NCBI GenBank assembly: GCA_016867815.1
Contig: VGIR01000010.1
Coordinates: 1-54,986, forward strand
Length of the DNA: 54,986 nt
Source of the DNA: a candidate division WOR-3 bacterium
GTDB taxonomy: Bacteria > Hydrothermota > Tepidihabitantia > Tepidihabitantales > Tepidihabitantaceae
Reading direction: 5' to 3'
A program made the translations under genes and the position numbers. Positions 1-54,986 of this stretch are shown piece after piece (position 1 is the stretch's first letter; every line of letters begins with the position of its first letter). Below the pieces are notes generated by a model, which did not search any database, was not told where the DNA came from, and worked only from the letters and a program-made list of their open reading frames with translations.

Positions 1-1
1 G

Positions 2-172
2 AAGCGCTGGCGCCCTGGCGAGATGCGCTGGCGCTGGTGTGTAGCTGGGCTGCTACATGCCGAGCAGCACTTCCGGTGCGTAGATGGCTACCGGCACATC
101 CCCGCATTGCTGAGTGCACTGGAACGGTCCGCGTCACCGAAAGAAATTGACGCAACAGAGAGAGTTGCCTAA
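2..172 (+). CDS. Transposase-like protein, C-terminal fragment (cut by window edge)
   Basis: The frame is open from the window edge to a TAA at 170-172 and gives 56 residues. It contains GEMRWRWCVAGLLHAEQHF and GYRHIPALLSALE. This alternation of Arg/Trp and small residues followed by a short amphipathic helix resembles the C-termini of IS256/mutator-type transposases, by eye only. The 5' end lies outside the window. The 12-bp array starts about 50 bp downstream. The window's last 70 bp also hold an unfinished frame on the same strand, which fits a contig bounded by mobile elements. The family call is tentative because the catalytic region is not visible. Confidence 0.45.
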   Translation, partial: KRWRPGEMRWRWCVAGLLHAEQHFRCVDGYRHIPALLSALERSASPKEIDATERVA

Positions 173-220
173 AGTGATGTGGGAGCCGCTAGGAATTTCA
201 ACTAACCGAGGGACATGCTC

Positions 221-508
221 CTCGGCCTTGAGCTTGGCAGAGAGTTTCCCACTGAGCTTGGGATTGAACTCGCCATTGCACTCGGGAGTGAACTTTCGCT
301 TGAGCTTGGGAGTGAACTCGGTATTGAGTTCGGCAAGGAGCTCTCCACTGAGCTTGGGAGTGAGATTCCCATTGAGATCGGAAAGGAGCTCGCCAGTGAA
401 CTCGCCGTTGAGCTTGGGAAAGAGCTTGCCACTGAGCCGGGCAATGAGCTTGGGATTGAGCTCGCCCCTGAGCCCGGCACTGAGCTTACCGTTGAGTTTG
501 GGAGAGTA
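221..508. repeat. 12-bp-period degenerate tandem array A (24 units)
   Basis: Read from 221, the DNA divides into 24 consecutive 12-mers without one insertion or deletion. The consensus is about CTYGSSANTGAR, for example cttgggattgag or ctcgccagtgaa. Because 12 is a multiple of 3, several frames stay open. One frame starts at ATG 215 behind GAGGG and ends at TAG 509-511; it reads as a tetrapeptide repeat of the type [LFI]-[GSAP]-x-E. It could be a 98-residue acidic helical protein. Related arrays elsewhere in the window contain stop codons, so the conserved property is more likely the DNA or RNA period than a protein. Confidence 0.85.
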
Positions 509-595
509 TAGCCCCAGCGCAGGGGTCTATTTCGGTTGGAACAAGCTAACTGCCTTCTCTGCTGCCACTTGTGCCATCTTTCTGCCTCGCCGTCC

Positions 596-615
596 ATTCT
601 ACAACGTCGTAGAAT
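596..615. other. 20-bp imperfect palindrome ATTCTACAAC/GTCGTAGAAT
   Basis: Nine of ten base pairs are self-complementary. A second copy with the same arms and a different central mismatch lies at 40226-40245. Each copy is 110-185 bp upstream of a 12-bp array (arrays B and F), which suggests that it belongs to the repeat element. It could be an operator, a hairpin or an element terminus. Confidence 0.6.
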
Positions 616-664
616 TCGGCTGGACAGTGTGGCCCGGACACGTGCGTTGGAATGGGAATGGGAG

Positions 665-1091
665 TCCATCTATATGTAGTGGTCGGGACGTTCCCGACTA
701 CAATTCCGCCGCCCACTCCACGGCCCACAGACCGCCTCCCCCCTTGCCTCCGCCGAAACAGCGCGGGATCCATCCAAACGTGCAACTGCTCGTACTTCGA
801 CCCGAACATCGAACCGAACAACGTCGCAGACAACTGCCGGAACAACGACCGGTACGACTTCGTGAGCAACTCGCGGTACAGCGACGGACAGAGCTCAAGA
901 CTGAGGTCGAGGTTCAGGTCGAGATAGAACGAGCGACGCAACTGACGACGCACGCGAGTACGCAGCTCACGATCCCTCTGCCGGTGCTTCGACGTACGCT
1001 TCGTCGGGTGCTTCGTGAAACGCAACCGCGGCTCCGGCGCGCTGTCGGCTCACCTGCCGAAGCACCTGCTGCATCACCTGTTGCTTGACCG
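665..1091 (+). repeat. Repeat element: structured leader plus 12-bp array B (26 units)
   Basis: The element opens with a leader at 665-750 containing a CTATATGTAG near-palindrome and a perfect stem GTCGGGA/TCCCGAC at 682-698. It continues as 26 units of 12 bp at 780-1091, consensus about GNRCAACTNNCG. Leader and array recur in inverted orientation at 53890-54273. They share the CTAYATGTAG motif, the GCCCAC...GGCCCACAG block and a long, nearly identical stretch around 895-935. The last unit contains the -35 box of the promoter for the small basic peptide. No single frame is convincing as protein; long open frames here result from the multiple-of-3 period. Confidence 0.8.
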
Positions 1092-1112
1092 GACGGGGAA
1101 TCGAAGTATCAT
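1085..1112 (+). promoter_or_regulatory. Promoter of the Lys-rich micro-protein
   Basis: TTGACC (1085-1090), a 16-nt spacer and TATCAT (1107-1112) make a strong sigma70-type match. Transcription would start near 1119, just ahead of AAAGGAGG at 1123-1130. The -35 box lies in the last unit of the 12-bp array. Confidence 0.7.
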
Positions 1113-1134
1113 CACGCCAACCAAAGGAGGCAAT

Positions 1135-1203
1135 ATGCCTTGCATGAAGCGCGGCGTGAAGAAAGCCGCCAAGAAGACCGCGAAGAAGAAGACCAAGAAG
1201 TAG
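1135..1203 (+). CDS. 22-residue Lys/Ala-rich basic micro-protein
   Basis: ATG 1135 follows an AAAGGAGG ribosome-binding site with a 4-nt gap, and the frame ends at TAG 1201-1203. The peptide begins MPCMKRGVKK and continues as an alternation of Lys with Ala and Thr (AAKKTAKKKTKK). Twelve of 22 residues are Lys or Arg, and there are no acidic residues. The gene has its own promoter (1085-1112) and a hairpin terminator at 1220-1239, so it is a complete monocistronic unit. The composition resembles the basic tails of histone H1-like bacterial proteins such as Hc1 or AlgP. Nucleic-acid binding is therefore a reasonable inference, but no fold can be recognised. The signals argue strongly that it is translated. 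Confidence 0.7.
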   Translation: MPCMKRGVKKAAKKTAKKKTKK

Positions 1204-1219
1204 GTCGACGTTCTCTTCT

Positions 1220-1239
1220 GAGGGGGCGCAAGCCCCCTT
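1220..1239 (+). terminator. Hairpin terminator after the micro-protein
   Basis: AGGGGGC at 1221-1227 pairs with GCCCCCT at 1232-1238 around a GCAA tetraloop and is followed by TTCT. It lies 17 bp after the stop codon. The stem is strong, but the U-tract is short. Confidence 0.7.
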
Positions 1240-1266
1240 CTGAATCTGAGAACCAGAATGAGATCT

Positions 1267-1393
1267 AACCACAAAGACACCAAGACACCAAGAGGATTCC
1301 CAAAAAGGGAGGCTCTGAACGTTTGGCGTCTTGGCGGTTCAATACCAGTCTCGTCGTCCCACTTCGGCTTTGTGCCTTTGTGTCTTGGTGGTG
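1267..1393. repeat. Inverted-repeat element of the CACCAAGACACC type
   Basis: The left arm carries accacaaagacaccaagac and the right arm its approximate complement, tttgtgtcttggtggtga. Between them are gcgtcttggcggttc-like units. Related sequence occurs at 4768-4845 inside tsaE and at 33700-33722 between two caspase genes. It is a dispersed short repeat with no coding potential of its own and forms the leader of mfd. Confidence 0.7.
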
Positions 1394-1418
1394 AGAATCC
1401 GATATCCGTGTCCGCCTG

Positions 1419-4400
1419 ATGCACGAACTCCTCGAACGTTTCTCCAGGTCCGCACTCCTGCCGGCACTCGCTGAACGCCTGGCAGCCGGCGCGCACACCG
1501 GCATCTCAGGCGTGGTCGGCGCCGCCCGTTCAATGCTCGCCGCCGACGTGGCGCAGCGGCTCGGGCGGACCGTAGTCCTGGTCCCCGACGATGCGCACGC
1601 CGCGCGCGCACTGCACCTTGACCTGGAAACGGTTGCCTCAGACCTCAACCTGCTGTTCTTCGAGCCTGACTCGCCGCGTCTACCTGCCCAGCTCGCAACA
1701 CTCGGTTCGGGCCCTGGAGTCATCGTGGCTTCTGCGGAGAGTCTGAACAAGCCTGCGCCGGTATGGGAACAGGGAGTCGAGAGTCGAGAATCGGGAGTAG
1801 CCGGTGCGGGACCGCTCTCGCTGGCGCTGAATCGGCAGATGGAGATGGAGAAGCTCATCAGTTGGCTGGAGGAGAACGGCTATGAGCGCACGGACCTCGT
1901 GACCGAGCCGGGTGAGTACGCGACTCGCGGCGGCATAGCCGACATCTTTGCGGAGGGGGCTGAAGCGCCGGTCCGAGTCGAGTTCCTCGGGGACAGCATC
2001 GCGTCGCTCCGCCGATTCGACCCACTGCTCCAGCGCTCGGTATCGCACATCGAGGCCGCGTCAATTCCGACCCGCAAACAGCCGGGGCAGTCTGACCAGC
2101 CGGCGTCAACTCTGCTTCCGCGCAATCTCATCATCATTACCGAGGGCACGGAGTTCGAGGCTCATGCCGTGCTCTTGCTCTCGACCGAACCCGATGCGGA
2201 GTTCGTCCTCGGTTGCACGCCAGCGCACAGCTACCTCGGCAACATCGAGCTGCTCCGCAGCGAGATTTTCGATTGCCGAGTGCCGAATGCCGAATCGCCC
2301 GACAATCGACAATCGCCAATCGCCAATCGCCAATTCCTTTGGTTCGTCGCCGCCAGCACCGACAGCCAGCGCTCGCGCCTCTCCTCCATCATCGGAGCCG
2401 GACCGCACTTCTTTACCGGTGCGTTGAGCGCCGGGTTCATCTGCGAGCCGCTCGGCTTCGGCCTGCTAACTGAGCGAGAGATCTACGGCACGCCCGTGTT
2501 CCATCCCCCTCGCCGCCGATTCAAGGGTCTGCCGATTGACAACATCGTCTCGCTCCGACCCGGCGACTACGTCGTGCACATCGACTACGGCATCGGGTCG
2601 TTCGAGGGCACGCGCCGTATGACGCATGCCGACGTCGAGAAGGACTACATCGTCGTCGCCTACGCCGGCGGCGACAAGGTCTATGTGCCGGTCGAGAACA
2701 TCGGTCTGCTCGACCGCTACGTCGGCTCAGAAGGTGTGGCACCGGCACTGGACCGGCTGGGCGGCAGGTCGTGGCTACACGCCAAGGCCAAGGCCGCCCG
2801 CGCCAGCGCCGAGTACGCGGAGGAACTGCTCCAGATTTACGCCCGCCGGGCAACCGCCTGCGGCGTCCAGTTCGGACAGGACAACAAGTGGCAGACCGAA
2901 CTGGAGGCTTCCTTCCCCTACGAGGAAACCCCGGATCAGCTCAAAGTCATGGACGAGGTCAAACGCGATATGGAAGCCCCGCGCCCGATGGACCGGCTCA
3001 TCTGCGGCGACGTCGGGTACGGCAAGACTGAGATCGCCCTGCGGGCCGCGTTCAAGGCGGCGTCGAACCTGAAGCAGGTCGCGGTCCTTGCGCCGACCAC
3101 GATTCTCTGCTACCAGCACTACGCGACCTTCAAGAAGCGCCTCGCCCGGTTCCCGCTGCGGGTAGAGATGCTCTCACGGCTCGTGTCCCCGGCGACCCAA
3201 CGCGAGGTCCTGGCCGGGCTCAAGTCCGGTGTGGTCGACATCGTTGTCGGCACGCACCAACTGCTCAATTCGGCAGTCGCGTACCACGACCTGGGTCTGC
3301 TGATAATCGACGAGGAGCAGAAATTCGGCGTGAAGCAGAAGGAGCGCATCCGCTCGGCGCGGGCCGAGGTCGATGTGCTGACCCTGACCGCCACCCCGAT
3401 CCCGCGCACGCTCTACATGTCTCTGTCCGGGCTGCGCGATATCTCGCAGATGCACACCGCCCCGCCCGGCCGCCGCGAGATCACGACCGAGGTCGCGCCC
3501 TGGCACGACCGGGTCATTTGCGACTACGTTGCCCGCGAACTCGCCCGCGGCGGACAGGTCTTCTTTGTCCACAACGAGATTGAGACCATCAACGAAATCG
3601 CGGAACGGCTGCAGCGCATTCTGCCCGGAACCAGGTTCGCCATAGCCCACGGCCAGATGTCAGGCCGGCACATGGCCGACGTCTACCTTGGGTTTGCGTC
3701 CGGCGAGTACCAGATGCTCCTGTGCACAGCCATCATCGAATCCGGTCTCGACCTGCCCAACGTCAATACCATCATCGTCAACCGCGCAGACAAGTTCGGT
3801 CTCTCCGACTTGCACCAGTTGCGGGGACGCGTGGGCCGGTCCGAGGCGCAGGCCTATGCCCTGTTCCTGACCCCGGCCCGGCGCGAAGTCACCGAGGACG
3901 CACGCAAGCGACTCTCGGCCCTGCTCGCCTACTCGAAGCTGGGTTCGGGCTTCAAACTGGCAATACGTGATATGGAAATCAGGGGCGTCGGCAACCTGCT
4001 TGGCACCGAGCAGCACGGCCAGGTCGCGCGGGTCGGATTCACGCTCTATACGCAGATGCTCAAAGAGGCAGTGGCGCGAATCAAGGGTGAACCGGTCGCC
4101 ATCGAGCCCGAGCTCAGCCTTGACGTATCGGCCTACATTCCCAAGGAATACGTGTCGGACGGGTATGAGCGGGTCGCACTCTACAAGCGGCTGCTCGCCG
4201 TCGAGAGCGAGCCGGAACTGGAAGAACTGCGCGCAGAACTGGTCGACCGGTTCGGACGATATCCGGCACCGGTCGAGACCTTGTTCCTCATCGCGCTGGT
4301 ACGAGTCCGCAGCCGCAAGCTCGGCCTGCTCAAGGTGAGCCTCAAGAACCACGTCGCCACAATTGTCAGGGCCGATAGGACGTTCACGGCCAAGGGCGGA

Positions 4401-4472
4401 ATCGGCGAGCTACTGGACTGGCTCAAGGGAAAGGCCGAACCACAAACGCCGAACGCCGAAGTCGGGCGCTAG
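1419..4472 (+). CDS. mfd: Transcription-repair coupling factor Mfd
   Basis: This 1017-residue superfamily 2 translocase releases RNA polymerase stalled at DNA lesions and recruits the UvrABC repair proteins. Domains in order: an N-terminal UvrB-like region (about 1-330); a CarD-like RNA-polymerase interaction domain (about 375-450, LRPGDYVVHIDYGIGSFEG); a helicase core with Walker A GDVGYGKTE (530-538, Lys536), DEEQ motif II (631-634) and LRGRVGR (about 800); and a TRCF C-terminal domain (from about 899). It is roughly 100 residues shorter than E. coli Mfd. Three stretches look like intergenic repeat DNA read in frame: GVESRESGVAG near 1770, NAESPDNRQSPIANRQF at about 2285-2335, and the last residues PQTPNAEVGR. 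ATG 1419 lacks a clear ribosome-binding site. Confidence 0.95.
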   Translation: MHELLERFSRSALLPALAERLAAGAHTGISGVVGAARSMLAADVAQRLGRTVVLVPDDAHAARALHLDLETVASDLNLLFFEPDSPRLPAQLATLGSGPGVIVASAESLNKPAPVWEQGVESRESGVAGAGPLSLALNRQMEMEKLISWLEENGYERTDLVTEPGEYATRGGIADIFAEGAEAPVRVEFLGDSIASLRRFDPLLQRSVSHIEAASIPTRKQPGQSDQPASTLLPRNLIIITEGTEFEAHAVLLLSTEPDAEFVLGCTPAHSYLGNIELLRSEIFDCRVPNAESPDNRQSPIANRQFLWFVAASTDSQRSRLSSIIGAGPHFFTGALSAGFICEPLGFGLLTEREIYGTPVFHPPRRRFKGLPIDNIVSLRPGDYVVHIDYGIGSFEGTRRMTHADVEKDYIVVAYAGGDKVYVPVENIGLLDRYVGSEGVAPALDRLGGRSWLHAKAKAARASAEYAEELLQIYARRATACGVQFGQDNKWQTELEASFPYEETPDQLKVMDEVKRDMEAPRPMDRLICGDVGYGKTEIALRAAFKAASNLKQVAVLAPTTILCYQHYATFKKRLARFPLRVEMLSRLVSPATQREVLAGLKSGVVDIVVGTHQLLNSAVAYHDLGLLIIDEEQKFGVKQKERIRSARAEVDVLTLTATPIPRTLYMSLSGLRDISQMHTAPPGRREITTEVAPWHDRVICDYVARELARGGQVFFVHNEIETINEIAERLQRILPGTRFAIAHGQMSGRHMADVYLGFASGEYQMLLCTAIIESGLDLPNVNTIIVNRADKFGLSDLHQLRGRVGRSEAQAYALFLTPARREVTEDARKRLSALLAYSKLGSGFKLAIRDMEIRGVGNLLGTEQHGQVARVGFTLYTQMLKEAVARIKGEPVAIEPELSLDVSAYIPKEYVSDGYERVALYKRLLAVESEPELEELRAELVDRFGRYPAPVETLFLIALVRVRSRKLGLLKVSLKNHVATIVRADRTFTAKGGIGELLDWLKGKAEPQTPNAEVGR

Positions 4473-4475
4473 CAG

Positions 4476-5054
4476 CTAGAGCGGGGCACGTAGCCCGCTG
4501 ATCTCGATCCGGCGGCCCGCGCCATCAACGCTCATTCTGACACAGACCGCCGACGCGGGCAGAACCCTCTCAGCCCTTTCGGCCCACTCGATCAGACAAA
4601 CGCCGTCGCCTTCAAGATAGGAGTCGAGCCCGATAGACTCCAAGTCACTACCATCGTTCAAACGGTACAAGTCAATGTGGTAGACCGGCACCCCCTCCCT
4701 TTGTTCTCTCCCCCTCGAAGGGGGAGGGAAGGGTGAGGGTGGCAGCTTCGATTCCTCGGCCGAACCTTGGCGCTCTTGGCGTTCTTGGCGGTTTCCCGTT
4801 CGGTCCGGCGTTCTTGGTGTCTTGGTGTCTTGGTGGTGAACTCCGGTTCTTCCGCGATACTCCGTGACGATGACGAACGACGGGCTCTTCACCACCTCGA
4901 GCACGCCCAGACCCGCCGCTACGCCCTTGATCATCGTGGTCTTGCCTGCGCCCAAATCGCCGTAGAAGGCGACCACGTCGCCGGCTGTCAACTGCAATGC
5001 CAGAGTGCGGCCGAGGGCGACGGTTTCCTCTGAACTCTTGGTATGATACACCAC
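4476..5054 (-). CDS. tsaE: tRNA t6A biosynthesis ATPase TsaE with in-frame repeat insertion
   Basis: TsaE is the P-loop ATPase that works with TsaB/TsaD to make the t6A37 modification of tRNA. The start of the domain reads TKSSEETVALG, Walker A is FYGDLGAGKTT, and the family motif YHIDLYRL is followed by LIEWAERAERVLP near the C-terminus. The frame stays open upstream to ATG 5093, but those 13 residues derive from short tandem repeats. GTG 5054 (VVYHTKSS) matches the usual family N-terminus better, so it was chosen. About 53 residues (4689-4847) separate TEYRGR from VPVYHIDLYRL. They are translated repeat DNA that the family lacks. The gene converges on mfd with 3 bp between the stop codons. 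Confidence 0.9.
   Translation of the reverse strand: MVYHTKSSEETVALGRTLALQLTAGDVVAFYGDLGAGKTTMIKGVAAGLGVLEVVKSPSFVIVTEYRGRTGVHHQDTKTPRTPDRTGNRQERQERQGSAEESKLPPSPFPPPSRGREQREGVPVYHIDLYRLNDGSDLESIGLDSYLEGDGVCLIEWAERAERVLPASAVCVRMSVDGAGRRIEISGLRAPL
4689..4847. repeat. Palindrome and short repeats inserted in frame within tsaE
   Basis: The segment contains the stem CTCCCCCT/AGGGGGAG (4708-4726, loop CGA) followed by gggaagggtgaggg, and several copies of cttggcgttcttgg / cttggtgtcttggtg at 4768-4845. The same classes of repeat are intergenic elsewhere (1267-1393, 54300-54335). The length is a multiple of three and no stop codon is created, so the TsaE frame continues through it. Confidence 0.75.
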
Positions 5055-5061
5055 TTGTCGC

Positions 5062-5180
5062 CCTAGGTGCGAACGCCGACCGCCGAACGCCAAACTGACA
5101 CGGACAGGTCGAAGTGCGAGCGCCGAATGCCAGACGCCGAATGCCAGAGGGACATAGGCGACCCGTGGGGCGAACGCCGA
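5062..5180. repeat. Short tandem repeats of the GCCGAACGCC type
   Basis: The intergenic DNA upstream of tsaE is built from degenerate copies of cgaacgccgaccgccgaa and cgccgaatgccaga. Similar units occur at about 5715-5750 (tttggcgctcggcgtttgg), at the 3' end of mfd and at 51655-51690. I see no gene in 5094-5259. Confidence 0.65.
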
Positions 5181-5259
5181 CCGCCGAGAAACAAGCGCGG
5201 AGACGACACTGACGGCCCTACGTACGATAGCCGAACATCGACCGCCGGGACAACATGGC

Positions 5260-5610
5260 CTACAGCCCGCGCTTTGCGGTCTTCCTGGACGCGACGAAGA
5301 TGGCTACAAGTTGCCTGGCCTCATCAAGGAGCTTCTCAAGTTCCGACCTCGGTCCGCACGACAGATCCGCAAGCAACTGCATCCAGTAGACGGATTCGTC
5401 CGCCTCTTCTTCCACGATGGCGAGTTTGGCGATGAAATCCGCCCGAGACCGCGCGCGCTGTGCAGAACGATAGTTGGCTCCGACTGATGTGGCTGAACGC
5501 AGCAACTGCTTGGCGATGACCTGAAACTCCGCCCGTCTAGGTAGGCCCGAGCAGAAGCGAATCACATCCAGCGCGAACCGTCTAGTCCGCAACTCGAGGT
5601 CTGTCTTCAC
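5260..5610 (-). CDS. Four-helix-bundle protein (23S rRNA-intervening-sequence family)
   Basis: This 116-residue protein has the family pattern: FALDVIRF, a first helix, then LLRSATSVGANYRSAQRARS and FIAKLAIVEEEADESVYWMQLL, and a final long helix. Members were first seen encoded within intervening sequences of 23S rRNA genes but mostly stand alone in genomes, as here. The molecular role is unknown, although a small helical bundle binding RNA or protein is assumed. The GTG start follows AGGGA. The gene lies between repeat-rich intergenic stretches and has no partner gene. Confidence 0.85.
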   Translation of the reverse strand: MKTDLELRTRRFALDVIRFCSGLPRRAEFQVIAKQLLRSATSVGANYRSAQRARSRADFIAKLAIVEEEADESVYWMQLLADLSCGPRSELEKLLDEARQLVAIFVASRKTAKRGL

Positions 5611-5750
5611 TTCCCTACTCGGGCCCCTTCATTCCGTGATTGTGATCCGGCGGCCACCATCCGTGGTAGTCCGCTCGTTCTGCGTTCAGGTTTCGCGCTC
5701 GCCGTTGCCCGTCTGACCCCGTTTGGCGCTCGGCGTTTGGCGCTTGGCGT

Positions 5751-6947
5751 TTACACCAATTCGACACTCAGGGCTGTCGCCTCACCGCCGCCGAGGCACG
5801 CCGCGACCAGCCCGGTCTTCAGTCCTCGGTCCTTCAGCGCGTGGATGATAGAGACGATGATGCGCGCGCCGGAGCAGCCGATCGGATGGCCAAGAGAGAT
5901 GGCGCCACCGTTCACGTTCACTTTGTCCCAGTTCCAGCCCAGGCCCTTGCCGTCTGCCAGCACCTGTGACGCGAATGCCTCATTGATCTCAATCAAGTCG
6001 AAGTGGTCGATCTTCACGCCCTGCGCGTTGAGCAGGTTGGTGACTGCCTTGATCGGCGCGAAGAAGAGACGCTTCGGCTCGACGCTGCCCGTTGCATATG
6101 CAACCACCCGCGCTAGCGGCTTCAAGCCATTGGCCTTGGCGTACGCACCGTCGGCAAGAACCAGCGCCGCGCCGCCGTCGTTGATGGATGACGCATTGCC
6201 CGCCGTCACCGTGCCGTCCTTGGAGAAGACCGGCTTCAATGTGGAGAGCTTCTCGAAAGTCGTGTCGGCACGCGGCCCCTCGTCGGTGTCGAACACGATG
6301 GGGTCGCCCTTCTTCTGCGGCATCACGACCGGCGCAATCTCGGCCTTGAACTTGCCGGCCTTGATCGCCGCGATCGCCTTGGCGTGACTGCCGGCCGCCC
6401 ACTTGTCCTGTTCCTCGCGGGTAACGCCGCCCTCGGTCGCGGTGAAATCGCCGAGGACGCCCATATGAACGTCTCCGAAGTAGTCCCAGATGCCGTCGTA
6501 GATCATGCCGTCCTGCAGCTTGACATCGCCCATCTTGTTGCCGACGCGCAGCTGCTTCATGTAGTACGGCACGTTGGACATCGACTCCTGGCCGCCGACC
6601 ACGACGACCTTGGCGTCACCGGCCTTGATCATCTGGCAGCCCAGAGCCGCGGCGATCATGCCCGAACCGCAGACTTTGTTCACGGTCAGGGCCGGAATCT
6701 CGACCGGCAGCCCGGATTTGACCGCGGCCTGGCGGGCCGGCGCCTGGCCGATGCCGGCCGGACAGACGTTGCCCATGATGACACCCTCGACGTCGGTCGG
6801 CTTGACACCCGACCGCTCGACCGCTGCTTTGATCGCGACCGCACCGATCTCGGGTGCGCGCAGGGACGCGAGCGAGCCGTGAAAACGTCCCACCGCTGTT
6901 CTCGCCGCCCCGACTATGAACGTATCCTGTGCTTTGCCTATCGTCAT
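5751..6947 (-). CDS. Acetyl-CoA C-acetyltransferase (thiolase)
   Basis: This 398-residue thiolase condenses two acetyl-CoA, or cleaves acetoacetyl-CoA and other 3-ketoacyl-CoAs, in the cytosol. The nucleophile Cys93 lies in NKVCGSGM, the active-site His354 in GGAISLGHPIG and the second Cys384 in AACLGGGEA; all are intact and length is normal. AAAGGAG precedes the ATG. The gene starts 3 bp after the stop of the crotonase gene, so the two are cotranscribed. Together they suggest a beta-oxidation or butyrate/PHB-type acyl-CoA pathway. A hydroxyacyl-CoA dehydrogenase is not in the window. Short repeats overlap its extreme 3' end. Confidence 0.95.
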   Translation of the reverse strand: MTIGKAQDTFIVGAARTAVGRFHGSLASLRAPEIGAVAIKAAVERSGVKPTDVEGVIMGNVCPAGIGQAPARQAAVKSGLPVEIPALTVNKVCGSGMIAAALGCQMIKAGDAKVVVVGGQESMSNVPYYMKQLRVGNKMGDVKLQDGMIYDGIWDYFGDVHMGVLGDFTATEGGVTREEQDKWAAGSHAKAIAAIKAGKFKAEIAPVVMPQKKGDPIVFDTDEGPRADTTFEKLSTLKPVFSKDGTVTAGNASSINDGGAALVLADGAYAKANGLKPLARVVAYATGSVEPKRLFFAPIKAVTNLLNAQGVKIDHFDLIEINEAFASQVLADGKGLGWNWDKVNVNGGAISLGHPIGCSGARIIVSIIHALKDRGLKTGLVAACLGGGEATALSVELV

Positions 6948-6950
6948 CGT

Positions 6951-7733
6951 CTACTCCTTTGCAGCCTTCCAGTCCGGCTTCTGCTTCGAAAGGAACGCAG
7001 CGGTACCGATAGCCGGCTCCTTGGTCGAGAAGCAGACTCCGAACGCCTCGATCTCATATGAATTGCCATTGGCCAGGTCGGTATCCAGCCCGAGGTTGAT
7101 GCAGGCCTTGGCGAGTTTGACCGCAGTCGGGCCCTTGGACGCGATCTTCTTCGCCATCTCGGTGACCGTCTCGACCAGCTTGTCCGCCGGAACCACTTTG
7201 TTCGCGAGGCCGATCCGCAGCGCCTCGGCCGCGTCAATCGCATCGGCGGAGAGGATCAGTTCCTTGGCGATGCCCGGTCCCACCAGCCGCGCCAGACGCT
7301 GCGTGCCGCCGAAGCCGGGTATCAGCCCGAGGTTCACTTCCGGCTGACCGATCTTGACCGTGTCGGCCAGCACCCGGATGTCGCAGGCGATGGCGAGCTC
7401 GCAGCCGCCGCCCAGCGCGTAGCCGTTGACCGCGGCGATCACCGGCTTGTCCATGCTTGCGATCTTGCCGAAGGCGCGGTGGCCCCTGCGGGCGAAATCC
7501 CGTGCCTGCATCGGCGTGAAGCTCGTCATCTCGGCGATGTCGGCACCGGCCACGAACATCTTGCCCTCGCCGTATATGACCACGACCAGCACGTCATCTT
7601 CATGGGCGAACCAGTCCATCGCTCGATCCAGCTCGAGGACCACGTCGGTGTTGAGCGCGTTCATCGGCGGGCGGTTCACCTTGAGCCAGCCGATGCCATC
7701 TTCTTTTCTGACAACCAGGTACTTGAAATCCAC
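6951..7733 (-). CDS. Enoyl-CoA hydratase/isomerase (crotonase)
   Basis: This 260-residue crotonase-fold enzyme probably hydrates trans-2-enoyl-CoA to 3-hydroxyacyl-CoA. The oxyanion-hole segment is NGYALGGGCELAIACDI. Glu112 and Glu132 (QPEVNLGL) match the paired catalytic glutamates of true hydratases, with the correct 20-residue spacing, followed by PGFGGTQRLARLVG. The start is GTG 7733 behind GGAGG. It leads a two-gene operon with the thiolase and is driven by the promoter at 7779-7807. Confidence 0.93.
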   Translation of the reverse strand: MDFKYLVVRKEDGIGWLKVNRPPMNALNTDVVLELDRAMDWFAHEDDVLVVVIYGEGKMFVAGADIAEMTSFTPMQARDFARRGHRAFGKIASMDKPVIAAVNGYALGGGCELAIACDIRVLADTVKIGQPEVNLGLIPGFGGTQRLARLVGPGIAKELILSADAIDAAEALRIGLANKVVPADKLVETVTEMAKKIASKGPTAVKLAKACINLGLDTDLANGNSYEIEAFGVCFSTKEPAIGTAAFLSKQKPDWKAAKE

Positions 7734-7778
7734 GGGAGCCTCCAGTTCTAGCCTTCACCCGGAGCGGGTAAGGATATC

Positions 7779-7807
7779 ACTATAGGACGGACAGCGCCCA
7801 TGGTCAA
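7779..7807 (-). promoter_or_regulatory. Promoter of the crotonase-thiolase operon
   Basis: On the minus strand TTGACC (7802-7807), a 17-nt spacer and TATAGT (7779-7784) match sigma70 closely. The promoter lies between the ferredoxin stop and the crotonase start, giving a leader of about 40 nt. Confidence 0.75.
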
Positions 7808-7836
7808 GCGGCAGTCACGCTGCCGCGCTAGCCCGC

Positions 7837-8385
7837 TCAAGGCCGGGGAAAAACCTCGATGCAGTCAGTCGGGCAGACGTCCCGGCACAGACCGCATCCG
7901 TAGCACTGCTCGCGGTCAATCATCAGCTTCCCGTCCACCATCTTCCGCGCATGGAAGAAGCAGACTCCGGCGCATGCCCCGCAGTCGGTGCAGTCCTCAA
8001 TCCTGGTCGTCTCAATCATCGCGCCCTTGTCGCACTTCTCGTTCGGATCAGAGAAGTATCCGCAGCAGTCGTCGCAGCAGAAACAACTCCCGTCCACGTC
8101 CGTGCGGCTGTCGTTCCGGAACGGCCGGACAACGAGGTGCTTCTCCTCCGCCTCCTTCAGTATGGCGTCGACATCGGCCCGCGTGACCTCCTTCTTGCCG
8201 GAACCGCTTGAACCGATGTCGCCGTTGAGAAGAAGGCAGACGTCCTTTCGCGACCGCTTGCAGCCTGCATCCTTTCCCTCGCGGCACCCGCAGTTCGAGA
8301 CCCAGAACCGGTCGTGCCGCTTCAGAATGTCGCGGAACTCCTCCCGCGTGCTCACAAAGTGCATCGGCACTTCGTTCTTGTTCAT
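7837..8385 (-). CDS. Cysteine-rich ferredoxin-like protein with two 4Fe-4S motifs
   Basis: This 182-residue cytosolic iron-sulfur protein has a C-terminal 2x[4Fe-4S] domain: CTDCGACAGVC (132-142) and CYGCGLCRDVCP (161-172), with a further Cys175. Two more Cys groups lie upstream: CGC, Cys42 and Cys50 in the N-terminal third, and CFCCDDCC at 101-108. This makes it an extended electron-transfer protein rather than a simple ferredoxin; the upstream groups may bind another cluster or zinc. GGAGGAGG precedes ATG 8385. The redox partner is not evident. The crotonase promoter follows the stop codon. Confidence 0.85.
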   Translation of the reverse strand: MNKNEVPMHFVSTREEFRDILKRHDRFWVSNCGCREGKDAGCKRSRKDVCLLLNGDIGSSGSGKKEVTRADVDAILKEAEEKHLVVRPFRNDSRTDVDGSCFCCDDCCGYFSDPNEKCDKGAMIETTRIEDCTDCGACAGVCFFHARKMVDGKLMIDREQCYGCGLCRDVCPTDCIEVFPRP

Positions 8386-8450
8386 TCACCCTCCTCCGGC
8401 CAGGGCGCCAGGGCGACCAGGGCCTGGGCTGATTCTGATGTCATGATCGT

Positions 8451-8479
8451 AATATGCCGAAACGCGTGTTGACCGTCAA
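8451..8479 (-). promoter_or_regulatory. Putative promoter of the ferredoxin-like gene
   Basis: On the minus strand TTGACG (8474-8479), a 17-nt spacer and CATATT (8451-8456). The -10 box is imperfect. It is divergent from the lemA promoter 26 bp away. Confidence 0.5.
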
Positions 8480-8504
8480 GCCTGACAGACCGCCGATCCG
8501 GCGT

Positions 8505-8532
8505 TTGACTGCGACCGGAAAGACGTTATGCT
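8505..8532 (+). promoter_or_regulatory. Promoter of lemA-htpX
   Basis: TTGACT (8505-8510), a 16-nt spacer and TATGCT (8527-8532). The ATG at 8528 lies inside the -10 box and cannot be translated from this transcript, so it cannot be the lemA start. Confidence 0.75.
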
Positions 8533-8554
8533 GATTCAATCAACGGAGGCAAAT

Positions 8555-9100
8555 GTGTTGATAGTCATCCTTGTCCTCATCGGACTGCTCGTCGTCATCG
8601 CCATCGGCATCTACAACACGCTGGTGGTGAAGCGCAACCGCGTGCGCAACGGCTGGTCCCAGATTGACGTCCAGCTCAAACGCCGGATTGACCTCATTCC
8701 GAACCTGATCGAAACCGTCAAAGGCTATGCCGCGCACGAGAAGGCGATCTTCGAGCGGATTGCCGAGGCCCGTTCCCTTGCCATCAACGCGAAGGGGCCG
8801 GCCGAGGCGGCGACCGCCAACAACCAGCTCACCGACACACTGAAGACACTCTTCGCCGTCGTCGAGAACTACCCGAACTTGAAGGCGAACGAGAACTTCC
8901 TCAAGCTGCAGGAAGAACTCTCCGGCACGGAGAACAAGCTCGCCTTCTCCCGCCAGTTCTACAACGACGTCGTCATGGACTACAACAACTCCACCGAGCT
9001 GTTCCCGTCCAGCGTCTTCGCTGGCATGTTCGGCTTCAAGCAGGCCGAGTTCTACAACGTGCCCGAGGCCGAACGCGAGGCGCCGAAGGTCAAGTTCTAG
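8555..9100 (+). CDS. lemA: LemA family protein
   Basis: LemA proteins are membrane-anchored coiled-coil proteins of poorly known function. An N-terminal hydrophobic segment (VLIVILVLIGLLVVIAIGIYN) is followed by RNGWSQIDVQLKRRIDLIPNLIETVKGYA, the family signature, and long helices ending in FNVPEAEREAPKVKF-like sequence typical of the family. GTG 8555 was chosen because GGAGG lies at 8545-8549 and because the in-frame ATG 8528 is within the -10 box. It is followed 25 bp later by the HtpX-type protease gene, a common lemA partner. Confidence 0.93.
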   Translation: MLIVILVLIGLLVVIAIGIYNTLVVKRNRVRNGWSQIDVQLKRRIDLIPNLIETVKGYAAHEKAIFERIAEARSLAINAKGPAEAATANNQLTDTLKTLFAVVENYPNLKANENFLKLQEELSGTENKLAFSRQFYNDVVMDYNNSTELFPSSVFAGMFGFKQAEFYNVPEAEREAPKVKF

Positions 9101-9125
9101 CCGCCGGCGTTCCGCGGAGACGACC

Positions 9126-10064
9126 GTGCCCGAGCGCAGGAACCTCTATCAGCTGATCGGCGCCAACAAGGCGAAAACCCTCTTCTTCATCATCGGGTTT
9201 TCGCTGCTGCTCGGCCTCGTCGGCTACGGACTGGGATGGTACTTCCAGTGGGGCACGGGTGCGTACGCGCTGTTCGGGCTCTTCATCATCGGCTACAACC
9301 TGATCCTCTACTACAACTCGGACAAGCTCGCGCTGGCTGTGAACGGGGCCAAACCGGCTGACCCGGCCGAGTTCCAGCAACTGCACAACATAGTCGAAGA
9401 AGTCGCGATTGCCGCGGGCACTCCGAAGCCGAAAGTCCATGTCATCGACACCGACGCACCCAACGCCTTTGCCACCGGCCGCAACCCGAGCCATGCATCC
9501 ATCGCCGTAACCCGAGGCCTGCTGGCAGTAATGAACCGTGAGGAACTGCAGGGCGTAGTAGCCCATGAACTCTCCCACGTCCGCAACTATGACATCCTGC
9601 TGATGACCGTCGTTGCCATCATCGGCGGATTGCTGGTTCTCTTCCGGGACGTGTTCCTGCGCTGGGGCCTGTTTGGCAGCGGACGCCGGCGCCGTGATGA
9701 CCGGGGCGGCGGTCAACTCGGGTTGATACTGCTGGTCGTTGCCGTCGCGTTTGCGGTCATCTCCCCGCTGCTGGTCGCCCTGATACGCGCGGCCATATCA
9801 AGGCAGCGCGAGTACCTGGCCGACGCATCTGCCGCACTCATGGTCCGGAACCCCTACGGCCTTAGTTCGGCGTTGAGGAAACTCGGGGCGTACGAAGGCA
9901 AGCTGCGCAGCGCTTCGGCGGCGACCGCCCACATGTTCATCGCCAACCCCCTGGGCAAGGATCACGGCACTTCCGTGAATCTCTTCGCTTCCCACCCGCC
10001 GATTGCGGACCGAATCCAGCGACTCGAACAGCTGGTCATTCCCGAGGAGTCCGGGAAGACCTAG
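9126..10064 (+). CDS. htpX: M48 family membrane metalloprotease (HtpX-like)
   Basis: This 312-residue zinc protease probably degrades damaged inner-membrane proteins. Two N-terminal transmembrane segments (about 18-40 and 46-63) precede the zinc motif HELSH (His147, Glu148, His151). Two more hydrophobic segments follow, then the third ligand Glu229 in QREYLADASAALM. All catalytic positions are intact and the length is typical. The GTG start is preceded by GGAGA. It is cotranscribed with lemA and converges on dnaE with a 21-bp gap. Confidence 0.93.
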   Translation: MPERRNLYQLIGANKAKTLFFIIGFSLLLGLVGYGLGWYFQWGTGAYALFGLFIIGYNLILYYNSDKLALAVNGAKPADPAEFQQLHNIVEEVAIAAGTPKPKVHVIDTDAPNAFATGRNPSHASIAVTRGLLAVMNREELQGVVAHELSHVRNYDILLMTVVAIIGGLLVLFRDVFLRWGLFGSGRRRRDDRGGGQLGLILLVVAVAFAVISPLLVALIRAAISRQREYLADASAALMVRNPYGLSSALRKLGAYEGKLRSASAATAHMFIANPLGKDHGTSVNLFASHPPIADRIQRLEQLVIPEESGKT

Positions 10065-10085
10065 CGGCGTGTCCTGGCCGGGTCG

Positions 10086-13000
10086 CTACTGGCCGCCGGA
10101 CTTCTGAGCGTTGTAGGGACCGCCCTTCTTGAAGCGGTCCCCGTTGCGTATGCAGGCCGGCATCTCGCCCTTGAACCGGATTGAATCCGGTCCGGACACC
10201 TCGCGCAGCGAAGTCAGCAACTGGTGATCCAGGGCGACCCGCTGCTCGCGCAGTTTCATCTCCCGGGACGAACCGTCCGGCTGAATCAACCTCAAGTAAA
10301 CCAGTGAGTTGCCGGGATGCTCGTCGAGCCGCTCCTTGATCTTCAGCAGTATTGCCTCATCCAGATCTCTCTCCGGAACGACAACCACCAGGGCGTTCAG
10401 GAACCGGCTCGTGTCCTTGAACATCATCACCCGGTCGGCCCAGAACTGCGGCACACCCTGGCCTCGACCCGAGGCATCCGCCGCTCTGACTTTCACCGTT
10501 CCCTGTACCGCCACCAGGTTGTCGGTCTTCAACACGGCGCGGCAGCCTTCCAGCACGTCAGCGAAGACCATCACTTCAATACCGCCGTCAAAGTCCTCGA
10601 CCGTAACGATCGCATACTCGCGGTCACGCTTGTCCTTGCGCGCCCGACGGCCGGTGATCACCCCGCCCAGCGACGCCTTGGCGCCGTCGCGCATCGTCTC
10701 GATCTGGGCGATGGTCGAAAGACCCAGCGCCTCGTATTCGGCCCGGTACGGTTCGAGAGGATGCGAGGAGAAGTAGAACCCGAACGCGTCCTTCTCGTAG
10801 TTGAGAAGTTCGTGCGTGTCGAACTTCGCCGCCGCCGGCCTGACTGCCTCCTCGCCGGCGCCGAACATGTCGAACTGACGCTCGGCGAACCGGAGCTTCT
10901 CGGAGGCGGCCTTGTTCATTTCCCACTCCAGGGAGCTGAGCAGCGCCGTCCGGTTCGGCTCGAAGCGGTCGAACGCGCCTGCCTTGATCAGCGATTCCAC
11001 TGCTTTCCGGTTTGCGGTCCCCTTGGTCCGCACCAGGAAGTCGAGCAAGCTCTCATAGGGTCCATGCTCTTGCCGTTCCTTGACGACGAACTCACTGGCA
11101 CCGGTCCCGAGATTCTTCACACCCGCCAGCCCGAACCGCACGCTGCCGCCCTCTATCGTGAACGGCACGAAGCTTGAGTTCACGTCCGGCCCCAGGACTG
11201 CAATGCCCATTCTCCGCGCTTCGTTCACGAACTTCGCCAGCTTCTTGAAGTCCCCGAGTTCACTTGTCAGGGTGGCGGCGATGAACTCTACCGGGAAGTT
11301 GGCCTTCAGATACGCCGTGATGTAGGAGAGATACGCGTAGCCCGCGGCGTGTGACTTGTTGAACCCGTACCCGGCGAACTTGGCCAGCAGGTCGAAGATC
11401 CTCTCCGCCTTCGCTTCGGGTATCTTGTTCTGTTTCGCGCACCCCTCCACGAAGACATCGTGCTGTGCCGCCATCTCCTCCGGCTTCTTCTTGCCCATGG
11501 CCCGGCGCAGCAGATCGGCCTTGCCGAGCGTGTAGCCGGCAAGCACCTGGGCTGCCTGCATCACCTGCTCTTGATAGATCATTATCCCATACGTCTCGTT
11601 GCAGATCGGCTCCAGCAACTGGTGCTCGTAGGAGATTGACTCCTTGCCGGCCTTGCGGGCGAGGTACTGCGGTATCAACTCCATCGGTCCGGGGCGGTAC
11701 AATGCTATCAGGGCGATGATGTGCTCGATCCGGTCCGGCATCATCTGCCGGCAGAGGTCGCGCATTCCCGCGCTCTCGAGCTGGAAGACGCCCACGGTGT
11801 CCGCCTTCTGGAGCAGTTGGAATGTACTGGCGTCGTCGAGCGACATCGCTTCGATGTCCAGGTTCGTGCCCTTGTCCCGGACCAGCTTCGCCGCCTCCTC
11901 GACTACGCTCAGGGTACGCAGACCGAGGATGTCCATCTTCAGCAGCCCGGCGGCGTCCAGGGCGTACATGTCGTACTGCGTGCAGACATCCTCACCCGGC
12001 GACCGGTAGAGCGGGACGAGTTCAATCAGAGGTTGCGGCGCAATCACCACTGCCGAGGCGTGGATCGAGGCGTGCCGGCAGAGACCCTCGACCTTGCGGG
12101 CAATCGCCATCAGCTCCTGATACTCAGGCTTCTCGTTGACCGCCTCGCGCAGCTCCGCTACGTTCTTGAGCGCCGGTTCCAGTTCCATGTTCTGGGGGAT
12201 CAGTTTGGCAATCCGGTCGACTTCGCCGATCGGAACATCCAGCACGCGGCCCACGTCACGGACGGCGGCGCGCGCCTGCATAGTGCCGAACGTGATGATC
12301 TGCGCGACCGAGTCCTCGCCGTAGCGCTGCCGGATGTAGTCGATCACCTCCTGCCGTCTGGCGTCCGAGAAGTCGATGTCGACGTCGGGCAGGCTGACGC
12401 GTTCGGTCGTCAGGAACCGCTCGAAGAGCAACCCGTACCGTAGCGGGTCGATGTCCGTGATACCGAGACAGTAGAGCACGAGGCACCCGGCCGCCGAACC
12501 CCTGCCCGGACCAACCGGAATGCCTTTGGACCGGGCGAAGTCCACGATGTCCTTGACCACCAGGAAGTAGCCGGGGAATCCCATCCGGGCGATGACATCC
12601 AGCTCGAACGCGAGGCGCTTCTCGGCCTCCGGCGCCAGCTCAGGATAGCGCCGGCGCAACCCCTCGCGCGCGAGGTGCTTCAGATACGCGAGCGCGTCGG
12701 CAAAGCCCTGCGGTGGCCGGTAGTGCGGCAGGTGAAAGTGAACGCGCTCGAAGTCGAGCAGGAGGTTGCATCGGTCCGCTACCTCACGGGTGCGCCGCAG
12801 CGCATCCGGCATGTCGGCGAACGCCTTGGCCATCTCCTTCTGTGACCGAAAGTAGAGCTCTCCTGAGGTCATCTTCAGGCGGTTCTGGTCGGACAGCTTC
12901 TTGCCGGTCTGGATACAGACCAGGGCATCGTGTGCGCGCGCGTCGTCCGGCCGCAGATAATGACAGTCGTTGGTGGCGACGATCGGGATGTCAAGTGTGG

Positions 13001-13607
13001 AACTCAGGTCCCGGACTCCGGGGATTATCTTCTCCTGATCGGCGAAGCCCGCGCGCATCACCTCCAGGTAGAAATTCTCCGGCCCCAGCATCTGCTGGTA
13101 CTGGGAAGCCGCCTGCATCGCGCGCTCGGGATCGTCCCGGCGCAGGTAGTAGTTAACCTCACCCTTCAGACAGCCAGACAGCCCGATGAGCCCCTCCGCG
13201 TGCTCGGCCAGCAACTCCTTGTCAATCCGCGGCCGATAGTAGAACCCCTCGAGGTACGCCCGCGTCGTCAGCTTCATCAGATTGTGGTAGCCGGTCTCGT
13301 TCCGGCAGAGCAGGGTGATATGGAAGCTCGCCTCGTGGACGTCGGAGTCCGGCTTCTTCTCGGTCCGGGAGCGGGGGGCCACGTACATCTCGGCGCCGAT
13401 GATCGGCTTCACACCGGCCTTCTGTGCTTCCTTGTAGAACTTGATCGCCCCGAACATGTTTCCATGGTCGGTGATTGCCAAGGCCGGCATCCGGAACTCG
13501 GCCGCCAGTTTGACCACCGCCTCGACGCTCGAGGCGCCGTCGAGCAGGCTGTATTCGGTGTGATTGTGGAGGTGGACGAAGTCCACTTCCGGAGACTTGG
13601 TGGTCAC
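10086..13607 (-). CDS. dnaE: DNA polymerase III subunit alpha
   Basis: This 1173-residue protein is the replicative DNA polymerase catalytic subunit. It opens with the PHP domain (FVHLHNHTEYSLLDG, AITDHGNMFGA). The polymerase core contains GPGRGSAAGCLVLYCLGI and the catalytic PDVDIDF (about 404-410), then helix-hairpin-helix and OB-fold regions near the C-terminus (GGVITGRRARKDKRDREYA). The length matches bacterial DnaE rather than PolC. The start is GTG 13607. No Shine-Dalgarno sequence precedes it, and the -10 box ends 6 bp upstream, so the transcript may be leaderless. Confidence 0.96.
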   Translation of the reverse strand: MTTKSPEVDFVHLHNHTEYSLLDGASSVEAVVKLAAEFRMPALAITDHGNMFGAIKFYKEAQKAGVKPIIGAEMYVAPRSRTEKKPDSDVHEASFHITLLCRNETGYHNLMKLTTRAYLEGFYYRPRIDKELLAEHAEGLIGLSGCLKGEVNYYLRRDDPERAMQAASQYQQMLGPENFYLEVMRAGFADQEKIIPGVRDLSSTLDIPIVATNDCHYLRPDDARAHDALVCIQTGKKLSDQNRLKMTSGELYFRSQKEMAKAFADMPDALRRTREVADRCNLLLDFERVHFHLPHYRPPQGFADALAYLKHLAREGLRRRYPELAPEAEKRLAFELDVIARMGFPGYFLVVKDIVDFARSKGIPVGPGRGSAAGCLVLYCLGITDIDPLRYGLLFERFLTTERVSLPDVDIDFSDARRQEVIDYIRQRYGEDSVAQIITFGTMQARAAVRDVGRVLDVPIGEVDRIAKLIPQNMELEPALKNVAELREAVNEKPEYQELMAIARKVEGLCRHASIHASAVVIAPQPLIELVPLYRSPGEDVCTQYDMYALDAAGLLKMDILGLRTLSVVEEAAKLVRDKGTNLDIEAMSLDDASTFQLLQKADTVGVFQLESAGMRDLCRQMMPDRIEHIIALIALYRPGPMELIPQYLARKAGKESISYEHQLLEPICNETYGIMIYQEQVMQAAQVLAGYTLGKADLLRRAMGKKKPEEMAAQHDVFVEGCAKQNKIPEAKAERIFDLLAKFAGYGFNKSHAAGYAYLSYITAYLKANFPVEFIAATLTSELGDFKKLAKFVNEARRMGIAVLGPDVNSSFVPFTIEGGSVRFGLAGVKNLGTGASEFVVKERQEHGPYESLLDFLVRTKGTANRKAVESLIKAGAFDRFEPNRTALLSSLEWEMNKAASEKLRFAERQFDMFGAGEEAVRPAAAKFDTHELLNYEKDAFGFYFSSHPLEPYRAEYEALGLSTIAQIETMRDGAKASLGGVITGRRARKDKRDREYAIVTVEDFDGGIEVMVFADVLEGCRAVLKTDNLVAVQGTVKVRAADASGRGQGVPQFWADRVMMFKDTSRFLNALVVVVPERDLDEAILLKIKERLDEHPGNSLVYLRLIQPDGSSREMKLREQRVALDHQLLTSLREVSGPDSIRFKGEMPACIRNGDRFKKGGPYNAQKSGGQ

Positions 13608-13613
13608 TGACCT

Positions 13614-13641
13614 ATAATGCGAGATGAGGCCGGCAAGTCAA
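13614..13641 (-). promoter_or_regulatory. Promoter abutting the dnaE start
   Basis: On the minus strand TTGACT (13636-13641), a 16-nt spacer and CATTAT (13614-13619). The start codon begins at 13607, where transcription would begin, so a leaderless mRNA is predicted. Confidence 0.55.
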
Positions 13642-13677
13642 GCAGTGGATGCGGGCTCGTCGGCCGGGAGCTCGGAG

Positions 13678-14910
13678 CTAGCGGAGAAGCACGAACCTGA
13701 CGCCCGCTCGCGGCGATGAAGCCGCACGTGCGAAGTACACACCTGTCGGCAGACTTCGCAGGTCCAGCTTCTCGGTCCGACGCGTACTGGACTGCACTTT
13801 CGCGACAGGCCTCCCGCAGTCATCGTACACGACGACCGAGCCGGCGCCGTCGCGTACCGTAATCCACAGAGTTCCCCGACACGGGTTGGGCCATGCTCGC
13901 GCCAATAGGACAGGAAGTGGCAACTGCGTCTCTCCATCGATACCGGGCTTGGCCCAATCACCAAAGCCAAGCACCAAGCCCTCTGCACCTACTGCCCATG
14001 CGTGGGCGCTATCGACCATGAACACGGAGCAGAGATCCATCGCAGCGCTCGCAGTGTCGGGCATCCAGCTAGCGCCTGCATCGGTTGTCCGCAGTATCCT
14101 GCCATTCAGACCAACGGCAACACCGTGCCGGGGATTGCAGAAGCGCATGGCCTTCAGGCCGGTCTCTGCTACAACGGTCGTCCACGAATCTCCGCCATTG
14201 GTCGTCTGCATCAGCCCGTATGTGGAAAGTACCCAGCCGTTGAGTGTGTCGAACATCTGGATGCGCCGCGCACCGATGTTCGCCGTCTTCGGGGACCAGG
14301 AGTCTCCTCCATTCGTTGTCATTCCGACGGAGTCCCAAACCGCCCAGCCGGTCAGGGTGTCGATGAACCACGCATCATAGCCTGCTTCACTGCTGTCCTC
14401 GAACGACACGAACGACCGCCAACTTGCGCCGCCGTCATTGGTCCTGACGTCCACTTCGTAGTCCTGCCCCAAATGCCAACCGGTCAGGGTGTCGAGAAAT
14501 CGGAGTCGTCGCGCGTACACCCAATGGTAGTCCCCGTACCTCTCTAGATGGAATGGCGTCGTCCAGCTTCCGCGTAGCCTCTCTTTGACAAAGACGGTCC
14601 AGTTCATGTATCGAGGCTGGGACCAGGACCACAGCCCCCCAGACAGGTACACGTGACACGAATCGACGACCTCCAGACCTGCGAAGCCACTATGAAAATT
14701 GCCGGAATCAGGCGGGAGAGTCTGCTCGACGGTCCATGTCCTCCCGCGATCAGTCGTGTGGAACAGGTCCTTGGTCGCCATCGCCCAGCCCTGCATAGAG
14801 TCTGCGAATTGAACTTCTCTGAGAGTGTCGCTACCCGCCCACGACAGCAGGTGCCACTTCGCTGCCGACCCAATCGCGGACAACAGAAGCACACCAATCA
14901 GGGCTTTCAT
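13678..14910 (-). CDS. Exported YCF48/BNR-repeat protein with T9SS-type C-terminal sorting domain
   Basis: About 410 residues. A signal peptide (KALIGVLLLSAIGSAA) is followed by repeated beta-propeller blades of the YCF48/BNR type: LFHTTDRGRTW, RTNDGGASW, MTTNGGDSW, QTTNGGDSW and RTTDAGASW. The C-terminal 80 residues carry WPNPCRGTLWITV, VYDDCGRPV and LPTGVYFARA, the pattern of Por/T9SS type A sorting domains. It is therefore probably a cell-surface or secreted propeller protein of unknown ligand. ATG 14910 is preferred over an upstream in-frame GTG (14922) because GAGGT lies 6 bp before it. Confidence 0.85.
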   Translation of the reverse strand: MKALIGVLLLSAIGSAAKWHLLSWAGSDTLREVQFADSMQGWAMATKDLFHTTDRGRTWTVEQTLPPDSGNFHSGFAGLEVVDSCHVYLSGGLWSWSQPRYMNWTVFVKERLRGSWTTPFHLERYGDYHWVYARRLRFLDTLTGWHLGQDYEVDVRTNDGGASWRSFVSFEDSSEAGYDAWFIDTLTGWAVWDSVGMTTNGGDSWSPKTANIGARRIQMFDTLNGWVLSTYGLMQTTNGGDSWTTVVAETGLKAMRFCNPRHGVAVGLNGRILRTTDAGASWMPDTASAAMDLCSVFMVDSAHAWAVGAEGLVLGFGDWAKPGIDGETQLPLPVLLARAWPNPCRGTLWITVRDGAGSVVVYDDCGRPVAKVQSSTRRTEKLDLRSLPTGVYFARAASSPRAGVRFVLLR

Positions 14911-14925
14911 CGTAGACCTCACATC

Positions 14926-14953
14926 ATGGTAGCTCGACCCAGATTCCTGTCAA
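14926..14953 (-). promoter_or_regulatory. Promoter of the YCF48-type gene
   Basis: On the minus strand TTGACA (14948-14953), a 16-nt spacer and TACCAT (14926-14931), about 16 bp upstream of the start codon. Confidence 0.6.
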
Positions 14954-15040
14954 CATGATGAGACGCCGGCGACGCACAGGCTACATTCGTTCGGACATCA
15001 CCTCGCTTGACTGGTCATTGGCAATTGGGAACTGAGGTTT

Positions 15041-15063
15041 CCCGGGGCGAGAATCGACCCGGG
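15041..15063 (-). terminator. Possible hairpin after the tonB-like gene
   Basis: Two CCCGGG blocks (15041-15046, 15058-15063) can pair around an 11-nt loop directly after the stop codon. No U-tract follows, so this may be only a short stem. Confidence 0.3.
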
Positions 15064-15705
15064 CTACGGCTTCTGCTCGAACTCGAGGTGGAGCTTGAGG
15101 CGCGGGCCGGTGAACTCGGGCGGCAGCGGCGGCAGGCGGTCGAGTACGAGCAGTGCGCGCTCGCAGGACGCGTCGTACGCGGCGTCGCCGGACTTCTTCT
15201 CGATCTTCACGTCCTTCACGGTACCATCGCGCTCGATGACGAACATGATCGTGGAGTTGAAAGTCCTACCCGAGCCCGCATAGGGGTTGATCCAGTTGTC
15301 GGAGATGCGGGTGAGGATGACGTTGAGGTAGTACGAGTACCCGAGCGCTTCTGCTCCCTCGATTCTCGCACCCAGGCCGAGCCCCTTGCGCCTGACCATA
15401 CCATCGCCCTTCTTGGGCGCAGCCTTGCCTTCGGTCTTGGCTTTGGCCTCAACCTTGGCCTTGGGTTTTGCCTGGGACTTCGGCCTCGCCTCGACCAGCG
15501 TCGCGCTCTTGGCCTCGGCCGCTTCGGGCAGAGGGGTACCGGCACTGACAACCGAGACATTGAAGACTATCGGGCGACGAGTGTCCTTAACCGCATGGCT
15601 CGCGCCCAGCAGCGCCGCGATTCCGACGAGCAGAGCGTGGCCGGCCAATGAAAGCAGCAGGTCAGGGGTACGCCAACCGCGCGTGACACCGGAACCAGCG
15701 CTCAT
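15064..15705 (-). CDS. TonB/TolA-like energy transducer
   Basis: About 213 residues. One N-terminal transmembrane helix (LLLSLAGHALLVGIAALLG) anchors it in the inner membrane. An Ala/Lys/Pro-rich periplasmic linker follows (KPKAKVEAKAKTEGKAAPKK), then a TonB C-terminal domain (SYYLNVILTRISDNWINPY, FVIERDGTVKDVKIEKKSG, RALLVLDRLPPLP). It ends the pal-cpoB-tolQ-tolR operon where TolA would be expected, so it probably couples the TolQR motor to Pal or other outer-membrane partners. ATG 15705 is used; a TTG 24 bp upstream is possible. The 141-bp gap to tolR holds short AT-rich repeats. Confidence 0.85.
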   Translation of the reverse strand: MSAGSGVTRGWRTPDLLLSLAGHALLVGIAALLGASHAVKDTRRPIVFNVSVVSAGTPLPEAAEAKSATLVEARPKSQAKPKAKVEAKAKTEGKAAPKKGDGMVRRKGLGLGARIEGAEALGYSYYLNVILTRISDNWINPYAGSGRTFNSTIMFVIERDGTVKDVKIEKKSGDAAYDASCERALLVLDRLPPLPPEFTGPRLKLHLEFEQKP

Positions 15706-15846
15706 GGTGGCCAATTCCCGAATGACCAAAGGTAGTGCGCTCCCGGCGCGTGGGCATTTCCTCTTTCGTTGGGCGTTAGGAATTGGGGATTGGTAATTCC
15801 TCTGCGTGCCTGACGCGAACTGGCCTCAGCCAGCATGGCAGACTCT

Positions 15847-16254
15847 CTACTTCGGCAGCGCCACAAGCCCGATGTTGGTGATTCCCTGTTCCCGGATATC
15901 TCCCAGGACCAGCATGATGGTTCCGTAGTCGACGTTCTTGTCCGCCCGCAGGTAGGCGCGGTCGTAGCTGCCGCGTCCGAGCTGGTCGGCGAGGGCCTTG
16001 GCGAACCCGGCAACAGTAGTCGACTTCTTGGCAACGAGTATCTGGCCTCCGGCCTGAATGCTTATCTCAATGCCTTCCTTCGTCTGGGGCTGGACCGATG
16101 ATGTCCGGGGCAGTTCCAGGTCAACGCCCTGGTTCCGGCTGAACGCGGTCGAGACGCCGGCGATGAGGAAGATGACCATGAGCGTGAAGCTCACGTCCGC
16201 GAGTGACGTGACGTTCATCTCGGCGAGGAACTTGAGCTTGCGCTCCTTCTTCAC
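15847..16254 (-). CDS. tolR: ExbD/TolR family proton-channel subunit
   Basis: A 135-residue inner-membrane protein with one transmembrane helix, SLADVSFTLMVIFLIAGV, carrying the proton-translocating Asp20. A periplasmic domain follows with LELPRTSSVQPQTKEGIEISI and YLRADKNVDYGTIMLVLGDIREQG. Its GTG start overlaps the tolQ stop by 4 bp (GTGA), so translation is coupled. The Tol-Pal context favours TolR over ExbD. Confidence 0.9.
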   Translation of the reverse strand: MKKERKLKFLAEMNVTSLADVSFTLMVIFLIAGVSTAFSRNQGVDLELPRTSSVQPQTKEGIEISIQAGGQILVAKKSTTVAGFAKALADQLGRGSYDRAYLRADKNVDYGTIMLVLGDIREQGITNIGLVALPK

Positions 16255-16976
16255 GTCCGGTTCCGCTCCTCAATCTGGGTCCCGACAATCTCCCGTCGCA
16301 TGATGCCGGTCAGCTCGGACGCGAACCGCTCCATCTCGGACTCGAGGTCGCGCGCCTTGCCCACGAAGTAGTTGTAGAACAGCGCGGCAGGAATCGCCAC
16401 CAGGAGGCCCATGACCGTTGTTACCAGCGCGTCGGAGATGCCCGGCGCGATTGTCTGGAGCGTTGGTATCTGGGTGCCGCGCAGGCCGAGGAACGTGACG
16501 AGCACGCCCTGGACCGTGCCGAGCAGGCCGAGGAACGGCGCGACCATGGTCGTTATCGAGAGGAACGCCAGCGAGCTCTGCAACCTGTCCGACTCCTTGG
16601 ACGCCGCACGCTCGACGGCCTCGGTGATGTTAGGTATGAGCTGCTGCAGCAGTTCTGACCCGCCCTCGATCTTGCCGAAGTCCGCGCGCAGGGCGTCCAA
16701 CTCCTTGACCCCGGCGAGCAGGAGGGCAGAGAGCGGCGCATGCCTGAGCTCCTTGGCGACCCTCTCGTAGTCGCCCAGCCGCGTGCGGTAGCCGAAAACC
16801 GTCAGAAACTGCCTGGTCTGCCGCATCGCCCGGCCGAGCGTCCGGAGCTTACGGAGAATAATCGCCCAACACACGATGGACATCAGCACGAGCGCGATGA
16901 TTATCAGCTGGGCGAAGATGCCGGCGTGGATAAACGGCCCGAGAAAACCGCCGCCTGGGGCCGCGGCCGGCGTCAT
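16251..16976 (-). CDS. tolQ: MotA/TolQ/ExbB family proton-channel subunit
   Basis: A 241-residue inner-membrane protein with three transmembrane segments, at about 19-40, 140-165 and 178-205. It contains the family signature FLGLLGTVQGVLVTFLGL and GISDALVTTVMGLLVAIPAALFYN. It forms the proton-driven motor with TolR. The gene starts 3 bp after the cpoB stop and belongs to the same operon. Confidence 0.92.
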   Translation of the reverse strand: MTPAAAPGGGFLGPFIHAGIFAQLIIIALVLMSIVCWAIILRKLRTLGRAMRQTRQFLTVFGYRTRLGDYERVAKELRHAPLSALLLAGVKELDALRADFGKIEGGSELLQQLIPNITEAVERAASKESDRLQSSLAFLSITTMVAPFLGLLGTVQGVLVTFLGLRGTQIPTLQTIAPGISDALVTTVMGLLVAIPAALFYNYFVGKARDLESEMERFASELTGIMRREIVGTQIEERNRT

Positions 16977-16979
16977 CTT

Positions 16980-17774
16980 CTACTGCCCCAGGGTCTGCAG
17001 ACGTTCCTGTGCGAGCTTGGCCTCATTCGATCCGGGATACTCCTTCACGACCCGGCGGAGCTGGTTTGTTGCGGCGGCTTTCCGGTTCTGGGCCAGGTAG
17101 ACAAGTCCCAGTTTGTATTCGGCAGCCGGGACCTTGTTCCCCTTCGGGAAGTCGGCCATCACCTGCCTGAAGCCGGCCTCGGCGCTGTCAAGTTTGCCCA
17201 GCGAGTAGAAACTCTCGCCAATCCAGTACTGGGCGTTGTCGGCATTGTCACTGCCGGAAGCCGACGCGAGGTAGCGCCTGAACTCTCCGATTGCCACATC
17301 ATACTTACCACGCGTGAAGTCGAGATATGCCGTGTTGTAGAGCTGGTCCGCGGCTAGCCCGGCGGTATCAGGCACCGGCCTGGCCGCGGCGGATTTCGCT
17401 GAGTCAGGTCGGGCGGCGGACAGTGAGTCCGGGGCGGTTGGCGTGATGTCGCCGCGTCCCGCGCCGACCCGGCGGCTGATCCGATCCAGCCGGTCGCCCA
17501 GGTCCACTACCCGCGCGTCCAGCTGGTCGATCCGGCCGTCGATGTTCTCCAGTTCGGTGAGCACACCGGCCCGCAGCCTGGCTATCTCCTGTTCCTGGCG
17601 CTGCTGCGTCTGTTCGACGCGCATCAGCCGCACGGACATCGAATCAAGCACCTGGCCGCGACGCACGAACTCCCGCTGGAGCCCGCAGCCGGAGCACAAA
17701 ACGGCAGCCAGCAGACCCGCCGCTGCTGCCGTGCCGAAGCCGGCTGCGCGCTTGAGCCTACTGGCCGCCATCAA
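16980..17774 (-). CDS. CpoB/YbgF-like Tol-Pal lipoprotein with TPR domain
   Basis: A 264-residue predicted lipoprotein with lipobox LCSGC (Cys30). A coiled-coil segment (about 40-105, RQEQEIARLRAGVLTELENI) and a Ser/Ala/Pro linker are followed by TPR-like repeats (YNTAYLDFTRGKYDVAIGEF, YWIGESFYSLGKLDSAEAGF, YKLGLVYLAQNRKAAATNQL). This is the CpoB architecture, which coordinates outer-membrane constriction with peptidoglycan synthesis. It lies between pal and tolQ. Confidence 0.85.
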   Translation of the reverse strand: MMAASRLKRAAGFGTAAAAGLLAAVLCSGCGLQREFVRRGQVLDSMSVRLMRVEQTQQRQEQEIARLRAGVLTELENIDGRIDQLDARVVDLGDRLDRISRRVGAGRGDITPTAPDSLSAARPDSAKSAAARPVPDTAGLAADQLYNTAYLDFTRGKYDVAIGEFRRYLASASGSDNADNAQYWIGESFYSLGKLDSAEAGFRQVMADFPKGNKVPAAEYKLGLVYLAQNRKAAATNQLRRVVKEYPGSNEAKLAQERLQTLGQ

Positions 17775-17797
17775 TCATCTGATCGCTGGTATCGTCC

Positions 17798-18286
17798 CTA
17801 CTCGACCACCTCGAACTCGCAACGCCGGTTCATTTCGAACTGGGCCGGTTCCTGGGTTACGAGCTTCTCCTCACCGAAGCTGATGGTAGAGAACATATTC
17901 ATGTCCGCACCGAGCTTGACGAGGTAGGCTTTGGCCGCTTCTGCGCGGCGCATGCCGAGCGCCATGTTGTACTCGGAAGTACCGATCGGGTCGCAGTAGC
18001 CTTCGATGCTGACCTGCTCGTCGGGGAAGCTCCGCAGCTGGTCCCAGTTGCTCTGGAGAATCGTCTCGTCTCCCGGCCTGACATCCGACTTGTCGAAGTC
18101 GAAGTGAATCGGGGCGAGTTCCCCCTCGAATCTCGGGGGTTCGGGGGGCGTGTCGGCAAGCGTGTCCGGTGGCGGCGGCACCGGCACCGGCTCCGTCGGC
18201 GTGACGCACTTCTTCGGGCAGCCGACCATGGTCAGCACGAGCAGCATGCCCAAGGTCACGGTCAGGAGCTTGGCTGGGGTCTTCAT
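17798..18286 (-). CDS. pal: Peptidoglycan-associated lipoprotein (Pal/OmpA family)
   Basis: A 162-residue outer-membrane lipoprotein with lipobox MVGC (Cys23), a Pro-rich tether and a C-terminal OmpA domain (IHFDFDKSDVRPGD, IEGYCDPIGTSEYNMALGMRRAEA, EFEMNRRCEFEVVE) that binds peptidoglycan. AAGGAGG precedes the ATG. It is the first gene of the Tol-Pal operon and has its own strong promoter. TolB is absent from this operon. Confidence 0.92.
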   Translation of the reverse strand: MKTPAKLLTVTLGMLLVLTMVGCPKKCVTPTEPVPVPPPPDTLADTPPEPPRFEGELAPIHFDFDKSDVRPGDETILQSNWDQLRSFPDEQVSIEGYCDPIGTSEYNMALGMRRAEAAKAYLVKLGADMNMFSTISFGEEKLVTQEPAQFEMNRRCEFEVVE

Positions 18287-18390
18287 CTACGTTCCTCCTT
18301 GGCTATCATCACTGACATTACCTGCAGATTCGTCAAGATGCGGCCGCTCTCGCCGGCCGATCCGACCTGTCGTAACAAATGCTATGAAGT

Positions 18391-18419
18391 AAAATACTGC
18401 CGCTCTCACCGAGTGTCAA
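18391..18419 (-). promoter_or_regulatory. Promoter of the pal-cpoB-tolQ-tolR-tonB operon
   Basis: On the minus strand a consensus TTGACA (18414-18419), a 17-nt spacer and TATTTT (18391-18396), among the best matches in the window. The leader is about 100 nt. Confidence 0.8.
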
Positions 18420-18486
18420 GAGAAGTCTTGGTTACTTCCCTCCCGGGGTGGAGAAGATACGCCGGGACAGGCGTCATCACCGGCTG

Positions 18487-18514
18487 TTGACTCGCGGCGG
18501 CGCTTTCCTAGTAT
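18487..18514 (+). promoter_or_regulatory. Promoter of the HTH gene and pseudo-M1 gene
   Basis: TTGACT (18487-18492), a 16-nt spacer and TAGTAT (18509-18514). Transcription would begin near 18521, leaving almost no leader before ATG 18525, a 4-codon frame (MDTC) whose TGA overlaps ATG 18539. Confidence 0.55.
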
Positions 18515-18538
18515 CTACCCCGAAATGGATACCTGCTG

Positions 18539-19297
18539 ATGGGCCGGAAAGTCAGGCCGGCAATGCATGGTCTCGACGCCCTGGGCGCGCGGCTCAAGCA
18601 GATTCGGTTACAGTCAGGCCGCTCGCAGATGATGCTGGCCAAGTTGATCGGCTTCGACCCGGCGCACGGCTACAAGTACATCCTGCGCCTCGAAAAGGGA
18701 CAGGTGCCCAACCCCACTCTGCGGACGATAGCAGCCTGCCTCGAGGCCTGCGGAGCGCAGTGGCAGGCCATCGTCGACGTCCTGCCCGACACCGGCGCCG
18801 TCTCTGCTCCGCCCTCTCCTAAATCGTCAATCGACAACCGCAAATCGGAAATCCCCTTGCCCGCTGCATCTTCTCCTCAATCGTCAATCGACAATCGCAA
18901 GTCGGAAATCCCTTCGGCCGTCCCCGAACCCTCCCCGGCAGCGCCGCGGCGGCGTGACCACCGCCCCCTGCGCGAACAACTCCGTGCCCGCCGCATCGAA
19001 CAGCGGGACCTCCGCACGCGCCGGTTCTGGTCCGGGGTCAAACAGGTAGACGAAGCTACTGCCGCCCTGCTCCGCTCCTTGCGCGTTCCCTCCCGCCTGC
19101 ACCGCTCCTACCTTGCCTTCGCTCGCTCCTGCTGCTCCACCAGCGATGCACTCGAGGCGGCCCGCCCCGAGGTGGCCGAGCGCGCGCTGGCCAGGTTGAT
19201 TCCGCCGGCAGTTGCCCAGGGGCTCGACCGCGGGATACTGGCGCAGATACAGTCTGCCTGCGCCCAGGTCTTCCACCCACAATCCAGCGTCGGATGA
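18539..19297 (+). CDS. XRE-type helix-turn-helix protein with repeat-derived linker
   Basis: 252 residues. The N-terminal HTH (about 12-65) reads LGARLKQIRLQSGRSQMMLA, LIGFDPAHGYKYILRLEKGQ and PTLRTIAACLEACG. The linker contains two near-copies of SSIDNRKSEIP (18825-18910), which is translated intergenic repeat DNA. The C-terminal half is helical and Arg-rich (RRDHRPLREQLRARRIEQRD, ALLRSLRVPSRLHRSYLAF) and is not recognised. The stop overlaps the start of the next gene by 4 bp (ATGA). A cytosolic DNA-binding regulator, perhaps of the downstream gene, is inferred. ATG 18539 lacks a Shine-Dalgarno sequence. Confidence 0.75.
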   Translation: MGRKVRPAMHGLDALGARLKQIRLQSGRSQMMLAKLIGFDPAHGYKYILRLEKGQVPNPTLRTIAACLEACGAQWQAIVDVLPDTGAVSAPPSPKSSIDNRKSEIPLPAASSPQSSIDNRKSEIPSAVPEPSPAAPRRRDHRPLREQLRARRIEQRDLRTRRFWSGVKQVDEATAALLRSLRVPSRLHRSYLAFARSCCSTSDALEAARPEVAERALARLIPPAVAQGLDRGILAQIQSACAQVFHPQSSVG

Positions 19298-21849
19298 AGC
19301 GGCACTCTCTCCTGCCGCTGCTGCTCCTGGCCGCCATAGGAGCGCACGCACAGCCGGTTGAATACACCATCTCCGCGCGACTCGACGCCGCCGCCGGCCT
19401 GATCAGCGGCAGCCAGACGGTTCACTATCGCAACCTCACTCCGGACACGCTCGGCTCGCTCTGGCTGCACCTCTATCCGAACGCCTTCCGCGACCGCACC
19501 ACGACCTATGCCCGGGAACTGGAAACGATGGGCCGATTCGACTTCTCGCTTTCCCGCCCCTGTGACCGCGGGTGGATTGCGGTCGACTCGGCGGAATCAG
19601 GCGGCCGGGTGTCCCTGTTGTCGGAAGCGGAAGACGAACTCGGGCTCTTCCTGGACCCGCCGCTCGCACCGGGCGAATCGCTGACAATCAGGCTGGAGTT
19701 TCGCACCCAGGTCCCGGTGCGGCTCGGGGAACCTGCCCGCAACGGCCGGAGCTTCGTACTCGCTCACTGGTACCCGCAGGTCGCCGCCCGCACTACGGCC
19801 ACGGGCTGGCTCACCGGCGGATACCACGTCTTCGGCCACTCCCCGTCCGCCTTCGGCAACTACCATGTGACGCTCGACGTACCCGCGGACCTCCACTTCG
19901 CCGCTCCCGGCGCCGTATCCGATTCCCCGGTACCCGGGACCGGGCGCACGGTCTACCGGGTCGATGCGACGAACCTCTCCGACTTGGCGGTGGCGGCCGC
20001 GCCGGGGATGAAGAGGATGTCCCGCTCCCTGGCCGGCACCGACATCACGGTCCTGGCCCGCAGCTTCGCGAACGCCGAGTGGTTCGGTGCTCTCTTGACT
20101 ACCGCCGACATGCTGCGACGTATGCAACAGTGGAACGGTCCCTTCCCCTTCGATGGCCTCACGATCGTGGACGGGTCAGGAATCGTCTCCCAGGACGCAT
20201 CCTACCCCGGACTCATCGTCATGGCCACGCGGCCGATTCCCTACACGCGGCTGTTCGAGCAGGCGCTGGCGCGACAGGTCGCCCTGCAATGGTCCGCCTG
20301 TGCGACCGGCGCCGAAGAACTGAGCGACCCCGGTATCGCGCAAGGCCTGGCCTCGTACTCGGAGATGCGCTACCTGGACGAGAAGTACGGCCGAACCAGC
20401 CTGCTGTCGAACCGGCTGCTCAGCTGGGCGCTTAAGGGACTGAACAGCGAGTACTACCACAAGCTCTACTACTACCTCGGCGCATCGAACAGAGTGCTCT
20501 GCACCGACCCGGCCGAATGCCGCGACCAGGTCGGGTACGTGGCGGCCGAGCAGGCACGACCCGCGTTGCTCCTGCGCGCCGAGGAACGCAGGACAGGGCA
20601 GGCGGCCTTTGACAGCCTGATGCGCAACTGGATCGATTCCCAGGCGGGCGCGCACCCGGTCAGGTCCGACTTCGCGGCGCACTTCCCGACTGTCCACGCC
20701 CAACTCACCGGCGCGGTCTCGGCAGATGACATCCTGCCGACCCGGCTCCAGAGCCGCCGCGTCCAGGTGCGGCCTATCTTCGCCCTGCCCAGCTTCACCG
20801 ACTACCAGATCTTCTACGGCCCGTGGATCTGGGCCGACTACTACCACGGGCTCGAACTCGGGATCGGGATCCAGGGACGCCAGTTCCTGGACGGCGGCCC
20901 GCTGCGGGGGCGGCACCAATGGTCGGCAAGCGAGGTCTATAGCTTCGCCATCCGCGACACGCACTCCAGCTTCAGCTACCAGACTCCGCTCACGTTCATC
21001 AACGACCGGCTGCGCGCCTACGTCGCGCTTGACTACTCAACTATCGACAACGGGGCCAAGCTCTTCTTCACCCAGGAACTGGGACCCGTGTTCCGGCAGC
21101 CGAAGACAACAATCGACTTCGGGTACCGCATCCTCAACATCAAGAAACTCGACCTGCGTGACACCGTCGCGTGGGAACTCGCCCGAACCGCGGACGTCCG
21201 GCTCCGCATGGCCCAGACCTACGAATCCCGGCTTCTCCTGGGCGGGGTTCAGGCCTACGTCCGCGGCGGTGACAGGGCGCTCGGCAGCAACTACAGCTAC
21301 GTGCGGGCCGGACTGGAGCAGTCCCACACCTACCGTGGCCTCAGGCCGGTCGACCTCTCAATAAGGCTGTTCGGGGGCTACATCTGGGGCGACGTCCCCA
21401 GGCAGGACGAATTCTACCTTTCCGGCGGCCTGACCAGCAACTCATCCGAGCCGGTCAGCTGGGCCTACGAAGACTGGACGTCCGGCCAGGCCCACTGGCA
21501 CTACGACGCGGATGCCAACGTTCGCGGCTATGCCCGACAGTATCCGTTCGACACTACCGGCGGGTACAAACACGGCCGCGCCGCCTACGGCATCAACCTT
21601 GAAGCAGCTCTCGCCAAGCTCGGCATTCTCTCCTTCCATCCCTTCTTCGACCTCGGTAACGTCAAAGAAGAGGGCATGCCCACAAATGAGTTCCTGCGCC
21701 CGCGCATGGACGCCGGCGTCAGGCTCAAACTCGGACCGGTCTACGCCGACTTCCCCATCTGGCGCTACTGGCCCGTGACCGGTGGCCACCAGTTCGCCTT
21801 TCGCTGGATGCTCGGCTTCAAGATGGGCGGCATCCTCGGCGGCACCTGA
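19294..21849 (+). CDS. M1 aminopeptidase-fold protein lacking catalytic residues, with barrel-like C-terminus
   Basis: 851 residues with a signal peptide (SLLPLLLLAAIGAHA). Residues to about 430 follow the M1 peptidase plan: a beta domain with LWLHLYPNAFRDRTTTYA, then a helical domain. The zinc-motif position reads RQVALQW (about 326-333) where active enzymes have HExxHxW, and the distal Glu segment reads GIAQGLASYSE where NEGxAxYxE is usual. All zinc ligands and the catalytic Glu are therefore replaced. The C-terminal 300 residues have alternating aromatic strands (YDADANVRGYARQYPFD, FRWMLGFKMGG) like surface-antigen or BamA-type barrels. This suggests an outer-membrane receptor with a dead peptidase domain. 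It overlaps the HTH gene by 4 bp. Confidence 0.75.
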   Translation: MKRHSLLPLLLLAAIGAHAQPVEYTISARLDAAAGLISGSQTVHYRNLTPDTLGSLWLHLYPNAFRDRTTTYARELETMGRFDFSLSRPCDRGWIAVDSAESGGRVSLLSEAEDELGLFLDPPLAPGESLTIRLEFRTQVPVRLGEPARNGRSFVLAHWYPQVAARTTATGWLTGGYHVFGHSPSAFGNYHVTLDVPADLHFAAPGAVSDSPVPGTGRTVYRVDATNLSDLAVAAAPGMKRMSRSLAGTDITVLARSFANAEWFGALLTTADMLRRMQQWNGPFPFDGLTIVDGSGIVSQDASYPGLIVMATRPIPYTRLFEQALARQVALQWSACATGAEELSDPGIAQGLASYSEMRYLDEKYGRTSLLSNRLLSWALKGLNSEYYHKLYYYLGASNRVLCTDPAECRDQVGYVAAEQARPALLLRAEERRTGQAAFDSLMRNWIDSQAGAHPVRSDFAAHFPTVHAQLTGAVSADDILPTRLQSRRVQVRPIFALPSFTDYQIFYGPWIWADYYHGLELGIGIQGRQFLDGGPLRGRHQWSASEVYSFAIRDTHSSFSYQTPLTFINDRLRAYVALDYSTIDNGAKLFFTQELGPVFRQPKTTIDFGYRILNIKKLDLRDTVAWELARTADVRLRMAQTYESRLLLGGVQAYVRGGDRALGSNYSYVRAGLEQSHTYRGLRPVDLSIRLFGGYIWGDVPRQDEFYLSGGLTSNSSEPVSWAYEDWTSGQAHWHYDADANVRGYARQYPFDTTGGYKHGRAAYGINLEAALAKLGILSFHPFFDLGNVKEEGMPTNEFLRPRMDAGVRLKLGPVYADFPIWRYWPVTGGHQFAFRWMLGFKMGGILGGT

Positions 21850-21869
21850 CGCGAAACCACGAGACCAGT

Positions 21870-21896
21870 GCGGCCGGCAGGTTTCCTGCCGGCCGC
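21870..21896 (+). terminator. Strong hairpin terminator after the pseudo-M1 gene
   Basis: GCGGCCGGCAG (21870-21880) pairs perfectly with CTGCCGGCCGC (21886-21896) around GTTTC, followed by TTCTCC. It lies 20 bp after the stop codon. Confidence 0.8.
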
Positions 21897-22135
21897 TTCT
21901 CCAAGCCGCCGGACCTCAGCCGTCAGCGGCCTTACGGCGCGACCGGGGCGACGACGTTGAAGACGTCGGTACGGATGCCCTGCAGCACGGCCTCGGTCAG
22001 GCCGCGCCAAGTCGGCCGTCATCTCCCGCTGGCAAGCGTCAGGCGAAGATGCACAAGACACCTCAGAGCGTTGCCGGGGTCTGCCCTTCTTCGTCTAGTC
22101 CTCCTTCAGGGTCACGGTCTGCGCGTAGTGCGTCT

Positions 22136-22423
22136 CCTGTCTTCCGCCCTGCACCTTGCCCCTTGCTTCCAGCCGGCCCTTTCCTCGTTCCTCTCGTCGT
22201 AGCTTGCGCCGTGGCTGTCGTCGTAGCCTGCGCCGTGTCTCGGGCTGTATCTTCACCCGTGCCTCTTCCCGTATCTCGCCCTGGACCTCGGCCTTGACCT
22301 CAACCTGTTCCTCGCCCCTGACCGGTCGCCGCTCCGGGACAGATTCCTGCCGTCGTAGCAGTCGCCGTAGCTTTGGCCGTTCCGCGGGCTGTGGCGCCGG
22401 TCATGCCGGTCGCTGTTCCTCAG
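22136..22423. repeat. 12-bp-period degenerate tandem array C (24 units)
   Basis: Twenty-four consecutive 12-mers without indels, consensus about SCCGTNSCTNSC (for example gccgtggctgtc, gtcgtagcctgc, cccgtatctcgc). The frame showing xVxx tetrapeptides contains TGA codons, so it is not coding. It occupies the middle of a 1.2-kb gene-free interval (21850-23039). The rest of that interval holds the terminator, the inverted-repeat element at 22725-22875 and short tandem repeats near 22900-23035. Confidence 0.8.
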
Positions 22424-22724
22424 GAGTGAGCTTAAGCTGTTCTAGGGGCCGCAATCCCCCAGCGACCCCTACCCTTGCTTGCTCAAGCCTACTCCGGCCC
22501 CAAACCAGCTGATAACACGGACGTTATGACCGAACTGCGCGCCTAGCTGAAGCCCGGTTCTTTCAACGCCCCTGCACCTGCTTCACACTCCATGGGCAGT
22601 CTGACCCTTTGCGCCGAGACAGAGGTAAGCTGTCGGCTGTCCGTCCCCGCCGCCTTGTTTTCGAGGCCTGCAAGCCTGGAATCGCGCAATGGCACAGAGG
22701 AACCGTTGGCACCACGGTCATGTC

Positions 22725-22875
22725 GGTTCACCCCAAGCCCCGTCCGCGAGGACGCAAGTCCGCACTGTCCGACAGGGGCCTTCGCGGCCAAGTCCGAATG
22801 ACGCGCTGTTGGACAGGGGCCGCTGAGGCCAATGTCCAGCCGCACGCGCACCTGTCACCCCTTTGGGGTGAAACC
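22725..22875. repeat. MITE-like element bounded by GGTTCACCCCAA / TTGGGGTGAAACC
   Basis: About 151 bp with near-perfect terminal inverted repeats. The interior contains stems such as GAGGACGCAAGTCC and ggccttcgcggcc. The right end carries the stem CACCCC/GGGGTG (22856-22870) preceded by CACCTGT. A second element with the same ends and shared interior blocks lies at 40682-40820. Confidence 0.65.
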
Positions 22876-23039
22876 CGCCGCAAGCATCAAGCTAGCCCAA
22901 GCTCAAGCCGGCTGACAGCCAGCGGCCAACAGCTTACAGCTAACTGCCGACTGCTCACTGCCCCTGCCCCCTGCTTCCGGCGTAGTGCGTACAGCATCAA
23001 GCGGATGACGTATGGCGTGTCGCGTAGGGCGTACGGCAC

Positions 23040-23642
23040 CTATCTCATCTTCTGCACGAGCATTTCCGTCGCCTGCTCCAACGCGTACTGGGCCGCGGCG
23101 ATGGCAGATACGGGGTTGGTGCCGCGGGCGCTGCCGCTGTAGACCGTGGTTGACGAATTCACGTCGAGTATGTCCACAGTTGCCGTGACGATGGACGCCT
23201 GGTCAGTGTTCAGCTCGGCAAGGCAGACGAGATCTGCCGCCAGTTCCTTGCCGATGGCCCGCGCCTTCGCCCGTGAGACCGTGCCCTGCTGCCCAAACCC
23301 GTGCAGGCTGACCGCCCGATCAATCGTGGTCTTGTCCGTCGCCCGGAGTTTGCCGGTCTCCATCAGCCGGCGTGTCAGGAAACCGTAGACCTGGTCCCAT
23401 TCAGGAGCGTCCAACCCGACCCCGGAACTTCGCACCAGCAACGGCATGACCGCGACTGTGTAGGTCCGCCTGACGTCGAAACCCGAGTCCATGGCCGAGT
23501 GGCCGACGTATTTCTGCGAGCACGAGCCGATCAGGATGCAGAAAGCAGGCAGCAGGACGCATATAGCGCGGTGCATCCAGCGTCCGGCGTCTGGCGTGTT
23601 GCATCGCGCGTAAGGCGTAGAGCGTAATGCTCCTCGTCTCAT
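23040..23642 (-). CDS. CsgG/LpoB-like lipoprotein
   Basis: 200 residues. ATG 23642 follows AGGAGGAAGG, but the first 22 residues (GALRSTPYARCNTPDAG...) are translated short repeats. A normal lipoprotein signal begins only at Met23 (HRAICVLLPAFCILIGSC, lipobox Cys41). The mature domain reads YTVAVMPLLVRSSGVGLDA, FLTRRLMETGKLRATDKTTI, IGKELAADLVCLAELNTD and VDILDVNSSTTVYSGSARGT. This is the CsgG-type fold of periplasmic lipoproteins, as in CsgG and LpoB. A full CsgG secretion pore is not implied. It is the last gene of the caspase cluster and starts 8 bp after its upstream neighbour. Confidence 0.7.
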   Translation of the reverse strand: MRRGALRSTPYARCNTPDAGRWMHRAICVLLPAFCILIGSCSQKYVGHSAMDSGFDVRRTYTVAVMPLLVRSSGVGLDAPEWDQVYGFLTRRLMETGKLRATDKTTIDRAVSLHGFGQQGTVSRAKARAIGKELAADLVCLAELNTDQASIVTATVDILDVNSSTTVYSGSARGTNPVSAIAAAQYALEQATEMLVQKMR

Positions 23643-23650
23643 CCTTCCTC

Positions 23651-24811
23651 CTACTTCGTTCCGGGTGCCTGCAGGCCCCGCTCGGCGGTCGGCACAGTCA
23701 CTCCCGGCAGCGCGAAGTTGACCTGGTTCTTGAAGAACCCGACAACGTCGATCGCAGCCAACTCCGGTATCTTCTCACAGTAGTCCAGCGTGGCATCGGC
23801 GAGTTCGTCCGCTGCGCCCTTGAACGTCAGGTCGAACTGGCTGTAGTCCTTGGTTGACACCACTTCCATTTCGCCTCCGAACCGCGCGTCCGCTTTGAGC
23901 GCCTCCTTCAGCTTGCGCAGTAACTTGTACGAACTGGTGCCGTAGAACCTGAGCAGGTAGGGTTTGCCGTTGAGCAACCAGTCGCCGAGCTTCTGGTTCA
24001 TCTGGTAGAGCAGCTTGTCTCCGGCCTGCTGCATCGCCTTGTCCATCGCGCCCCGGGCGGCGTCGCCGCTGGAGAACTCGGTCGCGGGCTCGCCCTTGGC
24101 AACGGCCGCTCCCATGCCTTCAGCGGTGTAGGTGTCGTAGGCCTTGATGTCAACCGTCGCCTCGGCGGAGACAATCCCGCCCACGCCCATGTCCCGCTCC
24201 GGGACCACGACCCGCGACAGCTCCCAGAACACGGGGACGTTGGCGTCCACCGCCATCTGCTGCGCCACGGTCAGCGGCTGAGTCGTGTCCGGGAACAGCT
24301 TCCGCGCCTCTTCCTTCAGCCGGTCGAAGACCGAGCGCTCGACATAGCGAAGCCGGTTGCGCGACAGGAACTCGTTGGCGCGGTCGTAGGCGTAGTCGTA
24401 GTTCTCGACCGCCCTGGGCGTCGTAACGCTGCGGAAGTCATACCAGACCATGATCCGAAACCCGCCCAGGCCGCTCTGCAGGCTCTTGGCATCGGCCGCC
24501 AGCGGTGACTTGGAGACGTTCGCCCGGATCTGCACTTCGAAGCGGTCGGCAAGCGGGGTTTCCTCAATCACCTCGTAGTTCGCTATGTACCCGCTCGCCC
24601 GGCTCTGCACGATGTCCTTGATGACCATGTAGTCCTGCATCTCGGTCACGCCGACAACCGCCGCCCCCAGCGCCTGCTCGACCGCGCTGCGTTTGGCGTC
24701 TTCGATCGCCTGAGTCCGGTCCGGCCCTGTTCCCTTCACCTCGACCGGTACCAGGTCCTGCGCCAGCGCCAGGCAGGCGAGCGTCATCAGGCAAAACAAC
24801 AGCTTTCTCAT
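23651..24811 (-). CDS. Exported FlgT/LPP20-like protein
   Basis: 386 residues with a signal peptide (RKLLFCLMTLACLALA). The mature N-terminus has EVKGTGPDRTQAIEDAKRSA and VEQALGAAVVGVTEM, as in FlgT N-terminal and LPP20 domains that occur in envelope assemblies. DNRLRYVERS-like and FWELSRVVV strands in the middle recall the CsgG-like second domain of FlgT, and VSAEATVDIKAYDTYTAEGM fits the same fold. No flagellar genes are present. AAGGAGAG precedes the ATG. A periplasmic role in the caspase cluster is inferred from position only. Confidence 0.65.
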   Translation of the reverse strand: MRKLLFCLMTLACLALAQDLVPVEVKGTGPDRTQAIEDAKRSAVEQALGAAVVGVTEMQDYMVIKDIVQSRASGYIANYEVIEETPLADRFEVQIRANVSKSPLAADAKSLQSGLGGFRIMVWYDFRSVTTPRAVENYDYAYDRANEFLSRNRLRYVERSVFDRLKEEARKLFPDTTQPLTVAQQMAVDANVPVFWELSRVVVPERDMGVGGIVSAEATVDIKAYDTYTAEGMGAAVAKGEPATEFSSGDAARGAMDKAMQQAGDKLLYQMNQKLGDWLLNGKPYLLRFYGTSSYKLLRKLKEALKADARFGGEMEVVSTKDYSQFDLTFKGAADELADATLDYCEKIPELAAIDVVGFFKNQVNFALPGVTVPTAERGLQAPGTK

Positions 24812-24869
24812 TCCACTCTCCTTCTTTCACTCCTGCGTGAAGCGTAGTGCGTACAGCGTCTGGCGTCCT

Positions 24870-25778
24870 CTACAGGAACAACGACACCGTCTTGCCGACC
24901 TTGAAGATGATATCCAGCGCCCGGTCCAGCCAGCTCACCTTCTTCACATCCTCGCGCGCGACCACCCAGCCCTTTTCCGCCGCCTCGAGCACCTTGATGA
25001 CCGTGGGATTCGTCAGCAGTTCCTTGTCGTTGAGGATGTCGGTCATGCTCTTGACGTACTGGAATTTCTTGAATGCCTCCGGCCCCAGCAGCTTGTACTG
25101 CTTGGCCATGTCCAGAAGCACGCCCCCGGTAGAGTCAAGCAGAGTCGGGAACATCTGCGGTTCAGTCTTGACCCCGCTCAGGTCAAACACGACACCGGAC
25201 AGGCTCTGGGCTCGCACCAGATCATCGTCGCTCAACGTTCCTTTGGCGGTGACCGGCTGCGGCTGGCCGTGGAGCTTGTCGGCAATCGGAGGCGCGATCC
25301 CGCCCGCATCATACATCGGCACCTCCATCGTCACCTCGACTCGGCCGTCCTGGGTCTCGCGCGGCTCACCGACCACGGTGGCGCCCTTGATCACGCCGTC
25401 AATCCTCGTGTACACGTAGTCACCCTTGACCATCAGGTCCTGAACCTTGGTCTCCGAGACAACGCGCACGCCCTTCACGGTTTCCAGCAGATTCCGCTGG
25501 GCGTCTACCTTGGCGCCCCGAATCGCCATCGCCAGGGCCTGCGCCCTGGGCTTGGCCGGGTCGATCACGCTCATGCCGGTGGCCTGGATCTTCTGGTAAG
25601 ACCAGTCAACCTGTCCCGGTCCGACCGGCTGCACGACCGGCGTGGAAATGGGACCTCCGCCCACCGGGGCTGCAGCCGGGGCCTGCCCTACCGGCACCGG
25701 TGCCACGCCGACCGAAGGCGTCGTCTGCACGAACGGCGCCAACAGCGCCAGCAGAACTACTGCGGATACACCAACCAT
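24870..25778 (-). CDS. Exported LPP20-family protein
   Basis: 302 residues with a signal peptide (VGVSAVVLLALLAPFVQT) and a Pro/Val/Gly-rich spacer to about residue 55. The LPP20-like core is PRAQALAMAIRGAKVDAQRN and LLETVKGVRVVSETKVQDLM, then VDG-type strands (GRVEVTMEVPMYDAGG). The C-terminal third is helical and ends in WLDRALDIIFKVGKTVSLFL. AAAGGAGG precedes ATG 25778. The 58-bp gap to the next gene is short repeat DNA. Function is unknown; a periplasmic structural role is plausible. Confidence 0.65.
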   Translation of the reverse strand: MVGVSAVVLLALLAPFVQTTPSVGVAPVPVGQAPAAAPVGGGPISTPVVQPVGPGQVDWSYQKIQATGMSVIDPAKPRAQALAMAIRGAKVDAQRNLLETVKGVRVVSETKVQDLMVKGDYVYTRIDGVIKGATVVGEPRETQDGRVEVTMEVPMYDAGGIAPPIADKLHGQPQPVTAKGTLSDDDLVRAQSLSGVVFDLSGVKTEPQMFPTLLDSTGGVLLDMAKQYKLLGPEAFKKFQYVKSMTDILNDKELLTNPTVIKVLEAAEKGWVVAREDVKKVSWLDRALDIIFKVGKTVSLFL

Positions 25779-25805
25779 CTGACCTCCTTTGGATTAGCGG
25801 CCATT

Positions 25806-26876
25806 CTACTCAACTATCCGGAAAGGGAAGAACTCGGAACCCCAGTTGTCGTCACCCAGGGCTTCGATCTTCTCGACCATCCGGTCCTGCATCTGCTTGT
25901 CCACGATGTACTTCTCAGACGCCACGAACTCCGAACCCAGCTCCTGCCGTGCCGCGATGGCCTTGACCCAATTGTAGCCGCCCGGTGCACGCGCTTCGAA
26001 CGGTCCGAGCGTGAACGTACCTGCCCCGGTCTTCGCGCTCTGCCCCTTCTGCGGGGAAAGCGCCGTCATGATCTTGTTGTCACCGTCCCAGCCGAGTATG
26101 TAGAGGAAACACGGTTGCTTGACCTCGACCCTCAGTTCCACCCCGTCGCCGACGGCAATCTCGCCGTTTGCCGGCACGACACCGCCTGATCCTGCCTCGA
26201 CCATACTCACGCTGCCGATCGCATCCCAGGCACCGCGGGCGTTCAGAAAGTCAAGCAGCTGGCTCGACATCTCGGTCGGAAGCAGGGCCTTCTCATCCTT
26301 CTGCCACCGCGCATACTCACCAACAGCGCGGCATCCGCAAGCCACGGCCACGTCCGCGCCGGCGCGGGGTACCGCCCGCAATGAGACGACCTCCAGCGAC
26401 CGGCTCTCCTCATCCAGATCATAGGTCGCCACGATTGCCCATTGCGCCTGGAAGTGCTCAAGCACCTTGACCGGATCGGGCCGGTTGACCATGTACTTCA
26501 TCTCTTCGTAGAAGGCCTTGGACCCGGCCTGCCTTTCGATCAACCTCAACCGCGTCCCACCTCTGGCCTTGAGCGCCGCCCCGAACCTCTCTGCCAGATA
26601 AGCACCCAGGCGTGACTCATGCTGGCTGGCGACCGGCGTGAAGTTCAGAACCACGACGCTGGCCGTATCCGGCAAACGGCTCATCACCTGCCGTGCCATC
26701 TCGACCATGCCTGCCTCCAACGTGCACGTCGGCCCCGGAGCCGCGCCGGGACCCGATCGTACTGCCGCCCTCGGAGCGCAGAGTATCAAGGCACTCGCCA
26801 AGGCTGCCAGACAGGCAGTAGCTGCTCCCCGTCGCACGCTGGACCACAGGACCACTCGACCACTAGACCACTTCAC
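25806..26876 (-). CDS. CsgG/FlgO-like protein with C-terminal DUF4384 domain
   Basis: 356 residues. GTG 26876 follows GAGGTG and overlaps the region of the upstream stop. The first 16 residues (KWSSGRVVLWSSVRR) are translated ggtctagtggtcgag-type repeats, followed by a signal peptide (CLAALASALILCAPRAA). The middle domain (SVVVLNFTPVASQHESRLGA, RFGAALKARGGTRLRLIERQ) resembles FlgO/CsgG nucleotide-fold-like periplasmic proteins. The last 120 residues (VGDGVELRVEVKQPCFLYIL, DGDNKIMTALSPQKG) match DUF4384, a domain often encoded with caspase-fold proteins. It directly follows the last caspase gene. Confidence 0.7.
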   Translation of the reverse strand: MKWSSGRVVLWSSVRRGAATACLAALASALILCAPRAAVRSGPGAAPGPTCTLEAGMVEMARQVMSRLPDTASVVVLNFTPVASQHESRLGAYLAERFGAALKARGGTRLRLIERQAGSKAFYEEMKYMVNRPDPVKVLEHFQAQWAIVATYDLDEESRSLEVVSLRAVPRAGADVAVACGCRAVGEYARWQKDEKALLPTEMSSQLLDFLNARGAWDAIGSVSMVEAGSGGVVPANGEIAVGDGVELRVEVKQPCFLYILGWDGDNKIMTALSPQKGQSAKTGAGTFTLGPFEARAPGGYNWVKAIAARQELGSEFVASEKYIVDKQMQDRMVEKIEALGDDNWGSEFFPFRIVE

Positions 26877-26879
26877 GTG

Positions 26880-28754
26880 TCACCTCAGCCTCAGGACTTC
26901 GCGAGTGGACGATCCGCGAACCACCGGCGTCTGGTCCCGATTATGCAGCCGGCCCGCCAGGTAGGAGACGTTGTCGCCAACGTACTTCTGCAACTCGGCC
27001 ACGGTAACTACCTTGTCTCTGTCCGCGTCGGCCTTGCCCCTGAGCCCATCCAGCAGGTAGTAGGTGAACAGGCTGTGCCGCTTCTCCGGGTACCATGACG
27101 ACACCTGGCTGCCCGATGACGACGCCATGAGAACAACGTTGTCCGGCACTTCCTTCGCTTCCGGCTCGACGGCGACGACCAGCGGCGAGGCGTTCTGAAT
27201 CAGCATCCCCTTCTCGAAAGCGCCCGAGAAACACGCCTCCAGCACGACCGTCATGCTCCGGGCCGGAACCTTGGACAGATTGTCATAGAACGTGCTGAGC
27301 GGGTAGCCCTGAAACTCGACGTAGGACGGGTTGGCATCCGCCGGCACGAGGTAGGCTTCCTTCGTCTTCAGGTCCGGCGCGCCGTGCCCGGTATAGTAAA
27401 CGAACACGTCCGACTTGCCCGGTTTCACCCACTTGAACAACTGGGCTTCCGGCTTGCCCCGAACCCCGAATACCATCTCCAGGTCAGCCTTGGTGGGATT
27501 CTCCAGGTAGATGATGTTCCGCTCGTCATACCCGAACGCCCTGACCAGATACTCCTTCACGGCCCGCCCGTCTTCCGCCGCGAACTCCACACCGGGCACG
27601 TCCTGGTATTGACTGACGCTGATGACCACTCCCACCGCGTCCGGCGCAGGTGGGGCGCCGACAAGCCCGATTGTGAGGCTGTCCGGCGCCGGGGCCGCTG
27701 TCTGGCTCTTAGGCGGTCCGGGTGTCGGCGCTGTGGCGACCGGAGCCGGCGCCGCGTACTGCACCGCCGGAAGGCCGGGAAGCAGCCGGCGGAACTCGGC
27801 CTCGATCTGCCGCTCTTCACCGGGCTTGAAACCGAGGTGGGTGTACGTGATGTCTCCGTCCTCGTTCCCAACCAGGAACGCGGTCGGGCAGACGCTGACC
27901 TTGTACTTCTGACTGACCTTGGCCTCAGGGTCCAGCAGCACGTAGAAAGGCCACTTCCGGCCGCGGGCCAGGGCCTTGACTGCTCCCGCATCACCTGGGC
28001 CGTCGGTCGAGATGGCAACGACCCGTGCCCCGTGGTCACGGAACGCGTCATGCAGAGGCGACAGGGCGTCCAGCGCGGCGATGCCGCCCGAGTCGGTCGT
28101 GTTCCAGAACACTATGAGCAGCAGGCTCTGCTTGAGCAGGTCGCGCATCTCGACCATGATGCCGTTCACGTCCCTCAGAAAGAAGTCCTCAGCCTCGGTC
28201 ACCAGGGTGGAGTCCGCCACCAGCCCGCGGTTGGTGCGTACGAGCCCGGGCAAGGCCTCGCGCAGCTCCTCCTCTACCTTCTGCAGGTCGGCGGGCTTGA
28301 AGCCGACGACGCAGTGGAGAATCTCTCCGTCCTTGTTGCCGATGAGGTAAGCGGTCGGGATCGACCGAACCAGGTACTTGTTCATGGTCTGCTTCTGCTG
28401 GTCGAGCAGCACGAGGAAGGGCCACTGCTTCTCGCGCGCCAGTGCCTTGACCCTTGCCTCATCTGTCGCGCCATCGGTCGAGATGGCTACGACCTGGGCG
28501 CCGTTGTCCCGGTAGGTGTTGTGCAACGACGCGACTGCGTCCAGCTCGGCGATGCCCGCCGCGCTTTGCAGGTTCCAGAACACCACATAGGCCAGCCCTT
28601 GGTCGAGATAGTCATCCAGGCTTACCACCGCGCCGTTGAGATCCTTCAGCCGGAAATCCTCAGCCTCGGTCAGACGCGGCTCCGCCGGCTGTGCGAACGC
28701 GGTGCCGACAACCAGCAGTGACGCCAACAGAACCAAGTGCCGAAAACGACTCAT
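26880..28754 (-). CDS. Secreted caspase-fold protein with two Cys-less thioredoxin domains (caspase 5 of array)
   Basis: 624 residues with a signal peptide (HLVLLASLLVVGTAFA). Two AhpC/TlpA-like thioredoxin folds follow (about 30-165 and 190-325). The positions of their CxxC motifs read FWNLQSAAG and FWNTTDSGG, so neither can do thiol redox chemistry. After a Pro/Ala linker comes a caspase domain (C14) with His457 in YYTGHGAPD and Cys508 in LEACFSGAF, then an EF-hand-like loop, DADRDKVVTVAEL. The protein is probably periplasmic or surface-exposed, with Ca2+ as a likely regulator; the substrate is unknown. The ribosome-binding site is AAAGGAG. It precedes the DUF4384 gene by 3 bp. Confidence 0.85.
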   Translation of the reverse strand: MSRFRHLVLLASLLVVGTAFAQPAEPRLTEAEDFRLKDLNGAVVSLDDYLDQGLAYVVFWNLQSAAGIAELDAVASLHNTYRDNGAQVVAISTDGATDEARVKALAREKQWPFLVLLDQQKQTMNKYLVRSIPTAYLIGNKDGEILHCVVGFKPADLQKVEEELREALPGLVRTNRGLVADSTLVTEAEDFFLRDVNGIMVEMRDLLKQSLLLIVFWNTTDSGGIAALDALSPLHDAFRDHGARVVAISTDGPGDAGAVKALARGRKWPFYVLLDPEAKVSQKYKVSVCPTAFLVGNEDGDITYTHLGFKPGEERQIEAEFRRLLPGLPAVQYAAPAPVATAPTPGPPKSQTAAPAPDSLTIGLVGAPPAPDAVGVVISVSQYQDVPGVEFAAEDGRAVKEYLVRAFGYDERNIIYLENPTKADLEMVFGVRGKPEAQLFKWVKPGKSDVFVYYTGHGAPDLKTKEAYLVPADANPSYVEFQGYPLSTFYDNLSKVPARSMTVVLEACFSGAFEKGMLIQNASPLVVAVEPEAKEVPDNVVLMASSSGSQVSSWYPEKRHSLFTYYLLDGLRGKADADRDKVVTVAELQKYVGDNVSYLAGRLHNRDQTPVVRGSSTREVLRLR

Positions 28755-28840
28755 TCGCGCTCCTTTCTCATCGCCGCTGACCTAGCGCCACATTCAGAAC
28801 TCATCATTCAGCGTTCTCCCCACTCCGCGCTCATCACTTC

Positions 28841-31441
28841 CTATCGCACCTTCCCCAGCCTTATCTCCCTCGCGGGCCTCAAGACCGGCACCTGCACCTC
28901 GTTCGTCGCGTCGGAGACGTTCTTCCTTACATAGTTGTACAGCTCGGTCGTGGTTACCCAGCCGTCGCCGTTCGCATCTGCCTTGCCCTTCAGGCCGAGG
29001 AGCGTGTAGTACGTGAAATACCCATGCTGTGCTTTCTCGAACTCCTTCGAAGGCTGGTTGCCTTCGGCAGCGGCAAAGGTTATCGCCTTGGTCTCCGGCA
29101 CCTCCGCTACCACCAACGGACGGGAGGCCAGTTGCACTGTGCGCCCTTCACCTGAGTAGCAGGCGTCGATGAAAACGACCACCGTATCATCCGGGTTGGC
29201 GCCGAGTTCGGCCAAGTCAGAAACAGGTATCAACGTTGACTTCAACTCCGGGTCGCCGTCGTAAGGCAGGACGCAGACGCCGCCGTTGCGGGGATTCTCC
29301 GGGTCAGGCACGCCGTGCCCGGCAAAGTAGATGACCTTGAACCCGTGCTTCTTCTTCAGCCAGTCAGTCAGCTTCGCTCGCAGTACGCTTCCCGTCGCGC
29401 GCTCGTCGAAGAGCGACTCGACCTTGCCGATGCCCATGGCTCGGCTTGCATACTGAGTGAATGCTGACGCGTCACTTCGGGCGTACTTCGGTGCTGTCAC
29501 GCTCAGGTACTTGGAGAGCCCGACCACCAAGGCATTTCCGGTTGGCCGCGAGATTCCGAACTCGGGGACTCCGTGGTCTACGTCCTCGACGACCTCAACC
29601 TGCGTCGCCGTCTTCTCTGCCGGGACCAGATTCAGCGTCAGTTCCGGTACTTCTGTTGGCGAGTAGCCGCGCCCCTCTTTCACTACGACCCGCAGCTTTG
29701 CCTGCCTGCGCTCAAGGTCGGTCGGCATCAGCAGGCTGAACGTCGCGGTCTTGCTCTCGCCCGGCTTGATGTCTTCGAGGTTCCTCTCGCTACCCCACTG
29801 CCGGGTCAGATACTCGTCGCCTTCAAGCACAACGCGCACCCACTTGGCAACACCCTTGCCATTGTTCGTCACCGTTACCTTCACACCCTCCTCACGTCCG
29901 CCGACGATTGTGTTGTTGCCGTCCAAAGGCGCGGCATCCAGGGCTAAGCTCGGCGGAGCTTCGCCTGCCGGCAGCGGGCCGGTTTCGTACGTACCGGTGC
30001 CTCCGCGAATTCGAATGAAGCTGATTGACTTTTCCGCGGACTTGCCTACCCAGTCGGTCACGGTGACCCCAACTGTATTGTCACCCATCAAGAGGGGAAG
30101 CGTGAAATCGCGCTCCGTCTCAGTCCGCTCGGAGAACTGCTCAGCGTCGTGTTCCTTGCCGTTCAGATAGAGCTTCATCCCGTCCAGCTTGCGGTCGTCT
30201 GAGAACCGCACCTTCAGCTTGACCGCCTCCGTGTTGACCGTACCGCCGGATGACGAAAGCGTAATCTGTGGTTTCGCCTTGTCCCAACCAAGGAAGTACT
30301 GCCTAACGTACTGCTGGGCCCCTGCCGCAGAAGTGACCGACTGCGATACTCGCTCACCGGTGTTCAGATTGAGAATGGTGACCGCGCCCGCAGCAAAGCT
30401 AGCTTGGTAGTCAGCATGTTCCAACGGGGTAACCGCAATCCAGTCTGGCAGCCCCTGCGAAGGAACCGCGCTGAGTGCGACTTTGACCATTCCGACGGAT
30501 GGTGCCGTTCGCATCGCGAGTGCTGCTCGCTCTTGGCGCGACTCACCCCATTCGGTCTTGTAGTCACAGACAACTTCCAGAGTCAAGTTGCCTCGCGGGA
30601 GGTCACCCAAGACCGCGATAGGGGAAGTGACCGACCTGGTCGCGCCTTCAGTGACGTTGCCGATGACGCCAACCGGGCTGACGCCCACAAGTGCGCCTGC
30701 CTCACCACTGAGTCTGGTAGTAACAACCACGTCTCTTGCTGGGCCATCACCCAAGTTGCGGATGAGCAGTGCGATTGCACTACGTTCATCTCCTGTGAGC
30801 ACACCATTTCCATCTTCGTCCTGCAGCTGCGCTGCTACGTCCAAACGAGCCCCGCGGGAACGACGGTAGCCTATCGGACCAAGGTATCTGAGCGCTCCGA
30901 GCGAGAACCCAGCGTAGAAAGCGCTTCCGGGAGTCTGACCACTTCGCAAGCTCCAGGCATGCCCCACCTCAACGCCAAGGCTTATGTACCAATTCAGCCG
31001 CATCTCCACCCCGGCCGTCAGTTCACTGGAGGGCAGCAGCTCGCCCAGACTGATCGGCAAGATTGAGTATCGGAGATACGCATTCGGCCCGCCTACGGGC
31101 GATGCATTTCCGATGAAGCCGGGTTCTACCCAGTGAATCCAGGGAATCCACCACAGGTGCAGCATCGGCCCGCCAGCCTGAAAGACGGTTTCGTCCGCTG
31201 TGACAGGCATCACACCGCCGAAGCCGGTGAGTCCAATTCCAAACCCGTACGGTTGTGGTAGGCCAACGTTCAGGCTCAAGCATTCCAGCGTGGCATTATA
31301 GCCTACCGAACCCTTAACCAGGCTGAGGTCGTACCAGCCTTTGGTCAGCACCTTACCGACGTCCGCCCCGTCGGCATGCCCCAGCAGGAGCGCACACAAC
31401 GCCGGTGCCAACCATCCGATCCGCATATCTCGTCGCCGCAT
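28841..31441 (-). CDS. Secreted caspase-fold protein with barrel-like N-terminus (caspase 4 of array)
   Basis: About 866 residues from ATG 31441 (frame open to ATG 31471). A signal peptide (RIGWLAPALCALLLGHADGA) is followed by about 170 residues of Gly/aromatic strands resembling a small outer-membrane barrel. EDGNGVLTGDE then introduces a CARDB-like Ig domain, followed by a DUF4384-like segment (WIAVTPLEHADYQASFAAGA) and further Ig-like strands. The caspase domain has His709 (YFAGHGVPD) and Cys761 (IDACYSGEG), then an EF-hand-like loop DANGDGWVTTTEL. The dyad is intact. The 86-bp gap to caspase 5 holds ttcagaactcatcattcagc-type repeats. Confidence 0.85.
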   Translation of the reverse strand: MRRRDMRIGWLAPALCALLLGHADGADVGKVLTKGWYDLSLVKGSVGYNATLECLSLNVGLPQPYGFGIGLTGFGGVMPVTADETVFQAGGPMLHLWWIPWIHWVEPGFIGNASPVGGPNAYLRYSILPISLGELLPSSELTAGVEMRLNWYISLGVEVGHAWSLRSGQTPGSAFYAGFSLGALRYLGPIGYRRSRGARLDVAAQLQDEDGNGVLTGDERSAIALLIRNLGDGPARDVVVTTRLSGEAGALVGVSPVGVIGNVTEGATRSVTSPIAVLGDLPRGNLTLEVVCDYKTEWGESRQERAALAMRTAPSVGMVKVALSAVPSQGLPDWIAVTPLEHADYQASFAAGAVTILNLNTGERVSQSVTSAAGAQQYVRQYFLGWDKAKPQITLSSSGGTVNTEAVKLKVRFSDDRKLDGMKLYLNGKEHDAEQFSERTETERDFTLPLLMGDNTVGVTVTDWVGKSAEKSISFIRIRGGTGTYETGPLPAGEAPPSLALDAAPLDGNNTIVGGREEGVKVTVTNNGKGVAKWVRVVLEGDEYLTRQWGSERNLEDIKPGESKTATFSLLMPTDLERRQAKLRVVVKEGRGYSPTEVPELTLNLVPAEKTATQVEVVEDVDHGVPEFGISRPTGNALVVGLSKYLSVTAPKYARSDASAFTQYASRAMGIGKVESLFDERATGSVLRAKLTDWLKKKHGFKVIYFAGHGVPDPENPRNGGVCVLPYDGDPELKSTLIPVSDLAELGANPDDTVVVFIDACYSGEGRTVQLASRPLVVAEVPETKAITFAAAEGNQPSKEFEKAQHGYFTYYTLLGLKGKADANGDGWVTTTELYNYVRKNVSDATNEVQVPVLRPAREIRLGKVR

Positions 31442-31562
31442 CCGAGTATCTCTCACCTGTAGAGAAGACATCTAGCTTTCGGGGAAATGGCTAAGGATTG
31501 CACGCTCAAAGTGACCTCGCCCTTGAGACGATACCGATTGCCGAGTCTTGTATGCGGGAAGC

Positions 31563-33563
31563 TCATCTAACCCTCGCCAATCGCACGTCGGCCCTCGCTC
31601 CGGTCGGTTGTGGGAGAAGTTGCGGCGACTGAATATACCCCAGCCGTTGCGACTCGTCAGCAACCTTCGGCTTGGCGTAGCTGTAAAGCTCAACGAGCGT
31701 GACCCAGCCGTCACGGTCGGCATCAGCTTCGCCGCGAAGGCCTTTGAGCAGGAAGTAAGTAAAGAGGCCATGCCGTTTTGCATCGAAGTCCTGGCTTATC
31801 TCGTTGCCTGCCGAAGCGGCAAGGACTGCCACGTTGCCGAGCTTCTGCGTTTCCTTCTCAAGGTCAACCGCCACGAGCGGCCGCTTGCCCTGCTCCATCA
31901 CGGAGCGTCCACCCGCGCCGGAGAAGCAGGCATCCAAGGCAACAACAACCTGGTCCGTCGGCAACGAGGCAAGGCTCGAATACAACCGGGACAGCGGGTA
32001 CAGCTTGGAGATGAAACCCGGCTCGCCGTCGTAGGGCACGATGTACGCCTCGCCTTTGTCCGGGCTGGGCGTGCCGTGCCCGGCGAAGTAGACGAACACG
32101 AACGAGCCCTTGCGTACGTTCCTCGCCAGCCACTCCTCGCAGTATGCGGTCAGGTCGCTTAGTGCTGCGCCGTCATCGACCAGCAGCTTGATGTTGCCTT
32201 CTTTGAACCCGCAGACGCTCGTAAGGTAGTCCTTCATCGCCTCGGCGTCCTTCCGCGCATAGGTGACCTTGGGCAGGGCCTGCGACCGATAGCCGCTGAT
32301 CCCGACAACCACGGCGTACGCATCGTCGCGCTTGAACGACGAAGGCTCCAGCGGCGCGTCCACGTCAACTAAGGTCGAAACGACCTGGGTCTCGCGCGTC
32401 ACCTTGGCCGGCTGCATGGCGACAATCAGCTCCTTCTCTTCCAGGGCATCAAACCCGTTCGCCTCCGACACGTGGATGATGATGTTGCCATTGTCTGCAT
32501 CAATCCGATTGGGCAGCGTCGCGTCGAACTTCGCTTCCTTTGTCTCGCCCGGTCCAATGTCGCCAATGGTTCGGCTCGTGCCCAGGTACTGCAGCGCCTT
32601 ACTCGTGCCTGTCAGCCTGGCTGCCACACCCTCAGCCACACCATCACCGAGATTGGCCACTTCCGCGGTCAGAATAACACGCTCCCCTCCTGAGAGCATG
32701 CCGTCTCCGTCGGTATCGGTGACCTTGGCGCGACACGTGAGGCGCGGCTGTTGCCGGCCGACGAGGTCACGACCGGCTGCGATTGCAGAGAGCGTGACCT
32801 TGTCGCACGCGAGTTGCGCCTTAAGCTGGTCCATCCCCCGTGCGAAGAGCGTGTTCCAGGCTGACCTGGCCCCCGACGGGGAATAGCCGCCGCTGACAAC
32901 CGGGTCTGAGGAGTACTTGGCTATCTGTTTCCCTTCCTTGTCAGAAATGACCATGTCGGCATGTGCTCTCGCGTTCACTCTGCCGATGGGAAGCAAACTT
33001 GCGGACAGGGTGGTAAGCAGCCCCGCCCCGAAAATGGTCCAGCCTGTTCTCGCCAGCTCGGTGTTTCCAGAATTCGAGGCATTTAGACCTATGACCTCGC
33101 CTATGACGAATGTTGGCAACCCGACGCCGACCCCCAACAGGAGCGGTCCTGTCGGGTTCCAGCGGTAATCCAGACCTGAGATACCGACCTTGACCGACAG
33201 GGCCTGACCGGAGTCTACGGCATTGACAAAGACGGTAGACGACAAGTCCGCAGCTATCGCCCGCTTGACGCTGGTCATGTCGAGCCCGTTGGCCTGTGCT
33301 TTCAGCGCGGCTGTCTGAGCGGCCCTGTCTTCCTCCTCCCACCAGCGCGGCCTGCCCGCGCCGGGACTGGTCAGTTCCACGTCTATCGAAGTGGGCGCCG
33401 TGACAGCCAAGCCAGGGACCGGAGATGGCGTGTACCGGACGACATGCAAACTCGGCCCGCAGCCCGCGAGCAACACGGCAAGCAACCCGCCGAAAACTGC
33501 GGCAAGGCGATACGGCGCGATCGCCTTCGACACTCGACTCTTCAGACAGCAATCACTAGTCAT
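31563..33563 (-). CDS. Caspase-fold lipoprotein (caspase 3 of array)
   Basis: About 666 residues. ATG 33563 was chosen over upstream ATGs because GGAGAAC precedes it and because the lipoprotein signal (LAAVFGGLLAVLLAGC) then sits near the start. Residues 40-230 form an unrecognised beta-rich domain with a hydrophobic stretch, LLLGVGVGLPTFVIGEVIGL. DTDGDGMLSGGE leads into a CARDB-like Ig domain. The caspase domain has His496 (YFAGHGTPS) and Cys546 (LDACFSGAGG), followed by the EF-hand-like loop DADRDGWVTLVEL. The lipid anchor distinguishes it from the other four. A gap of about 160 bp upstream contains cttggcggacttggcg repeats. Confidence 0.85.
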   Translation of the reverse strand: MTSDCCLKSRVSKAIAPYRLAAVFGGLLAVLLAGCGPSLHVVRYTPSPVPGLAVTAPTSIDVELTSPGAGRPRWWEEEDRAAQTAALKAQANGLDMTSVKRAIAADLSSTVFVNAVDSGQALSVKVGISGLDYRWNPTGPLLLGVGVGLPTFVIGEVIGLNASNSGNTELARTGWTIFGAGLLTTLSASLLPIGRVNARAHADMVISDKEGKQIAKYSSDPVVSGGYSPSGARSAWNTLFARGMDQLKAQLACDKVTLSAIAAGRDLVGRQQPRLTCRAKVTDTDGDGMLSGGERVILTAEVANLGDGVAEGVAARLTGTSKALQYLGTSRTIGDIGPGETKEAKFDATLPNRIDADNGNIIIHVSEANGFDALEEKELIVAMQPAKVTRETQVVSTLVDVDAPLEPSSFKRDDAYAVVVGISGYRSQALPKVTYARKDAEAMKDYLTSVCGFKEGNIKLLVDDGAALSDLTAYCEEWLARNVRKGSFVFVYFAGHGTPSPDKGEAYIVPYDGEPGFISKLYPLSRLYSSLASLPTDQVVVALDACFSGAGGRSVMEQGKRPLVAVDLEKETQKLGNVAVLAASAGNEISQDFDAKRHGLFTYFLLKGLRGEADADRDGWVTLVELYSYAKPKVADESQRLGYIQSPQLLPQPTGARADVRLARVR

Positions 33564-33722
33564 GTTCTCCGCTCTGCCAGTTAAATCGGTGAGATGCGCG
33601 CCGACCATCGGATGCAAAGGTACAGAAGGCAGGAAAGAGTCTGCTCACCTCTGCCTCGCCAGCACCCAGGTCTCTCCCGCAAGATGCGAGGGAATCTTGG
33701 CGGACTTGGCGTTCTTGGCGGT

Positions 33723-35978
33723 TCACTTGAGCCTTGCCAGGGCGCGGTTCTCGTCCCCCGAGAACGTTGGCGTCTGAATCCGGTTGTGCAGACGCTGCGC
33801 CCAGTAGGAGACGTTCTCGGAAAGATACAGCTTCATCTCGCCCATGGTGATGGTCTTGTCGCCGTTCTTGTCGGCTGCGCCCTGAAGCCCTTTCAGGAAC
33901 CAGTAGGTGAAAAGGCTGTGCTTCTTGTCCGCGTACCAGGAAGAGACTTGATCGCCTGAAGCCGAGGCCATGATGACGCCGTCGGGCAATTTGCCCTTCT
34001 CGTCCGCCACCTTGGGCACCAAGGGCGAGGCTTGCTGGACGATCAGGCCCTGGTCGTAGGCACCGGAGAAGCAAGCATCGAGCACGACCGTGACGCTCTT
34101 CGCCGGTATCTGGGCCAGGTTCTCGAAGAACGTGCTCAGAGGGTAGCCCTGCAGGTTGATGTACGACGGGTCAGCGTCGGCAGGGACCAGGAACGCCTCT
34201 CTTGTCTTCAAATCCGGCGCACCGTGACCGGTGTAGTAGACAAACACGTCCGACTCGCCCTTGCGCACATAGTTGTAGAGCTGGCCCTGAGCATTGCCCT
34301 TGATGCCGAAGACCCGCTCGAAGTCAGCTTTGCTCGGGTTGCGGAGCGATATGAAGTTCTCTTCCTTGAACCCAAGCGTCTTCAGCAGGTATTGCCGCAG
34401 TACGGCCGCGTCCCGCGCCGCGTAGTCAACCCTCGGCACCTTGTCGTACTCATACCCGGCCACGATGACCGCCACGGCATTGGCATTTACCGCCGCGCCA
34501 AAGGGCACGGCTACGTCCACGTCCGCTGTCAGCTCGGGCAGAGGCTGAGCTTCGGACTTCTGCTCAGTTGCCGGCATGGCGACTGAGATCTCATCCGGCC
34601 GCTTCATCTGCTTGTTCAGACTCAGACTGATGGTGTCGGTACGGCTGAACCGCGGTCTGCGTTCGGTGATGGCGACCGGCAGGTCGAATGACTGCTTTTC
34701 AATCCGCTTGTTCACGTATACCGGGACCACAACCTTCTTCCAGTCGCCCGCAGCTATGGAGCCGACAGCGGTATCGCTGGTGCCGACGAGCATCACGTTC
34801 TTGTCCGACGGCTCGCGGAATGTCACACGCACGTCATCGGCGTTGCCCGTGCCCTTGTTCTGGACAATCGCGGCCAGCTCGAAGGTCTCACCGGGCTCGA
34901 TGGTGCCGTTCGAGTTGCCCATGCTCTGGCCCTCTTCGTCGTCGTCCACGCCGGTCTGGGCAACGACAAGGTCCGGCGGGGAGAGACGCCGGGTCGAGAA
35001 CGAAAGCACCTTCGCGTCGGCATCGGCACCGAAGTACGGCTCCTTCACGTCAATCCGCAGCTTCACGGTCTGTGTCTCAACCTGCTCACCGGCGCTGACG
35101 GGTATCCGTACGGTCACGCTGTCGCCCTTCTTGACTGTCGGCACCTTAGTCTCGGCCTGACATTTGAGGTCAGCGTAGTTCTCCATCGGGGCTACATAAA
35201 CGGTCAGATCCTGCGCATCGCCCTTGCCGCGGTTCTTGACGGCCAGAGTTATCTCGCCCGTCTCCATGGCGTCGAGCACACCATCTGCCTCCCGGTCGGC
35301 GAACGACGTCCTAGTCGCCTCCAGAAATGGCGGCAGGCCGGTGGACAGCTCCTCGGTAATAGGTTCCGGTTTCGTGTCCGGCGCAAGTGCAGGGCCCGCG
35401 ACCGGCCCATTGACCCCGCCGGTCGAGGTCGAATCAGGAGGGACCGACCTCTTGACCGCTTTGGGTCTCGTGAACCGATAGGCAAGGCCGAATTGGGCTG
35501 ACGGATTATAGAAACTGGCAAGGCCGATCGCAAAGACGTTCTCTGCACCCAATGTCACACTCACTCGGTCGGACAGGCGTATTGGGTAGGTCAGGCCTAT
35601 CAAGGCAAGTAAGGAGTTTGTGACCGTGTCGCCCTGGACACTCGGAACGTAGCCATAACCAAACCCAGCTTCAACAACGCTAAATCGTGCCTTGGCCAGG
35701 CCGCCGGGCATGACGAAGGACATAGTCTGGTTGCCTCTGTGGACCGCGACCGGCGAGCAGAAACCGGCAAGGCCGAATCCGAGCTGCCCCCAGTACCAAG
35801 TAGGCCCGGCTGAAAGCCCGAAGCCCATCCTTTCCCAGCCATTCCAGCTAGCGTAGCCGATGCTGCCCTCAAATAAGAAGTCGGCTGCTGGGGCCGCGCT
35901 TGTCAACAGAGCAAGGCCGATCGTCCACACGTAGCGCAGGCGCACTCGAACCTTGGCTCGCACGCTTATTGAGGTCAC
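33723..35978 (-). CDS. Secreted caspase-fold protein with barrel and two Ig domains (caspase 2 of array)
   Basis: 751 residues. A signal peptide (TIGLALLTSAAPAA) is followed by a roughly 150-residue Gly/aromatic domain like a small outer-membrane barrel (FEGSIGYASWNGWERMGFGL). Two CARDB-like domains follow, each opened by an acidic loop (DREADGVLDAMETGE; DDDEEGQSMGNSNGTIEPGE). The caspase domain has His585 (YYTGHGAPD) and Cys636 (LDACFSGAY) and ends with the EF-hand-like loop DKNGDKTITMGEM. Its GTG start overlaps by 4 bp (GTGA) the stop codon of a deleted caspase gene relic. It is close in plan to caspase 1, which suggests duplication. Confidence 0.88.
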   Translation of the reverse strand: MTSISVRAKVRVRLRYVWTIGLALLTSAAPAADFLFEGSIGYASWNGWERMGFGLSAGPTWYWGQLGFGLAGFCSPVAVHRGNQTMSFVMPGGLAKARFSVVEAGFGYGYVPSVQGDTVTNSLLALIGLTYPIRLSDRVSVTLGAENVFAIGLASFYNPSAQFGLAYRFTRPKAVKRSVPPDSTSTGGVNGPVAGPALAPDTKPEPITEELSTGLPPFLEATRTSFADREADGVLDAMETGEITLAVKNRGKGDAQDLTVYVAPMENYADLKCQAETKVPTVKKGDSVTVRIPVSAGEQVETQTVKLRIDVKEPYFGADADAKVLSFSTRRLSPPDLVVAQTGVDDDEEGQSMGNSNGTIEPGETFELAAIVQNKGTGNADDVRVTFREPSDKNVMLVGTSDTAVGSIAAGDWKKVVVPVYVNKRIEKQSFDLPVAITERRPRFSRTDTISLSLNKQMKRPDEISVAMPATEQKSEAQPLPELTADVDVAVPFGAAVNANAVAVIVAGYEYDKVPRVDYAARDAAVLRQYLLKTLGFKEENFISLRNPSKADFERVFGIKGNAQGQLYNYVRKGESDVFVYYTGHGAPDLKTREAFLVPADADPSYINLQGYPLSTFFENLAQIPAKSVTVVLDACFSGAYDQGLIVQQASPLVPKVADEKGKLPDGVIMASASGDQVSSWYADKKHSLFTYWFLKGLQGAADKNGDKTITMGEMKLYLSENVSYWAQRLHNRIQTPTFSGDENRALARLK

Positions 35979-36061
35979 TTGAACCTCAGGATCTCGCCCG
36001 CCGCGTTACCCCGGATTTCGGGAACCTGTTCGCGCCCGAACAGGGCGCGGGCGACGAGCGG
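35975..36061 (-). pseudogene. 3' relic of a sixth caspase gene
   Basis: The minus strand reads VPLVARALFGREQVPEIRG and then NAAGEILRFK-stop. The C-terminus of caspase 1 is VPPIARHVYNREQTPEFRG then SADAVLLKVK-stop, a clear match. Only about 29 codons survive; upstream of them are short tgctgaac-type repeats instead of a gene. The TGA overlaps the GTG start of caspase 2. The simplest reading is that a full paralogue was deleted and its last codons were kept next to the downstream start. Confidence 0.75.
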
Positions 36062-36120
36062 AACCGAAGGCGGCGACGCTGAGTGCTGAACTATGCATGA
36101 CGGACACGGAGTGCTGTCGC

Positions 36121-38352
36121 TCACTTCACCTTCAGGAGTACGGCGTCTGCGCTGCCCCGGAACTCGGGCGTCTGTTCGCGATTGTACACGTGTCTTGCAA
36201 TCGGCGGGACCTGGTTGCGGACGTAGGCGCCTACTTCGCCCAGAGTGATAGAACCGTCCTTGTTCGAGTCCGCGTCGCCCTTCAGGCCCTTCAGGAACCA
36301 GTACGTAAACAGGCTGTGTTTCTTCTCAGGATACCAGGAGGCAATCTGGCTGCCTGTCGCCGCGGTCATGACGGTCGCGTTCTGGGGCAATTCTTCTGCA
36401 ACCGGTGCAATCACCAGCGGGCTGGCGTCGCGCAGGAGAGTGCTGACCTTGCCGGCGACGTCCGGCGTCTCGCCCGTGAAGCAGGCGTCAAGCACAACCG
36501 TGACACTCCGCGCCGGCATCTTGCCCAGGTTTGCGTAGAACGCATCCAGCGGGTAGCCGTTGATTTCGATGTAGTCCGGGCTCGCGTCCGCCGGCACAAG
36601 ATAGCCCTTCTTCTCCTTGATCGACGGCGCGCCGTGTCCGACGTAGTAGACAAACACATCGCACTGGCCCGGCTTCCGAGATACCAGGTTGAAGAGCTGG
36701 CCTTCGGGGTTCCCGGCAGTGCCAAATGTGCGCTCCAGATCGCCTTTGGAGGGATCGGCCAACGCGATGACGTTGGCATCCTGAAACCCGAATGCCTCGA
36801 CCAGATACCGGCGCATCGCCTCAGCGTCCTGCCGCGCATACTCCACGGCGGCAACGCTGCGGTACTTCGAGACGCCGACGACAACCGCGAACGCGTCCGG
36901 ATTCGCGGGGCCCCTCGGGATGTCGACCAGAAGGCTGTCGGTCAGCGACGGGGGCGTTGCCGGTGTGGCCACGCCGGGTCTGGCTTTTGGCTGGACCGCC
37001 ACCTCGGTTGGCGCCTGAACCTTGGTGTTCATCGGAATCTTCACAGACGCACCGCGGCTGAACTTCGGCCTCTGCTCGGCAATGCTCAGCGCGAGCTTCA
37101 CCGTATCCTCCCGGAACCGCGCATTGACGAAGACAGGGTACTTCAGCGTGCGCCACTCACCGGCCGGAATATCTCCCAGGTTCATTTCCGACTGTGGAGA
37201 CTGGTAGAGCACGTTCTGGTCGGACGGAGTGACCGTAACGCGCACGCCATACGCAGTGCCGATTCCGCGGTTCTGCACAATCGTGGTCACTTCCACTTGT
37301 TCGTTGATTTCGAGCTGGCCGTTGCCATTGCCCTGCGCCCACTCGCTCTCGGACTCGTTGTCAGTGATGGCGATATCGTACACGACCAGGTCCGGTGGCT
37401 CGATACTTCGAGCGACTATGTTGATAACGCTGGGAAACGCATCGGCACCGAACACTGGCTCTATGACCGACACGCGAAAGCGAATCTCCTGGTCTGGGAC
37501 ATCCTCGCTCGCCACTATCCTGACCTTCACGCGTGCGGTCTCCTGCGGCGCGATTGCAGGAACGATGACGTCTGCGCCAATGCTCACACCCTCGATGGTA
37601 GATATCGCTTCGGTTCGGACGCGCAGGCTATCCGCCCTGCCCTTGCCGGAGTTCGCAACGGCGACCACGATGAAGGCTTGCTCACCTGCGTCCAGCGCTT
37701 GATTCCGCCGGCCCGCTTCCTCGAAAGCCAGTTTGGTCTCAAGCCGAGGAGGGAATGAAGGCTTGGGTCCAGACCTCAGGGGAGCGTTTGCCACCTGCTC
37801 ATCGGCCTTCCTGGATGGGATAGGAGCCGGGGGTTCCGGTCTGACGGCCTTCCTCGGCCTGGTCATACGATAGACAAGGCCAAGCCGCGCCGACGGATCA
37901 TAGAAGCTGGCAAGCTTCAGCGGAAAGACGTTCTCGGCATCCAACTTCAAGCTCACCCGGTCAGTCAGTCGAATGGGGATGGTCAAACCAGCGGCCAGCA
38001 GCGGCGAACCAGTGCCGAAGTAGTAGCCATCTGCCTCGGTCGTGAATCCCGGTATGTACCCGTACCCGGCACCGACCTTGAAAACGCTGTACCGTACATG
38101 GGCCATGCCTCCGAAGTTCCAGAACGCCATGGACTCTCCATTCTTGGCAACCTTGGACTGCCCGAGCAGGAAGTCAACTCCCAGCCCGAACTGACCGAAG
38201 GTAAACGACGGCCCACCCGAGGCGGCGATCGAGTACCCGCCCCAGCCGTTCCAGTTCGCATAGCCGCCGCCAAAACCGGCACCGATGTCCACGTCAGCAG
38301 CCAAGCCGCACCCGAGCACTAGCAGCATCAGATAGACAGCCTTGGTCTTCAT
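36121..38352 (-). CDS. Secreted caspase-fold protein with barrel and two Ig domains (caspase 1 of array)
   Basis: 743 residues. A signal peptide (AVYLMLLVLGCGLAA) is followed by a small barrel-like Gly/aromatic domain (GGGYANWNGWGGYSIAASGG) and two CARDB-like Ig regions (AGRRNQALDAGEQAFIVVAV; AQGNGNGQLEINEQVEVTTI). The caspase domain has His573 (YYVGHGAPS) and Cys624 (LDACFTGETPD), and the C-terminus carries the EF-hand-like loop DSNKDGSITLGEV. AGGTGG precedes the ATG, which overlaps the upstream stop by 4 bp (ATGA). It shares its plan with caspase 2. Confidence 0.88.
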   Translation of the reverse strand: MKTKAVYLMLLVLGCGLAADVDIGAGFGGGYANWNGWGGYSIAASGGPSFTFGQFGLGVDFLLGQSKVAKNGESMAFWNFGGMAHVRYSVFKVGAGYGYIPGFTTEADGYYFGTGSPLLAAGLTIPIRLTDRVSLKLDAENVFPLKLASFYDPSARLGLVYRMTRPRKAVRPEPPAPIPSRKADEQVANAPLRSGPKPSFPPRLETKLAFEEAGRRNQALDAGEQAFIVVAVANSGKGRADSLRVRTEAISTIEGVSIGADVIVPAIAPQETARVKVRIVASEDVPDQEIRFRVSVIEPVFGADAFPSVINIVARSIEPPDLVVYDIAITDNESESEWAQGNGNGQLEINEQVEVTTIVQNRGIGTAYGVRVTVTPSDQNVLYQSPQSEMNLGDIPAGEWRTLKYPVFVNARFREDTVKLALSIAEQRPKFSRGASVKIPMNTKVQAPTEVAVQPKARPGVATPATPPSLTDSLLVDIPRGPANPDAFAVVVGVSKYRSVAAVEYARQDAEAMRRYLVEAFGFQDANVIALADPSKGDLERTFGTAGNPEGQLFNLVSRKPGQCDVFVYYVGHGAPSIKEKKGYLVPADASPDYIEINGYPLDAFYANLGKMPARSVTVVLDACFTGETPDVAGKVSTLLRDASPLVIAPVAEELPQNATVMTAATGSQIASWYPEKKHSLFTYWFLKGLKGDADSNKDGSITLGEVGAYVRNQVPPIARHVYNREQTPEFRGSADAVLLKVK

Positions 38353-39677
38353 CTCGCCACCTGAATGACGCGCAGACCCGTTAGGTTGTCAGCCACGTAA
38401 ACGAAGCTGCCTGATACCGCCACGCCGTGGGCAGTGCCCGGCGTTTCGCAGTACCCGGCCTCATACGGACTCTGCGGATTGCTCACGTCGATGACGCGCA
38501 GGCCTGCTTCGCCGTCCGCCACATACGCAAAGCCGCCAGACACCGCCACGCCGTAGGCAGTGCCCGGCGTGTCACAGTACCCGGCCTCATAGGGGTTCTG
38601 CGGATTGCTCACGTCGATGACGCGCAGACCCAAACCGCCGTCCGCCACATAGGCAAAGTTGCCGGATGCTGCCACTCCCCGGGCATTGCCCGGCGTGTCG
38701 CAGTGCCCGGCCTCATGGGGGCTCTGCGGATTGCTCACATCTATGACGCGAAGTCCCTCTGCATCATCCGCCACGTAGGCGAAGTTGCCCGACATCGTCA
38801 CGCCAGAAGCATAGCCCGGTGTGTCGCAGTACCCGACCTCAGAGGGGCTCGGCGAACTACTCACGTCGATGACGCGCAGACCTCCAGCATAGTCCGCTAC
38901 GCATACAATGCTGCCAGACACCGCCACCCCCGCGGCGTAGCCCGGCGTATCACAGTACCCAGCTTCATAGGGGCCATGCGGATTGCCCACGTCGATGACG
39001 CGTAGACCCCGAGTATTGTCCGCCACATAGGCAAAGCTGCCAGACACTGCCACTCCCCGAGCATTGCCCGGCGTAATGCAGCACCCGATCTCATAGGGGC
39101 TCTGCGAACTACTCACGTCGATGACACGCAGGTCCACAGCAGAGTTCGCTACGTAGGCAAAGCTGCCAGACACCGCCACTCCGCGGGCATTGCCCAGTGT
39201 GTCACAGAATCCGACCTCGCGCGGCAGAAGGGGACACGCGACGGCAACCGTCTGACCAGCAACGACCGACACCGTTTCGCCCCAATCGAGCTTGCCTGCG
39301 AGCTTCAGGGTCAATTGGTGGTCGCCGACAGGCACACTATCGAGACTACAATCGGTGGTCTCGCCAGTGCCGACCGCGTCGAGCCAGACTACCGCGCCGG
39401 TTGGGGTTGAGCTGACTTGGATTGAGCCGCGCCCGATGGCTCGGATGCTCTCGGGCGTGAGTCCGTTCTTGCAGCCGCAGAGGGATAGGACAAGGCAAAG
39501 CGTAACGAGCAGAACGCATCCGGTCAAGCTAACAACGGGCGACCGCAGGGAGGATAGTGCTGAACGATGGGTACTGAACAATGAACGATTAACTTGGCGG
39601 CGAGCCGGCGATGGTGAGCGACGAACGGCTGTCCGTCTACAACAAACTACCTGCGTACCAGGACTGAGTTCGGTCAA
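38349..39677 (-). CDS. PEGA plus LVIVD-repeat propeller lipoprotein
   Basis: About 442 residues from TTG 39677, behind GGGAGGT; TTG 39689 or a later TTG is also possible. The first 40 residues include translated gttcattgttcag repeats (VNRSLFSTHRSALSS) before a lipoprotein signal, VLLVTLCLVLSLCGC. A PEGA-like domain (GSIQVSSTPTGAVVWLDAVG) is followed by seven LVIVD repeats of about 42 residues (GVAVSGSFAYVADNTRGLRV type), which form a surface beta-propeller. It is the first gene of the caspase cluster and overlaps caspase 1 by 4 bp. The repeats are also nearly identical in DNA, which suggests recent expansion. Confidence 0.8.
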   Translation of the reverse strand: MTELSPGTQVVCCRRTAVRRSPSPARRQVNRSLFSTHRSALSSLRSPVVSLTGCVLLVTLCLVLSLCGCKNGLTPESIRAIGRGSIQVSSTPTGAVVWLDAVGTGETTDCSLDSVPVGDHQLTLKLAGKLDWGETVSVVAGQTVAVACPLLPREVGFCDTLGNARGVAVSGSFAYVANSAVDLRVIDVSSSQSPYEIGCCITPGNARGVAVSGSFAYVADNTRGLRVIDVGNPHGPYEAGYCDTPGYAAGVAVSGSIVCVADYAGGLRVIDVSSSPSPSEVGYCDTPGYASGVTMSGNFAYVADDAEGLRVIDVSNPQSPHEAGHCDTPGNARGVAASGNFAYVADGGLGLRVIDVSNPQNPYEAGYCDTPGTAYGVAVSGGFAYVADGEAGLRVIDVSNPQSPYEAGYCETPGTAHGVAVSGSFVYVADNLTGLRVIQVAR

Positions 39678-39798
39678 CAAACCTCCCAAGACTCGTAAGA
39701 ACCCCTTTGACCGTGGCGACGCAAGCGCTCCCGCGCGTCCGACTACACGACGGCAACCCGATCGGATTGAGCGGCTTTGGGCCGGCTCGGTCGAGAGT

Positions 39799-39825
39799 AT
39801 TATAGCTGCCTGCGTACGTAGTCAA
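39799..39825 (-). promoter_or_regulatory. Probable promoter of the caspase operon
   Basis: On the minus strand a perfect TATAAT (39799-39804) and TTGACT (39820-39825) with a short 15-nt spacer. It lies about 115 bp upstream of the propeller gene and is the only good match I see there. Confidence 0.55.
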
Positions 39826-40225
39826 GGACGGCGTTGACCCCAGAACTGACACTAAGCCACGAAACAGACGAAACGAATGGGTGCAGGGAACTCCGGGGCC
39901 GTTTGACCCCGCTTTCACGTCTTCGTGGCTGTCGAAATCGGAATCAAGGTCGACGCCGGGGGCGCTGAGGGTCACTTCCACGTGCTGCGGCGGGGCTAGG
40001 CGGCGACTGGAGATCCCCGGACGAAGCGAGAAGTTAGAAGCTAGAAGCTCGAGCTGGGTCGAAAGGCAAGAGCCAAAACAGCTGATTCGGTAGTTCAGAA
40101 TCCAGGGTCCAGAAACCAGAGTGCAGAAAGTAGGAAGCCAGGACCGGCCAAGGCCGGAGGCGAGAAGCACACGGCTGGAGGTCAGAGGTAAGGACGGACG
40201 CGGGGCGGGAAGGGGAATCTCACGA

Positions 40226-40245
40226 ATTCTACAACGCTGTAGAAT
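40226..40245. other. 20-bp imperfect palindrome ATTCTACAAC/GCTGTAGAAT
   Basis: Nine of ten pairs are complementary. It differs from the copy at 596-615 only in the two central bases around positions 12-13. It lies 110 bp upstream of array F, within the gene-free interval 39690-41162. The flank at 40030-40150 is made of agaagctagaagctcg and tccagaaaccagag short repeats. Confidence 0.6.
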
Positions 40246-40354
40246 GGCGCGGGAGCGGGCTCTTGGGCCTATGTGCTTGAGGGTTAAGGCGTTAGGCTTG
40301 AAGCCTACGAAATGACCCCTGCACCTGAGGGAGTATCCCGCGCGTCGTTTGCAT

Positions 40355-40618
40355 AGTTGTTTCGTACATCGTTCCTCAGACAGTCGCGAACGCAGTCTCG
40401 GAAAGTCCTGCGTCCCTAGTCTCCAGAGCGGTCTGACCGGGAGTTCGAGGGATTGTGTGCCGGAGAGCAGGGGACTTAGTTTGCCGGTCTGCAGTCGGGG
40501 TTCCTCTCCACCGAATCCGGGCGCTTGCGGCCCGGACTGCCGCTGAGACAGCAGTCCAGATTGCGTGCGGGTCGGTCTCCCGACTTGCCTACCGGTCAGC
40601 TTCCCGTCCGGTCCGGCC
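40355..40618. repeat. 12-bp-period degenerate tandem array F (22 units)
   Basis: Twenty-two 12-mers without indels. G is nearly invariant at position 5 and Y at position 6, with CCG common at positions 10-12 (for example cttagtttgccg, gtcagcttcccg). The consensus is weaker than in arrays A-C. A 386-codon open frame on the minus strand passes through it but has neither a start signal nor recognisable domains. Confidence 0.65.
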
Positions 40619-40681
40619 CACCGCACCGCTTGGGACACCCAGGAGAACTCGTCGCGGGCGCTGCCCGTTAGCCCCAAGCCA

Positions 40682-40820
40682 GTTTCACCCCAAGCCCCGC
40701 ACCTTAGGGGTTCCACCCCTAAGGGCGTGTTGAGCCGACACGAACAGCTCCCTGCGAGGACGCAGAGCAGCGCTCCCTTTGGTCGTCGCACGTGCACCTG
40801 TCACCCCGTTGGGGTGAAAC
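40682..40820. repeat. MITE-like element bounded by GTTTCACCCCAA / TTGGGGTGAAAC
   Basis: Perfect 12-bp terminal inverted repeats enclose about 115 bp. Inside are a 9-bp stem CCTTAGGGG/CCCCTAAGG (40702-40724) and, at the right end, CACCTGT followed by CACCCC/GGGGTG (40802-40816). It matches the element at 22725-22875 in both ends, in GAGGACGCA and in the following gtcagccgttagcc-type repeats. Confidence 0.7.
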
Positions 40821-41128
40821 TCGCCTCAAGCTGTCAGCCGTTAGCCGGAAGCCGTTGGCCCTCCGCCCTCGCCGATTTGCATCCCGCCCATCAGCAGGCA
40901 ATCCCGATAGCCGCGAACTGACCACGGCCGCACCATTCCGGACCCGGCTGCGTCTAAGATAGCCGAGAGCACGGTAGCTCGGTATCAATAAACGGCTCGG
41001 TCATAGACATTGTCGTGATACTGGGTTACGCGTGACTCTCTTTTCATTCCATCGGCAGCAGCGCCCGGTCTGCCTGCCGCCACCGACGACAATCCATCGC
41101 TCAGAGCCGTCGAGGCTTCGCGCTGCGG

Positions 41129-41156
41129 TTTACAGGGCGACGCGCGGCTGTAGAAT
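41129..41156 (+). promoter_or_regulatory. Promoter abutting the MFS gene
   Basis: TTTACA (41129-41134), a 16-nt spacer and TAGAAT (41151-41156). The TTG start is at 41163, about where transcription would begin, so a leaderless transcript is possible. Confidence 0.55.
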
Positions 41157-41162
41157 ACAGCC

Positions 41163-42509
41163 TTGCCGGACAAAGACCCGAACCAACCACCGACAGATCC
41201 GCGGGTACAGCCACCGTTTTCCTCAAAGGAAAGCGGTAGCAGTCCCCACAGGCCCGGGCTCGAGCTAGTCGAGGAGGAGGTGGCCCGCGCCTCGGGCGCG
41301 GCCCTGCCCCCCACCTTTGCCGCTTTCGCGCACCGGAACTACCGGCTCTACTGGTTCGGCAACCTCACTTCCCTTACCGGCACCTGGATGCAGAGCATAG
41401 CCACCGGCTGGCTGGTACTGCAGTTGACCAACTCTCCGTTCTTTGTCGGTCTGAACTCGACCCTGGCCTGGCTGCCGGCCTGGATTGTCTCTTTGCCGGC
41501 CGGGGCCATGGCCGACCGGTTCGACAAGCGGAAGCTGATGATCGGCACCCAGTCGGTGCTGGCGCTGCTCGCGCTGGCGCTGGCCGTGCTCTACTGGACC
41601 AAAGTGCTCACCATCTACCACGTGCTGGTGCTTTCCTGCCTGTCCGGGTTCGCGGCCACGCTCAATGCCCCGATTGCCCAGTCGCTGATCCCCGACCTGG
41701 TGGAGCGGAAGAACGTCCTCAACGCGGTGGCGCTCAACTCGGCGATGTTCAACTCCGCCCGGATCATCGGCCCGTCGATTGCCGGCGTACTCATCGGTAC
41801 CATCGGGCCGGGCGGCTGCTTCGGGATAAACAGTGCGAGCTTCCTGGCGATCATCGTCGCGCTCTGGTTGATTCGTCTGCCTCCCCCCCAGCCTCACGGC
41901 TCCGCAGAGTCGGTGGGGCAACGAATAATGACCGGGCTGCGGTTCGTTCGCGGCCACAGGGACATCCGGACGCTCGTCATCATGATGGCGGTATTCAGTT
42001 CGTTCGGGATCGTCTACCTGCCGCTGATGCCGGTCTTTGCCCGGGACGTCTTCCACGCGGGCGCGCGCGGCTATGGGGTGATGATGACGTGCATCGGCAT
42101 CGGCGCGGTCATCGGCGGCCTGACCCTTGCCACAGTCAGCAGGACGAAACACAAAGGCCGCATTCTCGTGTTCGGCACGCTCAGCCTCGGCATCTTGATA
42201 ATCGTATTCTCGTTCATACGTGACTTTCGCCTGGCCCTGCCGGTGATCGTGCTCATCGGCTTCTGCCAAACTTCGATCGCCTCGCTCACCAACACGCTGG
42301 TCCAGACCCTGGCCCCGAACCATATCCGCGGCCGGGCCCTGAGCGTCTACATGTTGGCGTTCAACGGGATGTTCCCGGTCGGGAGTTTTGTGGGCGGGGC
42401 GATTGCGCAGAGGTTCGGCGCACCCGCGGCGACTATCGTCGGCGGGTGCGCCGTACTAGTCAGTCTGGCGGCGGTATCGGTCCTGGCGCCGTCGGTGCGA
42501 AGACTGTAG
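41163..42509 (+). CDS. MFS transporter of the enterobactin-exporter (MFS_3) type
   Basis: 448 residues with about 12 transmembrane segments after a 50-residue hydrophilic Pro/Ser-rich N-terminus. Signature stretches include FRNYRLYWFGNLTSLTGTWM-like sequence at about 57-75, LPAGAMADRFDKRKLMIGTQ in the first loop and NAVALNSAMFNSARIIGPSI. The family exports small molecules such as siderophores or drugs; the substrate is unknown. The TTG start has no Shine-Dalgarno sequence, and the promoter touches it. No biosynthetic genes adjoin it. Confidence 0.9.
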   Translation: MPDKDPNQPPTDPRVQPPFSSKESGSSPHRPGLELVEEEVARASGAALPPTFAAFAHRNYRLYWFGNLTSLTGTWMQSIATGWLVLQLTNSPFFVGLNSTLAWLPAWIVSLPAGAMADRFDKRKLMIGTQSVLALLALALAVLYWTKVLTIYHVLVLSCLSGFAATLNAPIAQSLIPDLVERKNVLNAVALNSAMFNSARIIGPSIAGVLIGTIGPGGCFGINSASFLAIIVALWLIRLPPPQPHGSAESVGQRIMTGLRFVRGHRDIRTLVIMMAVFSSFGIVYLPLMPVFARDVFHAGARGYGVMMTCIGIGAVIGGLTLATVSRTKHKGRILVFGTLSLGILIIVFSFIRDFRLALPVIVLIGFCQTSIASLTNTLVQTLAPNHIRGRALSVYMLAFNGMFPVGSFVGGAIAQRFGAPAATIVGGCAVLVSLAAVSVLAPSVRRL

Positions 42510-42595
42510 TGGTCCAGCGGTCATGTGGTCCAGTGTTCCGGTGGCGGACACGGACACTTGATCACTAGATCACTGGATCACTAGACCACTTACTC
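42510..42595. repeat. GATCACTAGATCACTGG-type tandem repeats
   Basis: Between the convergent MFS and lipoprotein genes lie copies of gtggtccagcggtcatgtgg and of gatcactagatcactgg. The same class is read as protein at the N-terminus of the DUF4384 gene (26830-26876). Confidence 0.6.
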
Positions 42596-42598
42596 GGT

Positions 42599-43369
42599 CT
42601 ACTCCAGTCCTTTGAGTTGGTATCCATACCACGTCCCGTCCGCGCCGTCAGAGCCACCGTCGGCATCCTCGGCGATCCAGAGCATGTCATTGGCCCACGA
42701 CAGTGAGAACCCGAACCCGGACCGGGGCAGCGCGAACTTGCTGACGTACTCACCGTCGATGCCGTAGACGAGTATGTCGGTGTCGCTGTCCGGCGCCCAG
42801 ACGAACAGGAACTTGTCCGACGCGGCAATCGCATAGGAGTAGCCGAGGTCCGTGGTCGAGTTGTAGCTCGACAGCTCGAAGCTCGTCTCCTCTTCGCCGT
42901 CGCTATCAAAGACCGTGACCGTACCGTCTTCCAGCTCGTAGAGCTTCTCGCCGTCGGGAGACATCGCCACCGAACTCTGGTCCTCGGAGAAAATGCCCTC
43001 CTTGTCCTCCACCGTGAACTCGAGGTCGAGGTCTGCCAAGTCCAGCGACGTGCCGTAGGGCTTGACGTAGAGCTGCTCTTCGGCCGGGCTGTAGAGAATC
43101 GCCCGCCCGTCCGCGCCCATGCTGTAGCTCTCTTCCAGCGACCCGGACTCATCGTACTTGTTGAGGTTAGAGTATTCGGTGTTGCCCCCGTTGATGGTGT
43201 AGTAGTAGTCTCCGTCCCAGGTCAGTCCCATGTTGTGGTAGAAGACGTGGTCGGTGAATTCCATCTGCTGGACCGGCGTCACTTTCGTGCCGCCGACCTG
43301 CTTCTTGGCGCCGGCAGCGCAGCCGAGTACGACGAGCGCCACCAGACTCAGTCTCAGCATTCCCTTCAT
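42599..43369 (-). CDS. Acidic beta-propeller-like lipoprotein
   Basis: 256 residues with lipobox VVLGC (Cys17). The mature protein is acidic and built of short repeated strand motifs (GLTWDGDYYYTINGGNTEYS, NLNKYDESGSLEESYSMGAD, MSPDGEKLYELEDGTVTVFD, IYGIDGEYVSKFALP-like), as in NHL or SBBP-type propellers. The ligand is unknown. AGGAAG precedes the ATG. It starts 36 bp after the C25 protease stop and is probably cotranscribed with it. Confidence 0.75.
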   Translation of the reverse strand: MKGMLRLSLVALVVLGCAAGAKKQVGGTKVTPVQQMEFTDHVFYHNMGLTWDGDYYYTINGGNTEYSNLNKYDESGSLEESYSMGADGRAILYSPAEEQLYVKPYGTSLDLADLDLEFTVEDKEGIFSEDQSSVAMSPDGEKLYELEDGTVTVFDSDGEEETSFELSSYNSTTDLGYSYAIAASDKFLFVWAPDSDTDILVYGIDGEYVSKFALPRSGFGFSLSWANDMLWIAEDADGGSDGADGTWYGYQLKGLE

Positions 43370-43405
43370 CTTCCTCTTCCTTTCTCCTCCGGGCCCTGGC
43401 CCGGG

Positions 43406-46400
43406 CTATCTGAACATCACTGACTTGCTGTTAGCCGTACCGGCACTGGTCTCGAGCCGGTAGACGTATACGCCGTTAGACGCAGTCGCGCCGGCCGCGG
43501 AGCGCCCGTCCCATGTGGTCGAGTACGCGCCGCGTCGGTAGAAGCCATCCGCCAGCACTCGCAGTGTCCTGCCAGACACGTCGAGCACCGACAACCGGAT
43601 GCGCCCGTCCTGCGGCAGAGCGAAGCGAAGCCGCGCCTGGTCGCGCACCAGGCTGGGGGCTGCCTGCAACCCCACTCGCATGATGTCGCCGACGTTGACT
43701 GGCCCGGACACGGCGACCGAACGGTCGAACCAGGACTGGGCCGAATCCGCGTGGTCGAGCAGTTCCTGCTCGGAGTTGCCGCCGACGAAGGCGAAGGCGA
43801 CGAATGCCCGGCCCTGCACCTCAAGATCAAACGGCCCGGCCGATACCATACAGGACCAGTTGCGGGAGCCGTTCGAGTTGGGCCGCGATATCGCGCCGCG
43901 CAGGAAGCTGTCTTTCACCGCCTCGGTGATCATTCCGGATGGCACCAGGTAGACGTTGTGGTCGATTGCCGACAGATTGGCCGCGACTTGCGGCGACAGC
44001 AGCTTGATGCCGACCGCGTAGTTGTAATCCCCCGACTGAGTCATGTAGGTGAAGCGGCGCAATGTGTCGGTGTAGACGTCATTCGAGGTCTCGTTGTTGA
44101 CGTCGAAGTCGGAGAAGATGCCGGCGTGGACGCCGTTCACCGGCGCCGAGCCCAGGTTATCGACTCTATAGGTCAGGACCACGAAGTCACGGAAGCCGGA
44201 GTCCGGGACCGATGCCGACCACTGAGCTACGGTCAATCCTTTGGGCGTGGCGTGGGCGCTGTCGTCAATCACTGCCTGGTACTCTTGGCCGCCGGTAAGA
44301 GGCGGAATCACCGCGTGCAGTGTGTCGACCGCTCGCCAGTCCGCCTGAAAGGTCGAACTGGGGTGGCCATACCAGCGGTCAACTACGTAGTTCGGGCCGT
44401 TGCCGCAGGCGAAACTGGTGAAGTAGATCGATCCGTACGGCGCGTTGCGCGGGTACTTCAGCCCTGACCCCTCGTTGTACGGCCCGAGCGTCCCGATTGA
44501 GCCCAGCGAAGTGACGGAGAGGATCATGTCGTTGTTCCCGTGGTCGGCCCAGAGCTTCCTGGCCGGCGGCAGGTCACCGATGCGGGTCTCAAAGAACGGT
44601 TCCCAGTAGCCTTGCGTAGCGGTGCAGGCCGCAATCATCTCGGCCAGGGTGCCGGGGGGCGTCGTATCCGAAGCCGTAACCCGGAACCGGTCGCCTTCGA
44701 CCGTGGCCCCGGCCGCGATGGTGCCGTAGCTCGAAGTCGAATCGACCCGGGTCACATACGGGCAGAACGTTCTCAGGACCGCGTTCGTCCCGGTCGCAGC
44801 GACTGCGCCCTCGTTCTTGACCGAAACGTACAGGTCAACTGTCTCTCCCGGGTCGAGCCGGCCGTTGCTGTCATCGATACGCAGCCCGGCAAAGACCAGG
44901 GCCGGGCGGTTGGAACTGCCGCGCACCGGCACCAGCCCGTCGTACGGATAGAAGTTCTGCGCGCTGGCCGACAAGTCCAGGTTACCTGTGGTCGTCGGGG
45001 CGACCAGTAGGTCAACCCATCCCTGCGAGTTGGTCCAACCCCGAGCGTAGGTCTCGGTGCCTTTGCTCAGGCAGACCAGCGCACCCTTGACCGGCGTGCT
45101 GCCGTTCTTGACCGTGATGCGCACCACCTGGGTCCCGGTCGGCACTGAGTCGGGCTTGGTCACAGCCAGGGTACCGGGCTTCTCCGACCAGACGTGGAGC
45201 GTCGGGTCGCCGAAGAGGTTCAACTCAAACACGCACCAGCGCCAGACCTCCTGGTCCATGGCGAGGCTGCGGAAGTAGTCCTTGGACATCATCCCCAGCG
45301 TGCCGAACTGGGTGGCCGCGCCCTGCAGGAAGTATCGATAGAACTGGAGGTCGAGGAGTTCCGACGGCCCGATAGCCGGCGGGTAGCCGAACCCGTAGCG
45401 CGAGTTGAGCATGCAGGCTACGCACCCGCCGTTCGGGGCTTTGACCAGGGCCTCGGCCAGGCATTCGTCGTTGTCGAACCAGCCTGACATGCAGGCTATC
45501 GAGTTGACGAAGTTGAGCCTGGTCAGCCCGTTGGTCAGCCCGGCGACCTCGTAGTCGTCCATCACCGAGAAAGTGCTGGGATTGCCGTGCGCGGAGACGT
45601 GTGCGAGTTGGAACCCGCTGCTCATCGAATCCGCGTAGACGCCCGTATTCGGGTCCTCGAGGTGGGCGTGGGTCCAGCCGGACGGGAACTCGTCGGCGAT
45701 GATGTGGTTGATGACCTTGCCGTGGTAGGGGTCGAAGAGCATCGTCGAGCCGTAGAGCACCCGCTTCAGCCGGGTAGTGTCCTGGTGCTTCTCGAACATC
45801 GTGTCCTTGGCGAAGAAAGTGGCCACGTGGGAGGCATTGTCGATGGGCGTCCGGCCGATAAGGACGTCATAGAAGAGATCGACCGAGTCCTCCATCTCGC
45901 CGAAGAGGTCGTTGTTGTTCGAGTCCCAGGAGTGTTGCAGGTCTGCATAGTACATGTCCGACGCGATGTCTTCGGTAGTACCCTCGACCGTCAGCCGGCA
46001 GGTCCGCACCGGCACGATGCCGTCGTCGCCGCCGATGAGTACCCACTTGAGCCCGTGGTTCTGCCAGTAATCCTTCACGCAGTTGCGGATCTTCTCCTGG
46101 TTGTCCCGCCCGGAGTAGGAGGAGTAGATAGACTCGGTCCTCATCACCACGGTCTTGATGCCGCGCCGGGTCTTCCAGTTCACGAACGGCTGGAAGTTGC
46201 CCGCGCGCGCGCTGGAGGTGATGACGATCATGTCGAAGAGCGAATCCATGGTCGGCCTGCCATCGGCGCCCCCGACCGGGAGGCGCGTTGCCGGGGACCA
46301 ATTCGCCACCGCTTCCGGGTTCGCGACCAGTGGCCTGACGTTCCGGCCCATCAGGTCGACCTGCGACTTGTCCAGGCTCAGGACTTCGTGCCGGTTCCGC

Positions 46401-46966
46401 TCGTAGCGGACTGCGACCTTGATACGTGTGACCAGTTCAAGCCGCTTCTGCGCTGCCGTGTAGCGCAGGGGGGAAACGTGGACGCCGGCGAGGCGATATC
46501 CACCCATCAGCCCTGACCGGGTGAACCGCACCATCTCGGCCGGGTATGACCGGCTGGAAGCGTAGGCACGGGCGTCGGGCGGCACGAATGCCCGGGACGG
46601 CTGAGAGAGAATCTCCGGCCGCTGGCTCGGGTGGATGTTGAACTCGCCTGCCAGCGCCTCGGTCGAGACGCTGACTATGTCCACGCCCGTCACCTCGGCG
46701 TCGGGAGGAATCGCCACGTTGTACACCGCCAGCGGCAGGTTGGGGTAACCCGGCTCGGACGTCGAGTAGTGGCCGGGCAGCGTGACGACGTCGAAGCCGT
46801 TCACCCTGCCGAAGACGAAGTCGTCCGGCTTGAACTCGAACGTCTGGGTCAGGGTTCCTGTCGCCGCACCAGAGCGGGACATGACCGGAATCGGCTTGGC
46901 GATTGCGGGCCGTGTCCCAAGCCCCGCGACCATAGCCAGAGCGACAATACGGACGATACAGAACAT
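43406..46966 (-). CDS. Gingipain-like C25 cysteine protease with T9SS-type C-terminus
   Basis: About 1186 residues with a signal peptide (IVRIVALAMVAGLGTRPAIA) and a propeptide to about 225. The C25 catalytic domain begins at FDMIVITSSARAGNFQPFVN. By numbering from 46969, His461 lies in HVSAHGNPS and Cys493 in SIACMSGWFD; the spacing matches gingipains. Ig-like domains follow (KNGSTPVKGALVCLSKGTE; DDSNGRLDPGETVDLYVSVK). A C-terminal FlgD/T9SS-type sorting domain completes it (VLDVSGRTLRVLADGFYRRG, GVYVYRLETSAG). It is a secreted or surface protease. ATG 46966 follows GGAGG by 6 nt; the codon before it is TTG. Confidence 0.92.
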   Translation of the reverse strand: MFCIVRIVALAMVAGLGTRPAIAKPIPVMSRSGAATGTLTQTFEFKPDDFVFGRVNGFDVVTLPGHYSTSEPGYPNLPLAVYNVAIPPDAEVTGVDIVSVSTEALAGEFNIHPSQRPEILSQPSRAFVPPDARAYASSRSYPAEMVRFTRSGLMGGYRLAGVHVSPLRYTAAQKRLELVTRIKVAVRYERNRHEVLSLDKSQVDLMGRNVRPLVANPEAVANWSPATRLPVGGADGRPTMDSLFDMIVITSSARAGNFQPFVNWKTRRGIKTVVMRTESIYSSYSGRDNQEKIRNCVKDYWQNHGLKWVLIGGDDGIVPVRTCRLTVEGTTEDIASDMYYADLQHSWDSNNNDLFGEMEDSVDLFYDVLIGRTPIDNASHVATFFAKDTMFEKHQDTTRLKRVLYGSTMLFDPYHGKVINHIIADEFPSGWTHAHLEDPNTGVYADSMSSGFQLAHVSAHGNPSTFSVMDDYEVAGLTNGLTRLNFVNSIACMSGWFDNDECLAEALVKAPNGGCVACMLNSRYGFGYPPAIGPSELLDLQFYRYFLQGAATQFGTLGMMSKDYFRSLAMDQEVWRWCVFELNLFGDPTLHVWSEKPGTLAVTKPDSVPTGTQVVRITVKNGSTPVKGALVCLSKGTETYARGWTNSQGWVDLLVAPTTTGNLDLSASAQNFYPYDGLVPVRGSSNRPALVFAGLRIDDSNGRLDPGETVDLYVSVKNEGAVAATGTNAVLRTFCPYVTRVDSTSSYGTIAAGATVEGDRFRVTASDTTPPGTLAEMIAACTATQGYWEPFFETRIGDLPPARKLWADHGNNDMILSVTSLGSIGTLGPYNEGSGLKYPRNAPYGSIYFTSFACGNGPNYVVDRWYGHPSSTFQADWRAVDTLHAVIPPLTGGQEYQAVIDDSAHATPKGLTVAQWSASVPDSGFRDFVVLTYRVDNLGSAPVNGVHAGIFSDFDVNNETSNDVYTDTLRRFTYMTQSGDYNYAVGIKLLSPQVAANLSAIDHNVYLVPSGMITEAVKDSFLRGAISRPNSNGSRNWSCMVSAGPFDLEVQGRAFVAFAFVGGNSEQELLDHADSAQSWFDRSVAVSGPVNVGDIMRVGLQAAPSLVRDQARLRFALPQDGRIRLSVLDVSGRTLRVLADGFYRRGAYSTTWDGRSAAGATASNGVYVYRLETSAGTANSKSVMFR

Positions 46967-47038
46967 CAAGAGCCTCCAGTAGCTGGGAAGAGGTTCGCAG
47001 AAGCACGAAACGGCGCCCGGCGCGCCTTTTCACCCTAG

Positions 47039-47066
47039 AGTTTAGCCGAGGACCGGAGTCGGTCAA
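47039..47066 (-). promoter_or_regulatory. Promoter of the C25 protease gene
   Basis: On the minus strand TTGACC (47061-47066), a 16-nt spacer and TAAACT (47039-47044). With the promoter at 47223-47251 it makes the 340-bp intergenic region 46967-47306 a divergent control region. Confidence 0.55.
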
Positions 47067-47222
47067 ATCTCGCCCGGCGTTGACCCGCCGACTGAGCCTC
47101 GCTGGGATTGTCGCGAGTGAAATGACCGGGTCAGAAGCAGTCCTGAAAGGGCATACGAGAGCCGAACAAGGACGCTCGACATCGTCGCCGCGCGACTTTG
47201 CGCGCCCTTCCGCGGACTCCAG

Positions 47223-47251
47223 TTGACTTCCGCTTCGGCTGAACATAGCAT
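47223..47251 (+). promoter_or_regulatory. Promoter of the unknown exported protein gene
   Basis: TTGACT (47223-47228), a 17-nt spacer and TAGCAT (47246-47251). The leader is about 50 nt and carries the hairpin at 47282-47296. Confidence 0.65.
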
Positions 47252-47281
47252 AGAGCGTGGCTGACAGGTAGCGACTCTTGT

Positions 47282-47296
47282 TTGAGTACGACTCAA
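47282..47296 (+). promoter_or_regulatory. Hairpin TTGAGT-ACG-ACTCAA touching the ribosome-binding site
   Basis: A perfect 6-bp stem ends at the base immediately before GGAGG (47297-47301). In RNA it could limit ribosome access; in DNA it could be an operator. Confidence 0.45.
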
Positions 47297-47306
47297 GGAG
47301 GACGGA

Positions 47307-48446
47307 ATGTTCAGTGCCCTGTGTTTGGCTCTGTTGGCGTACGCGCCGGTTCAATTCCTGCAGACCGAGGTGACGCTTTCGAAAGGCAGTTCCTGGTCAC
47401 AGGATTTCATTCTAGCACCAGGTGATAGCCTGAAGGTGGACGCCTCGTGTCTGCGCCAAGTCGGCTCGTCGTGCGGATGTCTCGGAGGGCTAGGCGACCT
47501 CTTCATGCGAAAGGGCGACAACGTCGGCAGGGCCGTGCTCGCTGAATGGCACGGAGGTATCATCACATCGGTCTATGAGCAGTGCAAGCCCGAGATTCTC
47601 TACTACACCGACAAGGGTGGTGCCTTCACACTCTCCATCGAGAATCACTCTGGCCACAGAACGAACCTATACTTCATAACGGCGGCAAGAATCCCGGCGC
47701 AGAAGAAGTACGCCGAGTTCGACGCTTCCTTTCGAGCAGACACATCGTACGAAACGACATGGGTCGAGAAACCGGTCTTCAAGGCGTTCCATGACACTGT
47801 CCAGGAGCTGAAACGGTGGACCGACACCACGTACGAGACGGTGCTCCAGTCCGTCCTGACCACGGACATCGTCCTTGAAGGCACGCAAATGCTGGAATTC
47901 GAGCTTCCCGAGGGCAGCACGGGCGAGTTGGCCTACTCGATGTTCTCCAACGAGGCCGCTCTGAGGCAGAAAAATGAGGAAGTAAAAGGCAGCATCACAA
48001 CCATGGGCAGAGCGCTCACGCTGGTGAACCCCGCATACGGCTTGCTGGCGGAAGTCATATCGGCGGTGTCGAATCCAGATGGCATGAACTACAGCTACAA
48101 GATGTACGAAGGCAGAACGAACTGGCGCGGTGAAACCGACCCTCGGCTCTTTGGGTATGCGACAGGTGTGGCGAATGTGGTCGGCAAAAAAGAGGGCGTC
48201 AGGGTTGGGACGCCTTGCGTGCTGACCATAACTGCTGGGTCGAAGAGCCTCGGGCAGGGGGTTGGCGAGTTCTTCGGTGGATCGAAACCGAAGGTCCACA
48301 TAGACCTTGCCACCAACGTTCTCGAACCGCGCATGGAGAGAAAGTCCGCCCAGGTTCAAGTAGTGAAGGAACGCAAGGAGCAGACCGGGACAAGGAAAGT
48401 CCCCAAGGTCGAGTCAAGCGTCACACCGCACCTGCCGTGGAAATAG
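47307..48446 (+). CDS. Exported protein of unknown function
   Basis: 379 residues; family not recognised. A signal peptide (FSALCLALLAYAPVQF) is followed by a beta-rich domain (VTLSKGSSWSQDFILAPGDS, AFTLSIENHSGHRTNLYFIT), like the emp24/GOLD-type or C2-like sandwiches that bind lipid or protein. The middle region is helical (FHDTVQELKRWTDTTYETVL). A second beta domain follows (QMLEFELPEGSTGELAYSMF, VGTPCVLTITAGSKSLGQGV), and the tail is basic (ERKEQTGTRKVPKVESS). AAGGAGG precedes the ATG. No cysteine dyad or metal motif is evident. It has its own promoter. Confidence 0.75.
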   Translation: MFSALCLALLAYAPVQFLQTEVTLSKGSSWSQDFILAPGDSLKVDASCLRQVGSSCGCLGGLGDLFMRKGDNVGRAVLAEWHGGIITSVYEQCKPEILYYTDKGGAFTLSIENHSGHRTNLYFITAARIPAQKKYAEFDASFRADTSYETTWVEKPVFKAFHDTVQELKRWTDTTYETVLQSVLTTDIVLEGTQMLEFELPEGSTGELAYSMFSNEAALRQKNEEVKGSITTMGRALTLVNPAYGLLAEVISAVSNPDGMNYSYKMYEGRTNWRGETDPRLFGYATGVANVVGKKEGVRVGTPCVLTITAGSKSLGQGVGEFFGGSKPKVHIDLATNVLEPRMERKSAQVQVVKERKEQTGTRKVPKVESSVTPHLPWK

Positions 48447-48536
48447 GAGGTTCCATATCTGAACTCCTGAGAGGAACACGGCTGGCCCGCGCACTCCTGG
48501 TCACGTATTCACGTTTTCTCCGCACCCTAGCGGCTG

Positions 48537-49250
48537 ATGTCGGCTGAAGCCTGTATCTACTGCCTTGGCGACTCGTCGCGCTCACGCGCTGCCGAGCACA
48601 TCGCGCCTGCGAGTCTGGGGTGCGCCAAGACGTTGCCTGCAGGGTACGTATGCGATGACTGCAACAACTACTTCGCAGACATGGACAAGAACTTCGGGCT
48701 TCTCAACTGGAATGCACTGTGTCGCGTGTTGGATCAAGTCCCCGACCGAAGAGGAAGGGTACGGAGAAGCATCGGAAGATTCTACTCCCCAGAGAGGGAC
48801 TACTTCCAGATACAGCTTGGCCCAGCCATAGTACAGCCCGGCGTGACGCAGGTATCCCTCAGTCTCTCGCAACCAAGGGAATTCGACGAGAGGCTGTTCG
48901 CGCGAGCCATCCACAAGATCACCCTGAACTGCCTCGCCTTGGAACGTGGGCGACATGAGGCGCTCCATCAGAGATACAATAAGGTCCGGAAGTATGTCAG
49001 GTGCTGTGCGAAAGGCGAGTTCTGGCCATACGGGGTGAGGCCGCTGAATTCACTCGGCGATTTCGCTGGCAGGTTCCACAACTCGAAGTGCGGCGTCGTA
49101 GCCTACCTTGCGCTCCTGCGGCTCGAGTTTGTCGTATTGCTTGAGGGTTGGTGCAGTGACGCGGAATCCACTATCGAGGGGAGCGATTGGCGCATCAAGC
49201 GGGATACAGGACAATGGAACGAGAGTTCCCTCTTGGGCTTGGGGACCTGA
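48537..49250 (+). CDS. HNH endonuclease-like protein (HNH_5 type)
   Basis: 237 residues. The N-terminus carries the zinc-binding HNH layout: CIYC (Cys6, Cys9), EHIAPASLG (Glu20, His21), then VCDDCNNYFADMD (Cys39, Cys42, Asn43). Such domains occur in restriction, phage-defence and homing nucleases. The remaining 180 residues are not recognised (FARAIHKITLNCLALERGRH, YLALLRLEFVVLLEGWCSD). No methylase, helicase or other defence partner adjoins it, so it is an orphan. No good Shine-Dalgarno sequence precedes the ATG. Confidence 0.75.
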   Translation: MSAEACIYCLGDSSRSRAAEHIAPASLGCAKTLPAGYVCDDCNNYFADMDKNFGLLNWNALCRVLDQVPDRRGRVRRSIGRFYSPERDYFQIQLGPAIVQPGVTQVSLSLSQPREFDERLFARAIHKITLNCLALERGRHEALHQRYNKVRKYVRCCAKGEFWPYGVRPLNSLGDFAGRFHNSKCGVVAYLALLRLEFVVLLEGWCSDAESTIEGSDWRIKRDTGQWNESSLLGLGT

Positions 49251-49296
49251 CCGCTATTGACGGAGTGAATGATACGCATTCCCGGGTCGCCCCGGC

Positions 49297-49324
49297 TTGA
49301 CTGTACCCACTGAGCCGGTATCGT
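49297..49324 (+). promoter_or_regulatory. Promoter of the large T9SS-type exported protein gene
   Basis: TTGACT (49297-49302), a 16-nt spacer and TATCGT (49319-49324), only 17 bp before the start codon, so the leader would hold little more than the GGAGG site. Confidence 0.5.
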
Positions 49325-49340
49325 GATGACGGAGGTACCT

Positions 49341-51905
49341 ATGTCCAGACGTGTCTTGCTTGCTGTTCTTGCCCTTGCTTCGGCCGCACTCGCCACGCGG
49401 ATGTGGACCGAGGATGAGATAGAGTCTTTCAACAGTTCGTATCAAGCCGAGTGGTTGCCCCGGCCTGAGAGCCTGCAATACGGCCCGCGCCGGTTCAACT
49501 ATCTGCGCCAGATCAAGCTGACCTGCGACTTCGTCGCCAGTTACCAGGTGTCGGATTCGCTCTCCGGAGACTTTGGCGGCATCATCGAGGCCGAACACAT
49601 GCCGACCATCATCGAAACCGACAACACGCAGGAGGCCATCTGGATCTGGTCGCGCTGGTATGAGCTGACCGGTCGGGACGACTACCAGGTGAACATCCAG
49701 CGCGCCTGGACCTACGTGATGAACCATCCGGCCTATTGTGAGCACGGCGGCGTCCCCAGCCAGACGTGGTACGCAATCTGGAACTGCGGCCTCGGCTTCA
49801 TGGCCGAAGCCGAGTATCGCCGCGCCTACGGAGATTCGAGCCACCTTGCCTATGCCGATACGTGCCGCAGTTTCTACCTCGCCAACCCGCTGCCGACGTC
49901 AGCCCTGGACTACTTTGTGACCAGCCAGTCATCGGGCATGGCGATGGACTACGCTCGTACCCGCAGCGATGCGGTCCTCCACGACAGTGCGCTGGCGCGG
50001 GGCCAGCGGGTCAAGTCGTGGATCGAGGGCGGCGCCGCGAACCGGCTCGGAACTCAGAACTGGGCGATGTGCGGCGGCACGGCTTTCTGGGGCGTGGTTC
50101 ACACCGTCGGCAAGGAGGACACAGCCGCAGGCAAGCTCTGGGTCCAGACCTACGGCGAGTCTTTGCCCGGGTTCTATCCTGGCGGCTCGTGGAACTGCTC
50201 CCACAACATCTGGCTGGCGAACGCCTACCGCTCCGCCGCCGAGCTCGGCCACGACACGCTGAACTGGGTGATGCACCACTATCTCACCGATACGCTGCTG
50301 ATGCGCGACACCGATGACGACGGCGGAATACCGGCGACGTGGAGCGACCCGGTCACGCAGGACCAGACCTGGGTTTCGACCTACCTCGTCTTCATGGGTA
50401 TGGATGTATTCGTGACCCCGACCTATGACGATGACCTGTCGCTGCTTGAGTTCACCAGCCCGGACCCGCTCGACATTCACGTGGTCGGCGTTCCCCTGGA
50501 CGTTATCGTCCCGGCCGCGAACGTTGGCCGCGATGCCACAGACCCTACCTTGGCCATCTTGCGGTTCGAGGGAGTTCCGGTGGACACCTTCGCCGTCGAC
50601 AGTGTGCCGTTCCTGCAGACTGATACGATTGTGTTCTACGGCGGTGTGCCTCAGACCGGCGGCATGTTCCATTTCAGCGTGAACGTCAGCGGGGATGACA
50701 ACCCGCTCAACGACACGGCCAGGCTCACTCTGCGCGTCTACGATACCTGCCGCGTGACCGGGACTCTGGTTGACTCGACGTCCGGAGCAGGAATCGTGAG
50801 CTGGGTCAAGGCCCGGCTCGGCAGCAGGACCTCGGTCTGGGACTCGGTTCGCACGGACACCAGCGGCCGATTCAGCCTGAAGCTCATCGACAGCATCTTC
50901 TCGCTGTCGATTGAGCCGTCGGTGCCCTACTACGCACGATCGTGGAGTTTCGCCATCCGCGGCGACACGACCATCGACCTGCGGACTCAGCCCGCGCACG
51001 TGCTGATCGTGAACAATGACACGCTGGAACGCTACGCGAGCTACTACACCAGCACACTCGACACGCTCGGTGTTACCTGGTGCCAGTGGAACCGGCCATC
51101 AGGCGGGCTTCTCCCCTATACCGTACTGGACCGGCTCAGGACAAACACGGTCATCTGGTACTCGGGCAACACGAGTAGCGGGACGATTCCGGTCCCGGAC
51201 CGCGACAGCCTCGCCCGCTACGCGCAGACCGGAACCAACCTGTTCATCACCGGCCAGAACATCGCCCAGGAACTCAGCGGCACTGCCTTCCTCGAAAGCA
51301 TCTGCGGCTGCCGCTTCGACTCATCCGGCTGGTCGGGGTTCTTCGCGTTCGGCAATCGCCAGGATTCCCTGGGAGCGATCGTAACGGGCACCGCGACAAC
51401 TGGAGGGAACGGCGCGAGCAACCAGACCTCGCGCGACGTCATCTCGCCGCTGGGCAATTCCTCCGGCTTCATCCTCTACGACTCGGTCAACGTCAGGTAC
51501 GCGTCCACCCGGCGCCAGATACCGGCGGGCGGCAGGGTCGTGTTCATGGGCCTCGGATTCGAAGCAGTGAACCGTCCCGGCTCCAAGCCGGGCTTCTTCA
51601 GCCGCGTGCAGTTGCTGCGCCTCATCCTCGACTGGTTCGGCGTCCCGACCGGAGTTGAGGAACGCCAAATGCCGACCGCCGAACGCCAAGCGCTTGCGGC
51701 CACCGTAGTACGCGGCTGCCTGGTGCTCCCCAGTTCGGCATTCGGCGATCGGCGTTCGGAGTTGGTTGATGCCTCTGGCCGCCGCGTGATGCAGCTTCGC
51801 ACCGGCGCGAACGACCTCGGCCGCCTGCCCGCAGGAGTGTACTTTGTCCGGACCGATTGGGCGGATAGGACCAATAGGTCCTATCGGGTGCTACTGGTGA
51901 GGTGA
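49341..51905 (+). CDS. Large exported protein: alpha-toroid domain, Ig/regulatory domains, T9SS-type C-terminus
   Basis: About 854 residues. ATG 49341 lies 5 nt after GGAGG (49331-49335). A signal peptide (RRVLLAVLALASAALA) is followed by about 330 residues of helical hairpins (AIWIWSRWYELTGRDDYQVN, MAMDYARTRSDAVLHDSALA, GSWNCSHNIWLANAYRSAAE), as in six-hairpin glycosidases or terpenoid-cyclase-like toroids. Next come a CARDB-like domain, a carboxypeptidase-regulatory-like domain (VTGTLVDSTSGAGIVSWVKA) and a flavodoxin/GATase-like region (HVLIVNNDTLERYASYYTST). A Por/T9SS-type sorting domain ends it (LVDASGRRVMQLRTGANDLG). Residues near 51655-51700 (ERQMPTAERQALAA) are translated short repeats. 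Confidence 0.8.
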   Translation: MSRRVLLAVLALASAALATRMWTEDEIESFNSSYQAEWLPRPESLQYGPRRFNYLRQIKLTCDFVASYQVSDSLSGDFGGIIEAEHMPTIIETDNTQEAIWIWSRWYELTGRDDYQVNIQRAWTYVMNHPAYCEHGGVPSQTWYAIWNCGLGFMAEAEYRRAYGDSSHLAYADTCRSFYLANPLPTSALDYFVTSQSSGMAMDYARTRSDAVLHDSALARGQRVKSWIEGGAANRLGTQNWAMCGGTAFWGVVHTVGKEDTAAGKLWVQTYGESLPGFYPGGSWNCSHNIWLANAYRSAAELGHDTLNWVMHHYLTDTLLMRDTDDDGGIPATWSDPVTQDQTWVSTYLVFMGMDVFVTPTYDDDLSLLEFTSPDPLDIHVVGVPLDVIVPAANVGRDATDPTLAILRFEGVPVDTFAVDSVPFLQTDTIVFYGGVPQTGGMFHFSVNVSGDDNPLNDTARLTLRVYDTCRVTGTLVDSTSGAGIVSWVKARLGSRTSVWDSVRTDTSGRFSLKLIDSIFSLSIEPSVPYYARSWSFAIRGDTTIDLRTQPAHVLIVNNDTLERYASYYTSTLDTLGVTWCQWNRPSGGLLPYTVLDRLRTNTVIWYSGNTSSGTIPVPDRDSLARYAQTGTNLFITGQNIAQELSGTAFLESICGCRFDSSGWSGFFAFGNRQDSLGAIVTGTATTGGNGASNQTSRDVISPLGNSSGFILYDSVNVRYASTRRQIPAGGRVVFMGLGFEAVNRPGSKPGFFSRVQLLRLILDWFGVPTGVEERQMPTAERQALAATVVRGCLVLPSSAFGDRRSELVDASGRRVMQLRTGANDLGRLPAGVYFVRTDWADRTNRSYRVLLVR

Positions 51906-51908
51906 CCC

Positions 51909-52676
51909 ATGCCTGAATACGACGCCTATTCGGTCTACTACGACGTGCTCTATGCCGACAAGCAGGAGGACGTGCCGTTCTACCTTGGTATTGCCAAGGA
52001 GACCGGCGGACCGGTATGCGAACTGGCCTGTGGGACCGGGCGCGCCCTACTGCCCATAGCCCGGGCCGGGTTCGAAGTGACCGGTATCGATATGTCCCAA
52101 GCGATGCTCGACAAGTTCCAGGCCAAGCTCGACAAGGAGCCACGCGAAGTGCAGGCCCGAGTAGCGCTGAAGTGCGCGGATATGCGCGACTATCGCTTCT
52201 CGCAGAAGTTCAAGCTGGTCTTCTGTGCGTTCAACTCTTTCCAGCATCTGCTGACCACGGATGACCAGCTTGCCTGCCTGGCCGGCATACGCGAGTATCT
52301 GGCGGACGACGGGCGACTCGTGCTCAACGTCTTCGCGCCTTTCCACGACTGGCTGGCCAACGCGAACCTCCACCATGTCACCGGACAGGTAGAACGCGAC
52401 CCGGAGACCGGCAAGGAGATGATCGTAACCAACATCACCGACCGCCATCCGGAAACACAGACTATGGAGGCCTGCCAGTATGTGGACAGGATACAGCCGG
52501 ACGGCACCGTGAAGCGCTATCCGGCCAGTTTCACCCTCAGCTGGATTCACAACCGAGAGATGCACCTGCTCTTGAGGTGTGCCGGCTACGAGGTCGTGAA
52601 CGTCTACGGCGGCTATGACAAGCGCCCCTACGACTACGTTTCCGGTGTCCAGCTCTTTGTGGCAAAGAAGGCCTGA
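51909..52676 (+). CDS. Class I SAM-dependent methyltransferase
   Basis: 255 residues. Motif I is VCELACGTGRALLPIA (about 36-51), followed by the acidic ribose-binding loop VTGIDMSQAMLDKF, the CADMRDYRF strand and the post-motif FCAFNSFQHLLTTDDQL. The substrate is unknown; the family includes small-molecule methyltransferases. It begins 3 bp after the preceding stop, with GAGGTG as ribosome-binding site, so it is probably cotranscribed with the exported protein and the GNAT gene. Confidence 0.9.
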   Translation: MPEYDAYSVYYDVLYADKQEDVPFYLGIAKETGGPVCELACGTGRALLPIARAGFEVTGIDMSQAMLDKFQAKLDKEPREVQARVALKCADMRDYRFSQKFKLVFCAFNSFQHLLTTDDQLACLAGIREYLADDGRLVLNVFAPFHDWLANANLHHVTGQVERDPETGKEMIVTNITDRHPETQTMEACQYVDRIQPDGTVKRYPASFTLSWIHNREMHLLLRCAGYEVVNVYGGYDKRPYDYVSGVQLFVAKKA

Positions 52677-52685
52677 GGACGACAG

Positions 52686-53249
52686 ATGGACAGTGGCCTG
52701 CCCGTGATCGAGACTGCCCGACTCACGCTGCGGCCCTTCTCGCTCGCCGACGCAGGACGCGCTCAGCAGATGTGCAATGACTGGGAGATCGCCTCGACCA
52801 CGCTCGCCATTCCCCATCCCTATCCGGACGGTGCCGCTGAGCAGTGGATCTCTACGCACGCCGATAGCTTCCGGCAAGGTACCGACGTCATTCTCGCCAT
52901 CACGCTGAGGCCCGGCGGGCAGGTAATCGGCTCCGTGGGCCTGTCAGTCAACAAGAACCACGGACGCGGTGAACTCGGATACATGGTCGCGAAGGAGAGT
53001 TGGAACCGCGGCTACTGCACTGAGGCGGCCCGGGCAATGATGAGCTTTGGCTTCAGCACTCTCGGTCTCGACCGCATCCAGGCAGGGCACTTCCCGCGCA
53101 ACCCGGCGTCCGGCCGCGTTATGCAGAAGCTGGGCATGACGCGGGAAGGAGTGCTCCGGCAATATGTCAGCAATCGAGGAACCCGCGAGGACATCGTCAT
53201 GTATGCCATACTCCGCTCCGAGTTCGAAGCCAGCGAAAGGAAGCCGTAG
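52686..53249 (+). CDS. GNAT acetyltransferase (RimJ/RimL type)
   Basis: 187 residues. The family layout is clear: IETARLTLRPFSLADA, GELGYMVAKESWNRGYCTEA (acetyl-CoA loop at 106-114), LGLDRIQAGHFPRNPASGRV and MQKLGMTREGVLR. The substrate is probably a protein N-terminus or a small amine. It starts 9 bp after the methyltransferase stop and is followed 5 bp later by the zinc-ribbon gene. Confidence 0.92.
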   Translation: MDSGLPVIETARLTLRPFSLADAGRAQQMCNDWEIASTTLAIPHPYPDGAAEQWISTHADSFRQGTDVILAITLRPGGQVIGSVGLSVNKNHGRGELGYMVAKESWNRGYCTEAARAMMSFGFSTLGLDRIQAGHFPRNPASGRVMQKLGMTREGVLRQYVSNRGTREDIVMYAILRSEFEASERKP

Positions 53250-53254
53250 ACACC

Positions 53255-53719
53255 ATGGCCAGCCGCTCGGCACCGGTAATCATCCAGCTGGTCATCACCT
53301 ACTTAGTAGTCGCATTCATAGTCCGCGCAATCCGCCGGGCACGCAAGGCGGACAGGCCTCCCTCTGAACCCTCTCGTGGAGACCTCTCTTCTGTGCCCGG
53401 TGTCGCACTCCCCACCCATCGTCCCACATCTGCAGCACCTCCGCGTCCCGGTGGGTTCCGTCGCGAGCAACGGACGTACAATGGCGTGGTCTGGCAGCTG
53501 GTTCACCGGCCCCACCGCGACCTCTCCCACGCGGCCTCGCGCACGCCCATCGACGAAATCTACGTCGAAGAGCCGCCGCGCTGCCCGAAGTGCGGCCTGG
53601 GCGTCATCGAGACTCATGCATGGCTGGGCTACAGGTGGTCCTGCCCGGAGTGCGGCACGCGCTCGCGCAGCCAGGCCAGCATCGAACAGACAGCCCGCAT
53701 GCTCTCGCGCCAGCGCTGA
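53255..53719 (+). CDS. Small membrane protein with C-terminal zinc ribbon
   Basis: 154 residues. One N-terminal transmembrane helix (IIQLVITYLVVAFIVRAI) is followed by a Pro/Arg-rich linker and a zinc ribbon with CPKC (Cys110, Cys113) and CPEC (Cys130, Cys133). The family is not recognised. It is the last gene of the methyltransferase-GNAT group. The downstream 1.27 kb contain repeats but no gene that I can support. Confidence 0.65.
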   Translation: MASRSAPVIIQLVITYLVVAFIVRAIRRARKADRPPSEPSRGDLSSVPGVALPTHRPTSAAPPRPGGFRREQRTYNGVVWQLVHRPHRDLSHAASRTPIDEIYVEEPPRCPKCGLGVIETHAWLGYRWSCPECGTRSRSQASIEQTARMLSRQR

Positions 53720-53810
53720 GCAACCCCGGTCCGGTCCGAGTCAACCGTCGACCCGACACGGCCCCCTTGCCCCTAACCCCTAGCGGCCAACACCCGCTTT
53801 GCCGGGCGGA

Positions 53811-53870
53811 GACATGACCGGAATCGGCTCGGCGATTCCGGATCGTATCCCAAGCCCGCTGCGACAGCCG
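53811..53870 (-). pseudogene. Fragment resembling the 5' coding end of the C25 protease gene
   Basis: About 60 bp match 46876-46935, the signal-peptide region of the C25 gene. The shared core includes gacatgaccggaatcggct and ggcgatt, then tcccaagcccgc. The reading frame is not preserved. It may be a broken duplicate of the C25 5' end next to the 12-bp array D. Confidence 0.55.
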
Positions 53871-53889
53871 GCACCCGATACGTGGCAAC

Positions 53890-54273
53890 TGGAACCTCGC
53901 GCTGAAGGCGCGATTGTGTCTCGCGAAGTATTTCGCGTTGTTCGTCACGAAGTACCGGCCGAAGCTTCGCGCGCCGGGTGTTCACTTGCGTCAGCAGTCG
54001 CGTCTTTCGCTCCATCTCGACCTGAACCTCGACATCAATCTCAACCTCTATCAGTCGCTGCTCCGCGCGTTGCTCACGAAGTTCTGCCAGTAGTTGCTCA
54101 AGTTGTTGCTCTCGGCGATGTTCGGTTCGATGTTCCTTGTGTTGGCTTTTGAGTTCTACCTTTTGACTTTTGACTTCTCCTATGGGCTGATGCCACCCCC
54201 CAGGCGGCCTGTGGGCCGCCCACTCCCCGGCAGAATTGTGGTCGGAGAGCGGTACACCACTACATGTAGATGG
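53890..54273 (-). repeat. Inverted copy of the leader-plus-array element (array D, 22 units)
   Basis: On the plus strand 53898-54161 divides into 22 units of 12 bp (for example cgcgttgctcac, gtagttgctcaa). The minus strand matches array B closely around tcgaggttcaggtcgagat. The leader at 54200-54273 repeats the CTACATGTAG palindrome and the GCCCACAGGCCGCC block of 665-750. The two copies are inverted and about 53 kb apart. Confidence 0.8.
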
Positions 54274-54422
54274 CAATCAGGGCCTTTCCTTCTCCCTCTG
54301 CTCCCCGAGGAGAGGGTCGGGGTGAGGAGTCCGTCGAACTGGCGACTCCGCAGGGACAGGACTTACGCACGAGACCGGCTGCGGGCTAAAGCACTCGCAC
54401 CAGAACTGCGGCGATCACTCTG

Positions 54423-54746
54423 GCGCTCAGTGCTGAACTGAACCGCAGACTCAAGGCGCGGCTCAAGGCCGGACTCAACTCGCGGCTGAACGCGCAAGTC
54501 AAGCCGGAACTCGCTGCGCGACTCGCCGCCCGGCTGATTGCGGGACTGAGCACGGCGTTGACGTCCTGACTGACGGCGGCGCTGAGTTCCCTAGTCCAGG
54601 CGCGATTGGCCGCGTCGTTGAGCCCTGAGCTCATTGCTCAACTGATGGGAGAGCTAAGTCCTGGAATGACGGCCACATTGATGACGGCAGTGAGTGCGGC
54701 CTTGAACCCAGCGGTCACCCCCGGATTGACCCCCCTATTGCCGCTG
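54423..54746. repeat. 12-bp-period degenerate tandem array E (27 units)
   Basis: Twenty-seven 12-mers without indels, consensus about SRRCTSANNNCG (for example ggactcaactcg, cggctgaacgcg, ggactgagcacg). The phase most like array A contains an in-frame TGA near 54567, so it is not a continuous protein frame. The preceding 54274-54422 holds a ctccccgaggagagggtcgg-type palindromic repeat. Confidence 0.85.
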
Positions 54747-54772
54747 CAAGCGCCGGGCGGCACATAGGGTAT

Positions 54773-54786
54773 CAGACCATGGTCTG
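54773..54786. other. Perfect 14-bp palindrome CAGACCATGGTCTG
   Basis: A self-complementary 14-mer about 26 bp after array E and 130 bp before the terminal reading frame. It could be an operator or part of a mobile-element end. Confidence 0.45.
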
Positions 54787-54917
54787 TGATGGTTCTCACC
54801 CAGGAAGACAAGCTCCCTATGACGTATTCCCCTTTGGCAAGCGTATGAATATGTGAGAGGGGCCGGCCCGGGCACATCGTGACCCCCTTTGCGCATTGCT
54901 GCTACGATTGATGTTAC

Positions 54918-54986
54918 CTGACGATCAACCAGCGCGTCAAGGTCGAGCGCCGGGAGCAGGAGTATGCGCTGGTCAATCCCTGGCGC
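54918..54986 (+). CDS. N-terminal fragment of an unfinished reading frame, possibly a transposase
   Basis: From CTG 54918 to the edge the frame gives 23 residues, beginning LTINQRVKVERREQEYA. The composition is protein-like, but there is no ATG/GTG/TTG start: TGA lies at 54909-54911 and CTG would have to initiate. Its position opposite the transposase fragment at the left edge suggests mobile DNA. The assignment is weak. Confidence 0.25.
   Translation, partial: MTINQRVKVERREQEYALVNPWR

Follow-up and report, generated by a model that had tools for sequence, protein, structure and literature searches.

Discussion of bacterial caspase relatives usually concerns cell death or phage defence within the cytoplasm. 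The prokaryotic orthocaspases and metacaspases (MEROPS C14B) have the Pfam family, the HC dyad and the DACxSG and GHG motifs in common with the five proteins analyzed here. Most orthocaspases described so far are located in the cytoplasm, and they are regarded as independent of Ca2+ (PMC5756287); MaOC1, the one characterised bacterial orthocaspase, is Ca2+-independent (PMC7475262). In contrast, the group analyzed here appears to be exported as a rule and has an EF-hand in the alpha4-alpha5 connection, CARDB Ig domains and predicted outer-membrane anchors. FGE-sulfatase and DUF4384, accessory domains of cyanobacterial orthocaspases (PMC8283722), recur as neighbours of the EF-loop caspases. An EF-hand motif in seven archaeal orthocaspases is mentioned in a 2019 survey, which does not describe a hand within the fold, export or a conserved branch, and which reports no prokaryotic paracaspases by the Pfam-Ig definition (PMC6426788). 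MALT1-type paracaspases gave the best fold match and also have Ig-like domains adjoining the caspase domain, but in the present proteins these domains are CARDB, there is no death domain, and an EF loop and predicted export are added. No match to Pfam Ig, Ig_2 or Ig_3 was found; the Ig-like domains belong to CARDB, DUF11 or NPCBM_assoc. In NCBIfam, the caspase domains match the model of a conflict system best, the two-gene EACC1-caspase system, although its domain order is opposite (caspase N-terminal there, C-terminal here). This assignment was rejected, with NF047832 scores of 65-92 bits against a cut-off of 140, no EACC1 gene, and a PEGA/LVIVD gene on the 5' side.

The window, a stretch of 54,986 nucleotides, is from a candidate division WOR-3 bacterium (GCA_016867815.1, contig VGIR01000010.1, positions 1 to 54,986). 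Five neighbouring C14 caspase genes, all on the minus strand, span 26880-38352 (Table 1). The preliminary description regarded this row as an operon; the row stands, but its limits do not, as the putative unit reaches from about 39689 to 23040 with intergenic gaps of -4 to 159 bp. The unit starts with the PEGA/LVIVD lipoprotein, continues with the five caspases and ends with the FlgO/DUF4384, LPP20, FlgT-like and LpoB-like proteins, so that conserved envelope partners (DUF4384/FlgO, LPP20, FlgT and PEGA-LVIVD) had been missing from the earlier gene list. Promoter and terminator scans gave nothing above shuffled expectation and have no bearing on whether the unit is a single transcript. The open reading frame of gene 3 was called at 31563-33617, and the better start is the ATG at 33563, which makes the lipobox LLAGC visible. 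The tree showed three separate lineages, one with gene 2, one with gene 3 and one with genes 1/4/5, and simple tandem duplication of one gene was therefore rejected.

Table 1. Features of the putative unit, in the order of the minus strand. His/Cys, predicted catalytic residues; EF loops are given with their first residue.
Feature	Position	Strand	Description and evidence
PEGA/LVIVD	38349..39689	-	PEGA domain and 7 LVIVD beta-propeller repeats, likely lipoprotein; LVIVD E 8e-83, PEGA E 1e-9
Gene 5	36121..38352	-	743 aa; signal peptide, OmpA-like 8-strand barrel (predicted), two CARDB Ig domains, EF-loop caspase; His/Cys 573/624
Gene 5 N-terminus	37867..38298	-	predicted 8-stranded outer-membrane beta-barrel; AF2 and Foldseek
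Gene 5 EF-hand loop	36235..36270	-	DSNKDGSITLGE; residue 695; motif and AF2 model, pLDDT about 96-98
Gene 4	33723..35978	-	751 aa; putative barrel, two CARDB domains, EF-loop caspase; His/Cys 585/636
Gene 4 EF-hand loop	33837..33872	-	DKNGDKTITMGE; residue 703; motif
Gene 3	31563..33563	-	lipoprotein with lipobox LLAGC, CARDB-like region, EF-loop caspase; His/Cys 514/564
Gene 3 EF-hand loop	31689..31724	-	DADRDGWVTLVE; residue 632; motif
Gene 2	28841..31471	-	876 aa; signal peptide, Big_7-like and CARDB Ig domains, EF-loop caspase; His/Cys 719/771
Gene 2 EF-hand loop	28943..28978	-	DANGDGWVTTTE; residue 832; motif
Gene 1	26880..28754	-	624 aa; signal peptide, pair of thioredoxin-fold domains (AhpC-TSA/Redoxin) without Cys, EF-loop caspase; His/Cys 457/508
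Gene 1 EF-hand loop	26994..27029	-	DADRDKVVTVAE; residue 576; motif
FlgO-like + DUF4384	25806..26876	-	DUF4384 E 9e-6, FlgO E 0.02
LPP20/FlgP-like	24870..25778	-	LPP20 E 0.001
FlgT_N-like	23651..24811	-	FlgT_N E 4e-6
LpoB/GNA1162-like	23040..23642	-	lipoprotein; LpoB E 0.011

All five genes matched Peptidase_C14 (PF00656) with 37-61 bits against a cut-off of 21.4 (E 4e-9 to 1e-16). The spacing of His and Cys was 50-52 residues, and both residues were invariant in 72 of 72 homologues. Together with the signal peptide or lipobox of each protein, this agrees with the earlier claim of exported caspases with an intact dyad about 50 residues apart, and the complete dyads predict proteolytic activity. 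Ahead of the catalytic Cys, gene 1 has LEACFSG in place of LDACFSG, E replacing the conserved D, which weighs against the explanation preferred below. The AlphaFold2 model of gene 5 mostly exceeded pLDDT 90 over residues 204-441 and 480-743. The best PDB match of the model was the MALT1 caspase domain (E 2.7e-11, TM 0.70 by target), which places it in the caspase-haemoglobinase fold. By sequence, the PDB relatives are plant and yeast metacaspases, and these matches span only the p20 part. On the other side, the Pfam match extends as far as position 224 of 233, and small-subunit strands and helices are present in the gene 5 model. These observations point both ways as to a p10 domain, which type I metacaspases have as a separate unit with the Ca2+-binding 280-loop and orthocaspases lack.

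All five genes have an EF-hand loop of the canonical 12 residues, with ligands at positions 1, 3, 5, 9 and 12 and a hydrophobic residue at 8, 61-71 residues past the catalytic Cys. The chance of such a motif was 0.001 per shuffled tail, and all five occurred together in none of 2000 shuffles. The geometry was taken from the model for gene 5 and from alignment only for the other four genes. The gene 5 model shows a true helix-loop-helix EF-hand (helix 681-693, loop, strand 701-703, helix 704-723). The loop joins the final pair of helices in the caspase fold and there is no appended domain; thus, the preliminary description was right about the loop, but not about its placement after the caspase domain. 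Ca2+ binding by these loops is predicted from sequence and model. Each protein has one loop, no second EF-hand for pairing was found in the five proteins, and a lone unpaired hand may bind Ca2+ weakly or give structural stability only. Since the catalytic domains are small (about 270 aa), the question of Ca2+ is open to direct test.

The distribution of the loop was determined in 72 homologues from about twelve phyla, recruited by patterns that did not contain it. Conservation was high (D1 in 68, N/D3 in 66, D/N5 in 70, I/V/L8 in 68 and E12 in 67), indicating that the loop marks a broad family and is not a peculiarity of one operon, as had been supposed. The loop was also present in 14 of the 19 C14 matches found by Pfam in related genomes. 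A general C14 trait was rejected, because only one of ten other, unrelated bacterial C14 proteins, all plasmid-borne, carried it. A few relatives (L021, L023, L027 and L028) have a shortened loop, and therefore Ca2+ is not essential in all relatives. Literature searches for CARDB with the caspase family, and for LPP20 with caspase, found nothing relevant, and the exported EF-loop caspases are apparently an uncharacterised, widespread branch of the caspase family.

A signal-like N-terminus was observed in 76 of 80 complete homologues and a lipobox in 28, as scored by a hydrophobicity rule instead of a trained predictor. The N-termini of the five proteins differ, as described earlier. In the thioredoxin pair of gene 1, which matched AhpC-TSA/Redoxin twice, the CxxC positions read NLQS and NTTD. 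CARDB was found in genes 2-5 (below threshold in gene 3, E 0.037), and putative barrel-like regions occur in genes 4 and 5 and in the N-terminal 200 aa or so of gene 2. The barrel region had low confidence in the full-length gene 5 model. A separate model from 3 sequences (pLDDT 67.8, five models disagreeing) gave eight consecutive strands, with OmpA, OmpX, Ail and NspA as top Foldseek matches (TM up to 0.63). A search of related genomes showed that a same-genus genome retains the cluster with PDZ or AMIN modules in the equivalent positions, and that a family relative has TPRs, which supports the suggestion that the front ends are interchangeable.

The folds of the downstream partners are also those of the FlgO-FlgP-FlgT outer-membrane ring of Vibrio and Campylobacter; here, in contrast, the partner genes travel with caspases. 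A flagellar role was rejected, because no Flagellin_N match was found in the WOR-3 genome (95% complete). The FlgO/DUF4384 gene begins 3 bp past gene 1 and both G004 and G015 have a counterpart at this place. Orthologs at matching places were likewise found for the LPP20/FlgP-like (78% and 58%), FlgT_N-like (84% and 72%) and LpoB/GNA1162-like genes (69% and 52%). DUF4384/FlgT partners beside caspases recur across phyla, and the commonest neighbour family of the homologues contained DUF4384 in 22 of 26 members and FlgT_N in 9. A profile of this partner matched 29 of 269 near genes and 6 of 346 farther genes, a comparison that is partly circular because the profile was built from near neighbours. 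The DUF4384/FlgO, LPP20, FlgT-like, LpoB-like and PEGA/LVIVD proteins probably form an outer-membrane complex partnering the proteases. The cluster was present in 2 of 6 genomes of the genus; that of G004 has a YhcG nuclease gene inserted.

The five proteins are most likely outer-membrane-tethered periplasmic proteases that are stabilised or licensed by Ca2+, judging from their sequences and the model. In a broad bacterial C14 group, the connection of the last two fold helices would have become a canonical EF-hand. The caspases would pass through the inner membrane as Sec substrates or lipoproteins, and each would be kept at the outer membrane by its barrel or by a lipid anchor. The caspase domain would face the periplasm on exchangeable CARDB/Ig or other modules, which would place it or bind partners. 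The earlier reading, a Ca2+-controlled panel with interchangeable sensors, is partly supported: caspase fold, EF-hand geometry in the model, export and exchange of front ends agree with it, and Ca2+ control, a sensor role of the modules and cleavage are conjectural. Ca2+ in the periplasm is usually far above that in the cytoplasm, which makes licensing or stabilisation on export more likely than sensing. Envelope Ca2+ would most likely fold or stabilise the small-subunit half, so that the enzyme would lack activity while still in the cytoplasm, where Ca2+ is scarce, and would become competent once exported; it may then cleave after Arg or Lys. We consider this explanation as a whole, five exported, envelope-tethered clan-CD cysteine proteases licensed by Ca2+ through an EF-hand in the fold and positioned by their front ends, to be evenly poised between right and wrong.

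Ca2+ is a permanent structural staple in many secreted proteases. A permanently loaded loop without regulation, with activity set by the N-terminal modules or partners, would suit the usually high envelope Ca2+, the single unpaired hand, its position within the caspase fold of the gene 5 model and not in a separate domain, and the persistence of some exported relatives with a degenerate loop. Such a purely structural role is nevertheless rather unlikely, since the ligands are almost fully conserved over many phyla and metacaspases of the same family are turned on by Ca2+ (PMC5756287, PMC7206013). The conservation of His and Cys also makes it very improbable that the proteins are non-proteolytic caspase-fold scaffolds or adaptors, repeatedly duplicated to build an envelope signalling or adhesion complex, even though pseudo-orthocaspases are known (PMC6426788) and the architecture is rich in Ig domains.

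Caspases are frequent effectors in bacterial conflict systems (PMC7159879), and the paralogous proteases could be effectors with different triggers in a secreted system for defence, fratricide or programmed death. The patchy distribution within the genus, the YhcG gene in the G004 cluster and weak matches of all five proteins to the PADLOC caspase model point in this direction. However, the unit contains neither an NTPase nor EACC1 nor any further defence component, every partner is an envelope lipoprotein-type protein, the predicted export of the proteases is unlike known systems, and the EACC1-caspase scores are below the cut-off; we therefore regard a conflict system as improbable. A PADLOC search for a defence system gave only weak generic caspase matches, and such an assignment was rejected.

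Beyond this locus, we propose tentatively, as a possibility less likely than not, that the branch in a dozen or so phyla consists of envelope enzymes licensed by Ca2+ through the small-subunit EF-hand, that their exchangeable modules dock onto a dedicated DUF4384/FlgT/LPP20 complex, and that operons like the present one bring together, as a single panel, a number of paralogous lineages of ancient origin. If true, this would be a second, structurally different path to Ca2+ dependence within the caspase family and an envelope role for caspases unrelated to cell suicide, and the DUF4384 and FlgT/LPP20-like partners would be candidates for roles in non-flagellated bacteria. Within the host family, DUF4384 and close FlgT orthologs were found only in the three genomes with caspase clusters. 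The PEGA/LVIVD gene, the first of the unit, has 4 bp in common with the start of gene 5. In L111 its ortholog (59%) directly precedes the ortholog of gene 5, and in L117 LVIVD is fused to a CARDB-caspase.

All five consecutive minus-strand ORFs (genes 1-5, with products of 624, 876, 684, 751 and 743 aa, or 666 aa for gene 3 if the better ATG at 33563 is taken) of this metagenome-derived, 95% complete genome of candidate-division WOR-3 type encode a C-terminal C14 caspase domain according to Pfam, and all are genuine C14 members. The GHG histidine and the cysteine of (D/E)AC(F/Y)(S/T)G are separated by 50-52 residues in every gene, in agreement with the intact pair about 50 residues apart in the preliminary description, and a perfect EF-hand loop is located 61-71 residues beyond the cysteine in each protein. 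When the C-terminal tails were shuffled, the loop appeared by chance with p = 0.001 per tail and in all five together in 0 of 2000 trials. The finding of five EF caspases, predicted to be exported, is considered real.

In the structure model of gene 5, the strand ending at the catalytic Cys (616-624) is followed by strand 659-663, helix 681-693, the EF loop, strand 701-703, helix 704-723 and strands 730-732 and 738-741. As modelled, this order is that of the caspase small subunit, with the EF loop replacing the link joining the last two helices, and the best PDB matches were MALT1 (E 2.7e-11, TM 0.70 by target) and then metacaspases. Models in which the loops are not EF-hands would have refuted the preliminary description; the model favours EF-hand identity for gene 5, the one protein modelled; for genes 1-4, this part of the earlier claim follows by alignment only. 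The five proteins fell outside the definitions of the paracaspase and EACC1 system classes, and their placement among metacaspases or orthocaspases turns on p10.

The coordinates of the features are summarized below; the window is contig C10 in full (54,986 bp).

Features of the caspase operon, its surroundings and related loci
Feature	Sequence	Coordinates	Strand	Remarks
Caspase genes 1-5	window	within 26880-38352	-	gene 5 first in reading order
PEGA/LVIVD beta-propeller lipoprotein	window	38349-39689		upstream of gene 5, overlap 4 bp
FlgO-like/DUF4384, LPP20-like, FlgT_N-like, LpoB-like genes	window			downstream of gene 1; gaps 3, 27, 58, 8 bp
Peptidase_C25, gingipain-type	window	43406-46969	-	C25 propeptide, FlgD-like C-terminal domain; second clan-CD protease, 5 kb away
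BNR/YCF48-like repeat protein	window	13678-14922	-	Por_Secre_tail (type IX secretion sorting) domain
Exported protein, 851 aa	window	19294-21849	+	no Pfam match
Second caspase cluster of the genome	L007 (contig C129)	1134-5825		two exported-type EF caspases parted by PEGA/YVTN-propeller lipoprotein; adjoins uvrB; contig ends inside first caspase
YhcG/DUF1016 PDDEXK nuclease gene	L109	6041-7494		between two caspases; then 34-codon gene 4 C-terminal remnant; apparent insertion or replacement
Remnant of gene 3 C-terminus, 26 codons	L110	924-1001		just ahead of cluster in G015 (another genus); evidence of gene loss

The N-termini differ among the five, as had been described. Gene 1 encodes two AhpC-TSA/Redoxin domains behind a signal peptide, and since their CxxC positions read NLQS and NTTD, a thiol oxidoreductase role is excluded. 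Gene 2 has a signal peptide, Big_7-like and CARDB domains and a stretch of about 200 aa that looks barrel-like; the gene 3 product is a lipoprotein that CARDB matches weakly. In genes 4 and 5, the signal peptide leads into a mutually homologous stretch of ~150 aa (46% identity), and two CARDB domains follow. AlphaFold2, run on this region of gene 5 together with two relatives, gave eight consecutive long strands at moderate confidence (pLDDT 67.8, the five models disagreeing), and Foldseek matched the gene 5 region model to OmpA, OmpX, Ail and NspA with TM up to 0.63. Stand-alone proteins of 215-234 aa occur near a caspase gene in Nitrospinota, Nitrospira and a proteobacterium, and the neighbour set containing them has three OMP_b-brl matches. 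For these reasons, an outer-membrane barrel is probable in genes 4 and 5.

A tree placed genes 2 and 3 each beside its own ortholog in G004, a genome of the same genus, and joined these lineages next to proteins of Nitrospirota, Nitrospinota and Desulfobacteraceae. Genes 1, 4 and 5 and the two caspases of L007 belong to a family-specific radiation (97% support). Because the genes fall in these separate lineages, the idea of five copies of one gene was rejected. The ten-member radiation has at least six kinds of N-terminus (barrel plus CARDB, Cys-less thioredoxin pair, lipoprotein plus CARDB, PDZ, TPR and AMIN). The G004 cluster, which has five caspases, reads gene-5 ortholog, AMIN-caspase, YhcG nuclease gene, gene 4 remnant, gene-3 ortholog, gene-2 ortholog and PDZ-caspase. 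The catalytic parts of its gene-2 and gene-3 orthologs are ~70% identical to ours and the N-terminal parts do not align, so that module exchange upon a conserved catalytic unit is seen directly, as expected from interchangeable N-termini.

The caspases had been regarded as a unit of five; the operon is larger, including the PEGA/LVIVD gene upstream and four envelope-type genes downstream, whose order is kept in G004 and G015. Within the family, DUF4384 and close FlgT orthologs were found only in the three genomes with multi-caspase clusters. Among other phyla, a DUF4384 protein is the most frequent neighbour of the caspase gene, often with an FlgT_N-like N-terminus (24 loci; DUF4384 in 22 of 26 members), and this family is enriched near caspases, with 29/269 genes there against 6/346 for the remaining genes in those loci, a partly circular comparison. 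FGE-sulfatase (15 of 21 aligned proteins of the second commonest family) and PEGA (8 proteins) are the next partners. The partnership is supported by fusions of the same domains, namely LVIVD-CARDB-caspase in locus L117, a caspase match inside a DUF4384-annotated protein of a Deinococcus plasmid, and published cyanobacterial fusions of caspase to DUF4384 (n = 23) and FGE-sulfatase (n = 39) (PMC8283722). According to PDB matches, folds of the FlgP/FlgT type build rings at the outer membrane of flagellates; flagellin is absent from this 95% complete genome.

When 84,980 species genomes were scanned with GHG- and FTY-based motif patterns, the loop not being used, 324 relatives were obtained and 79 loci were kept, from WOR-3, Nitrospirota, Thermodesulfobacteriota, Myxococcota, Fidelibacterota, Bacteroidota, Elusimicrobiota, Ignavibacteriota, Nitrospinota, Cloacimonadota, Cyanobacteriota and Pseudomonadota. 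The dyad is invariant in the aligned homologues, and among 72 aligned proteins the loop has D at position 1 in 68 (the remainder being gaps), N/D at 3 in 66, D/N at 5 in 70, I/V/L at 8 in 68 and E at 12 in 67. CARDB is present in 34/72 homologues; by a simple rule, the N-terminus is hydrophobic and signal-like in 76 of 80 complete homologues, and a lipobox occurs in 28. Plasmid C14 proteins of Alphaproteobacteria, Cyanobacteria, Actinomycetes and Deinococcus had the loop in 1/10 (Nonomuraea), so that having the loop sets a subset of C14 apart. EF-hand motifs are noted in seven archaeal orthocaspases (PMC6426788), and a minority of the metacaspases of prokaryotes have signal-like N-terminal helices (PMC3501461). 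We found no account, in open-licence papers, of an exported branch with an in-fold EF-hand and DUF4384/FlgT partners. Relatives of ~1100 aa in Fidelibacterota/Marinimicrobia (L081, L074, L085, L107) are preceded by a conserved lipoprotein of ~200 aa (GCTSM), to which no family was assigned.

The eight-strand barrel of OmpA is established to leave its C-terminus in the periplasm; by extension, the barrel or lipid would tether the protein at the outer membrane with the caspase domain facing the periplasm. The half with the EF loop would lack stability or activity while in the Ca2+-poor cytoplasm, and Ca2+ entering the loop once the protein is exported would complete the fold. As Ca2+ levels in the envelope are usually high, such licensing on export is favoured over Ca2+ sensing. 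The main rival is a purely structural Ca2+ in the EF loop. The published view of orthocaspases is that they do not depend on Ca2+ (PMC5756287). Among WOR-3 relatives found by Pfam alone, 14/19 have the loop and 4/19 a shortened, degenerate one; the exported caspases of L021, L023, L027 and L028, with loops ~1 residue shorter (ADNGDxxLTWGE), are natural variants bearing on Ca2+ independence. Ca2+ licensing of envelope proteases is, as a proposed mechanism, well motivated. The Asp conserved ahead of the Cys and the conserved (A)RDA Asp are the counterparts of the acidic pocket in metacaspases and orthocaspases, and cleavage after Arg or Lys would therefore be expected by analogy. This pocket is discussed in PMC6426788.

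Elsewhere in the window, the Por_Secre_tail protein suggests that this lineage secretes by a type IX-like route, and the 851-aa protein gives the impression, only, of an M1-type metalloprotease-like N-terminus with a putative outer-membrane barrel.
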